Positions 1 through 64,000 of a DNA stretch of 64,000 nucleotides are shown here, one piece after another (within the stretch, counting starts at the first letter, position 1; each line of letters begins with the position of its first letter). Origin of the DNA: Tetrahymena thermophila SB210 (lineage: Eukaryota > Ciliophora > Oligohymenophorea > Hymenostomatida > Tetrahymenidae). The notes below the pieces were generated by a model. It saw only the letters and a program-made list of their open reading frames with translations, was not told the DNA's origin and made no database searches. Where the stretch lies: assembly GCF_000189635.1 (NCBI RefSeq), contig NW_002476523.1:248001-312000 (forward strand). Reading direction: 5' to 3'. Made by a program: the position numbers and the translations under genes.

Positions 1-340
1 TTGAATTGAACTGATCTACAACTAAACAATATAACTAGATAAATTAATAATGATTGCACACTCATTATTAAATTTTCAATAAATTCTAATGAATAGTAAA
101 TATTAAATTTTTAATTTATTACTTATATTTTGTTTCGTAAAGATAAGAATTCAAATACTAACAAACATTAAATAAACAAACAAATAAAAAGAAAAACCAA
201 AGATTTAATAAAGTGTGAGAGAAAATTGAAAGCATACATTCAGTGTTTGTTTGCTTTTTTCTAAATAAATAGCGATTCCCTAATAAGAAAACTTGACTCA
301 ACTAATTGAAAGCAAAAAAAAAGCAAAAACCGTAAGGTTT
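1..340. other. 5' flank of the laforin-like gene
   Basis: This is AT-rich DNA with short A/T runs and no open frame of any length. It lies directly upstream of the laforin-like start codon and presumably carries its promoter and leader. I see no recognisable element in it. Confidence 0.5.
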
Positions 341-3300
341 ATGGGTTTTCTCGCAGATAATCCATAGGATGATTCAGAGGCCTTGTCAACAGCAGCATAG
401 GCAACTCCATCCACAACACAAGGCAGTTCCGAAAGTTCTACAGACACCATTTCAAGCTCCACGCAAATATCAGGATTTTCGACTGCATCGCTTGTAAAGA
501 AGCATTAATCATAAGTTAAATTCAAAATACATTATCAGGCCACATTTGGCTAATCACTCTACGTTGTAGGATCAATAAAAGCTCTTGGTAAGTGGCGAAT
601 AGAGAAATCTCTTCTTATGAAATGGACAGAAGTAATTAAATTAATTTAACATTGGAGTAAATTGAAAAAAGGCGAATAAATGTGATTTAATTGAAATGAT
701 ATCATTTATTGTAAGAACTGATTGATTTAATTAAGATTTATTGTGTGTAGTAGGAGTAGCACTTCTAATTCAATTAATCTATTGATTAATTAATTAATTA
801 ATTAACAAATTAATTTAAAAAGTATTAATTGTATTATTAGTTAAACCTACTAATTGCTAGCACTCATTCATTAGTTAATAATATTTCATGTAGAGTATGG
901 GTAAAAAATATTTGACTTTTTAGTGCTCCTAATACAATTATATCTTAGTCATCATGAGCTTTGCATATCAATTGGTTTTTCGATGCCTCCCATTTATGAG
1001 CTGAGAAAAACCACCAAATAAATTATATTTTGACTAATAAAACTCATAGACGACTATAAATATAAATAAATAAGTCTTTAAATAAATCAAGCAAATTAGT
1101 TAGATAGATATCTGAAAACTCCCTTTTAATCACTTTATTTATTAAACGATAAAATGAAGCCTCATTCAATTATATTTAAAATATACTCGATTTCATCAAT
1201 TCCTTTTATTACAAAAGGGACATTATTGGGTTGCTTCACTTGCCTCAAGTGAAATCGACTCTGCAGAACTAGATAAACTCATCGAATACAAATATTGCTT
1301 GGCCAACACAGTATATCCCGAATAGTATCTCATTTTGTGGGAAGAAGGTCCAAATCGTTCATTCTACTTCCCTGAAGTTAGTCAGCTTTGCTTGAGTACA
1401 TTTTATTAAAATAAGCATTATTTATTTTCTATAATTTGGATACTGTGTGTTGGGAAATTTTATTTTGCTTGTTAAGTGTTTAAATATACTGGTATTCATT
1501 TTTGTGATTTTCAATCAATCCTAAGAAATAATAAAGAATGAACATTCATTCTATCACATTTAATTATCAAAAAAGAGATATTTTGCAAATCGTGATTTTC
1601 AAAATAACTAATAAACACAATTATTTTACCACATAATTAATTACTAACATACATATATACACACACACACATTAACAATCAAACAAAATAAATAAGCTTT
1701 CAATAATATTAAACAACTCTTCAAACATTTCCAAAGATAGAAAAAAATTAATTTTATCTTTTATTCATTTTTTCATCACACATTTAATTGGCACATTAAA
1801 CTTTTATTATTAAAAAAGATGACTTTTGGAGTCTAAGAAAAGTTATTCTCAGGTTATTTGAAGCCAAGAATGACAAAGATTTATACGTTTTGGGAGATTG
1901 TGAAGAAATTGGCACATATGAATCTCCCTCCAAAATGGAAAGAGTTGTGTAAACAAACTTTGCTGACTTAAGCTAGACCGTATTCTTTGAAAAGACTCTT
2001 CTTGTTAAAGCTCACAAGCAAAAAATTAAATACACATACGCAAAAAAAGATACAAATTAAATGCTGATAATAGACAGACAACCTAGGAAACTTCAGATTA
2101 AATAGCCTCCAAAGCATGTAATTGAATTAATTATAATTATTAATGCTTTCCTGAAAAAAAACTTCTTTCTTTACTTTTTGAGTTTACTCAATTTTGATAG
2201 AAAAATTATCAAAATTGAAAATTGGTTCACCTATTTATCTTTTAATCTTTAAATCATACATGTTCAATGAACTCATATTTTATCAAAATCTATTAGATTC
2301 ACATTGAAATCAACGACAATTCGTTTTCGAGCAAGTTCTAGGTCACGAAAATAGACGATAATATTTATCTAGGTAATTTAATTATTACGTAATAAAAAAC
2401 TAAGAATTTAAACAAAAACTATCAAAAAAACATAATTACATACATGCATTTTATTAATTAAAAATTTCTTTCAAATAAATACTGAAATTTAGATCAAATT
2501 TTTTATTTTCCTTCATAGAAATTAAGAATTTTGATGAATTTAATAGGCTTCTAAAAATAAAGCCTATGTATTAAATAGTACAGAATAATTTAATTAGTCA
2601 ACCCGACAAATTCACTTTTAAACACTTTTAACTTACATTTAATAATAAGGTCCCTATCCTCAAAGCGAAGAAGATGTTAAAGAACTGAGTGAGAGAGGCA
2701 TAAGGGCAGTGCTTAATCTATAAACTGAAAAAGATATGTAACTTAAGGGAGCAGCATACATAAAGCTCCTCCGTTTCTATAAGACTTATAACATTCAACC
2801 ATTTCATTTCCCAGTTATCGATATGGATGTCATAGACATGTGTTACAAACTGCAGGATGTTTCCCGTCTTTTAAACTATTTAGTCTCCACAATGAAAGTA
2901 TAACAAATATTATTTATACTTAACTTTATAGTCCTTATATTATTTAAATTACTAACAACTTATATGAGCAACTTACTAAATATCTAAAAAAATAAATATA
3001 AAGAGAGTGTATGTTCACTGCACAGCTGGTATGTTCAGATCTCCCCAATGTGTCATCGGTTATTATACTTACTTTAAAAACATGAAAGTCTAACAAGCTA
3101 TAAAATATGTCGAAAACCAACATCCTCATTCCAAAATAAATAAAGGTAAATAATAATTAATTATTTGCTTTTAAATAATAAGAAAACTCAGAAAATATTC
3201 CGAAGATAATTCTTATTAAAACGTTAGATGCTTAAAATTTAATTTTTATAATAGGTTACATTGAAACTATCATGAACTGCACTCCAGTGCCGACTTATAA

Positions 3301-3460
3301 TTCCATGAATGATATTGATAAAAAATACCAGAAGAATCACATATCTGATTCTGATTTTTTCGATGACGATGATGACGATGATAACAATAATTTACTAAGT
3401 AATACTTATGGATAACCTTATCGGAATCTAAACTTTTCTTAAATTAGAAAATTTAATTGA
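341..3460 (+). CDS. Laforin-like glucan phosphatase with two CBM20-like domains
   Basis: Dual-specificity phosphatase expected to remove phosphate from glycogen or amylopectin-like glucan. The model has seven exons: 341-631, 1218-1380, 1819-2117, 2297-2372, 2650-2897, 3004-3145 and 3255-3460. All phases agree and give 474 aa. Residues 1-58 are Ser/Thr/Gln-rich. A starch-binding CBM20-like domain spans about 59-151; it keeps ALGKW and the WEEGPNR motif. A second copy spans about 158-240 (LYVLGDCEEIGTY) and lacks the usual tryptophans. The phosphatase domain begins at NIYLGPYP, with a candidate general acid at Asp334 and the P-loop HCTAGMFRS (Cys365, Arg371). The C-terminal tail is a run of Asp then Asn. 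CBM20 placed before the phosphatase is the laforin order; plant SEX4 has the reverse. Human laforin is 331 aa with one CBM20. Intron ends 1376-1381 and 1818 are the least certain boundaries. Confidence 0.88.
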
Positions 3461-4817
3461 TTTGAATAAAAATTATAACAAAATTAGAAATTTCAATTTT
3501 ACTTTCTTCTCAACTCAATAGATTAATTCATTAACTAATACATTCATTCATTCTTTTAAACATTCATCCATCCCACTCTTAATCTACCTACACTCACTGA
3601 TGTGTTAATAGTTATATTTATTCAATCTATCAATCAATTAATAGCTCTTTATTAAATATTTAATTTTATATATTAAGTTTCTCATACAGAATCAATAATT
3701 AATATCAACAACATCACAGATATTAGCCCAATTTTAACATGAACAGTACAATTTTAAGCACTTAAAAGAAAACACATCTAAAGATTTAATCTCGAAAGAA
3801 TAAATAAATATCTCATAAATAAATTTACTATCATTTATTTTCAATTAGCCATAGCTTTTTTAATGCTAGTAAAATTTAATAGCAGTATTTTTAAGTTCTT
3901 TTTGATAAATTACCAGCTAGCTCATCAATCAATCAGCCAAAAAAATAAAGATTATATACAATTTCAAAAAGAATGGATTAAAGAAATTTAACCTAAATAT
4001 AAATTCTACCACATAATTAAATATCCAAAATAAACGATAAATTCAGCCATAAAAAATAATATTATAAAATATTATAAATAACTAAACAAAAATTAAATTA
4101 ATACATTTTGTTGCATATTCTTCTAAATAATAACTGACATTAATAACTCACTATTTAAATAACAACCAACTATTTTATAAATACTGAATAATAATAATAA
4201 TAATAATAAAACAAACTAATAAACCAATTAACTAACCGATAGGTATATAGTTAAAATACATAAACACCAAGTTATATAGATCCTTAATTCATAGATATAT
4301 TCATAAATAAATAAATTAATAAGCATAAATACTCCTCATAGCTTAATCTCATCATTAATAAATAAAAATAATAATATTAATTGATAAAATAACAATAAAA
4401 ACTCTTAAAGAAAAAAACAACAAAATATTTTGATTATTGTTTAATATTCTAATTACTTGTATGATATTTTTAATTAATTAGTAAGTAACATAAATTTAAT
4501 TTAATTTTGATTAAAATAACATTAAAATTTTCATAAATCCAATAAAAATATTTCATGTTCGATTTTATTGTACTTTATTAACGAATGATTTTATTGTAAA
4601 TTATTAACGAATTATTTATTTAAAAAAATTATAAAAATAGATATGCAAATATTTTAATTTATCTTCAATAAATTTTTAAATTTTGGTAAAAATACGTGTA
4701 TGAAGTCGTTAAAAATATATGTTTTAAATTACATTTAATTATATTTTATTTTATTTTTTAAGTATATTTTATAAAAAAGTAATGCCAAAAACGAATTTGC
4801 TCGCATTATTATTTTTC
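3461..4817. other. Intergenic, convergent 3' ends
   Basis: AT-rich spacer between two genes that converge on it. It contains several short CATT/ATTA tracts and an (AAT)n run near 4189-4209. I found no open frame with coding character and no RNA gene. Confidence 0.5.
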
Positions 4818-6562
4818 TCATTCTACTTCCATTTCGTTTTTAGAAGGATCGACATTAACGGGAATTTTTTCGATGGGAACATTGAATTATCTATGGAAGG
4901 CTATTTTTTAATTAAATATTGTTTAGATCTCTTCATGAAGTAATTAAGTAAAAAATAGTTACGGTGGTTGTTAGGAATAGCTTTGTAAGGGAATGGCTTG
5001 TTAAGTCTTTGGTTGTTATCGCTTTTTTTATATACATTTATTTATTTAAACTTGCTTGAAAATATAAAATAAATAAATATACGTCTTATGAAGTCTTAAG
5101 TAATCTACTTTAACATCTACCTTAGGATCTCTTTTAATAACACATACATCAACGTTGGAACCAGAACTATTTTAAATTAGTATATGTTTTAAAACCTATT
5201 CTTTCTTTTATATTATTTTATTTACCCTAAATCGTGAACAATACCAGATTCAATTGAAGCAGTAACTAAATCGATAGCTTCTTATTCCTATTTTTTTTAA
5301 ATATATATTATTTAAATATTTTCCTCTTCGAAAATGATTGAAAAACATGTTTTTGTTTGATAATTATATATATATAAGTTGTAAAAATTACAGTTAAATC
5401 GTCTCTATATCTAGATTCTAAAGTGGCAATAGCAGCCAAACATCCTGAACCCATGGTAGCATAAGGAAGATAAGAGAAAGAACCATGAGCAGCAACGGAT
5501 ACTAATTGAGGACCTTGGCAATCAAAACCACCTAAAATCAAGTGAGCACCGACGTGACCTTAATATCTATTTGTTAATTATTTTAAGCATATCTTCAAAT
5601 AAATTCAAATAAAAATCAATATAGAACTATAAATTAATAATAGTATATAGTGAATTTGATTATTTTACTGATATAAATGTTCTCTAAGACGAGCAATAGC
5701 ACCAGCAATTCTAGATTATCTATTGGTGTTGAGTCTCATTAATTCTAATTCAGAAGAGAGTCTATCAGTAACCCATTAGGTATCTGTTTTGTAAAAAGAA
5801 AATCATTAATTATTTTTTTTTGACAAAAAAGCCTTTGATCTTTTATTCTTATTGTAATTGCAGAATTGTATAATGAAAAAATCTAAAATAGCTTTGAAAG
5901 CAAGTCATTTCTTGCAAATATCTTCATGTTAAATTATGATATAATCCATTTTTTTCTTTCTTTTTAAACAAATGATCAAAGAATTAATTAATTAATTATT
6001 ACCAGCAGCAGTTCCTATTTATTTTTAAGTTTAAAAAATCTTAATCTCCTTAATATATTAAAGAAATTTTTAATTTTACCTGCACCACAGCAATACATAT
6101 TAGGAGCAATATAATGAATTTTGCTGCAACTTTTTTCAGCTACAATAGTGCCAGCAGTAGCTCTGGTATCAGCACCCAAAACAACACCATCCTTTATTGT
6201 TATAATTATTAAAAGAAGTCAGCTAAGGCTTGTAAAAGTAAAGATGTTTAAGAATGGTTGTGCCAAATTGATAAATAAATTAACTGATCAATCAATCAAT
6301 ATACCTTATAAACTAAACCTACAATTGTAGTACCAGTCTTAGTGAAATGAGGGCTGGAAACGATTTGCTTGGAAACTAATTCATTATTTCTAGTTTTAAA
6401 AATGAATGTTAATTGATCAAGTGCAAAGTTAGTTAGCTTTATGAATCATCAAGAATAACTAACTAAATGATGCAAACATTAAACAGAATTGCTAAATTAC
6501 CTCAAACATAAATCGAAATTGAATCCTCCCTAGTTTTCTTTAATGGCATTCAAGTAACTCAT
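4818..6562 (-). CDS. PSMB7: 20S proteasome beta2-type subunit (trypsin-like site)
   Basis: Catalytic beta subunit of the 20S proteasome core. It is made as a precursor and cleaves itself between Gly40 and Thr41. Ten exons on the minus strand: 6501-6562, 6305-6389, 6080-6191, 6003-6014, 5669-5783, 5392-5566, 5226-5287, 5083-5166, 4963-5021 and 4818-4900. All phases agree and give 282 aa ending in TGA. Propeptide residues are 1-40. The mature protein starts [20 protein letters not shown], with catalytic Thr41, Asp57 and Lys73 (mature Thr1, Asp17, Lys33). Also visible are the GTAADT block, [19 protein letters not shown], and [11 protein letters not shown] followed by [18 protein letters not shown]. 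These match beta2 (PSMB7/PUP1) better than other beta subunits. Exon 4 is only 12 nt and encodes most of the GTAA tetrapeptide. The length is close to the human protein. Confidence 0.95.
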
Positions 6563-7729
6563 AATATTTTTATTGCTAATTAACTTATTAATTTTGTAAA
6601 TCTTTAAGAATATGCTTCTTCTTATTATTTATATTTTGTGAATTTATTTTTTATATTTTAAATTCGGATATGTTTTAATCTTATTTTATTTAATGACAAT
6701 TAACAATAAATACAATGAATTCAAGCAAAATACAAGCAAATCCTTTCAAATCAATTGAATTGCTTAATAATTAATTTCATCGTTTTTGATTATTTTCAAA
6801 AGCATCAATCAATCAATCATTCTATGTCTATTTGTCATCTATTTACAATAAGAATAGAACTGGGGAAGAAAAAGAATCAAATAAGCTACTTAATTAATTA
6901 ATCAGCATGCAAACTATCATTTAACATATATTTATTATCACTATATTTAAAAGCTTTAAAAATATTTAATTTTTGTTTATTAACAAAAAATCAATTAATC
7001 ATCAAGATAAGAATGATAAACAAGACATTCTAAAATTCCCTCTCTATTCTCAAACAAATTAGATAAGAAGCAAACTGAAAACAAATCTTCTCTTTATTTT
7101 TGTTAACTTTATTGCCAAATATCTTTCAAGATTCATTCATTACCTTCAATATTGATAAACTGGACGATAATTTATTTATTAAATATAAATTTATTTTAAT
7201 TCTTAAAAATAAATATTTTATCAATAAAAAAATTTTTATTATTTATTGAAAAAAATAAGCAGCATTAAATTTTTTATTCATAAAATAATTTTTGTAAAAG
7301 AAAAACTTTTTATTTAATTTGTAAATTTGAACAAAATTTCTAATTTAAAAAATTAATCCAATTATTTTAAATAAAATAAAAAGTTTAATTAGTTGTTAAA
7401 TATAATTTTTAATAAATAAATATTTGATAAAGCTAGTAAAAAAGATTAATTTAATTTACTCTCAACAACAATTTAATTCAAAATATTATTTAACTTTTCA
7501 ACATAAACATTTATAAAAAACATATTTTAAATTGAATTGACTAAAAATAGAATAAAATATAAAAAATCTTTTAAATGAGTAAATGTTGTTTAAACAGAAA
7601 ATTTATTAAAAAGCTTTATAAATCATTTGATAAATTGATAGATAGATATCCATTGAAATAAAATTTTATTAAATTTAGTAAATTTAGTTTATTTTGGAAT
7701 ATTTAATTGAATTTAATAGAATTAAAAGA
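6563..7729. other. Divergent intergenic region
   Basis: AT-rich spacer between the start of the minus-strand proteasome gene and the start of the plus-strand small Gln-rich gene. It should hold both promoters. I saw no coding frame, tRNA-like block or long repeat. Confidence 0.5.
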
Positions 7730-8179
7730 ATGACTAGCAAAACTGTAATTCAAAACTCTCTTTAGATTTTACAATAATTGGAAAAAGAGCTTGAAAAGAG
7801 CAAAACATCCATTCAATCTCAATCTTCCATGTCATAATTATCGTCTTCTTCTCCCTTGCAGAGGAATTAGTAATAAAGCATTAAATAAGAAAATTCAAAA
7901 TAATCAGAAGCAATAAACATCATAAATGAAATAGATTTAATATAAAATAAATAATATAAATAAGCATCTCAACAAAACTCTTCTACTGTTAAAATATCAC
8001 CGCTAAAGCGCAAATTGTTTTCAGAAGATGCATTTCAATAAAAATGTAATTTTCTAGAGAAAAGTATACAATAAGAAAGTAAATAATTTAGTCAAGATAT
8101 AGAATTTCTGTATAGAGGTTTAGAACAAACAACTTAGAGACTTTAGTAGCTTTTACAAAACCCAAAGATTTATTAATGA
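7730..8179 (+). CDS. Small Gln/Ser-rich protein, unknown function
   Basis: I do not recognise this family. A single uninterrupted frame of 150 codons runs from ATG to TGA and predicts 149 aa. The protein starts MTSKTVIQNSLQILQQLEKE and has a possible short coiled coil at about 8-25. A Ser/Gln-rich low-complexity stretch follows (about 26-55). The middle contains the basic segment VKISPLKRKLF, and the C-terminal third is helix-prone (LEKSIQQESKQFSQDIEFL). SPLKRKLF could be a nuclear localisation or CDK-type site, which is inference only. TAA and TAG are used often as Gln, as in its neighbours. Codon use is richer in G and C than the flanks, which supports a real gene. No signal peptide or membrane segment is seen. 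Confidence 0.65.
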
Positions 8180-9116
8180 AAGTATTTAATTTAGTGAAAT
8201 GTAATTTTAGAATTTAATAAGGTTTGAACTATTTATTTAAGCTTTAAGTACTTAGTTAATATTTATATTCGATTTTAAATTCATATTTAATTGTGAATTA
8301 ATTAAACAGATAAATTTTGAATAAATAACATCTACTTTTATATTCTATATTTAATAGCTTAAATTTAAAATGATATTTATTTTTCAATTCCAACTTTAAA
8401 TTAAATATTATTTAAATATTTTTTAAAATAAATCAATAAAAAACTCGATTAATTAATTTTTAATTAAGTTGCAAGATAAACTTTAAAATTATTAAAATTA
8501 AAAGATTTCAAATCATTTTCAAATGATAAATTATACTATCTAAATATTGATAATATAGGATAGATAATATTTTAAATACTTGTTTTTTCATAAAATATTA
8601 CTAAAATATAAATAGCAGGATTTATAATTTTAATTTATATTTAAAATTCTAAATTTTTTATTTTTTTTAATTTAGATTTTAGAAATATTAAGTGAATGGA
8701 ATTTAGATTTTTAGATATTAAGAGTTTTACAATTTTAGATTTTTTTTATTCTGAGATCAACATTTCATATGAATAACATTTGATATTTTTATCAATACTT
8801 TTTAGATTATTGCTAGCATTAAAAAGCTTAAAACTTACAATAATTTGATTTATATTTTTATTTATAAGGTGATAAATTTTGTATATTTAGCATAAATTGA
8901 TTTATGAAAGTTGATATTGTTGATTTTTAGATTTGATTGAAATTCAAATAGAAAAGTGTAATATATTCTTTATATACAAAATTAATAGATTTAAGTTAAT
9001 TATTACGAATTAATATTTTGTAATTTATAGATGAATAAAATATTTGAAGTCTTAGGTTATGATTATTTAATTAATTATTATGGTTACGAAAACTCTATGA
9101 CACTAAATACTCTCAA
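8180..9116. other. Intergenic, convergent 3' ends
   Basis: Very AT-rich spacer between two converging genes. It has repeated TTTTTAGATTTT-like strings around 8640-8780 but no supported gene or structured RNA. Confidence 0.5.
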
Positions 9117-10911
9117 TCAATAAGTAGTATTCAGCTTAACTGGGAAAGTGGAGGTCATAACTACACTTTCTAAGTTTTTATTTTTATTGTAAATATCACT
9201 CAAACACTGTCCTAACTGTGCATTTTTAGATTGGTTAGTTTTTATTAATGCTTCAATTTCAGTATAAATAGCATTTATTTTATCAGATATTGAACGAGCA
9301 TTAGCTTGATTACCTTTAATTTTTTCTAATATGATTAATTTTTCATTTTCATGATTCATTTTTATTTAATCTTATCTTATTTTTTAAGTATCTTCTTGAT
9401 CAATACATTTCTTTCTCCAATAATCTATCTCATTTACCATTTCGTTATTTGCTCTGCTCAGGTTATTTATTTCTCCTTTAACTCTAACTATTTCTAGCTA
9501 AATAGGTTCATTAATTCTAATTTCTTCTTTTATCAAAACTGGTTTTTCAACAATAACAGGCTTTTCTATTACAAGAGGTCTTTCAATTACTTTTTCCACA
9601 ATTTCAACTCTCTTTTATTTTTTTTGTGACTCTATTTCAGCTTCCAATTCGAATATCTATTTAAATTTAATTAATATTTTAAACCCAATTCAAGACAATT
9701 TAAATAAATATTAAATATAATAAAATATGTTGTTTATTGTTTACCTTTTTTTCTTTTTTTTCTAACTTTCTTCTGAGCTTGTCATTGTTTTCGACCTTGT
9801 TTTCAATTATTTTATTGTCCGACTTTAAATCTAAAATTTTTTCTTTCTTTTTCTCTAGATCTCTCTTTAAAGAACTAATTTAAACTTGCTTTTCTGATTT
9901 TTTAGATTCTAATTTTAAAAAATCTTCATAGAGTGAGGTGTATTTTTTATTATTCTAGTCATTTTTCTTTTCAATTTCCTTTATTAATCTCTCTCTTTCA
10001 TCTCTAATTTTATTCTAATCAAATTCTAACTTTGTTATTTGCTTTTTTATTTCACCAAGATCATTATGCAACTTTTAGTATTCAAGATTTTCAACTCTAA
10101 TATTTTCATTTAAATTCTTAATTTCGTTATCTCTTTCTCTAATTTAAAGTTTTAAAGAACTAAGAATGCCATCAGTTCTTGCCACATCACCTATTTGAGA
10201 TTCCAAATCATAATCTAATTATATCGCTCTAGATTCTAATTTCCTGATATTTATCTCCTTAATTTGCTTTGACTCTTAAACTTCTTTATGCTTTTACTGC
10301 AAAGAATCTTTTACAACTTTAGCTTTCTCAATTTATTCTTTGAGTTTATTATTTTTCATATTCAATTCTGTTTTGGCTTTTTCAGTCTGTTTTTTAATTA
10401 TTTCCTTATCCTTCTTTAAACGGAAAAGCTTTTCTTCTTAGTCTTTTTTAATTCTTTCAACTTCTTTTTACTTAACTCTTTACTGCATCTCAAATAATTT
10501 CACATTCATCTGATTTACTTTTTATGAAAAATCTTCCTTTTTTTCTGGCTTAACAACTTCTTTAGCCTTCTATTCGTCTAAAATTTACTACTCTCTAGCA
10601 TTCCTATTATTCATATTTTTATTAAATTTCGATCCCTTTACATTTTTTGGAGCAACTACTTATTTTTCTTATTATTGATTTTGCTATTCATTTGGTTTTT
10701 GATTCTCATTTTAAACAATTATAGATAACGGATTTTTGTCAATTTCTTCAAGTTCTTTTAACAATTCTTCCTATCTTTTTTTCATTAAAATGACTTGTTC
10801 TTACAATTTCTTAGAAATCACATCATTTGGATCTACTTAATCACCATCCTTCTTTTATATTTCTGTAACGCTAAAGCGATATTAAGGAGGATGTGTTGTT
10901 TAATTATTCAT
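9117..10911 (-). CDS. Large coiled-coil protein with a Val/Lys/Glu/Pro segment
   Basis: Predicted 568 aa from two exons, 9745-10911 and 9117-9656, joined in phase 0 and ending in TGA. The first about 120 residues are Gln/Asn-rich and polar (it starts MNNQTTHPPQYRFSV). From roughly residue 140 to 389 the protein is almost continuous charged heptad-type helix (many KLE, EKK and LKK steps), so a long parallel coiled coil is likely. Exon 2 starts with another helix and then has a short repeat-like stretch, IERPLVIEKPVIVEKPVLI, rich in Val, Lys, Glu and Pro. Further helix follows to the C-terminus. That stretch resembles the composition of alveolin/articulin membrane-skeleton proteins, but it is too short to classify the protein. 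A cytoskeletal or ciliary role is a guess. I do not recognise an orthologue. Confidence 0.8.
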
Positions 10912-11709
10912 TTTTGTTGATCAAAAAAAAAGAATCTTTTATTAAATAAATTAAATATTTAGCGATTAAGATTGAGTTTACTGTTTCAATTAATTTGAAA
11001 AATTAATTTTTGAAAGCAACTAATTATTTAAATAATAAATACGAATAAAAATGACAATATCTTTTTGAATTCATAATAAGCATTTATTCTTATGATTATA
11101 AAATTAATGATGAATTTATATCATGATAAAATATTCTTTTAAGCTTCAAAATTTACATTAAAAATTTTTTAAATGAGAATTTAGCAAAAAAAAATGTCAA
11201 AATCTTTGAATTAATTTAAAATCAGAATAAAAAAATTTAAATTAAATTAGAATTAGAGATTCATCAAAAAAAATTTGCTTCTATTTAAAGCTTTTAAGAC
11301 TAAAATAAAATTCTAATTACAGTTTGTTATCACTCAAAAACTTAAGAACAAACAATCCTACTCAGATATTTAATTAAATTTAAATCTGTCCAATTACATT
11401 TATCAATGTAGAAACTCTATTTTTTAAAATAAAATGTTCTCAAATAGTTTTCATAAATTATTAAAATATAAATTTTTTTAGACTTTAATTTAATCTATTT
11501 TGAGGTAGAATTAAATTAATTAAAATTTCGTTTATTTTAAATTTAATTCAGTCAATATTAAATCTATCAAATTTAATTGAAACTTTCATAAGTATTTGAT
11601 AAAGTTGGTTTTTATGGTTAATAAATGGATAAATTTATGAATAATTTTAATCGAATAGTTTATAGTTTAGATGAAATAATTAAATTAATTTTTTAAAATT
11701 GAAATAGAA
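10912..11709. other. Divergent intergenic region
   Basis: AT-rich spacer between the minus-strand coiled-coil start and the small plus-strand ORF before ISCA1. It probably contains both promoters. No element is recognisable. Confidence 0.5.
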
Positions 11710-11921
11710 ATGATAAACTAAAAGCTTGGATAAGAAAATTAAGGAATATTCGCTAAATATGTGTTTGATTATCAACATACTGATAGGAATATTCCTAAAA
11801 TCAAGAAAAAAAGAAGGATGCATAATTCCTACAAAAAAAATTATAGGTAATAAATATATAATTAATTTAATAAATTAAATTGCATAATTAAAAATTAATA
11901 TTTAGGATTTATATAAAATGA
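11710..11921 (+). CDS. Possible 50-aa basic protein or upstream ORF of ISCA1
   Basis: A short frame starts at ATG 11710 and reads MINQKLGQENQGIFAKYVFD, then a Lys/Arg-rich block (IPKIKKKRRMHNSYKKNYR). A GT...AG intron fits at 11847-11905. Exons 11710-11846 and 11906-11921 then give 51 codons ending in TGA. That TGA overlaps the ISCA1 start codon in an ATGA arrangement. Its base composition is more coding-like than the flanks. It could be a separate small gene, a regulated upstream ORF in the ISCA1 transcript, or chance. I recognise no family. Confidence 0.35.
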
Positions 11922-12687
11922 ATAGCATACTTAAAAGTTTCGTTAAAATGCCTAATTTTGTCTAAGCACAATAGTTATACAAGATGCCTCAATATAAATT
12001 CTCAGAGGAGGTAAAAGTAGAAGCAAAGAAAACAACATTAAGACCTAAGAAGGCTTTCTTAACATTAGTAATAATTAGAATTTCTTGAGCTGTTTTACTC
12101 GAATAATAAAAATTTAAACATCAATTTATATCAAATAAAATGAGCCAACACATCGTTAATACATTATAAAATATTAATATTATATTAGACAGATAGAGCA
12201 GCTGCTAGAATAAAAGAGTTGATGATGAAAAGAACAAGCGAAGATGTTAAAGGTGTAAAGATTGGTGTTAGAAGAAGAGGATGCAGCGGTTTAACATATA
12301 CAATGAATTATTGCACAAGCTTAAGCGAAAATAAATTTGATGAAATAATAAATGATAAAGGTATATTTTAATTGACTCTTTTTCTTTAACCAAACAATAA
12401 AGCTCCTATCAATTCCATTAATAATTTAAGTCATGCAAATTCTTTTAATAATTAGGAGTAACAATAGTTATAGACAATAAAGCCCTTATGGCCCTTGTCG
12501 GCACAGAAATGGATTGGGTAGAGGATGATTTGAAGGCTGAGTTTGTTTTTAACAACCCTAATTCAAAGGTAAAGTTTTAATTCTTTCTTCTACCATAAGA
12601 ATATTATTTCATTCAGCATTCTTATTTATGATATAATCATTTATTTAAAAGGGAACTTGCGGCTGTGGAGAAAGTTTCCATATCTGA
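11918..12687 (+). CDS. ISCA1: ISCA1-type iron-sulfur cluster assembly protein
   Basis: A-type iron-sulfur carrier that helps build [4Fe-4S] clusters, normally in mitochondria. Four exons, 11918-12067, 12189-12360, 12456-12568 and 12652-12687, are in phase and give 156 aa ending in TGA. The N-terminal about 45 residues are basic and Ser/Gln-containing with few acids at the start, which fits a mitochondrial presequence. The HesB/IscA fold follows: LTLTDRAAARIKELM, VKIGVRRRGCSGLTYTMNY, LVGTEMDWVEDDL, EFVFNNPNSKGTCGCGESFH. The three cluster ligands are Cys82, Cys148 and Cys150. EFVFNNPN and GTEMD are shared with ISCA1 rather than ISCA2. Two in-frame ATGs follow the chosen one (codons 11 and 24). 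The first is preferred because it keeps the basic leader. Confidence 0.95.
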
Positions 12688-14872
12688 TTTCTAAGAGGAA
12701 TAACTTCGAAGAGAAATAAAACAATAAATAAACAAAAAAAACAAACAAACAAAATAATTAACTAACTAACTTATTATCTAATTAAGTAATATACAAAAAA
12801 AAACCAAGTGTGAATGAAAAATTACATAAATAGCTTTTGAAATAAAAACAACAAATATAATATTATACTATCTGTTTAATTCATGAATGAATCTTGGGAT
12901 ATAAAGATATAGATTGATATTTGTATTAAGAATTTGATTAATCAATCAACTAGATAGAGAGAGAGCACTTGAAAACATTAAAAACAGGCCAAAATAATAA
13001 ATAAGCAAATTAGTGAAAATAAATAAAAAATTAAGACGCAATATTTTTGGAGATAATCTAAATTATTATGTCATATTTAAACTAAAAAAACACCTTACTT
13101 TATTTATATAACAATAATTATTAAAAGTTAATACATATCTTTAAATTTTTATTATTTGTATGCAACTCTGTAAAATCATTCTAATTAATATCTTTGTTTA
13201 TCTTATCTTTAATTAATTATTCGAACAAGCGAAAGAAAAAAAATCTACTAACATCTTTCTTATTTTTATTGAATTTATTATTTCTTCCCTCATTTTTAAT
13301 TTGGTTATTGCTTTTTAATTAAAAATAGATAATAATTGGTTCAATCAAAAAATAGATTGTTAGTTAGTTAAGTATATTCAAATTATTTTTTTACTGATGT
13401 CAAAATTTTATCAAATATTGAAACAAACATCATTCAATTGATTGTACAAATTCACAAAATTATTGATTGAAAAAAATAAATTATTATTAAAACTGTTTGA
13501 TTAAATTATTTTTAAAAGATAATTTAATATTTTAAAAAGAACGAAGAAGGACTTTATTCTAAATTATAAAATTTGGTATTTATTGCGTTAAATTTTAGGA
13601 AATTAAAATTAATTTCATGTTTATCTATTACTTAATTTTTAAAAAATCATTAGAAATATCAGAAATAGACAATCAAGTTAAGAAAATCGAATAAGATAAC
13701 CTATAAAAAGAAAATATAAAAAAAAAATATTTTTCATATTAGTTTATAACTCTCTATTTTAAGACAAATATGTGTTAATCTTAATATATTGAAAATTTTA
13801 AAATTAATTTACTATGAATTTGAAATAATTATTGTGGAATATTATTTGTATGAATTATTTTATATTTTTATATTTAAATAAAGGATATATTTTTATAATT
13901 TATTTATAAATACTAAGTAGATCACTCTGTATTTTCTCATTTATCAGAAGGAAATAATTATAAATAAATTAATAAAAGGTAATAGAAATAATTTTATGTA
14001 AGTAATTTAAAAAATAATTGAGTAAGATTAATAAATTACTTACATTTTTACATAAAAGCTCTCTAATAAATAATTCTCGTTTTTAATTTCAGAATTTTAA
14101 ATTGTATTTTCAAATAAAATAAAAAAATAATTAAATAAATTTAATTTCTTACACTTCTTCAAAATTTGTAAATATATTTATTTTAAATGATATAAATTTT
14201 TAAAAAAACAAAAATAAAAACTATCATTTTATTTATCACTTTTTAATACAATTTAGTGCTTATGAAATTTTAATTGTTTGTTTATCAAGTTATATTCTAA
14301 TAAATAATAAACTATTAAACTATAATCCTATAAAAATTTTTTGATATTCTAATTAAACTTTATATTTTTTAAAGTAAAAATAAAGATGATTTATTAATAT
14401 TTTTTTGAAGTTATTAAATAATTTAAATGAAAGTATTCATAAAATATTTAACAATCAAGCAAGCTAATTTAATTTTATACCAAATAGATATTTCGCTTTA
14501 TTTATTTTATCTTACTTCTTATGTGATATTAATATATTTAAAATCTACTATTATTTTGTATTTTTTTAAATACTGTAATTTCTCATAAATTAAAGAACAA
14601 ATTTTTAAATTTTAAAAATAGTGATTTTTAGAAAAACCAAATAAATTTAAATAAAAAGTATTTTCAGATTTAATCTCTTTATATGAGAAATTATATTTAT
14701 TATCTATCTACTTTTTTTTATTTTAATAAAAATGAATAATTATTTTTAAAAAGCAAGCTAGAAAACTTAAATTGAATATGTAACTAAGTAAATAAATATA
14801 TAGGGAATTATTAATAAATATTATGTACAACCAAAAATTATTTTTAAGTAAAGCAGTCTCGGTAGGGTAATT
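12688..14872. other. Long AT-rich intergenic region
   Basis: About 2.2 kb between two converging genes, almost entirely A/T with poly-A and poly-T runs. No ATG-led frame has coding character. I see no transposon ends or conserved RNA motif. Confidence 0.5.
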
Positions 14873-17289
14873 TCAATAATGCAATTTAATCTATTGCTGA
14901 ACATATCCTCCTCTTCTCATTTCATAAGGAATATACTTTTCCTCTATTATTTCTTCTTCTTAATTTTGAAGATTTTATTATTGTTCTAAAAATAGTACTA
15001 GGGCTGGTTTTTCTGGAAGGGTTAATATTTTAACTACCGAACGTAAATTAACAGATGTTGGTTGTTTTGGTGATTATAAACGAGTGCCGTTTGAAGTGTG
15101 AGGTATTTTTTTGTCAAATATTGCTCTGTTTCTTGGGGATAAGTGTTTTTTATCAGCCTATTTTGCTTGTACTTCCTCAACTGGAGTTTAAATTTAAGTC
15201 TATTCTTTCTTTTATGTCTTTACTTTCATTATAAAATTCTTTTCAGATGCATTATTTTTTAGTGTTTGAATCTCCTATCTGAGGACATTCTTGCCTACAA
15301 TTTCTATATTTTCAATATCTTTGTTATCAATTCGAGCAATTTCATTTATAAAATATTTCCTATCTTAAATTTTGCTTTAAAGATAATCATGGCTCTTGAA
15401 ACTATGAAAAGGTAGCTCGTTTTATTTTTCTGTTCTAAGTTTTGAACTAAAGGGCTTACGAACTTACTCAACTATTTAGACTTTCATTTCTTGATCAAAC
15501 TAATTTTTAGGCTTAAAATTGAGAGGGTTATCCTCTTTTACAAGCTTTTAAATTGCTTCTACTGCTATAACTCTATCTTCTTTATCCTTACGTAGTCTCT
15601 TTTACCAATAATTTTATCCTCCAAACTTTTCCAAATCAGTTTTAACCATTTCAAGAACTTATTTGATTTCATTTTTGCTTCTAACTTCACCATCTTTTAA
15701 CCAAAGCGAATCTTCAAATTTTTTTCCTACTTATTTACACCTTAATTCAATTATTTTTTATTATTATTTTTGCACATCTTCAAATTGCTGTAAAATTCTG
15801 GCTTCTTTTGTCAAGTAAAGTTAGTCACCTTTTTTAAATTTCGATATTTATTTCTCATTTTCTCTTTTTGCAAATTCTTTATTAGACTGCACTCTCTAAA
15901 TAACCTTGTCAATGCATATCTGCAACTCTTCTTCATCAAGCTCTTGAACTTATACATCCTCTTCTTTATTAGCTCTCTTAGAAGCCTTTGTAAATTGAGT
16001 CTAAGTTAAATTATTCATAGATATCACCTTGGGAACATTACTTCCTCCTACTAAAATATATAATTTAAAACAACATTTAAATGAAATCTCAATTTTATAT
16101 TTTGATTTTCTTTTTAAACTTAAATAATTTTCACAATAAACAATAAATTTGTAAGAATTTAAAAACAATTTTTACAGGCAAACAAAAAATATTTTAAAAA
16201 AGAGATCAATTTAAATAAAAGAATGAATACCTCCTAAATTAGCTTAACTAATTTGTCTGGACTAAAATACTGAAGTATCATTTTTATCAAGCTTGTCGTT
16301 TGAGCACATAGATTTGGTATCAATTAATTTATTATCCACTTATCCATTTAAAGAATTATCCATAATAGTAATTGTTGGAGCTTTAATTTTTTTGTTAAAT
16401 TCTTTTTGTTATTTTATAAACCATTCTGGTTTTCCCAAAATTGTGTATTATTTTATTTATCCTTATTCATCAGTTTGTGGACCAATCTCATTTTTTAAAT
16501 ACCTTTCATACACCTTAGCAGCATCAAATATATTTTTAATAGGCTAAGCCTTCATTATTGCAGCAGTATGAGGCCTTACCTTCTTAAATTCTTACTAAAC
16601 TTTTTGAACTTCATTTAATTTATCCTAATTATCATCATTGATTTCTTCAGTCTCTTATTTAGATTGATTTTCGTTTATAACAATATTGTTTTCATCAACT
16701 TAAATCAACTGCGTAATTTGTTTTTCCTAAAAAAATACATTTTTATCTGAACCTAGAGAAGGTGCTATAGGACTAATCAAATTTAATTCTTAATTACTCA
16801 ATTTCTTAAATTTATGCGAGCTATTTAATGAGTTCACCGTATGAGTTGAGTTCTATTTTTTAAATGAAAAAAAATATTAATTTACTGACCCATCTTAAAA
16901 GTAAGTTTTATTATTTAATTGATATAAAATGAAATGTTAATGTAAACCTTTTCTAGATTTTTTTATTCCTCTGTTTATTCCTCAAGCTACTAATTTTCAG
17001 CTTTCTTTTCTTATTCTAGCTACTCGAAAGGATTGAACTTTTTTGCAACAAATTTCGCTTTGTATTTAAAAAGAGGAGGAGATTACTTACGAGGTTATTA
17101 ATCTTAATATTAATTTGAATCTCTAAGTGGAAAATCCTCTTTTGATTTCCTCAAATTTGAATCTCTCAAATCATCCTTCCTTGGTGAAGGATTTACAGAT
17201 TGTTCTTAACCTACTTTTGTAAACGGTTTGCTTGTTTATGGTCTTGTTTAGCTGACTTAAGAACCTTTAATACTGCCTTATTTAAGCAT
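14873..17289 (-). CDS. Gln-rich protein of unknown function (713 aa)
   Basis: Three exons, 16948-17289, 16231-16852 and 14873-16050, are in phase and predict 713 aa ending in TGA. The N-terminus (MLKQGSIKGSQVSQTRPQTS) is basic and probably disordered, with repeated SPR/SPP and RDSN motifs. The middle exon holds a more ordered block containing RPHTAAIMKAQPIKNIFDAA and GKPEWFIKQQKEFNKK. Exon 3 has a helical section (EEEELQ..., QQFEDVQKQQQKIIELRCKQ). It then has a compact segment with the motifs FEDSLWLKDGEVRSK and FGGQNYWQKRLRKDKEDR. The end is Lys/Gln-rich with an acidic EEEIIEEKYIPYEM motif. There is no signal peptide or membrane segment. I do not recognise a family; it is likely ciliate-specific. 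The conserved-looking Trp-containing blocks argue against it being only disordered filler. Confidence 0.78.
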
Positions 17290-18670
17290 ATCTTAAAAAC
17301 TTATTTAATAATTACTTAATTAAAATGTATCAATAAATTTCAGCTTTTATAAAATTTGCAAATAGTTATTCTTTATTAACTAATCCACAAACTACTATTC
17401 CCTAAATTATCAATGATAATTCCAGTCAGGTCAATTAAATTAAATTTAAGTGCCTAAATTCAAATCCTTATTCAGTAAATATACAAAACTAGAAAATGTT
17501 TTAATATAAAAATAATAATTATAAATATAAATTAAAATTCTGAAATAAAGCGAATTTGCTATCATTTTTAAAAATATTTTTTAATATATAAATAAATTAA
17601 TAAAGAAAAAAACAACATTGAAAAAAAATCTCAGCAATAATTTAATTTTTATAAAAATGGTTTGGTAAAAGTAGCATTTAAAATATATTAAATTAAAATT
17701 AAAGAGATTTTGATCACTGATTTAAATAAATCAAGAAAGAATAAATTTATTGTTATTTGAAAAATACTTATTATTAGTTTAATAAATTTTTAAAACTCTA
17801 AAAACATGTCTACACTTTAATAAAAGTTAACTTAAAAAATATTTTTTTTAAAAATAATAAACTGTTTGAAACTTTTATAAAAAATATTCAATATTACTTT
17901 TTTACTGAGATCTTAAGAAAAATATTTTCAATTTATTTATTTTTTTATTATTTTAATTTAATTTAAGTTTTATTAAGATTTAGTTAATTATTATATTTAA
18001 TTTTTATTGAAATACATTGATTAAGATTTAATTAATTAAAAAATTTAATTTAATTCATTTTATTTTATAAAAGTATTTTTTGAAGTTAAGATTTTATTTA
18101 ATATTTAGAATAAAAATAAGTTAATATTATCTTAAATTTTAACAATTATTTTAATCTTAAAATAAACAAAACAAAATATTATTTAATATATTTTTTGAAA
18201 ATTAAAAAAATAAAGTATTATTAAATATGTTTTTTAATAATTAAACATTTAAAATTGAGCCAAAATGGATGGGCATAAATATTTTAGTTTATGTTAATAA
18301 ATGTCAAATTAAGTTAAATTTAAAATATTTAAAGCAAAATATAATTACAATAGTAAAATAAATAGAATTCTTTATGGTATAATAAATAGATGAATGAATT
18401 AATGGCCATCTAGAATTATTGAGAAATTCAATATCATTATATATAAAATTGTTTGTATTCTAACTGATTTATTGATTTTCATTAAGAAACTTTTTGATTT
18501 TTGATAAAAATTAAAATTCAATAAATAAATAATTGATTGTTTAACTAATTTATTAATTAATATTGATAGCAGCCTAACATAACTAGCAAGCAAGCAAACA
18601 AACAAATAAGCACAATTATTCTAGATATAAAAAGTTATTCAAAAGCAAACAAATAATAAATATATACATC
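17290..18670. other. Divergent intergenic region
   Basis: AT-rich DNA between the minus-strand Gln-rich gene and the kinesin start. A repeated TTAATTTAA/TTTAATTAA texture fills 17930-18240. It is probably the promoter DNA of both genes. No coding region is seen. Confidence 0.5.
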
Positions 18671-21370
18671 ATGAACAGATAAAATAAGTTTAATTTGTAA
18701 AATCAGCAATAATAATTTTAATAAAACTGGCGATATAATGAGAGTGATGAAGAAGGAATGTATTATGAAGAATAGCAAAATGATATTGAATTTGAAAGGT
18801 AAAGTCCTTTAGCGTATAATAACTACAATACATTTAACAATTAGTAGTAAAATTTAACTAATCAGTTTGAAAATTAAAATTAATATGATGAGGAATCTTT
18901 GATAATTGAAAATCCTTTGGACTAGACACCTATTTAAGTCATGATAAGAGTTCGTCCATAATTTAATATTGATTCATAATCAGCTTTAAAAATAGTAGAT
19001 AATAATACAATTTATATCAACAACAATGAAAATGTTCACTCATTCAAATATTCCAGGGTATTTAAACCAAGTGATAGCTAAGAAACTATTTTTAAATATG
19101 TTTGTGAACCCATTCTTTAGCATGCTATCTAAGGTTACAATGCGTCTTTTTTGGTTTATGGATAGACTGGAACAGGTAGAGATATATATATATATATTAC
19201 TATATTAACCTTAATCATATATTTTTAGAGAATATTTACTAAATTACTCAAAAAAAAAGCTTCAGGAATCTTAGAAAATTATAATAAGCAAGATAACTTA
19301 GCATTATTTAAAAAAGTTAAAACCAAATTATTTCCTCCCTACACAATAAAAAAATCATATTACAAAATATTTCAAAGAGCATTTCGAGTCTGTCTTAATA
19401 ATTAAGCAAAAGCAATTATATTTGGTGTGTAACTAATTGACAATATCATAAACGAATAAGTTAAATAATGCTAATTCAAAATAAAACTATTATTTTATGA
19501 TGATCATGCTTGATTTTTATTATGCTGTTCAAATGCATATTAATAAATTACTTTTAGATTTAGTTCAGAGTTATGTGATATATTTATTAAATTATTAATT
19601 TTCAAAAAGCTCTATTAATAAACAATAATCTGTCTTTTTATCTAGAATAGAGTTTACTTTATTTATCAACAAAATATGATTTAAAACTAGAATAATTAAT
19701 TTTGTTTCATTAAGTAATTATAATAAAAGCAATCAACAATACTGTAGTTTAGTAGGAATATTGTGTTGTTTTATGACAAAAATTAATTCATCAATAGTTA
19801 TTCTTTGATCATTGAATAATTTTATTTATGATTTTTATAAATTATTACAAATTTATCAAATAGGTAAAACACATACGATGGGTTTGCATCAAAACAATTT
19901 GTTAGAAGAACCTGGTATGATTTAGCATTCTTTAAAATTCTTGTTTGACCACTTTAATAACAGTCAACTAAACCCTGAAGATTGGTAATAAATTAATTTT
20001 TATTGTAACAATATTTATATTTTTTATTTATTAAATAGGTCTATCAGTTTGAATTTTATGCAAATATATATTGAAGAGATTTTCGATTTACTAAATCCAA
20101 ATGGATAAAAATTGTAAATTAGGGAGGACTCTGAAAGCAACGAAGTTTATGTCTAAGATTTAATTACAGTTCCTATAAAAAATATCGATTAAGCTATAAA
20201 ATTAATTGAAGCTGGTTTAAATTAGAGAATGTTGGGTCCATAAAATATGAATTAATATTCTAGTAGATCTCATACAATTTTAAATGTTTACGTAAATCAA
20301 AGAATCTCATATAGTGAATACATTGTTTCAAATATAGCTTTTGTCGATTTAGCAGGTTCAGAAAGAATTAAGAAATCAAATTCAACGTAAATCAATAAAA
20401 GCTATTAGTTATATTTATCATAAGTAAAATGAATTTTATATTAATTAAAAAGAGGAATAAGAATGGAGGAAGCTAAAAAGATTAATAGTAGTTTAAGTGC
20501 TTTAAGCAATGTAATTTCATTATTGGGAAACTCTAATCAACAGTATATCCCTTATAGAGATTCTAAGCTTACAAGAATTCTTTAAAATTGTTTGAATAGT
20601 CAAAGTAAAATATCAATTATTGGAACAGTTGAACCTTCTGAAGATAATAGCTTTGAAACCTACAGCACATTACTCTTTGCTTCAAGATGTTAGGATATTT
20701 AATTTCTTCCTTAGTAAAACCTTCAAAATATCTTCACCATGAATAGCGATCCTTAAGAAGAAATTTAAAATTTAAAGGATTAAATCAAATATTATCAAAG
20801 CAAAATTAAAAAAATGTCTTCTTCTATTTCTTCTGATGGGACTAAGTTTGCCAAATAAATAATTGAAACTCTGAAAAAACCATTTACTGTAAATAAATTT
20901 TAAAAAATAATCATTCAAATATAATTTTTTTCATTTAGAAACTAGGAAGAAACTTAAAATAAGCTCAGAAAATGAACGAGTAATTGCATTCTTAAATGAA
21001 AAACAAAAAAAATACCTCATGTAATTCATTCAAACTTTCATTTTTATTATTTTAAAATGTTGAATAAATTAAATGAGTAAAAAAGTAAGTAAATTAATAA
21101 ATAAATAAAGAAATAATTTTGAAAAGCACAAAATCAAAATACTTAGTAAATCTTAAAATTAAGTTTTATTTGATTAAGAAAAGTTTGAAGAACTTTCATT
21201 ATTTATTTATCAACACTTAACTTTGAAAGAAAAAATTATTTTTATAAACAAAAAATAAATAAGGAAAAATATTATTTATCTATTTGTTCAAGTTTGTAAG
21301 GCATTATTAAGTGAATGAATATAATAAAGATTTGGTTAAAATAAAATCTAATAAAATAGAAAATTAGCCT

Positions 21371-21413
<43 letters not shown>

Positions 21414-22758
21414 TTTTGAATATTTAAATTAATTTCTATTTTAAGATGAACCTATAGGGTTATATTAAGCTAAAATTCCTTTTGAGGAAATGATGTAAAT
21501 GATCAGTGATGGCAAGGAACAGGAATTCTTGAATTTGTTTGAATAAACTTTTGAAGATATTTTTTAAAAATACGGATAGATTTCTTTGGAATTAGAGAAG
21601 TAAATTGTTCGTTTTGATATATTTTAAAAACTATTTTTTTAAAGATTAAAGGAAGTAAATTTAGCTAATTAAAACTAGAAGACTGATGATCATCAGTAAT
21701 TAACATCAAGCAGACCAAATACAAAATTGGCTACTGAATTAATAGAATATTATTCAGGTTTCAGTCAAACATTACTAAAATAATTGTTGGAATCAGAATA
21801 AATAGTAGATACAAATGATAGAGATCTATTAGAGAAAATTGGGGAATTCAATTAATAAACATAACTTAAACTAAAAGATATAGTAAAAAAACATAATATT
21901 AAAGAATTAATTTAGTATGTAGACACTTTGAATGAAACAAATTATGAAAAAATTGCTAAATCTGAGTCATACAGAGTTAAATAGCTTGTCTTATAACTCA
22001 AGAAAAAAATAGAAGATACTGCTCAAAAAAATAATGATAAATCTAATACAAATATAAAAGACTTCTTAGAAAAGTAGAGACTTATAAATGAAAAAAAGTT
22101 TATGATTAAATAGAGTGGAACACCTCTTAATAATTCATAAATTATAGGAGATAACAGCAGTAGCATGAGCTTAAGAAGTAATTCAAGTAGTAATAATTTG
22201 ACATAATAATAACAGCAACAACAATAATAATAAAATCAAGTAAATAACATCCCAAAAGGACCATCAAACTTAAAGCAGATGATGAATGATTTGAATTAAA
22301 AAAACAAGTAATAAACGAGCAATTCAGTAAATGAAAATTAAGAGAACTTTTCTTCATAGTAAGAAGGCTGTTATAATAGTAACAATATTAATAATAGCTA
22401 AAGCAAAAAGTAAAGCTCAACTCCTATACATATATAAAGAGTGAAAATACTAAGTGAAGATTAAATTGAAAAAAACCCATAAAATAACTTTGTAACAAAT
22501 AAGCTCACAGAATAAAATACAAATATTACTAAAACAGAAAAATAGAATATAAGTGAAAAGAAAATTGTTTAATAAGCCAACTAAAATCTGAATAAAGAAA
22601 TGTAATTTGATAGAAGTTCTAGTTCAGGCTCAAATAAAATAGATTATAACACAAATAGCTTATCTCCAATTCCATAAGAATAACAGTTGAATAGTCAATT
22701 AAAATCTTGTAATTTCTATAAAAAAAATTAAAAATACTCTCCTTTTACAGATAACTGA
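18671..22758 (+). CDS. Kinesin motor protein, N-terminal motor
   Basis: Microtubule motor. Six exons, 18671-19175, 19864-19984, 20039-20386, 20453-20888, 20939-21020 and 21446-22758, are in phase and predict 934 aa ending in TGA. Residues 1-85 are Gln/Asn-rich and acidic. The motor domain spans about 86-407. It has the P-loop GQTGTGKT at 164-171, switch I NQYSSRSH at 280-287 and switch II DLAGSE at 312-317. It also has [13 protein letters not shown] and [10 protein letters not shown], the helix alpha4-alpha5 region. The tail (410-934) has a coiled coil near 420-450 and another in the 500-650 region. Ser/Asn/Gln-rich low-complexity sequence follows. All nucleotide-contact motifs are intact, so the motor should be active. 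I cannot assign a kinesin subfamily without an alignment. Intron 1 is unusually long (688 nt) and splits the P-loop between its last Gly and Lys. Confidence 0.92.
21370..21417. repeat. (TTTA)n microsatellite in a kinesin intron
   Basis: About twelve uninterrupted TTTA units lie just upstream of the acceptor of the fifth kinesin intron. The run may vary in length between strains. Confidence 0.95.
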
Positions 22759-23548
22759 ATAACCAACAAACGAACAAACATAAATAATAAATTTAAAATT
22801 AATTAATTAAAAATCAAATTTTATCTTAGATAAATCCTATATTATATCATTATCTTAACTTTTAAATAGAAACTCGTATCTCTATCATGTATATCATCAA
22901 TATTGCATAAAATTATATGTAAATTAATTATAAAAAGAGTTCAATAAATTAAATAAGAGAACCATGTTTTATAAGGTGAATAATAATTATTTTATTTATT
23001 CATAATCAAACTTTATAATAAAATTTTATAATTTTTAAAATTTTTTCAGACTTATATTGAGAATTTTAAAGAAAAATTAGAAGTTACTTAATAACATAAA
23101 TTTTTAATTGAAAAGAATATAAATTACAAAGAGCTTTTAATGAAAAATAATTAAAATTTTATTAATCCTTTTTCAACTTTTAAAAATGGATTGATTTAAA
23201 AAAAATAGTTTTTTATAAGGCTTTCTTTTATTTAAAATGAATTATATAAATTTAAGTAAAATTGCTTATTCATTTTATTTGTTTGCTACTTTGTTTGTTT
23301 GATTGATTGTTGAAAGAGAATAAGGAAATTATATGGAAATAAAAAGAATTTGTTAATTAAAATTCAATTTTTTGATAACAAACAACAAAGAATATTAAGT
23401 AAGTTACTATGGTTTTTTATATATTTTTAATTATTTTAATATTTAATAGAAAATAATGTTAAACATGATTAGCTAAGAGTGCTTTTTTATGTTTTTTATT
23501 GTATTTTTTTATCAATAAATTAGAAATATTATGGAGATGTTAATCATA
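22759..23548. other. Intergenic, convergent 3' ends
   Basis: AT-rich spacer between the converging kinesin and acidic coiled-coil genes. No open frame or RNA-like structure is supported. Confidence 0.5.
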
Positions 23549-24843
23549 TCATTCTTACTTTCCTTCACCTTCTTATTTTTACTCAGATAACTCTTGTTTA
23601 GTTTCAGTAACTTCACTATGATGATTTATTTCTCCTTTAGTTTAGTGCTTTAACTTTTCTTCCAAATCTTTAATTTTACTATCTCTTAGCTGAATCTATG
23701 CTAAGAAAAGCTTTTCGCTTTCGTTTCTATATCTGTATTAAAAAAATAAATTCATTTTTACATCTTTAAATACAATTTATGTAAAAATATTTATTTACCC
23801 TTCAAAGTTTTAGGCTATTTTCATAAGTTTTTCCTACTATTCAACAATCATTTCTCTCATAATTTCATTTTCTTCAGAAGAAGGGTTGGGATCGCTATCC
23901 TTTTCTAATTGTTTAATATAGATTTCTTTTTCTTCTAAGGCTTTCTTCAACTCTTCTATTTCTTATTCTTTGAGGCTCTTAAGAGCGTCATCTCTTTCTT
24001 TAGTTTTTTCTAGACTATTTATACAAAAAAGTGCTTATTAAAAAATTGAACTTCTTTGATGCATTTATTCATTTACATTTCTTTAGAGAAATTTTAGAAC
24101 ATTGTTTTTTGCTCATCAATAACTGCTCTATTGTTCTTAATATCATTTCCTAAATCATTGATCAAGAAGTCTTTAACAGCAATTTCCTTCTTCAACTTTG
24201 AAATGACTTGATCTTTATCAGAGTCATTCTTTGGGTCATTCTCTTTAGAGACAGTATTCTCTTTGTCTAAGGACCTAAAAAACAAGCACAAAAGTCATTT
24301 TTTATTTTAGTTTTGAAAAAATATATTTTTACTCTTGGTAATCATTCATGAATTTGGTCATTGCTAAGGTTTTCATCTTAACTTCTAATCTAAGTTTTTG
24401 CACTTCTTCATCTTTTTCAATTAACAGCTTTTATGTTTCAAGCTAGATCCTATGCAATTATATTATAAACATCATCAAAAAAAATTAAAATAATAATTTA
24501 TTAATTATTTACTCTTGCAATTCCTTCTTTAAATTTAGCATCAAATACTCCTTTTCTAAATTAGACTTCTCTAACTGTTGCTCAAGTAGTTCGATTTATC
24601 TACTCTGAGCTTCTTCCATCTATTCAGTTTCATCTCTATATCTAATATTTTAAATATTAATTATTATTTATTAACTCCCGCTTTTAAGATTAAAATAGAG
24701 TGGATGTGATGTGTGAGAGTAAATTTAGTTTATTACTGTTCAAATAATTCTGTAATTTCTTTGAGCTACTTCTAGCTATCAATGAAGTCTAGTTAAAGCT
24801 TTTCGTACTCTTCAAATGAAATAGTTTCTGTTTCTCCTGACAT
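23549..24843 (-). CDS. Acidic coiled-coil protein (316 aa), unknown function
   Basis: Six exons on the minus strand, 24737-24843, 24513-24641, 24333-24449, 24077-24274, 23799-24014 and 23549-23732, are in phase and predict 316 aa ending in TGA. The start MSGETETISFEEYEKLQLDF is followed by nearly continuous heptad-type helix (EEAQSRQIELLEQQLEKS, VQKLRLEVKMKTLAM, LKKALEEKEIYIKQLEKD). Two polar breaks interrupt it, one at KENDPKNDSDKD and one at DSDPNPSSEEN. The last 30 residues are Glu/Gln/Lys-rich. There is no signal peptide or membrane segment. Every intron interrupts at codon phase 2, which suggests helix segments added as exon units. Similar length and style occur in small ciliary or centrosomal coiled-coil proteins, but I recognise no orthologue. 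Confidence 0.83.
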
Positions 24844-25257
24844 ATCTACTGCTTTGTATAGTGTTTATATTTTTATAATGAATGAATAAGAAGATAACTT
24901 TTGTTTTTTATAATTTTTGATTGATAAATTTACAAAAAATATTTAAAAATTAATTAATTATAATTTTTAAAACTTAAAGATATATTACCCGCAAAATAAC
25001 AAAAAAACTAAATAAATAACTATTAATATTCACTTCTTATCTCTCACTTTTTTAAATTTCATTTTCAATTTCTCTCAAAAAATGCATATCTTTTCTTTAA
25101 TTATAAATTATCTGTGCATTTTTAAGTCAACTCGTAATTTAAAAAAATATTTATTCTTTTTTGACATATTTATAAATTTCTCCAATGATCATGTTTCTTC
25201 TTTTCTTTTAAACAAAATAATAGGTTATTAATACATCCACGAAACCTTAAAGTTATA
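24844..25257. other. Promoter side of the acidic coiled-coil gene
   Basis: AT-rich, non-coding. A short ACGAAACC block and a TATAAAA string at about 25230-25260 lie just before the first hairpin repeat and could be part of an RNA promoter. That is inference only. Confidence 0.4.
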
Positions 25258-25260
25258 AAA

Positions 25261-25327
25261 GTACAGCGTCACGAGTATAAGAGAGTGTAATTTGAAGCTG
25301 AAGTAACTTGTTAGCTTGACTTTAATT
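25261..25327 (+). repeat. Hairpin repeat copy 1 (divergent)
   Basis: It starts ACAGCGTCACGAGTATAA and ends AACTTGTTAGCTTGACTTT. CGAGT pairs with ACTTG where the other copies pair TGAGT with ACTCA, so both arms changed together. It may be the oldest or source copy, or a distinct RNA. Function is unknown. Confidence 0.55.
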
Positions 25328-25577
25328 TTATATTATGTAAAATAATTTATACAAGAATTCATTAACTCTTTATATTTTATTGGTCTAATCTGTAAAATTC
25401 TTCAATCAGTTTGAAATAGAATTAAACTTTAAATAAAAATAATAGATAATCATCATTTAATGTTATTTTTCAAAATTTTAACAAATTCAAGTATTAATAT
25501 CAAATCTTTTTTAGTGGTAAATTTGATAAATAATATGATATGCTAATTAAAATTAATAAATAAATAAAAATTAAAAA

Positions 25578-25647
25578 GTACAGCGCTATGAGTATAAAGT
25601 TTTTTGCCGTTAAAAATGAAGTAACTCATTAGCTTGACTTTAATGTT
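25578..25647 (+). repeat. Hairpin repeat copy 2
   Basis: Has the consensus start CAGCGCTATGAGTATAA and end GTAACTCATTAGCTTGACTT. GCTA-TGAGT can pair with ACTCA-T-TAGC, leaving one bulged T and a variable loop. Confidence 0.55.
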
Positions 25648-26213
25648 AAATATTTCTAAAGTAATTAAAAGGAAAATATTTGGTATTTAACTTTTTATGG
25701 GTTTGGCTTATGATTTATAATCTTCAAATTATTAGCATTTATTTTTAAAAGAAAATTAATTTATAATTTATGCCCTAATTAATTAATAAATAATTATTAA
25801 AAGTTGATAATTTTAAAGCATCTAGAAATTAATATTTAATATTTTTTAATACTTAAAGTAAAATAGAAAAGAAGAAGACATAAATAAGTTAAATAAAATG
25901 GCTAATTATAAATAAAGAAAAAATATAAACTAATTTAAATTATCATAAATAAAACCAATTTTATTATAGATGTAATCAAATAAAGATTAAAATATATGCA
26001 AGAAATTTGAATGATATACTTGATTATTTTATGCTTGAGATTTTGAAGAAATAAAGGAAATTTCTAAGCGAATTGAAGTTTATTATTTTATAATTTTTAT
26101 ATAATTGTATTTTATAATATAATTTATTAATTAATTTTGCTAAATATATTTATCTTATTTGGGTAGTTTATAGTTTACTTTGTGTTTTTTTAATAGTAAA
26201 AATAAATAAAATG

Positions 26214-26286
26214 TTCAGCGAGCGCTATGAGTATATGTTTTTTTTTCATATGAATGAAGTAACTCATTAACTTGACTTTAATGTTA
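26214..26286 (+). repeat. Hairpin repeat copy 3
   Basis: Same arms as copy 2 except AACTTGAC replaces AGCTTGAC. A poly-T loop flanked by ATATG and CATAT extends the stem. Confidence 0.55.
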
Positions 26287-26871
26287 AAATAATAATATTT
26301 CTAAAGTAATTAAAAGGAAAATATTTGGTATTTAACTTTTTATGGATTTGGCTTATGATTTATAATCTTCAAATTATTAGCATTTATTTTTAAAAGAAAA
26401 ATTAATTTATAATTTATGCCCTAATTAATTAATAATATAAAAAAGTTGATAATTTTAAAGCATCTAGAAATTAATATTTAATATTTTTAAATACTTAAAG
26501 TAAAATAGAAAAGAAGAAGATATAAATAAATTAAATAAAATGGCTAATTAAAAACAAAGAAAAAATATAAACTAATTTAAATTATTATAAATAACTCAAT
26601 TTTATTGTAAAAAAATTATATCAAATATATGCAAGAAATTTGAATGATATACTTGATTATTTTAATCTAAAAAATATATGCAAAGCATATTCTTAGAGCT
26701 TTGTTATGCTAGAGATATTCTCAATAAATAATAAGCAAATTGAAGTTTATTATTTTATAATTTTTATATAATTGTATTTTTATAATATAATTAATTTTGC
26801 TAAGTATATTTATCTCATTTCGGTAGTTTATAGTTTACTTAGCATTTTTTTAACAGTCAAAATAAATAAAA

Positions 26872-26930
26872 AGTTCAGTGCTATGAGTATAAGTTTTTTT
26901 TTCTGCTAAAATGAAGTAACTCATTAGCTA
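26872..26930 (+). repeat. Hairpin repeat copy 4 (3' truncated)
   Basis: The arms GCTATGAGTATAA and GTAACTCATTAGC are kept, but the conserved CTTGACTTTAAT tail is missing and replaced by unrelated sequence. Confidence 0.5.
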
Positions 26931-27278
26931 TCATAAACAAATTGCAATTTTATTATGTACTCTGTATAAAGTAAGGATTAAAAAAATTACATCAAATATA
27001 TGCAAGAAATTGTAATGAAAAACTAGATTATTTTAATCTAAAAAATAAGAAGTAAGTATAAAGAGATATTCTTAGAGCTATATTATGCCAGAAATATTCT
27101 CAATAAATAATATATTGAAGAAATAAATGAAATTTCTAAGTAAATTGAAGTTTATTATATAAATAATATTTTTATAATAGTATTGTTATAATATAATTAA
27201 TTTTGCTAAATTTATTCTTCTTATTTCAATAGTTTATAGTTTACTTAGCATTTTGTCAACAATAAAAATAAATAAAAA

Positions 27279-27350
27279 GTTTAGCGCTATGAGTAATAAG
27301 ATATGACACGAAATGATGTAGATAGAAGTAACTCATTAGCTTGACTTTAA
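27279..27350 (+). repeat. Hairpin repeat copy 5
   Basis: The arms GCGCTATGAGTA and GTAACTCATTAGC and the tail CTTGACTTTAAT are kept. The loop is quite different in sequence from the other copies. Confidence 0.55.
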
Positions 27351-27360
27351 TTATTATCTA

Positions 27361-28759
27361 ATTTCAAGTTTTTAAATCAAATTTTCTTTCAATAAACATT
27401 TTTATGGGTTTTTTTAATTAATTATTATTTAGAATTTTAAATATTTTTACAATTTTTAAATGATAAATTTCACTTCTAAGAAATTATAATCATATTTTAC
27501 ATAAAGATAAATTAAGTCTCTATAAAGGAAAGTCCAGTTGAGTTCTATTAAGCATTTTGAAATTATAACCTATAAAAAAAAATACATAACTTATCAAATA
27601 AATATTTTTGGGTAGATGACTATCATAAAAATCATCATATGGAATTGTAAAATAAATAAATATAGCAATTGAAAAACTTTAAAAATTCTTTAGCATATTA
27701 CATACAATACAAGTAAAAGAATAGTGAAAAAATTACAGTAAGAATGTATTGGTCCACAAAATCATTATGTGATTGTATTTAGTTTAACATAATAATGATT
27801 TGTGATTAAATTAAAACAATTATGTCACTTTGGAATACAAAAAATAATCATTGCTATTTATTAGCAACTATTTAAATAATATTTAGAAATAATCATAATT
27901 AAATTAAAGATTATGTATGTTTAAAAAATTTATTTTCTTATATATTTTGATTAATTAAATGAAAAATAATAAGAATGTCTTCAAAATACTTATTTAAAAA
28001 TTTTGAACAAAAATTTAAAAAATTGTTTCTATTTATTTTTTAATTTGTTAAATTAGAAATATTAAAATATTTTTTGAGGCTATGCTCTATATATAATTTT
28101 CAACCCTATAAATATGATAGTTTTGAATTTATCTATATTGATTTAGTTGCTATTAAAATTAAAAATTAGGAAATTTATATCTGATTAAGCTAATTAGATT
28201 AAGAAATCAAAGATGGTAATCTATTTAGGTAATAAAATAAGAAATATTAATAAAATTTGGTATTACTGGGTGAGGTGAAATTCAATTTTACATAGATTTT
28301 ATTTGATATTAGGTTGTATAATTAGTATTCTAATCGCTTGAATAAATGAATCACAATTTATGTAACTTTTTTTAATTGTATTATAATTAAATTATTTGGA
28401 AACAAAATCAAATATATTAATAATTAATTACAATGTTTGCTTACAAATAAATTTTCTTCTTTTTGATCAGCATTAAAATAAAACATAATATATTTTTTGC
28501 TAATGTTATTCACTATAAATGTTGTTAATTGACTAAATTATAAATAGTAAAAATAAGCAATTGTTACAAATAATCACATGTAACAGAGAATTTGTTATAT
28601 AAATTTGTTTAATTTTATAATAAAATAAGCATTTTTTTTCTTTCTTTCTTTCTATTATATTTTGTTAATACCTTTTTTATTTATGGTGAATATTAAAATT
28701 TTAAAACTGTAACAAAATTTTTATAAAACAATCAAAATACTGTTTCAATATTATTTTAG
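27361..28759. other. AT-rich spacer
   Basis: No gene or clear repeat seen. From about 27730 to 28100 it contains repeated AATCATTATGTGATT-like strings without a defined unit. Confidence 0.45.
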
Positions 28760-29520
28760 TTAAAAATTTTTAAATACTGAATTCAATATAATTACTTGAT
28801 TTACAGTTGGGAGTTTTAATTTTGTGATTGCTAATATCTATCTAATAAACAATTAATTATTTATCTTTTTCAGAATTGATAAGAAAATTAATAACAAATT
28901 AATTATATAACTTATTTGAATAATTAAATCAAATTTCAAAACACAATATATGAAAATAAAATAAATATATTTAACATTTCACTAACATTATTTAAAAAAA
29001 GAAATAAGCGATAGTAAAATATAGAATATCTGAATTATTATTAAACGTATAATTATATCATATATCAAATAATGATGTATAAAAATTAATTTTTAATTTT
29101 TAAAAGTTATTTATTAAATATTAAATTAATTATTTTAGATAAAAAATTTTAAATACTGAATTCAATATAATTACTTGATTTATTTACAGTTGGGAGTTTT
29201 AATTTTGTGATTCCCAATATCTATCTATCTAAGAAACAATTAATTATTTATCTTTTTCAGAATTGATAAGAATATTAATAATAAATTAATTATATAACTT
29301 ATTTGAATAATTAAATCAAATTTCAAAACACAATATATGAAAATAAAATAAATATATTTAACATTTCACAAACATTATTTAAAAAAAGGAATAAGTGATA
29401 GTAAAATATAGAATATCTGAATTATTATTAAGCGTATAATTATAACATATATCAAATAATGATATATAAAAATTACTTTTTAATTTTTAAAAGTTATTTA
29501 TTAAATATTAAATTAATTAC
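28760..29520 (+). repeat. 383-bp direct duplication upstream of antigen A
   Basis: Two adjacent copies (about 28760-29135 and 29140-29520) share almost every base. Each includes the block CAGTTGGGAGTTTTAATTTT (from 28804 and 29187). Each also includes CAGAATTGATAAGA (from 28871 and 29258). Single copies of the same unit lie upstream of antigens B (about 34585-34960) and C (about 45250-45640). Confidence 0.85.
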
Positions 29521-31476
29521 ATTCTATACACCAAATCAGATAATTTACTTATTTTTTACCTGAATTTTAGATATTTCTTTTATCAATAAAAAAATAATTA
29601 TCATGTCTATTTTATTAGTTAAAAAGACCAAAAAGACAACTATGCAAAGAAAAAAGAATTAAATAATTACCATTATATACAAATAATTTAAATAGTTTTC
29701 AAATAGTTATCAGTGATAAAAATTGTATAAAAATTTTTTAATATTTTAATATTTATATGCCATAAAACCTTACTTAATTGGTATTTAACTAAGTGATTTT
29801 GCCATAAATTAACCATTTTTATAATAAATAAAAATAATATTCTAAGACATAAAGTATTTAAATTGCTAAAACGAAAGAATCATATTACACTTGATTAGAA
29901 AATTTTAAAATTATGGTAGAAACTTTAATTAATTTATCTAAGTTACAAATAATAACTAACTAACTAACTCATGTTTTAGATATTGTAAATTAATAGAAGA
30001 AGCAGTTTACATTATTAATAAAAATTTACACTGAAACGTCTTATTTGCTTAATGATAATAATAATCTCTTATAGATAGAAAAAAATATATTTATAATTAT
30101 ATAAAAATTTATATTAAAATATTTTTTAAGAAAATGCTTCATTCATACTTATTCAAACAGTAACCATATTTCAGTTTTAATATTAGATAAAGATATTTAA
30201 ATCAAAAACATTTTATTAAATATCTTTTTCAATCAAGCAATTTTTATAAAAAAAAGCATTTAAAATTTAAAAGAAAATGCTTGTCAAATTTATTCAAATG
30301 AATTTTGTAAACTAAATTCTTCACTTTAACCTATTATCTTTATTACACAATTTGATTCTGAAAATTCAATATTAATTAATAACTTATTCAGAATTGATTA
30401 GAATTTTTAAGAAAAATTTAATTATATAACTTATTTATTAAATATATCTTAAAATACGATTTTCTTAATTAAAAACTAAATCATTCTTCAATTCGTATTT
30501 TTATTTTTGAAAAGTGAAACAATTATTTTTTGATTTGTTTTTCGATGTCATATTTTCAAGCAAAAATAAATAAACTCAATACATTTTTTTATATTACTGA
30601 AAAATAATAAAAGCTTTTTCACAGCATCTATAAATATTAATAACTTCGAGAAAACTTTTCCATTTATCATTATTTTAAGATATTTTAAAAAATAATTTTA
30701 TAAAATTCCTATAATTAGTGTTTTTATTATTAGATGACTGACAATCATATTTGAACTCATATTTACTTTAAGTTTTGAAAAATAAAATAATTATTTTTAC
30801 TTGTTTTGTTTTAAACAATCATAAATAAAATTGAAAAAATAAAAATTCACCTGTTTTAAGATTAGATCTAAGTAAATCATTTTGAAAGATTACAATTTAA
30901 AGAATTTGTAGGATTAATTTAATTATTTTTTGTAATTTGAATTTTTATCAAAATAATGTAGAAAAAATTATTTGTGTAAGTAAAATAGTGTTATCAGGTT
31001 AGATAATAATAATATTGCTATCAATATTTTCAGGTTAGAATAACTTTTTAATCTGATTACCATAATTATAGATTTTTGAATTGAATGTATTGTAATATTG
31101 AATACACGTTTGCATAAAGAAATAATTTAGCAAAATCTATGAGATTTTTAAGAATAATTAAAAATATTTTATATATCTCATAATAAAGAATATTTTTGTG
31201 ATTATTTGCAGTAGCTAAATATAATTTTAGAAATCTATTTTGTAAAAAAAATTTTTTAATTTGTATAAAAGATAAGTGATTATTATATCTTTGATTTTTA
31301 AAAACAAATTGTTTATTAGATTATTCACCTAATTTGAAAGGAATGTTTAAATAAATAAAATCTAATTATAATATTGAAAGTTACAAATTCATCTTTAAAT
31401 ATTATTAGTGTTTCACAGTGTTTTGAAAATTAATAATCAAATTAAATAAAAAACATAAAAAATAATCTTAAATCAA
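29521..31476 (+). other. Upstream region of antigen gene A
   Basis: About 2 kb of non-coding DNA that is paralogous along most of its length to the DNA upstream of antigens B and C. Shared blocks include TTCAGAATTGATTAGAATTT near 30389 and ATTATTAGTGTTTCACAGT near 31400, just before the start. It presumably contains the promoter. Confidence 0.6.
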
Positions 31477-33699
31477 ATGAAAAACTTAAATTTCATAATT
31501 TTCATAAGTTGTATTTTGTTTTCAACTATAAAAGCCAATATTAAAGGAAGTTATATTGGTTGTGCTTATAATAACTAAAATTGTTCTAAATGTGGTTCAA
31601 CTTCTGACATTTAGTAACTGTTTACCTATCTATAAGGAGCCTGTTATGTTACTGATTGTTCAAATATTGGAAATGCCAAGAATGGTTGGATTTGCTAATC
31701 TTGTTATAATGGCGATTAATAAGTTACAGCGGGTGAATATTTTGATGGTACAAACTGTGTTAATAATTGCCCTTAAAATTAATATGCAAGTTTTCTTACA
31801 AGTTATTAATGTCAAGTAGCAAACCCAGGTTAGGGAGTTACATGCAATCAAGGTTCTCAATAATGCGATGGATGTGGAAAAGATGGAGATTACACAAATT
31901 AATTTAATTATGATCAAGGAGATAATGTTTGTTACATTATGGATTGCTCTTCTAACGCATCTACATTTTTAAATGGTTATGTTTGTAACTCCTGTAGTAC
32001 TGCTTCTGGAAGTGGAAATATTCCTAAAGGTAAATTTTATGATCATAAAACTTGCACAGATTCTTGTCCTGCAGGTTATAAAGCAGATTAATCTACTGGA
32101 TTTGTTTGTTTAGCCCCACCTAATCCAGGTACTTAAGTTTAATGCTCTTAAGATTCATAAACTTGTAGTGGATGTGGAAATAATCCCGATACTCAAAACT
32201 TGTTTAATTATGTATCTTAGTAAAACTGCTCTGTTATTGATTGCCATTACTATGCAACTACATCTCTAAATGGTTGGATCTGTAAATCTTGTGCCCTTGC
32301 CACTGGAAGTGATAATATCCCATAAGGTGAATTCTATGACCCAAATGCTAATACTTGCGTTAAAAGTTGCCCAATTGGAACATCAGCAAGTGCTAATACT
32401 AATTACATTTGCAAACCACTTCCAGTAGCGGTTCCCTGCTCTAATGATTCTTCAACGTGTAAAGGATGTGGAAGCGATGCTACTGCATAAGGTTAATTCA
32501 ATTTTGTGAGCGGAAATAATTGTATTGTTAATGATTGCACTTAGGTCGCTGTGTTTAATGGTTGGGTCTGTAATTCTTGTAACCCATTATTTATCAATAC
32601 ACCCATGTAAGGAAAATATTATAATGGTTAAGCCTGTGTAGAAAATTGCCCTCCTGGTTAATCAGCAAGTGCTGCTACTGGTTATACTTGTTAAGTAATG
32701 AATCCAGGGGTGCCGGTAGCATGTTCAAAAGATACATAGACCTGTGGAGGATGTGGATCAACAAACGATATTTAAAACTTATTCAGTAAATCTAAAGGTA
32801 ATTCATGTTAAGTTAATGATTGCTCTTCCAACATAATTGGTTCTAATTTGAATGGTTGGATTTGTAATTCTTGTTAAAATGCTTCTGGTAGTGGTAATAT
32901 TGCTGCAGGTTAATATTTTGATGGTAAAACTTGTGTAAAAAATTGCCCATCAGGATAACAAGCTTCTGCTGCTACTGGATTTGTTTGCTAATACCCTCCA
33001 AGTCCTGGAACTACTGTAGCCTGCTCTACTGATTCTTCAACTTGTGGAGGATGTGGAGCGACTAATGCGTTATAAAACTTATTTACTCATGGAAAAGGAA
33101 ACCTATGTTCTGTCACTGATTGTAACTTGTCTGTAGTTGGATCTAATCTTAATGGTTGGGTTTGTAATTCTTGTTAAAATGCATCTGGAGGAGCTAATAT
33201 TGCTGCTGGTTAATATTTTGATGGTAAAACTTGTGTAAAAAATTGCCCATCAGGATAACAAGCTTCTGCAGATACTGGATTTGTTTGCTAATACCCTCCT
33301 AGTCCTGGAGCTACTGTAGCCTGTTCTACTGATTCTTCAACTTGTGGAGGATGTGGAGCAACTAATACAATATAAAACTTATTTACTCATGGAAAAGGAA
33401 ACCTATGTTCTGTAACAGATTGTAACTTATCTGTGGTAGGATCTAATCTTAATGGTTGGGTTTGTAACTCTTGTAGTTCAGCTTCTGGTAGTAATAATAT
33501 TCCTGTAGGCTAATATTACGATGGAAAAACATGCGTAGCTAATTGTTCTAGTGGCCAAACAGCAACTGCAGATACTGGATATGTGTGTAAAACACTATCT
33601 AATCCTTCTTCAGGAAATAATAACTAATCTACTACATCCAATTCAAGTCTAATAAATTTCATTTTAGGCTTTGCTGCTATTCTAAATTTATTATTCTGA
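31477..33699 (+). CDS. Surface antigen A, immobilisation-antigen-like, 7 Cys repeats
   Basis: Predicted GPI-anchored surface coat protein of the Ser/i-antigen type. It is one exon of 741 codons (740 aa) ending in TGA; TAA/TAG-coded Gln is abundant. Residues 1-20 (MKNLNFIIFISCILFSTIKA) form a signal peptide. Seven repeats of about 90-105 aa follow. Each opens with CSxDSxTCxGCG, continues with CxVxDC, LNGWxCNSC and YFDGxTCVxNCPxG, and closes with TGxxC. A typical unit has ten cysteines, mostly in CxxC or CxxxC pairs. The C-terminal 17 or so residues are hydrophobic (LINFILGFAAILNLLF) after a Ser/Asn-rich spacer, as for GPI attachment. It is longer than the best known SerH proteins because it has more repeats. 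It is a paralogue of genes B and C, with nearly the same signal peptide and tail. Function is inferred from the family. Confidence 0.88.
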
Positions 33700-34182
33700 T
33701 ATTTTAGATTATATTAAAAAATAAATAGATTGTTTCACTTGTTAATATATTTATTTTTTTATTCATATGATAAACATTTTACAAATATTTTATAAATTAT
33801 TATTTTTATCTTTAAATTTAAAAAAATAAATATATCTTTTATTAAATAAATTAAAACATTTAAATTTCATAAAAAAGTTTTATAATTTAATTATTATATT
33901 TTTATCTAATTTAAAGTAAATTAATGTTTAAAATAATAAATTTTGATAAACGTAAAAAATAAAAGGATAAATATGATATTTAATTAATAATAAACAAATC
34001 AGCTATTTAGCACTCAATATTCTAAAGAAATTTTTATATCTGAAAAAAGCTAAGCCAAATTTTATCTAAAAATTTCAAGTTTTTTATTTTAAATTAATTG
34101 ATAAATTTATTTCAAAATAAAATTGAATTAAATAAAAATCTGAATAATAAATTATAAACTTACCTCTCAACATATATTTTCG
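33700..34182. other. 3' flank of antigen A
   Basis: AT-rich DNA shared with the 3' flanks of antigens B and C, including a TGAAAAAAGCTAAGCCAAA-like string. No gene is seen. Confidence 0.45.
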
Positions 34183-34326
34183 AAGGGAGAAACCAAAAAA
34201 TATAATTATAGAATAATTCATTCTTATTATTATATATATATGTGTGTGAAGTATCCTTGAGTATAGCCTTTTTCATGGCTACATACACGAATAATAACAA
34301 GTTATATTATTCTATAGTTCCCTCCT
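34183..34326. mobile_element. Short foldback element (MITE-like)
   Basis: About 144 bp with inverted ends. The left part GGGAGAAAC...TATAGAATAAT is matched in reverse by ATTATTCTATAGTTCCC on the right. Between them a second inverted pair (GTGTGTGAAGTA and TACATACAC) flanks a small hairpin with AGCC...GGCT. There is no coding capacity. Similar inner sequence recurs near 51271. The type of element is inferred from the fold alone. Confidence 0.5.
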
Positions 34327-36817
34327 GTCACCCATATTGAGCATCTTTATGTTATTTTTATAATTTATACTATTTATATTATAGTTTAAAAATAAGAATA
34401 TCTGTTATTGGTAAAATATAGTTTTAATAAAAAAAATAATTTCTGTAATTTATTTAATAATATTTTCAAAAATATTTAAGACTAAATATACAAATTTTCT
34501 TCAAAATAAACAAATACATTAAAAGAAGTTATTTTGAAATAATAAATATAAATTTTGTTTAAAAAATTAATTTTTATTTCCTAAATACTGAATTCAATAT
34601 AATTAAATGATTTACAGTTGGGGGGTTTTAATTTTGTGATCCGCAATATGTTATAAAGTATATTATTTATCGTTTTCAGAATTGATAAGAAAATTAATAA
34701 CTAATTTATTTTATAACTTATTTGAATAATTAAATCAAATTTCAAAACAGAGTATATTAATCTGAAATAATTATATTTACATCTCACTATCATTTTTCAA
34801 AGAAAAAAAAAAAATATATATAAAAATATAGAATATCCAAATTATTTATTAATAAAGGTAGAATTATAAATAAATTTTTATTTTACTTATATCAAATAAT
34901 AATGTAAAAAAATAACTTTTTAATTATAAAAAGATATTTATATATTATTAAATTAATTCTATATGCCAAATCACAGATCAGCTAATTTGCTTATTTTTTA
35001 CCTGAATTTTGGATATCTCTTTTATCAATTAAAAAAATAGTATAATGCTCATTTGCTTAGTTAAAAAAATCAAAAGAAAACTAAGTAAGGAAAAAAGAAA
35101 TAATTACCATTATAATACATGAATATTAAAAAATAATTTAAATAGTTTTCTAACTAATAGTTATCAGTGATAAAACTTTATAAAAATTCTTTGAAATTTT
35201 AATATTTATATACCTTAAAATTCAACTTAATAGATATTTAATTAGTAAATGTTGTCATAAATTGAACATTTTTACTATAAATAAATCACACTCTAGATAG
35301 ATATGAAATATATAAATTTCTAAAGCCTGAAGAATCATGTTACGCCTGATTTAAAAATTTTTCAATTAATGATAAAAACATCAATTTATTATTTTAAGTT
35401 ACAAATAATAAGTAACTCTTGTTTTAGATATTGTAAATTGATGAGAAAGAAGGATCAGTTTACATTATTAATATAAATTTAAATTGAAACATCTTATCTG
35501 TTTGCTGTTATGATTAGAATAATCTCTATGGATTGAGAAAATAAAATTATTAATATATATTAAAAATATAATCTCAAATATTTATTCAGAAAACACTTTA
35601 TTCATACTTATTCAAAAAATAACCATATTTTAATTTCTATATAAAATAAAGAAATTTAATAATATTTTATGAAATATCTTTTTTTATCAAACAATTTTTA
35701 TATTATAAACATTTAAAATCTGTAAGAAAAGGCTTGTCAAATTGATTCAAATCAATTTTTTAAACTAATTTCTTCACTTTAGCCTATTATTTTAATTACA
35801 CTATTTGATTCTGAAAATTCAATATTAATTAATAACTTATTCAGAATTGATTAGAATTTTTAAGAAAAATTTAATCAAATATATCTTCAAGTACAATTTT
35901 CTTAATTAAAAACTAATTCTTCAATTCGTATTTTTAAAAAGTGAAACAATTATTTTTTTGATTTGTTTTTCTCTATCAAGCTTTCAAGCAAAAAAACAAA
36001 CAATAAAGTTTTTATTCAACATCTGTAAATATTAATAACTTAGAGCAATTTTTTTAATTTATCATTATTTTAAGATATTCTAAAATATAATTTTATGAAA
36101 TTCATATTATGTGCTTTTATTATAAGATGGATGGCGATCATATTTTAATTCGAAAGACATATTAATTATCCTTAACATATAAAAATTCATCAATTTTTAG
36201 ATTAGATCTAAGTAATTAATTGAAGGATTACATTTAGAATTTATAAGATTAATTTAATTATTTTTTGTAATTCAAATTCTTTCTAATAACAATTAAGGGA
36301 AAATTATTTATGTAAGCTAAAAAGAGTTATTAAGTTAATGTTAGTAATAATAATAATAATGCTACAAATATTTTCAGGTTAGTATAGCTCTGTAATCTGA
36401 TTTCCTTAATTATAGTTACCGTAATTCATCAATATTAGTTCCTTGATTCGTATTAAATCGTACATACTCTAGTGAGGAATTCAACTTACATTTTTTTTTA
36501 ATATTATATTTTAGTACAGATAATTATTTTGAATATTTAATAGTAGATAAATTTTGTTTTAGAAATATTTTTTGTATAAAAATAAAAATTTTTGAATTTT
36601 AAAAAAAAGATTTGCAATTATTGTATCTTATGATTTTTAAAAAATCAACTTTTTGATTAAATAATTTACCTGATTTAAAAGAAATATTTAAGAAATTAAA
36701 ATCTAATTATAAAATTGACTGTTTCAAATTCATCATTAAATATTATTAGTGTTTCACAGTTTTTAGAAAATTAATAATTAAATTAACTAAAAAACATAAA
36801 AAATAATCTTATGTAAA
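34327..36817 (+). other. Upstream region of antigen gene B
   Basis: Non-coding DNA. From about 34580 it parallels the upstream regions of A and C, with CAGTTGGGGGGTTTTAATTT at 34615, CAGAATTGATAAG at 34677 and TTCAGAATTGATTAG near 35841. Confidence 0.6.
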
Positions 36818-39046
36818 ATGAAAAACTTAAATTTCATAATTCTCATAAGCTATATTTCATTTTCTGCTATAAAAGCCATTATTTAAGGTGATGAAACTGA
36901 TTGTTCTTATGATAACTAGAATTGCTCTGCATGTGGTTCAACTCCTGACATTTAGCAACTATTTACCTATAATTCAAATCAATCCTGTTATGTGACTGAT
37001 TGTTTAACTATTGGAAATGCCAAGAATGGTTGGATTTGCTATTCTTGTTTTAATAGCATTTAATAAGTTACACCGGGTCCATTTTTTGATGGTACAAACT
37101 GTGTTAATGAGTGCCCTTAAGGTTAATAAGCAGGAGATTTTTCAAGTTATATATGTGAAGTAGTAAATAGTGGTTAGGGGGTTAATTGTGATCAAGGTGA
37201 TCAAACTTGCAATGGATGTGGAAAAAACGTTTATTACGCTTACTAATTTAGATATAATAATAATGGAGATAATTTATGTTATGTTTTTGATTGCTCTCCT
37301 AACGCAGTTAAATTTTTAAATGGTTATGTTTGTAACTCCTGTAGTACAGCTCCTGGAAGTGGAAATATTCCAAAAGGTAAATTTTATGATCATAAAACTT
37401 GCACAGATACTTGCCCTCCAGGTTATAAAGCAGATTTATCAACTGGATTTGTTTGTTTAGCCCCGCCTAATCCAGGTACTTAAGTTTAATGCTCTTAAGA
37501 TTCTTAAACTTGTAATGGATGCGGAATAAATCCTGATACTGTAAGCATGTTTAATTATGTATCTGAATAAAATTGTTCTGTTATTGATTGCCATTACTAT
37601 GCATTTACATCTCTAAATGGTTGGATATGTAAATCTTGTGCCCTTGCCACTGGAAGTGATAATATCCTATAAGGTGAATTCTATGACCCAAATGCTAATA
37701 CTTGCGTTAAAAACTGCCCAATTGGAACATCAGCAAGTGCTAATACTAATTACATTTGCACACCAGTTCCAGTAGCGGTTCCATGCTCTAATGATTCTTA
37801 AACGTGTAAAGGATGTGGAAGTGATGCTACTATATAAGGCTAATTCAATTTTATGAGCGGAAATAATTGTATTGTTTAAGATTGCACTTAGGTCACTAAG
37901 TTTAATGGTTGGGTCTGTAATTCTTGTAGCTTTGTTAATACCAATACACCTTTATAAGGAAAATATTATAATGGTTCAAGTTGTACAGACAATTGCCCTC
38001 CTGGTTAATCAGCAAGTGCAGCTACTGGGTATACTTGTTAAGTAATCAATCCAGGGGTGCCTGTAGCATGTTCAAAAGATGTATAGACCTGTGGAGGATG
38101 TGGATCAACAAGCGATATCTAAAACTTATTCACTAAATTAAAAGGTACTTCATGTTAAGTTACTGATTGCTTTTCCAACATAATTGGTTCTAATTTGAAT
38201 GGCTGGATTTGTAATTCTTGTTAAAATGCTTCTGGTAGTGGTAATATTGCTGCAGGCTAATATTTTGATGGTAAAACTTGTGTGAAAAATTGTCCTATCG
38301 GTTAACAAGCATCTGCAGATACGGGATTTGTTTGCTAAAACCCTCCTAATCCTGGAGCTAATGTAGCCTGCTCTACTGATTCTTCAACTTGTGGAGGATG
38401 TGGAGTAACTAATGCCATATAAAATTTATTTACTCATGGAAAAGGAAACTTATGCTCTATCACTGATTGTAACTTGTCTGTGGTAGGATCTAATTTGAAT
38501 GGTTGGGTTTGTAATTCTTGTTAAAATGCTTCTGGTAGTGGTAATATTGCTGCAGGCTAATATTTTGATGGTAAAACTTGTGTGAAAAATTGTTCTATCG
38601 GTTAACAAGCATCTGCAGATACGGGATTTGTTTGCTAAAACCCTCCTAATCCTGGAGCTACTGTAGCCTGCTCTACTGATTCTTCAACTTGTGGAGGATG
38701 TGGAGCAACTAATGTCATATAAAACTTATTTACTCATGGATAAGGAAACGTATGTTCTGTCACTGATTGTAAATTATTTGTAGTAGGATCTAATCTTAAT
38801 GGTTGGGTTTGTAAATCTTGCAGTTTAGCTTCTGGTAGTAGTAATATTCCTGTAGGTTAATATTACGATGGAAAAACATGCGTAGCTGATTGTCCTAGTG
38901 GTCAATCAGCCACTGCAGATACTGGATATATGTGTAAAACATCATCTAATCCAGCTTCAGGAAATAATAACTAATCTACTACATCCGATACAAGTCTAAT
39001 AATTTATATTTTAGGCTTTGCTAATATTCTAAATTTATTATTCTGA
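36818..39046 (+). CDS. Surface antigen B, immobilisation-antigen-like, 7 Cys repeats
   Basis: Single exon of 743 codons (742 aa) ending in TGA. The signal peptide is MKNLNFIILISYISFSAIKA. Seven ten-cysteine repeats follow with the same grammar as gene A, then a hydrophobic GPI-type tail (LIIYILGFANILNLLF). An ATG seven bases upstream is out of frame and was not used. The last two complete repeats are offset by exactly 300 bp and differ at only a few bases. In one of them the usual NCP proline is Ser. Upstream and downstream flanks are paralogous to those of A and C. It probably serves as an alternative surface coat, which is inference from the family. Confidence 0.88.
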
Positions 39047-39479
39047 TATTTTAGATATTTTAGATTCATTATAAAATAAATAGATTTTATCACTTATTAA
39101 TATATTTATTTATTTATGTATTCATATAATATAAATATTTTATTAACCAATTTTTTTATTTTTTAATATTTAAAATATCTCTTTTATTATTTATTTTAAA
39201 ACATTTAAATTTCACAAAAAATTTGAGAATTTAATCATAATAAATTTATCTAATTTAGAGTAAATTTATTTTTAAAATAATAAATTTTCATAAATTTAAA
39301 TATCAAATAAAAGTATAAATATGATGTTTAATTAATAATAAATAAATCAACTATATTCTAAACAAATTTCTATCTCTGAAAAAGGATAATCTAAATCCCT
39401 TTAATCACTGATTTATTAAACATTTTAAAATTATTTTTTTTTCTAAAATCCAATTAATCTAATTTATAATACCCCGAAG
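39047..39479. other. 3' flank of antigen B
   Basis: AT-rich DNA paralogous to the 3' flanks of A and C up to about 39400. No gene is seen. Confidence 0.45.
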
Positions 39480-39862
39480 TATAGCAAGATGCCATTCAAA
39501 AATTCCGTCATTTGGATGTCACTTATTTTGAAATATATTTTTTATTTATTTATTAAAAAATCTGATTTTTATAATTTATAATAGAATTATAATTAATTAA
39601 TAATTTAATTTATTATAATTTAAAAAATACCGTAATGATCCAGACCTCGTCCCTCGTTATTCGGGAGAAACGAACGAGTTTTTAAAAATGTAAAAAAATT
39701 ATTTATTTTGAAATTATAATAAATTAAATTATTAATTAATAATAATTTTATAATAAATATATATATATATATCAAATTTTTTAATAAATAAATAAATAAA
39801 AAAATCTATTTCATAAAAAGTGGCATGCAAATCATGAAATTTATGTATGGCAACTTGCTATA
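39480..39862. mobile_element. TA-flanked inverted-repeat element 1 (MITE-like)
   Basis: A 379-bp element begins TAGCAAGATGCCAT and ends ATGGCAACTTGCTA, with TA on both sides. The two halves are imperfect inverted copies for about 190 bp, so the whole can fold back. The centre carries a GC-richer hairpin (CTCGT...TCGTT with AACGA...ACGAG). It has no coding capacity. The TA flanks suggest Tc1/mariner-type mobilisation by a transposase elsewhere. It shares the 12-mer GTATGGCAACTT with element 2. Confidence 0.72.
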
Positions 39863-40477
39863 TTAGAGATATTATAAATATTCCTAAAATTACAGAACTA
39901 AAACAGAAAAATCTACTTATAAACATTATTTTTATAAAATTTAAGAACATTAACTATTAGAATTTTTTCAAATAGGACTAAATAAATAACTAACCATATC
40001 TAATTCCTACTATATATATTTTTAAGCCTTTGTTTTAAATACAAATATTAAATTTAAATAGTGAAATTTAAATATATTTTTCTGTGATATCTCTTCATAA
40101 AACCAAATTATAAATTTATATTTGATAATTAATTAATTATTATATTTATTTGTTCTTTTTATCCATTTATAATTAATTAATAAATTAATCAAATTTAATA
40201 AATTGCTATTCAATATTTTTGAAAAATAAATAAATGATATAATAGATTAAAAAATATAACTAATTAGAAGAAGTAATTATTAATTTTTATATTAATATCC
40301 TTTAAATTTATTTTAATTAATAAAAAAAGTTTTTAAGGTCTTCATATTTACCTCATTAGATTCTCCATATTGATCTCAAGTATATTTAATTAAAAGATAT
40401 TATTTTTTTTATTATTAATATATTTTGTATATTTAATTTTCAATTTTTTAAATAAATAATTTTTATAATAGAAATTA
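39863..40477. other. AT-rich sequence left of the assembly gap
   Basis: No gene and no trace of the LRR exon-intron unit that fills the right side of the gap. The 5' exons of the LRR gene are therefore not visible here. Confidence 0.5.
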
Positions 40478-40577
40478 NNNNNNNNNNNNNNNNNNNNNNN
40501 NNNNNNNNNNNNNNNNNNNNNNNNNNNNNNNNNNNNNNNNNNNNNNNNNNNNNNNNNNNNNNNNNNNNNNNNNNNNN
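40478..40577. other. Assembly gap (100 N)
   Basis: Exactly 100 N, the usual placeholder for a gap of unknown length. It sits at the left edge of a tandem repeat array, where short-read assembly tends to break. Confidence 0.98.
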
Positions 40578-40650
40578 TTTGTTAATTTTATTTATTATTA
40601 ATTAATCTTATTATTTCATATTTTTTTTTCATTTTTCCCTCCTAATTAAA

Positions 40651-40963
40651 TAGAGTGAAATGCCGCCTTTTTAATTTATAAAAGGCGAAATGCAATATAT
40701 CTTAATAACTTAATATAAAGCTAAATTAGCTTAAAATAGCTTTATTTTTGAGTTTATAGAAAGCTTTAAATTCAGAAAATGTCAAATTTGAAATTATATA
40801 TACCACATATTCTTATATAATATCATTTTTTTGAAAAATATAAATTTTGAAAACCTAGGATGGAAAAAAACACATAAAAAATATTTAAAATTTTAATTTT
40901 ATAAAATATAAAAACTGGTATATTAAACTCGCTTTTTGTAAATTTGTATGGCAACTTACTCTA
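40651..40963. mobile_element. TA-flanked inverted-repeat element 2, inserted in an LRR intron
   Basis: A 309-bp element begins GAGTGAAATGCC and ends GGCAACTTACTC, flanked by TA on both sides. The surrounding sequence (CCTAATTAAA before, TTTAATGATATATTTTTTC after) is the standard LRR intron (CTAATTAACTATTTAATGAT) split at its TA. It contains an inner hairpin with CGCCTTTT and AAAAGGCG arms. No coding capacity. The end sequence relates it to element 1. Confidence 0.75.
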
Positions 40964-40998
40964 TTTAATGATATATTTTTTCTTCAATATTTAAAAAG

Positions 40999-43900
40999 GT
41001 CTAATTAAATTGGTGCAATTGGTGCATCACGCTTAGGTTCTGGTTTAGCAAAATGCATTAATCTCTCAAATTTGACACTTGACCTTTAGTAAAAACAGTT
41101 TATTTATTTTGGATTGTGATATTTTTAATTATAAAAACTAATTAAAAACAATAAAACTCTTTTTTCTTTTTCTTTTTATCGTGCTTGTTTTTTTTTGTAT
41201 TTTCTTTGTTAATTAAGCTCATCATTTATTTTAAACTTTTGCTTTTATTATTAATTAATCTTATTATTTCATATTTTTTCTTCATTTTTTCCTTCTAATT
41301 AACTATTTAATGATATATTTTTTCTTGAATATTTAAAAAGTAACAATAAAATTGGTGATGAAGGTGCATCAGGTTTAGGTTCAGCTTTAGCAAAATGTAT
41401 TAATCTCTCAAATTTGACACTTTACCTTTAGTAAAAACAGTTTATTTGTTTTGGATTGTGATATTTTTAATTATAAAAACTAATTAAAAACAATAAAGTT
41501 CTTTTTTCTTTTTCTTTTTATCGTGCTTTTTTTTTTTGTATTTTCTTTGTTAATTAATCTCATCATTTATTTTAAACTTTTGCTTTTATTATTTATTAAT
41601 CTTATTATTTCATATTTTTTCTTCATTTTTTCCTTCTAATTAACTATTTAATGATATATTTTTTCTTTAACATTTAAAAAGTTCTAATTAAATTGGTGAT
41701 GAAGGTGCATCAGGTTTAGGTTCTGGTTTAGCAAAATGCATTAATCTCTCAAATTTGACACTTGACCTTTAGTAAAAACAGTTTATTTGTTTTGGATTGT
41801 GATATTTTTAATTATAAAAACTAATTAAAAACAATAAAGCTCTTTTTTCTTTTCCTTTTTATCGTGCTTGTTTTTTTTTGTATTTTCTTTGTTAATTAAT
41901 CTCATCATTTATTTTCAACTTTTGCTTTTATTATTAATTAATCTTATTATTTCATATTTTTTCTTCAATTAACTATTTAATGATATATTTTTTCTTCAAT
42001 ATTTAAAAAGTTCTAATTAAATTGGTGCAATTGGTGCATCAGGCTTATGTTCAGCTTTAGCAAAATGCATTAATCTCTCAAATTTGACACTTTATTTTGG
42101 GTAAAAACAGTTTATTTATTTTGGATTGTGATATTTTTAATTATAAAAACTAATTAAAAACAATAAAGTTCTTTTTTCTTTTTCTTTTTATCTTGCTTGT
42201 TTTTTTTTTGTATTTTCTTTGTTTATTAATCTCATCATTTATTTTAAACTTTTGCTTTTTTTATTAATTAATCTTATTATTTCATATTTTTTCTTCATTT
42301 TTTCCTTCTAATTAACTATTTAATGATATATTTTTTCTTCAATATTTAAAAAGGTCTAATTAAATTGGTGATGAAGGCGTGTCAGGTTTAGGTTCTGGTT
42401 TAGCAAAATGCATTAATCTCTCAAATTTGACACTTAATTTTGAGTAAAAACAGTTTATTTGTTTTGGATTGTGATATTTTTAATTATAAAAACTAATTAA
42501 AAACAATAAAGTTCTTTTTTCTTTTTCTTTTTATCTTGCTTTTTTTTTTGTATTTTCTTTGTTAATTAATCTCATCATTTATTTTAAACTTTTGCTTTTA
42601 TTATTAATTAATCTTATTATTTCATATTTTTTCTTCATTTTTTCCTTCTAATTAACTATTTATTGATATATTTTTTCTTCAATATTTAAAAAGGTCTAAT
42701 TAAATTGGTGCAATTGGTGCATCAGGCTTAGGTTCAGCTTTAGCAAATTGCATTAATCTCTCAAATTTGACACTTTACCTTTAGTAAAAACAGTTTATTT
42801 ATTTTGGATTGTGATATTTTTAATTATAAAAACTAATTAAAAACAATAAAGTTCTTTTTTCTTTTTCTTTTTATCTTGCTTTTTTTTTTATGTATTTTCT
42901 TTGTTAATTAATCTCATCATTTATTTTAAACTTTTGCTTTTATTATTAATTAATCTTATTATTTCATATTTTTTCTTCATTTTTTCCTTCTAATTAACTA
43001 TTTAATGATATATTTTTTCTTCAATATTTAAAAAGGTCTAATTAAATTGGTGATGAAGGTGTGTCAGGCTTAGGTTCTGGTTTAGCAAAATGCATTAATC
43101 TCTCAAATTTGACACTTGACCTTTAGTAAAAACAGTTTATTTATTTTGGATTGTGATATTTTTAATTATAAAAACTAATTAAAAACAATAAAGCTCTTTT
43201 TTCTTTTTCTTTTTATCTTGCTTGTTTTTTTTTTGTATTTTCTTTGTTTATTAATCTCATCATTTATTTTAAACTTTTGCTTTTTTTATTAATTAATCTT
43301 ATTATTTCATATTTTTTCTTCATTTTTTCCTTCTAATTAACTATTTAATGATATATTTTTTCTTCAATATTTAAAAAGTTTAAATTAAATTGGTGATGAA
43401 GGTGCGTCAGGCTTAGGTTCTGGTTTAGCAAAATGCATTAATCTCTCAAATTTGACACTTCACCTTTAGTAAAAACAGTTTATTTATTTTGGATTGTGAT
43501 ATTTTTAATTATAAAAACTAATTAAAAACAATAAAGTTCTTTTTTCTTTTTCTTTTTATCTTGCTTGTTTTTTTTTGTATTTTCTTTGTTAATTAATCTC
43601 ATCATTTATTTTAAACTTTTGCTTTTTTTATTAATTAATCTTATTATTTCATATTTTTTCTTCATTTTTTCCTTCTAATTAACTATTTAATGATATATTT
43701 TTTCTTCAATATTTAAAAAGGTCTAATTAAATTGGTGATGAAGGCGTGTCAGGTTTAGGTTCTGGTTTAGCAAAATGCATTAATCTCTCAAATTTGACAC
43801 TTAATTTTGAGTAAAAACAGTTTATTTGTTTTGGATTGTCATATTTTTAATTATTAAAGCGAATAAAAAAAAAAATATATTTGAATTTATTTGATAGCTT

Positions 43901-44126
43901 TTATTTGATTTATTTTTTTATCTTTTTTATTGCACTAATATTATTTTATTTATTAATCTAAAGAATAATTTTTAATTTAAAAGTTTATTGTATTTTGATA
44001 TTTATTTAAAATTTACACAGATTTATTTTATAATTTTTTAGCTCAATGAATATATCATAAAATTTGAAAGTAAAAAGCAAGTATCGTAAATCAAAAAGAT
44101 TAGTTGTCTTTAATTTTAATTTCTGA
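40999..44126 (+). CDS. Leucine-rich-repeat protein, 3' part, nine duplicated 90-nt exons
   Basis: The 5' end is missing in the assembly gap. Nine exons of exactly 90 nt are seen: 40999-41088, 41341-41430, 41682-41771, 42011-42100, 42354-42443, 42694-42783, 43036-43125, 43379-43468 and 43721-43810. A terminal exon, 44042-44126, follows and ends in TGA. Each exon starts and ends in the same codon phase, so any number can be joined. Each encodes one 30-residue LRR of the ribonuclease-inhibitor style: xNQIGDEGASGLGSGLAK, then CINLSNLTLDL. The terminal exon encodes a basic cap containing KVKSKYRKSKRLVVFNF. Introns of about 240-250 nt are nearly identical between units, including their TTTAAAAAG acceptors and GTAAAAACAG donors. 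LRR proteins of this wording are abundant in Tetrahymena, often with an N-terminal kinase or other domain. That part cannot be seen here. Expression is unproven. Confidence 0.75.
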
Positions 44127-45229
44127 TGATAAACAACTGGTGAAAAAGGATTAATATTTTGAAAAAGTGTTTTTAACCTAAAATATAAATTTATTTATAG
44201 ATGCTATTATTGATTTTAAATTTATAAATATCATTCATATTTTTGTTTGTAAATAAATTATTTATTTATTAAAAATAAAAAAATTTAAAAATTAAATTTA
44301 CTTAAATAAATTAAATCCTCTTAAGCAAACCCTCCGAATTCTCCAAAAACGATCAAATAATTTGGAACTTTTAGTTTAATATTATATCTTATTAAATTAT
44401 ATAAATACCAAGCTTTTATAAGCCAGTCATATTTTTAATCTTAAATATTATCCATGAATCATATTTCTATCTTTTTTTTTTCATCATAATTAATTAATTA
44501 GATACCATGATTTAAATAAAACCTCAGGGAGAAATCAAATTTTACTTTTTATTTTAATTTTTGTGGTTTTAAGGAATAAATTTTATTTGCCATTTGAGTG
44601 AAGTGGATGACTATATTTTTTTAGATTTATATTAAATATTTTTGTAAAGCAATTCTCAATTTTTAATCAAATTCAATAACTTCCAAATTTAAATTATTAT
44701 GAAAACATTTTGTTATTATGAAAGCAATTCACTTATAAATCAAAAACTATTTGTAAATGAGTAATTAATTTGATATAAATCAAGTATTTTATTTTTAAAA
44801 TAAGTTGTAAAATTAATATTTCTAATATCTTGAATAAATAAATGACATATTATGTAACTTATTTAATTGTATTATTAATAAATTATTTAAAAATAAAATC
44901 AATTTGATTATGTAACAATGTTTGCTTACAAATTAATTTTCTTCTTTTTAACCAGCATTCAAATTAAGTAAAAGAAAATAGGTAAAGTAAATCTAAAATT
45001 AATATGAAATTTTGTTAATTGAAAAAATTATAAATTCTAAAAATAAGTAATAGTTTTTAATAATCAGATGCAACACATAATTTTTAAAATAAATTTATTT
45101 GTTTAATTTTAAAATAAGCATTTTATTTGTTTCTATTATTTTTGATTAATACCTTTTTAATTATGGTTAATATTCAAATTTTAAAACTATAACAAAATTA
45201 TTATAAAATAATCTAAATATTGCTTCTAT
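44127..45229. other. Spacer between the LRR gene and the antigen C block
   Basis: AT-rich, no gene seen. It includes the 3' flank of the LRR gene, part of which recurs after the relic exon at 51165. Confidence 0.5.
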
Positions 45230-47526
45230 TATATTTTAGATAATACATTTTATTAATATTGAATTCAAAATAATTATGTTATTTACAGTTGGGGGTTTTA
45301 ATTTTGTGATCTGCAATATGTTATGAAGGAATTAATCATTTATCTTTTTCAGAATTGATAAGAAAATTAATAACAAATAAATTATATAACTTATTTGATA
45401 AATGTAATCAAATTTCAAAACAGAATACGTGAATCTGAAATAAATATATTTAACATTTCGCTATCATTTTTCAAAGTAAATAAAAAACCTATCGAAAAAA
45501 AAAGAATAGCTAAATTATTAACTTTAAAAAAGGTAGAATTATAATTAAATTTTTATTTTATATTTTTCAAATAATAATGTAAAAAAATAACTTTTTAATT
45601 ATAATAAGATATTTATTATTAAATTAATAACACTCTATACACCAAATCACAGATCAGCTAATTTACTTATTTTTTACCTAATCTTTAGATATCTCTTTTA
45701 TCAATTAAATAAATAGAATGCTCATTTGATTTGTTAAAAAGATCAAAAGACTAAGTAAGGAAAAAAGAAATAATTACCATTTTAAGACATGAATATTAAC
45801 AAATAATCTAAATAGTTTTCAAATAATTATCAGTGATAAAACTTTATAAAAATTTCTTTGATATTTTAATATTTATATACCTTGAAATATAACTTAATGG
45901 ATATTTAACTAGCTGATGTTGGTTGTCATAAATTGAACAATAAAAAAATATATCACACATTAGATATAAAATATATAAATTACTAAAGCCTGAAGAATCA
46001 CGTTACACCTGATTTAATTTTTTTTTAAATTAATATAAACATCAATTTATTTATTTAAGTTACAAATAATAAATAATCTTTTTTTAGATATTGTAAACTG
46101 ATTAGATAGAAGATCAGTTTACATTATTAATAAAAATTTAAATTGAAACATCTTATCTGTTTGCTGTTATGATTAGAATAATCTCTATGGATTGAAAAAA
46201 TATATTATAAAATATTTATTCAGATTATTCATACTTACTTATTAAAAATAATCTTTTTTTAATATAAAATAAAGAAATTTAAATCAAAAATATTTTATAA
46301 AATATTTTTATTTTATAAACATTAAAAATTTGCAAAAAAATAAATGCTTGTCAAATAGATTCAAATGAATCTGTAAACTAATTTCTTCGCTTTAATCTAT
46401 TTTCTTAATTACACAATTTTATTCTGAAAATTCACTATTAGTTAATAACTTATTCAGAATTGATTAGAATTTTTAAGAAAGAATTAATTATATAACTTAT
46501 TTATTTATTTATTAAATATATCTTCAAGTACGATTTTCTTAATTAAAAACTGATTCTTCAATTTGTATTTTTTAAAAGTGAAACAATTATTTTTTTATTT
46601 GTTTTTCGCTATCATGCTTTCAAGCTAAAAACAATAACTTAATATATTTATTTAGGTTATTTTTTTATATTACAAATGGACAATAAATAAATACAATTTT
46701 TTTAATTTATCATTATTTTAAGATGTTTTTAAATATAATTTTAAATGGAATTCATATAAAGTGCTTTTATTGTAAGAATAATAGATGACAGTCATATTTT
46801 GATTTGAAAGACATATTTAAAAAAATTTTGAAAAAATAAAATAATTATTTTTACTCTTTTTAAAACAACCATAAATATCCTCAATATATTAAAATTCATC
46901 TATTTTCAGATTAGATCAAAGTAATTAAATTTTGAAAGATAACATTTAAAGAATTGGTAGGATTAATTTAATTATTTTTTGTAATTTAAATTCTGTATCA
47001 TAATAAATACAGGAAAGTTGCTTGTGTAAGCTAAAAAGCGTTATTACGTTAATGTTAGTAATAATTATAATAATACTATAAATATTTTCAGGTTAGTATA
47101 GCTCTGTAATCTGATTTCTTTAATTATAGATATCTGAATTAAATATATTGTAATTTAGAATACACAGTTAAGAATGAAATACCTCTGCAAAATTTACGTG
47201 ATTTTTTAATTTTTCAGGAATAAAAAATATTTTATATCTTCATAAAGATAATTTTTTTGAATATTTATAGTAGATAAATTTTGTTTTAGAAATCATTTTT
47301 GTATAAAAAATAAAAATTTTTAATTTTAAATAAAATAATTGTGATTTTTGTATCTTATGATTTTTAAAAATCAAATTGTTGATTAAATAATTTAAAAGAA
47401 ATATTTAAAAAATTAATATTATATTGACAGTTTCAAATTCATCATTAAATATTATTAGTGTTTTACAGTTTTCTGAAAGTTAGTAATTATATTAACTAAA
47501 AAACATTAAAAATAATCTTATTTAAA
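45230..47526 (+). other. Upstream region of antigen gene C
   Basis: Non-coding DNA paralogous to the upstream regions of A and B. It has CAGTTGGGGGTTTTAATTTT at 45286, CAGAATTGATAAGA at 45350, TTCAGAATTGATTAG near 46450 and ATTATTAGTGTTTTACAGTT near 47451. Confidence 0.6.
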
Positions 47527-50052
47527 ATGAAAAACTTAAATTTCTTAATTCTCATAAGTTGTATTTCATTTTCAGCTATAAAAGCCTAGATTTTAGGTAA
47601 TAATATGCCTTGTTCATATGGTAACCAGAATTGCTCTGCATGTGGTTCAACTCCTGACATTTAGCAACTATTTACCTATTAAAATGGATCCTGTTATGTT
47701 ACTGATTGTTAAACCATTGGAAATCTCAAGAATGGTTGGATTTGCAATTCTTGTTATAATGGTGATTAATAAGTTACATCAGGTCAATATTTTGATGGTA
47801 CAAACTGTGTTAATGAGTGCCCTTAAGGTTAATAAGCAGGAGATTTTACAAGTTATATTTGTGAAGTAGTAAACCAAGGTTAGGGGGTTGGTTGCGATCA
47901 AGGTGATCAAAATTGCGATGGATGTGGATAAAATGATTATTACACTTAATAATTTACATATAATAACGGAGTTAACCAATGTTAAGTTACTAATTGCTCT
48001 ACTAACGGAGTTAGATTTTTAAATGGTTATGTTTGTAACTCCTGTAGTACTGCTTCTGGAAGTGGAAATATTCCAAAAGGTAAATTTTATGATCATAAAA
48101 CTTGCACAGATACTTGTCCTTCAGGTTATAAAGCAGACTAATCTACTGGATTTGTTTGTTAAGCCCCACCTAACCCAGGAACTTAAGTTTAATGCTCTTA
48201 AGATTCTTAAACATGTAATGGATGTGGAAATAATCCCGATACTGTAAACATGTTTAAACATGTATCTGGGTAAAATTGCTCTGTTATTGATTGTCATTAA
48301 TATGCATTTTCTGCATCTGTAAATGGTTGGATATGTAAATCTTGTGCCCTTGCCACTGGAAGTGATAATATCCCTTAAGGTGAATACTATGATGAAAATG
48401 CTGATACTTGCGTTAAAAGCTGCCCGATTGGAACATCAGCAAGTGCTAATACTGATTACCTTTGCAGACCAGTTCCAGTAGCGGTTCCATGCTCTAATGA
48501 TTCTTCTACGTGTAAAGGATGTGGAAGCGATGTTGCAACATAAGGCTACTTTAATTATGTGAGCGGAAATAATTGTATTGTTTAAGATTGCACTTAGGCA
48601 ACTAAATTTAATGGTTGGGTCTGTAATTCTTGTAGTTTTGTTAATGCTTAAACACCTTTTTAAGGAAAATATTATAATGGTTCAAGTTGTACAGACAATT
48701 GCCCTCCTGGTTAATCAGCAAGTGCAGCTACAGGGTATACTTGTTAAGTAATCAATCCAGGGGTACCTGTAGCATGTTCAAAAGATGCATAGACCTGTGG
48801 AGGATGTGGATCGACAAGTGATATCTAAAACTTATTCAGTAAATCTAAAGGTAATTTATGTGAAGTTACTGATTGCTCTTCCAACATAATTGGCTCTAAT
48901 TTGAATGGTTGGATTTGTAATTCTTGCTAAAATGCTTCTGGTAGTGGTAATATTGCTGCAGGTTAATATTTTGATGGTAAAACTTGTGTAAAAAATTGCC
49001 CACCAGGATAGCAAGCTTCTGCAGATACCGGATTTGTTTGCTAATACCCTCCTAGTCCTGGAACTTCTGTAGCCTGCTCTACTGATTCTTCAACTTGTGG
49101 AGGGTGTGGAACGACTAATTCCATATAAAACTTATTTACTCATGGAAAAGGAAACCTATGTTCTGTCACTGATTGTAACTTATCTGTGATAGGATCTAAT
49201 TTGAATGGTTGGGTTTGTAATTCTTGTTAAAATGCATCTGGAGGAGCTAATGTTGCTGCAGGCTAATATTTTGATGGTAAAACTTGTGTGAAAAATTGTC
49301 CTATCGGTTAACAAGCATCTGTCGATACTGGATTTGTTTGTTAAAACCCTCCTAATCCTGGAGCTAGTGTAACCTGCTCTACTGATTCTTCAACTTGTGC
49401 AGGTTGTGGAGCAACTAATACGATATAAAACTTATTTACTCATGGATAAGGAAACATATGTTCTGTCACTGATTGTAAATTGTCTGTGGTAGGATCTAAT
49501 CTTAATGGTTGGGTTTGTAATTCTTGTTAAAATGCATCTGGAGGAGCTAATGTTGCTGCAGGCTAATATTTTGATGGTAAAACTTGTGTGAAAAATTGTC
49601 CTATCGGTTAACAAGCATCTGTCGATACTGGATTTGTTTGTTAAAACCCTCCTAATCCTGGAGCTAGTGTAACCTGCTCTACTGATTCTTCAACTTGTGC
49701 AGGTTGTGGAGCAACTAATACGATATAAAACTTATTTACTCATGGATAAGGAAACATATGTTCTGTCACTGATTGTAAATTGTCTGTGGTAGGATCTAAT
49801 CTTAATGGTTGGGTTTGTAAATCTTGCAGTTCAGCTTCTGGTAGTAGTAATATTCCTGTAGGTTAATATTACGATGGTAAAACATGTGTAGCTGATTGTC
49901 CAAGTGGTCAATCAGCAACTGCAGATACTGGATATGTATGTAAACCATTATCTAATCCTGCTTCAGGAAATAATAACTAATCTACTGCATCCAATGCAAG
50001 TCTAATAACTTTCATTTTAGGCTTTGCTGCTATTCTAAATTTATTATTCTGA
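47527..50052 (+). CDS. Surface antigen C, immobilisation-antigen-like, 8 Cys repeats
   Basis: Single exon of 842 codons (841 aa) ending in TGA. The signal peptide is MKNLNFLILISCISFSAIKA, followed by eight ten-cysteine repeats and a hydrophobic GPI-type tail (LITFILGFAAILNLLF). It has one repeat more than A and B because a 300-bp unit is duplicated without a single base change (see the repeat at 49204-49820). The duplicated unit opens CSTDSSTCAGCG, differing from the usual GGCG. Repeats 1-5 match those of B closely. Its role as a surface coat protein is inferred from the family. Confidence 0.88.
49204..49820 (+). repeat. Perfect 300-bp tandem duplication inside antigen C
   Basis: Bases 49204-49520 are identical to 49504-49820, an offset of exactly 300 bp or 100 codons. 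Differences appear at once on either side (49203 against 49503, 49521 against 49821). This is one whole Cys repeat added in frame. Confidence 0.95.
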
Positions 50053-51085
50053 TATTTTAGATTACATAAAAAAATAAATAGATTGTATCACTTATTAATA
50101 TATTTATTTATGGATTCATATGATAAATATTTTTTTAGTATTCAATAAACTAATTTTTTATTTTTTAATATTTAAAATACCTCTTTTATTATTTATTTTA
50201 AAAAAATTTAAATTTCACAAAAAATTTGAGAATTTAATCATAATATTTTTATCTAATTTAAAGTAAATTAATGTTTAAAATAATAATTTATCATAAATTT
50301 AAATATCAAATAAAAGTATAAATATGATATTTAACGATAATAAACAAAACAACTCTTATCTAAACAAATTTATATCTCTGAAAAAGCTAAGCTAAATTTT
50401 ATCTCAATATTTCAAGTTTTTTATTTTAAAGTAATTACTAAATTTATTTCAATAAAGAATTAAATCTAAATAAAAATTTGAGTAATAAATTATAAATTTG
50501 TATCTTAATTTTAATTTTGAAGAAAAAAAAGAAAAAAATATACTTACTGTATTATTAATTCATCCTAAATATCTAAATATAAATAAATAAATTTACAGAT
50601 TTATTTTTCTTAAATAATTATCCTAATTTTTTAATATTTTATTTATTTTAAAAAAAATAAATTTACGTTAATTATCAATGATTTGAAAATTTATACAATT
50701 ATTAAAATTTATTTAAATAGTTTTAAATACCCTTATTAGGTACAAACAACCTCTAAACCTAAATAATTTTGAGCTTGCAAAAAAAAACTATACTGATTAG
50801 AGAAGAATTAGAGATATTATTAATATTTCTGTCATTACTATACTAAAACAGAAAAATCTACTAAATAAAAATTTATTATATAAAATCAAAGAACATATTT
50901 TTATTTATAAAATAAAATTAAAATAATAAAAAAGCTCTTTTAATTTATTTTTCTTGATCTTTTTTATTTTTCTAATGCTTTTTTTATTTATTAATTTAAA
51001 ATTTAAATTATCTAAAAATTTGTTTTATTTAATTTTTTTAGTAATTTAAGCTAATTTATAATAAAAAAAGTGAAAACTAAATCAG
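50053..51085. other. 3' flank of antigen C
   Basis: AT-rich. Up to about 50480 it is paralogous to the 3' flanks of A and B. After that no feature is recognised until the LRR relic. Confidence 0.45.
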
Positions 51086-51164
51086 TGAATCATAATAACT
51101 GAAAGTAAAAAGCAAGTGTCTTAAATCAAAAAGACTAGTTGCCTTTGAAATAGATTTCTAATGA
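51086..51164 (+). pseudogene. Relic of an LRR terminal exon
   Basis: After an AATCAG acceptor-like site the frame reads ESQQLKVKSKCLKSKRLV, then AFEIDFQ and TGA. This matches the terminal exon of the LRR gene (44042-44126) in both sequence and phase. The following bases (GTGGTGAAAACAGG against CTGGTGAAAAAGG) also match. No 90-nt LRR exon is seen upstream, so this is probably the remains of a lost or truncated copy. Confidence 0.6.
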
Positions 51165-52409
51165 TGATAAAAAAGTGGTGAAAACAGGATGAATAAATAT
51201 TAAATATTTGTATAGTGGAATGTAATATATTTTATTAAAAAATATTTTGAGATAGGATAGTAAAAAATATGTAAAGTACCCTAGGGTACAGTCTTTTTCA
51301 AGGCTCTTCACTGGATTTTTTGATAATTAAGAAATTATTTTATTGAATTACTGTAGTCCCTCATTAATTTTCACCAACCCCTCCACAATCTTTTTAAGCA
51401 TAAAATGGTGATAAATTTTTTAAAATTCCTTATTAAGGACTATTAAAAAAAGGATCATTAGTCAGCATTTTAAGTAATTAAAATTATTTTTATTAATTTA
51501 TTCTTAAATAAATTAAATTTTTAAAATATCTTTTTACAGATTTAATTCTTAAATAAATAAAACTTTATTTTAAATATTTAATTATTAAAATATAACATAA
51601 AATCTTTTTCAAAAAGGAAAACATTTTTTAAAATAAAATCAAAAGTTAATTTTATGCCTAAACCACTAAATAATTAATTTGATTATATTTAGAATATCCA
51701 AAATATTATCTACAAGATTTTGGCTAAAAAAAATCATAAAATTTTCTCCTCTATTTTTAAAATAATAATTAGAATCTTATTATTAGTAGAATAAATTTTT
51801 AATAAATAAAAATATTAAATAAACTAATTTTAATTGAACGTCCTTTATAAATAAATATAATTTTTCTTTCATTTTTTTTATTTCTACAAAATTTTAAAAT
51901 CCAATAATTATTTTTCCTTAAAACAATAAAAATTATTTTATTACTAAAATAAAAGTCTCAAGTTAAAAATAATTTAAAAATATAATTGAATATCAAAACA
52001 TATTCTTTGTAATCATTTGATAGCTTTTTTAATTGAATTTTTGTTAGAAGCATCAAATATTTATTCTCATCTATTATGAAATTCTCCATAATAGGTAAAA
52101 AAAATATTTATAAATTTACAACAGTTTTTTAGTTTTAATCTAAAGAAGTTTAAATAAAATACTTCTTTTTTTTTAGATTACAAACGATAACTTCTTTTTT
52201 ACACTATTTCAATTTATAAAAGAAAACATTTATATTTTTAAAGATGAATAATTTTTGAAACTATTGATTATTATTTTGAAAGCTAAAATCTCTAATATGT
52301 TGAATTAAATAAATAATTTATATCTATTTCAATACAAATAATAAGAAAAAAGAGATATCACAATTCATCATCTTATAAAGATATTTAAATTTATATCGTA
52401 GGTCAATAA
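51165..52409. other. AT-rich spacer with a 14-bp palindrome
   Basis: Contains the perfect palindrome GTACCCTAGGGTAC at 51276-51289. CAGTCTTTTTCAAGGCT follows, resembling the inner part of the foldback element at 34183-34326. The rest is featureless. Confidence 0.5.
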
Positions 52410-53335
52410 AAACAAAAAACTGTAACTTAAATTTAAAAATATAAAAGAAATAATTTGAAAATAGCTTCTGTAAGCAAATCTTGTTTTTATAATACATCAA
52501 TTATTTATATTCAAGATATAATTTGCATTCAAGCATATTTCAGAATTTATTAAGTTCAATATAAGTTAATCTTGTTCAGAATTTGTAAGAAAATTTATAA
52601 ATAATTAATTTTTATAACTTATTCAATAATTTGTATTCAGATTGATGAGTGATAATGTTAATCAAGTTTTTTTAATTACATTTTCAAAAATATATAAATA
52701 AATACAAGACTGATAGTTTCTAATAATATAATTTTAAATTTTGTAACTTAATTTTTAATAAATAAAAGAAATAAATTGAAAATAACTTTTGTAAGCAAAT
52801 ATTGTTTTAATAATATATCAATTATTTAATATTCAAGATATAATTTTCATTGAAGCATATTTTAGAGTTTTTTAAGTTGAATACAAGTTAATCTTGTTTA
52901 GAATTAGTAAGAAAATTTATTAATAATTAATTTTTATAACTTATTCAATAATTTGTATTCAGATTGATGAGTGATAATGTTAATCAAGTTTTTTTAATTA
53001 CATTTTCAAAAAATATAAATAAATATATGACTGTAAGTTTCTACTAATTTTAAATTTTGTAACTTAATTTTAAATAAATAAAAGAAATAAATTGAAAATA
53101 ACTTTTGTAAGCAAATATTGTTTTAAAAATAGTTCAATTATTTATATTCAAGATATAATTAGCATTCAAGCATATCTTAGAGTTTTTTAAGTTGAATACA
53201 AGTTAATCTTAACCAGAATTAGTAAAAAAGTTATAAATAATTAATTTTTATAATTTGTTCAATAATTTGAATTGATTTTTATGAGTGATTATTTATGTAA
53301 ATCAAATTTTTTTAATTAAATTTTCTAAAATGTAT
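52410..53335 (+). repeat. Three tandem copies of a ~318-bp unit upstream of antigen D
   Basis: Copies are marked by GTAAGCAAAT(C/A)TTGTTTT at 52470, 52791 and 53107 (spacing 321 and 316). Each also has TTCAAGATATAATT and a TCAGAATT(T)GTAAGAAAA-like block or variant of it. No coding capacity. Confidence 0.82.
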
Positions 53336-53369
53336 AAATGTATGCATGACTAATAGATATTTGCTAGTA

Positions 53370-54170
53370 ATTCAAATTTTTTATTTATATAAAAAATAAA
53401 AGAAAGTGAAACTAAATATTTAGATTAGTTGAATTATAAAAATAATCAATTTATTTATTAAAAGGATCAGTTTTTATCATCTACTGTTGATAATTATTAA
53501 TTAATAACTAAGTTTTTAAAATTATAAATTATTAATTAGTAGGATTAATATATTCATAATTTTTCTTTGTCACTTTTACACTTACGACAGAAGTTTCATA
53601 TTATTATAAAATCAGCCACTGATCTATCTAACTGTCATTTTCAAAAGCAATTGAAATCATTTTCTAATTTATGTAACTTAAACTTATAGCAATACATATA
53701 GATAAATGAATAAAGCAAATAAATATTTAATTTTTGATATTATAAATTAAAAAATAAATATATTGGTGTATACATAAATGATATTTACTAATAATTTTTA
53801 AATTTGTATTTAGATATAATATAAAAGAAAGTGAAACTAATTATTTAGATTAGTTGAATTATAAAATAATCGATTTATTTCTTAAAAGTATCAGCATTTA
53901 TCATCTATTAGTGACAATTATTAATTAACAACAAAGTCTTAAAAATTATAAATTATAAATTAGTAGGATTAATATAGTAAGAGTTTTACTTTTTCACTTT
54001 ACACTTAAAACAGAAGTCTCATTTTATTATGACATCAATAACTATTATAACTTTCATTTTCAAAAATTATTTAAATCATTTATTATATTAATTTTTGTAA
54101 CCTAATTTTATGATAATAAACATAAATAAATGTATGAAACAAATAAATATTTTATTTTTGATATTATAAA
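53370..54170 (+). repeat. Two tandem copies of a ~430-bp unit upstream of antigen D
   Basis: The block AAAAGAAAGTGAAACTAA, then TTTAGATTAGTTGAATTATA, occurs near 53397 and again near 53822. Similar sequence continues downstream of both, including CAGAAGT(T/C)TCAT. The copies have diverged by scattered changes. Confidence 0.78.
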
Positions 54171-54880
54171 ATAATTTATTTCGTCTATTCAATCCATTTT
54201 GAATAAAATATTTCTAAAATATTATAATTTTTTATAGACTTTTAAATGATTAAATAGAAAAAATAAAATTTGAGTAAGATTACTTTTTGTGATATAATAG
54301 GATTAATTTATTATTTTTTACTTTCAACGCATATTTAAATTAAAAAATAAAAAGTTGTATTGTAACCTTTTTGAGGTTTATAATATATCTCCAAAATTAA
54401 TTTCAATATTATTAGCTTATAATATCAGGAGTATTTCTTAGTTTTCAATACATTATTATATTTAAATATATAATACATACAGTAAAACCTATTAAAATCA
54501 CACTACTCATTTGAGGGCCGATCACCATTTATTTTCTCGGTTTTTTACACTTTATTATTTCCAAAAATTAATAATAAAAGTAAAACCTTAACAATGGTTA
54601 TTACAGTATTTAGATTTTTTTATTTTTTTAACAATAATTAATAATTCATAAAGGTATATGAGTTAAAGCAGTTGCATTTGAAGATCTTAAATCAATATTT
54701 AGTAATTATCAATAGACTTAAATTAAATTATGATGATTCTTAGATGGTAATAACAAAAAAATTAATCTAAATGGGAAAAAAAAAGTTTCAAATTTCACTT
54801 TAAATCTTTTCAGGTTTAATATTCATACAGATTTAATAATCAAATTATTCAACAAACTTTTAGAATAAACATTTAGAAAA
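54171..54880 (+). other. Proximal upstream region of antigen D
   Basis: Non-coding, with one GC-richer patch (CATTTGAGGGCCGATCACC at about 54510). It does not match the proximal upstream DNA of A-C, so D may be controlled differently. Confidence 0.45.
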
Positions 54881-57100
54881 ATGAAAAATTTATTCATCCT
54901 TGTGGTTTTCTTTAGCTCTCTTATGCTTACTGTTATCTGTTAACCAGGGAATCCTGTTTATTGTTCTTTGGATGGAACTTGTAAAGCATGTGGATATACT
55001 AGTTAAATCTCAAATTTGTTCTCATTGAAGAGTGGTTATTAGTGCTTTATTGCTGATTGCTCAAAAATCGGAACTAATAAAAATGGTTTTGTTTGTGGTT
55101 CTTGCACTTAATATACATTTTACGATGGCACTGATTGTATTTAGAACTGCCCTTAAGGTTAATATGCAAATAGATATACATAAAATAATTGTTAAACAGC
55201 AAATCTTGGAAGACTTGTTAAATGTAGTGATTAGGCTGCAGATTGTTCAGGGTGTGCAAATAACTTAGATGCCATTTCTTAATTTAAATTTGATTCTTAA
55301 ACATAGTAATGTATGATTAATGACTGCTCTGCTAATGTATTATATCTTTTTTTGAATGGATTCGTTTGTAATTCTTGTTATTAAGCTAAAGGAAATGGTA
55401 ATGTTCCTTCAGGTTAATATTACGATCCTAATGCTTAAACTTGTGTAGATACTTGTCCTCAAGGTAAATATGCGAATTAATTAACTAAATTTATTTGCGT
55501 AAATTAACCTAATCCAGGAACTGGAGTTTCATGCTCTAAAAACTCTAAAGATTGTACTGGATGCTAGTTTGCAAACCTATTTGCTTATGGATCTGGAAAT
55601 ACTTGCTCAGTTATTGACTGTAAGTAAAGTACTATTAATCTTAACCTTAATGGCTGGGTTTGTAATTCTTGTTCCCTTGCTCCTGGAATAGGTAATATCC
55701 CTTAAGGTTAATACTATGACTCTAGAAGTAAAACATGTGTAAATACTTGTCCTAATAATGGAGTAGCAAGTGCTGATACTAATTTTATTTGCGTAACAAA
55801 TCCTGCTCCTGTTCCATGTTCAAATGATTCTTCTACATGCAATGGATGTGGAAATGATAATTCCATTTAATAATTGTTCTAATATGTAAGTGGAAATAAT
55901 TGTAATGTTATAAATTGTTCAGCTCCTGCACTTAATTCTACACTTAGTTCTTCTTAAAACTCGAATTTTGCTGGATGGATTTGTAGATCTTGTGGTGTTG
56001 TTACTGGAGCTAACTATCCTGTACTTGATGGATAATATTTCTTAGATACTAAAGTTGGATGTGTCAGTAAATGTCCTGATGGATATATAGCAAATTTAGC
56101 AACTGGATATAATTGCTAACAAACTAATCCAGGTTAAGATGTTGCATGCTCTAACGATTCTTAAACTTGTAATGGATGTGGATTAACAAGTGATATCTAA
56201 AATTTATTCAGTAAATCAAAAGGTAGCTCATGTTCTGCTATTGACTGCCATTCGAAAATAATTGGTTCTAATTTGAATGGTTGGATCTGTAATTCTTGTT
56301 AAAATGCTTCTGGAAGTGGAAATATAGCTAAAGGTTAGTATTTTGATGGTAAAACTTGTGTGTCAAGCTGTCCTACTGGTTAGCAAGCAAATTAAGCAAA
56401 TGGATTTACTTGCTAATACCCTCCTAGCCCTGGTAGTGATGTAACCTGCTCTACTGATTCTTCAACTTGCGGAGGATGTGGATCTACAAATGCCATATAA
56501 AACCTGTTTACTCGTGGAAAAGGAATCAATTGCTCTGTTACAGATTGTAATTTGTCTATAGTTGGCAATAATCTGAATGGCTGGGTCTGCAATTCTTGTA
56601 GCTCAGCATCTGGAAATTACAATATTCCTAAAGGATAATTCTATGATGGAAAAACTTGCGTACCAAACTGTCCTAATGGTTAATAAGCCAGTGCAAGTAC
56701 TGGATTTGTTTGTAGAGGTCAAGGTACAGACGTTGCATGCTCTAGTGATTCCTCAACTTGTGGAGGATGTGGATCAACAACTGCCATTTAAGGCCTCTTC
56801 ACTCATAGTAAGGGTAATAATTGTTCAGTTACTGATTGCTCAACAGCTGGAGTTGGATCTAATCTGAATGGTTGGGTTTGTAATTCTTGTAGTTAAGCTA
56901 CTGGTAGTGGTAATATAGCCTCAGGAAAATATTACAACGGTTCAACATGCGTATCGGAGTGTCCAAGTGGCTAATCAGCAAGCGTAGCTACTGGATACGT
57001 ATGTAAAGTAGCATCTACTCCTGCTGCAGGAAATAATGCCTCATACTCAAATCTAATTGGTTATGTTTTAGTTTTTGCTATTTTAAATTTCTTCTTCTGA
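54881..57100 (+). CDS. Surface antigen D, immobilisation-antigen-like, 7 Cys repeats
   Basis: Single exon of 740 codons (739 aa) ending in TGA. The signal peptide, MKNLFILVVFFSSLMLTVIC, differs from that of A-C. Seven Cys repeats follow. The first three are divergent (CSLDGTCKACG, CSDQAADCSGCA, CSKNSKDCTGCQ). The last three are close to those of A-C (CSNDSQTCNGCG, CSTDSSTCGGCG, CSSDSSTCGGCG). The repeat in the middle has an expanded loop (about 10 extra residues, rich in Ser and Asn). The C-terminus (LIGYVLVFAILNFFF) is a GPI-type hydrophobic tail. Repeats 5-7 resemble A-C more than repeats 1-3 do, which suggests exchange between loci. Surface-coat function is inferred. Confidence 0.87.
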
Positions 57101-58340
57101 ATTAATATCAAAATATTAAGAATAATAAATATTTTATTTTTGCAAATTTATATAAATAATTTTTTATTTGTTATAAAGCTGAAAATATTATTTTTCTAGT
57201 ATTCTTTCTACAAAATATTTTTTAAGATTTTTACAAAATAAACCACCTGCCCTATCTTTTCTCAAAAACTTTGAAGTAGAAAGTATAAATTAGCATCATT
57301 CTAGGTGGAGTGAATAATTATTATTTTTACAATATTTAAATAAATATATAATATATCAAGATAAGGAAATGTTATAATCTAATTTTATTTTTCTAAAATA
57401 AATAATTTTAATGGCATTATATTTAATTTGAATGATTTAAATTTCTAAAAATACTAATTTTAGTTTTCTAATTAATTTATAAAGAAGAAATTGAAATAGA
57501 GACATTATACTTATTCAGTAAAGATTTTGAAATAAAATTGAATTATTTTCTAAAGATATTTAAAAGTAGAATGTATTTCCTTCCATAAAAAAATGACAAG
57601 TACCAAAAAGAAAACTCATTAAACTAATTTTAAATAAATTAATAATAAAATAATTAAAATATATTAGTATTAGTCAATTATATAGAGTGATTTAATTTAG
57701 AATCCTCTTTATTAATTATTAATAAATTGCTATAAACTTTACATAGAAGTATTATTATTTAAATTTACTACAATTTTTATATATAAAACAATAGATTTGT
57801 AAGTATTATCAGTATTTTGTGTAGCTTTTCTTAATTATTTCTATTTAATTAAAATTAATATAATTTTTTGGATTTTTAATCATTTAGGTTACAAATACCT
57901 TTTATGAGTAATTGTAATCTAATTAAATAACTGTATTTAGAAACTTAATAAAGTTACAAATTTAAAAATATTCATTTTAATTAATGAGATGAATTAGATC
58001 GATCTATCAGATGTAACAATAGAATGGTTAAATAAAAAACATATAAAAAAATATTTGCCATCAATATTTTACATAGTTATTTTGCTCTAATGAATATATA
58101 AATAGCTTTTGAAGATAAAAATAATAAAGTTTAAAATCATTTTATAATGTATCTTTCTTTATAAATAAATTAAAAGTTTCAGCAATTTTGATTATAATAA
58201 TTGAAAACTGTAACTCCTTTTGGTTTATAATTAATTTAAAAAAAATGTATTCAATTTGATTTTAATAATTTTTTTTTTACTTACTTGATAACGCAAAATT
58301 GCCTTTTAAATCCTTAAATTAGATTGTAATCAATCTTATC
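57101..58340. other. 3' flank of antigen D
   Basis: AT-rich DNA without a supported gene, RNA or repeat. Confidence 0.45.
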
Positions 58341-58432
58341 TCAGAATTTATTAAGCTGATTTTTCAGAATTCATTAAATTAATATTTCAGAATTAATTAA
58401 ATTCGTTTTTCAGAATTGATAAGAAAATTAAA
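58341..58432 (+). repeat. Four 23-bp tandem repeats with a TCAGAATTnATTAA core
   Basis: TCAGAATT begins at 58341, 58364, 58387 and 58410, spaced exactly 23 bp. The fourth copy reads TCAGAATTGATAAGAAAATT, the same block found singly upstream of antigens A, B and C. Confidence 0.8.
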
Positions 58433-60058
58433 AAAATTAATTTTTTATTACTTACTTCAAATTATTAATCAAGTTTCAACTTGAAGCAAATATATTAAAG
58501 AGCTTATTATTTTAATAATAAAGATATATTGAAATTATTTGTTTATTTAATATTTATTTACATAATAAAATATTTTATTTTCATTCATTTCTTTACTTTG
58601 ATAAATAATTAATAAATGATTTTCCTTATGCTTTAATTTTAACTAAAAAATCATTTCTTATTTATGAAACAGTTTCTTAATTAATTAATTGATGAGTTAA
58701 TAATAAAATTTTGAAACTTAAAATTTTTGATTAAAAGGATTGTTTTTTCTTATCGCAATTTATTTTCTAAACCCAAATCAAATTTAGAAGTATATTGTTT
58801 CAAAAATTTTAAGGCAAAAGCATGTAAACAAGTATCATAAAAATGATTATAATTTATATAGAATAAATGAATGATAAACTAATTCCTGATTAAAGAAGTA
58901 TTCTTATATTGAATATCTAATATAAGAATATTTATCAAATTTGTTTTTTATTGAACAATAGGATTTTTGTAAATCAAAATCTTAAATTATAAAGCATGAA
59001 TTTTGCGATCCCTTTTATTTTATGCATTTATTTATTTATCTAAAGTAAATATGGAAAATTTATTTATTGGTTGAAACAGATATATCATGACTTTCATAAC
59101 ATCACACCCGCCTAAAATAAAAATGAAAATTTCAAAGTTATTTGATAAATAGATCATTTTTTATAAGGGTGGGTATAATAATATATTGGAATACATAATT
59201 TAATTAGTATTAGATGTAAATTTGAATGAAAATAATATATGTAAATATAAACTTAATACTTCTTTGATATTATTGTTTTATTTTCAAGATAAACCATTCA
59301 ATAAATGAATAGAGATACCATGATTTATTCCTTTCAACTATTTTTACTTATAATAGAATTGTCAAAAAATTGGTTTATTTAATAGGAGTTTATAAAATTT
59401 AAACTATTATAATTTTTTAAACAAATAAAAAATAAAATATTTTTTTCTCCAAATTTTTTATTTCCTATTAAATTTCTATTTGTGTAACTTATTATGAAAA
59501 TTTATAATTAATTTAGATCTTTTCTAAAAATTAATTATGACTTCAAACGAAAAATATCTTTTTATAATATTACGTAAATATAAGAAAATTGATTTTCATT
59601 ATCATTTAAACACGGTTTTAATAATAACTTCTTTGGCTTATTTTGATTAATGAGTGATTTTGATTTTAAAAGGGGAATTGAAAAACAATATAAAGCAAAT
59701 CAAATTTAAAGAAAAAACATCAAAATACCTCACCCTATTGTAATATTTAAGCAATTTTTTTACAGAACAATAATACAATTAAAATAAACTAGCTTTTTAA
59801 ATATACTCAATTCTAAATAAACTCTTAAGAAAATATTATTTAAAATTAACAATTATTTTAAATTGAATAATAGTTAACATATAAATACATACAATATTAC
59901 TTTATTTATATGACAAAGTTTACTACTCAAAATTACAAAATCAGTAAATTAAATTTGTTAAAATCTTTGCGCAATGAATTTTTGTAACTTATTTAATCAT
60001 TTAAAAATAAGTGAAAATTGTATTTAGCTTACATCTTCAAAATACAATTTAGTATTTA
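58433..60058. other. AT-rich spacer with a weak inverted repeat
   Basis: No gene seen. ACACCCGCCT at about 59105 and GGGTGGGTAT at about 59167 are imperfect inverted partners around 60 bases of AT-rich DNA. Confidence 0.4.
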
Positions 60059-60162
60059 ACTTATTATTAATATTTATTAATAAGTACAAACAATCTAAAG
60101 AAATAGATAGACTTATTATTAATATTTATTAATAAGTACAAACAATCTAAAGAAATAGATAG
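60059..60162. repeat. Two exact 52-bp tandem copies
   Basis: 60059-60110 is repeated without change at 60111-60162. The unit contains CAATCTAAAGAAATAGATAG and a short inverted repeat (TTATTAATATTTATTAATAA). It is non-coding. Confidence 0.92.
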
Positions 60163-62973
60163 ACTCATTCTTAGCATTTTTAAAAATGGTTGAGTTATTT
60201 AGTAAAATTGATTATAATCAATCCTTCATTACTACAAAGAAAGATTAAAAATCTGATCGATAATTGAGTCATCATTTAATTTTTAAATAATAAAAATAAC
60301 ATGAAAAAACAAATATTTGATTTTTTATGAACAATTTAATTATTATTTTACCTCTTTTAAATTTTCTTTTATATCAAACCATCTTAATTACCATCACAAG
60401 ATTGTCAATGAATTCTTTGCTTATTTGATTGAAATATTTCTATTTTGTAGTAAAAATAATAAGCTATAAATTTGGATTTTTATTTGAGAAGGCATGAAGA
60501 CTTCCTTCAAAAAAATACTAAAGTTACACTTATCAAATTCTTTTATTTATCTATAAAATCTAAAAGATGATGAATTACCTATTAAAAATCAAATATATAT
60601 TTCACTTTTATTTTTTCATTTAACAATGATAATTTATCTAAATTTTGCTAAATGAAAATTAATAAGAAAATAAGATTATTGGTTTTATATTATTAGCAAA
60701 ATGAAATCTGAAAAATAAAATCACAAAAATCACTTTTTTGTATATTGCTTATCATTTTGTTGGTAAAAAATATCATTGAATAAAATTTATATCTAGATTT
60801 TACTCGATTTGATTAAACAATAATATAGTACATGATTAATGAAGCCATTTGACATTACAAAAATATTTTGTTATTTATGTAATATGTTTTTTATTAAAAA
60901 TTAAGTTTTTAAAACATACAATATACTAGATTTAATCAGAATATTTGAGCTATTGCTTTTCATTTGAAGACTAATTTTATTTTGAAACATAATCAAATTT
61001 ATTTAGTTCTCCATTATAAAAAAATAATTCAATGTTTAGTGGATCAACAGATTTAGCATTTATTTATAGTAGTAAACTTAAAAATCAATTCATTTTTACA
61101 TTGATTAACTATAGATATGAAAGATGCAATATAAATTTTGATTTCAAAGAAACATTTTAAATTATTTAGCACATAAAAGAATATGTAAATATTTTTATTT
61201 GATGGATTTTCACCTTAAAAACTAAATAATCAATAAAAAAGAAAAAATGCCATGCATCTTACTAAGATTATATTCAAGTAAAATAATTATTACTATTCTT
61301 TCATAAATTAAATTCAATTTAGTTATTTAATTATATATATTTTAGAATACAAAAATAAATAGACATATTTTCTTCCAATTTTTACATTTATAATAAATTA
61401 AAGACGTTGCAATTTTTAATCTAATAAGATTTGTAGAAACAAACTTGTTTGCTTATTTATACGAATTGAAATACAAATACATAATGATATAAAAATTAAT
61501 TTAAACTAAATTATATAGGTTTAAATTAGCTTTCAAATACTTTAATAATTAATAATACTTATAAACATTTCATAATCAAAATTAATTTTAAAAAATAATA
61601 AATTTTATAAAAAGGAAAAACTTAATTGCCATTATCTTTATTATTTTTTGAAGAATAAGGAAATTTTGAGTAGTTTTCCAAATACTCTATTATGTCTTTG
61701 TTGACTATTATAAAGATAAATAAGATATCAAGGTAGTGAGTGGAATAATTTAAATACATTAATCCGAATTTTCTTTAAATAAAAATAAATGTTTCATATA
61801 TCTATAAAAAGTTGTCATTCTAATAAGATTAATTCAAAGGGAATGGCAATATTAGTATTTTAATTTATCTAGATAATGTTTCTATATTAAAAATATGAAT
61901 AGTATATGCAAAATTGTTGCATATATTTTATATAATAAATTAATTAAGTAAGTGTAACTGATATAAATATAATCATTTTTTTCCCAATTAGTTACAAAAT
62001 TTGATTTATCAGATTATTCGTTAGTATTTATCACTTGTAATGTAACTTTCCTTCCAAATTATATTTAATCATAATGATTGATTAAATTTTTAGATTGGGA
62101 ACTATTTCGCAAATTAATTGCTTTATCAAATCAATTTCCATAATTTAATTTTGCAATTTTTTTCTAGTTTGTTACTTCAGAATTTTATTTGATTTGCATC
62201 AAACATTTTTCAGAATTTATCAAAAAAATTTCATAATTAATCCTTTGTTTTTTTTATTAAAAATAAAGCAAATGATGAATTGATTTATATAACTTATTTT
62301 GTATTTTTATTTATTTCATGAAACTTAATCTAAAATAATTATTATAGATTTATATGTTCATATTTAATAAATTACATTTTGGGCTAAAATATTTAGCATT
62401 TAAAATTTTAAAAATTGCAGATTTAAATCTCTAAAAAATTTTGATGTCCAATTTTAGTACTATAAAATAATCTATCATTATTAAATGAGTTTGTATTAAT
62501 AAATTTATATTAGATTGGTTTACAGTTACTCAATTTTCAAATTAAATTTATAACTTCAAATTGATAAATCTTTACATCAAAATCAAATTAATTAATTATT
62601 ATTTTGTGAGAGGTTGTAATCAAAGAAACTTTTTATCTAGAAAAATAATAACTGAATTCCATTTAATATTTCAAAATTATTATATACCATAATTAATTAA
62701 TAACTAACTAGTGTAACTGCAGATTTGTACATTAGGCAAAAACTAATAAAAGTTTTAATAAATTATTCAAATATATTCTTTGTTTACACATTAAATAAAA
62801 GCAATTAAGGTAAATCTAATCTTAATTATTCAATAACAATCATTTTTTATTGTAATCATTCATAATTATTATTAGCCTAACAGTTTCAAATTAATCTTTA
62901 AGAATTCTTGTTCTAATATTTGATTTTATAATATTTAATTAAAAAAAATAAATATTAAAAATACATTTTTGAA
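60163..62973 (+). other. Upstream region of antigen E
   Basis: Non-coding AT-rich DNA. TTTTTCAGAATTTATC near 62214 and CTTCAGAATTTTATTTG near 62177 are variants of the block seen upstream of the other antigen genes. Confidence 0.45.
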
Positions 62974-64000
62974 ATGAAAACCTTAACTAATTTGATTATC
63001 ATAAGTTGCGTCATGTTTATATTAGCGGATGCTGCTAATGTTGGTGATTAAATTACTTGTAATAAAGGTGCATAATCATGCGATCTATGTGCTTAAGGCT
63101 CAGCTGCAATTTTAAATCTTTTTTAATTTACTGGTTCTTATTGTTAGGTTAAAGATTGTACTCAAAGCTCTGTTGGAAATAACTTAAATGGCGCAGTTTG
63201 TTCATCTTGTTAAGATGTACAAAGTGATCTTACTTCGTAAGGTCCTTTTTTTGAAGGTACTTAGTGCGTTTAATAATGTAGTCCAGGTTTGTATGCAAGT
63301 GATCTTAATGGTTATAATTGTTAAGTTGCAAATCCAGGCTAGCCAGTTGATTGCTCTCTGAGCTCAGGTTGCAATGAGTGTGGTTTAAATTATTTCGCTG
63401 TAAATTAATTTAATTTCGACCTAAGTTCAAAATTGTGCAATGTCATAGATTGCTCTTCTAATGCAGCAACTATTTTGAATGGTTGGGTTTGTAACTCTTG
63501 CAAATCAGCTACAGGAACTGGTAATATTCCTAAAGGCTAATATTATGATGGTATTAATAAAACTTGTGTAGATACTTGTCCTTCAGGTTAATCAGCAAGT
63601 TAAGATACATAATTTGTTTGTTCCCCTCCTCCTAATCCTGGTACAGAGGTAGGATGTTCTACAGACTAGGCAACTTGTAGCGGATGCGGAAATAAAAATG
63701 AATATTTAAGAATATTTAATTATAAACCTAGTAATAGTAAATGCTATGTGAAAGATTGTCATGCAGCTACTATAGGACCTTTCCTGAATGGTTGGGTATG
63801 CAACTCTTGTATGTAAGCTTCAGGAGATGGAAATATTCCTAAAGGTTAATATTTTGATGGTACTACTTGTGTAACAAATTGTCCTGATGGATACACAGCA
63901 AGTGCTTCAACAGGCTATACTTGTTATAAAAACCCCAAACCGGTGGCATGTTCTAAAGATTCTTCTACTTGTGCAGGATGTGGGGATACTCCTAGTCTTT
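62974..64000 (+). CDS. Surface antigen E, partial (runs off the window)
   Basis: An open frame from ATG 62974 continues past the window end; about 342 codons are visible. The signal peptide is MKTLTNLIIISCVMFILADA. Three complete Cys repeats and the start of a fourth follow (CNKGAQSCDLCA, CSLSSGCNECG, CSTDQATCSGCG, CSKDSSTCAGCG), with the LNGWVCNSC and CVxxCPxG motifs of the family. The N-terminal repeats are as divergent from A-C as those of D are. The C-terminal tail cannot be seen. By family it should be a GPI-anchored surface protein. Confidence 0.85.

What the first reader, a model, noticed from the sequence alone, without database searches (positions are those of the whole stretch)
40999..44126. 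Nine phase-matched 90-nt LRR exons duplicated together with their introns
Seen directly: nine exons of identical length, each one 30-residue LRR, are spaced at 329-343 bp with nearly identical introns. All begin and end in the same codon phase, so any number of exons can be spliced together without a frame change. The last joins in phase to a distinct terminal exon ending in TGA. The repeat number can therefore change by unequal exchange or by alternative splicing. Inference: this is a device for generating diversity in a binding surface, next to a variable antigen cluster.
Basis: partly seen in the sequence, partly recalled or inferred. Interest (0 to 1): 0.8.

Follow-up and report, generated by a model that had tools for sequence, protein, structure and literature searches.

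The report
Tetrahymena LRR gene, hypervariable splice-junction residues
This is a gene of the ciliate Tetrahymena built from nine near-identical leucine-rich-repeat exons, one of a large published family; in the copies compared here variation is concentrated in three amino acids per repeat on the predicted binding face, right at the splice junctions, while the introns between them stay much more alike.

Summary
I add exon 1 (40234-40379): the model has 11 exons, 346 aa, and the 100-N gap lies in intron 1. The genome matches Tetrahymena thermophila (TERT segment 101 of 102 residues identical to PDB 2r4g). The class is published: "90-bp exon, phase 2 intron" LRR genes, unequal crossing over proposed (PMC6564038). 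The architecture is not new. Beyond the passages of that paper that I read: in 31 of 31 arrays tested, the nine nucleotides of codons 28, junction and 1 (exposed positions of LxLxLxxN) diverge more than the introns, about 0.5 differences per site whatever the array's age, while 66 framework nucleotides keep the introns' clock. In three arrays, 14 of 14 unit pairs with 0-1 intron and no framework differences still differ at 3-7 of these nine. "Diverse binding surface" is thus supported; alternative splicing is untested; the antigen link is unsupported. Favoured cause: diversifying selection plus recombination in homogenised introns; the selection evidence is mixed.

The parts
40234..40379 (+). 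Exon 1, ATG start, ends with 2 nt of a split codon (phase 2)
   Evidence: Same kind of start and frame in 21 of 24 candidate rows from relatives, GT donor. Inferred gene model, no transcript
40380..40998 (+). Intron 1, interrupted by the assembly gap 40478-40577; holds a conserved non-coding segment of about 305 nt
40999..41088 (+). 90-nt LRR exon 1 of 9
41341..41430 (+). 90-nt LRR exon 2 of 9
41682..41771 (+). 90-nt LRR exon 3 of 9
42011..42100 (+). 90-nt LRR exon 4 of 9
42354..42443 (+). 90-nt LRR exon 5 of 9, identical to exon 9
42694..42783 (+). 90-nt LRR exon 6 of 9
43036..43125 (+). 90-nt LRR exon 7 of 9
43379..43468 (+). 90-nt LRR exon 8 of 9
43721..43810 (+). 90-nt LRR exon 9 of 9
41089..43720 (+). 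Span of the eight internal introns (239-253 nt each, between the nine exons), mean pairwise identity 97.9%
43811..44041 (+). Last intron, 231 nt, GT...AG
44042..44126 (+). Terminal exon, ends in TGA; sequence alike in the 5 relatives aligned, stop position differs

Best explanation
A young ('group III') 90-bp-exon LRR gene of Tetrahymena thermophila with an intact predicted frame, encoding a 346-aa LRR solenoid. Units of one exon plus one intron are gained and lost by recombination in long near-identical introns; because every junction has phase 2, any unit fits any other. The intron sits inside the codon in the middle of the predicted concave beta-strand, so recombination in an intron can make a new junction residue and re-pair the variable residues on either side. 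Diversifying selection keeps residues 28, junction and 1 of each repeat different, while framework codons and introns follow a common slower clock. The protein probably binds varied partners, most likely inside the cell. Shown here: exon structure, phase, concentration of variation at these codons, its independence of intron age. Inferred: expression, splicing, selection as the cause, the concave position, binding function.
For: Exact structure and frame through 11 exons; LRR_6. 0 of 249 exons (relatives and window) carry an in-frame TGA. Amino-acid entropy over these 249: codon 1 3.68 bits, junction 3.48, codon 28 2.91; then codon 7 2.40, codon 3 1.89, codon 6 1.73, codon 15 1.47; 20 of 29 codons are under 1. 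Within-array divergence per site: nine junction-codon nt 0.509 (set A, 23 arrays) and 0.453 (set B, 8 arrays), framework 0.062 and 0.049, introns 0.067 and 0.040. Junction codons exceed introns in 31 of 31 arrays; framework and intron divergence correlate across arrays (rho 0.75), junction codons and introns do not (rho 0.14, p 0.46). Sharp edges: nt 83, 85, 89, 90 and 1-4 at 0.32-0.66 (nt 84 at 0.20), the next nt 5-7 and 86-88 at 0-0.07, first and last 10 nt of introns 0.046 and 0.035. The junction's third base is T in 184, G in 43, A in 8 and C, always synonymous with T, in 1 of 236. Synonymous steps at junction codons are 43 of 385 against 0.16 expected blind (p 0.008), in the framework 127 of 465 against 0.244 (p 0.15). 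Published class: more than 98% of introns before 90-bp exons in phase 2, exon number variable among inparalogs, ectopic recombination (PMC6564038 sections 9 and 15).
Against: Whole-exon tests do not show selection: pN exceeds pS in only 14 of 25 arrays, not in the window's own (0.095 against 0.157), and pS exceeds intron divergence in 22 of 25. In the window array the framework (0.052) and its synonymous sites (0.080) also exceed the introns (0.021). Synonymous difference is raised at codon 28 (95 of 319 same-residue pairs, 0.298) against 0.062 in the framework (codon range 0.004-0.160); codon 1 (0.138) lies within that range. In exon 1 the third base of the last Leu codon, mostly synonymous, differs at 0.70 (26 sequences). 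The deficit of synonymous steps is modest. Rarity of C at exon nt 1 could reflect a splice preference, though the terminal exon begins with C after AG in the window and all 5 relatives aligned. The paper reports Ka/Ks below 1 for most of these genes (median about 0.4 for LRR genes found in one or two species). No transcript, structure model or ligand.
Confidence: 0.6

Rival explanations
1. Site-targeted diversification: the codons around the splice junction are changed by a dedicated mutational or copying process, not only by selection.
For: Junction codons are far diverged even where introns and framework are identical: 14 of 14 pairs with at most 1 intron and 1 framework difference (all 14 have 0 framework differences) differ at 3-7 of 9 nt. 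Variation has sharp edges with no rise in neighbouring sites. Synonymous difference is raised at codon 28.
Against: The junction third base is almost never C (1 of 236) although T to C there is silent. States recur within arrays more than between arrays (identical 3' state 0.079 within, 0.011 between), which fits duplication and shuffling. The 14 pairs come from only three arrays (L024, L030, L034). No template, editing enzyme or DGR-like part was looked for.
Confidence: 0.12
2. Old variants shuffled by short-tract recombination: alternative residue blocks are ancient and are exchanged among units, while conversion homogenises everything between mismatch clusters. It can act together with selection.
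For: Codons 6-7 switch as blocks (GATGAA 117, GCAATG 50 of 295 exons); blocks reassort in L030. Same 3' state raises sharing of the 5' state in the same exon, 28 of 103 against 185 of 1298 at baseline, but not across the intron, 8 of 62. pS above intron divergence in 22 of 25 arrays fits exon segments older than their introns.
Against: Needs tracts that end within a few nt of each variable codon; no raised variation in linked neighbours.
Confidence: 0.3
3. One reading: different exon subsets are joined in different transcripts.
For: All junctions are phase compatible.
Against: Phase symmetry follows from duplication alone; no RNA evidence here, and the class paper's main text does not use the term alternative splicing.
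Confidence: 0.05
4. Inert or decaying repeat array without function.
For: The paper's section heading reports low expression of species-specific genes in axenic culture. Stop position of the terminal exon varies among relatives.
Against: Open frames in 249 of 249 exons, exon 1 frame kept in 21 of 24 rows, conserved leucines, site-specific variation; the paper says many of these genes are expressed (section 27).
Confidence: 0.05

Closest known systems
[quoted passage not shown] 2019, PMC6564038)
   Same: Exactly 90-bp exons, phase 2 introns, tandem array of at least 3, introns near the published T. thermophila peak of about 257 nt, nucleotide-level repeats, large family (1,500 T. thermophila LRR genes with a 90-bp exon, 934 in group III)
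   Different: Nothing in architecture. The concentration of variation at residues 28, junction and 1 and its independence of intron age are not in the passages I read; 'hypervariable', 'solvent', 'ligand', 'concave' and 'positive selection' occur 0 times in the main text and the amino-acid logos leave the junction residue out. The figures were not seen
Plant NLR resistance genes with diversifying selection on xxLxLxx positions (search listing only; otherwise recalled)
   Same: Variation concentrated on solvent-exposed beta-strand positions of LRRs
   Different: No NB domain found here, one exon per repeat, junction codon split by an intron
Lamprey variable lymphocyte receptors (recalled)
   Same: Modular LRR units with a variable concave face
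   Different: Those are assembled somatically from cassettes; here no somatic assembly was shown or tested
Human NLR LRR exons (PMC6642158, start of the abstract in the listing)
   Different: Alternative splicing is reported there, not tested here; near-identical tandem units are a feature of this locus

Membership tests
[quoted passage not shown]
   9 of 9
[quoted passage not shown]
   10 of 10 introns in the gene model
[quoted passage not shown]
   T in 249 of 249 exons at nt 36, 48, 66, 81, 87 and in 248 of 249 at nt 75; LRR_6
Group III (youngest) subset | Nucleotide-level intragenic repeats and long introns | tested here: met
   introns 239-253 nt
Group III (youngest) subset | Masked by a published consensus repeat sequence (CRS) | not tested
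   CRS sequences not at hand
[quoted passage not shown]
   code 6 frames; TERT segment 101 of 102 residues identical to 2r4g_A, (that this entry is T. thermophila is recalled)
Group III subset | Physical association with the REP retrotransposon in the germline genome | not testable with these tools
   I know of no micronuclear sequence among the collections offered
Diversity-generating retroelement | Template repeat, dedicated reverse transcriptase, adenine-specific changes | not tested
   named only as an analogy

The most novel reading that the evidence does not exclude
A eukaryotic microbe carries thousands of LRR exons in which a germline process specifically diversifies the codons straddling each splice junction, uncoupled from the clock of the surrounding exon and intron: an inherited, combinatorial recognition repertoire in a single-celled organism.
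Probability: 0.12. Interest if true: 0.9.

Novelty: new member of a known kind. Interest (0 to 1): 0.55.

Why it matters
The authors of the class proposed on general grounds that some of these genes serve recognition of bacteria or neutralise noxious products (PMC6564038 section 27). The pattern here gives that idea a site-level, testable form: it names three residues per repeat that should contact a partner, offers each intron as a clock beside its exon, and poses a clean question, selection or targeted change, that strain and germline sequencing can settle.

Tried and rejected
Rejected: array truncated by the N gap (exon 1 found upstream). Rejected: a start codon in the 305-nt intron segment (the ATG at 40860, gives the wrong phase, by eye; the segment has indels among relatives). 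Rejected: equal-rate neutral divergence of duplicated units. A gradient of divergence around the variable codons was looked for and not found. Structure prediction was not run: the spliced protein is not a contiguous translation of the window, so the concave mapping rests on general LRR knowledge. My first Pfam and PDB queries used a hand-typed 90-aa string of three units in which two of three junction residues differ from the gene; Pfam was repeated on the true spliced protein, the PDB search was not.

Limits of the counts. The junction, intermediate and framework classes were defined after seeing 249 exons and then tested on the same loci (set A) and on set B of 8 arrays, of which 6 are new loci and 2 (L044, L048) extend loci already seen; L004 and L006 were dropped from set A for that reason, and L007 from then on as an overlap with L006. 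L001-L003, L009 and L015 (window overlaps), L016-L019 (replaced by longer L022-L025), L020 (short, not used though a separate place) and L021 (TERT) were left out. Exons whose predicted ends did not carry AG and GT were dropped (NOSNAP rows), so counts favour intact units. Units followed by a gap outside 150-330 nt were dropped; arrays with fewer than three units likewise. One search sampled at most 45 pairs per array; its 24 of 25 has L036 as the exception. Relatives were chosen by similarity to the window, not at random; only 40 of 3496, 638 and 793 candidates were scored, so nothing here is a genome-wide count. In one search ties between equal steps were broken in favour of synonymous ones. 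Exon-1 sequences were picked by a donor-like pattern; 27 found, 26 kept (window included; one with a TGA dropped); one (L041) is shifted by a codon.

Full report
Observation. The nine exons are present exactly as described. Each is AG|90 nt|GT, reads as 1 nt + 29 codons + 2 nt under the ciliate code (TAA and TAG = Gln), and has no in-frame TGA. The eight internal introns measure 239-253 nt. TRF reports period 342, 8.5 copies, score 5011. The structure is far beyond chance.

Gene model. Relatives share a coding exon upstream of the array that ends in the same phase: window 40234-40379, MIQQIKKYNQLEEVIINFYINILQIYFNQQKKFLRSSYLPHQILHIDL; 21 of 24 candidate rows keep this kind of start and frame. 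The terminal exon 44042-44126 is alike in the 5 relatives aligned, with the stop at differing places and none within the stretch shown in one. Joined, the 11 exons give 1041 nt, 346 residues, no internal stop, with Pfam LRR_6 at 1.8e-27. The N gap lies in intron 1; in L022-L025 280-289 nt stand there, with no intact exon seen, only what looks to me like a decayed LRR exon (by eye). This is inference from sequence; no transcript was available.

Organism and class. A telomerase reverse transcriptase segment of the same assembly is identical in 101 of 102 aligned residues, the exception at the very edge, to PDB chain 2r4g_A, which I recall as Tetrahymena thermophila. The assembly is 101,022,631 bases in 445 contigs. 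Xiong et al. 2019 (PMC6564038; read: abstract, sections 9, 10, 11, 27, part 1 of section 15, and found passages; [quoted passage not shown] thermophila, and propose unequal crossing over, possibly with retrotransposition. This locus fits on every point tested. Searches for the class: each returned this paper alone;'s 46 papers 15 were listed, this one first; (with 'hypervariable') returned 2 other papers, judged from the listing only.

Exons vary more than introns. In the window array exons are 88.1% identical on average and introns 97.9%. Variable columns: 8 of 9 nt in the three junction codons, 8 of 15 in five intermediate codons (3, 6, 7, 15, 18), 9 of 66 in the framework, 15 of 253 in the introns; junction codons against introns p = 8.5e-9, framework against introns p = 0.06. 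In 24 of 25 arrays mean exon divergence exceeded intron divergence.

Where the exon variation lies. Over 249 exons amino-acid entropy peaks at codon 1 (3.68 bits, 19 residues), the split junction codon (3.48, 19 residues) and codon 28 (2.91, 16 residues); leucines 22, 25, 27, 29 and asparagine 2 are kept in 237-247 of 249. The reading L25-T-L27-x28-L29-J-x1-N2 is the LRR beta-strand motif, with x28 and J on the exposed concave side and x1 in the following turn; this mapping is general LRR knowledge and was not tested by a model.

Uncoupling from the clock. Across 31 arrays, 224 units and 867 pairs, the nine junction-codon nucleotides differ at 0.44-0.54 per site in each of seven bins of intron divergence from 0 to 0.4, while framework divergence rises from 0.006 to 0.099. 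Array means: intron against framework rho 0.75, p 1e-6; intron against junction codons rho 0.14, p 0.46. Junction codons exceed introns in 31 of 31 arrays, the intermediate codons in 30 of 31. Framework lies below introns in 15 of 23 and 2 of 8 arrays, no consistent difference (p 0.19 and 0.20); in the window's own array it lies above (0.052 against 0.021). In 14 pairs with at most one intron and one framework difference, all from L024, L030 and L034, 3-7 of 9 junction-codon nucleotides differ; none of the 14 is identical there. Identical exons do exist elsewhere, such as window exons 5 and 9. Between arrays: introns 0.100, framework 0.071, junction codons 0.595 (250 random pairs).

Cause. For selection on amino acids: the variable positions are the exposed ones; the always-synonymous C at the junction's third base is nearly absent (C 1, T 184, G 43, A 8 of 236), although a splice preference could contribute; synonymous steps are fewer than a blind process would give at junction codons (43 of 385, 0.16 expected, p 0.008) and intermediate codons (35 of 288, 0.181 expected, p 0.007) but not in the framework (127 of 465, 0.244 expected, p 0.15). 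Against a pure selection account: pN exceeds pS in only 14 of 25 arrays and pS exceeds intron divergence in 22 of 25; synonymous difference is raised at codon 28 (0.298 against 0.062 in the framework), while codon 1 (0.138) lies within the framework's codon range; a mostly synonymous site near the end of exon 1 is very variable (0.70). Exon 1 otherwise shows the same tendency: its last variable codon and two junction nt 0.39, the rest of the stretch 0.16, the first 16 intron nt 0.10. Block switching at codons 6-7 and reassortment in L030 show that existing variants are shuffled too; sharp edges without linked variation limit that account. I put most weight on selection together with recombination and keep targeted change open at 0.12.

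Neighbours. Four long open frames on the same strand (31378-33699, 36719-39046, 47428-50052, 54737-57100) begin with a hydrophobic leader, hold 71-81 cysteines and end in a hydrophobic tail, as described for the cysteine-rich, GPI-linked Ser surface proteins of T. thermophila (PMC4136848, abstract). Membership was not tested: Pfam gave only DUF4428, in three of the four and over its cut-off in one. A functional link with the LRR gene is unsupported.

Noticed in passing
window 31378-33699, 36719-39046, 47428-50052, 54737-57100: Four Ser-like cysteine-rich open frames with hydrophobic leader and tail; the first three contain 300-bp tandem repeats (32842-33537, 38189-38877, 48895-49941).
   Followed up: partly
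window 40650-40960: A non-coding segment of about 305 nt in intron 1, in the same place in the 18 relatives aligned (these were chosen by a query that included it, and some carry deletions). Origin unknown; possibly related to the published retained REP tail, which I could not compare.
   Followed up: partly
window 28750-29519, 52421-53339, 53356-54174: Tandem duplications of 387, 322 and 424 bp near the antigen frames; by eye a stretch near 45288 resembles the 387-bp unit.
   Followed up: no
L022, L024, L025 and other contigs: Many relatives lie within about 2 kb of a contig end, so the assembly probably breaks in these arrays and true unit counts may be higher.
   Followed up: no
G000:C50:235357-235675 and C50:371419-371679: Two further LRR 3' ends lie on the same contig as the window.
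   Followed up: no
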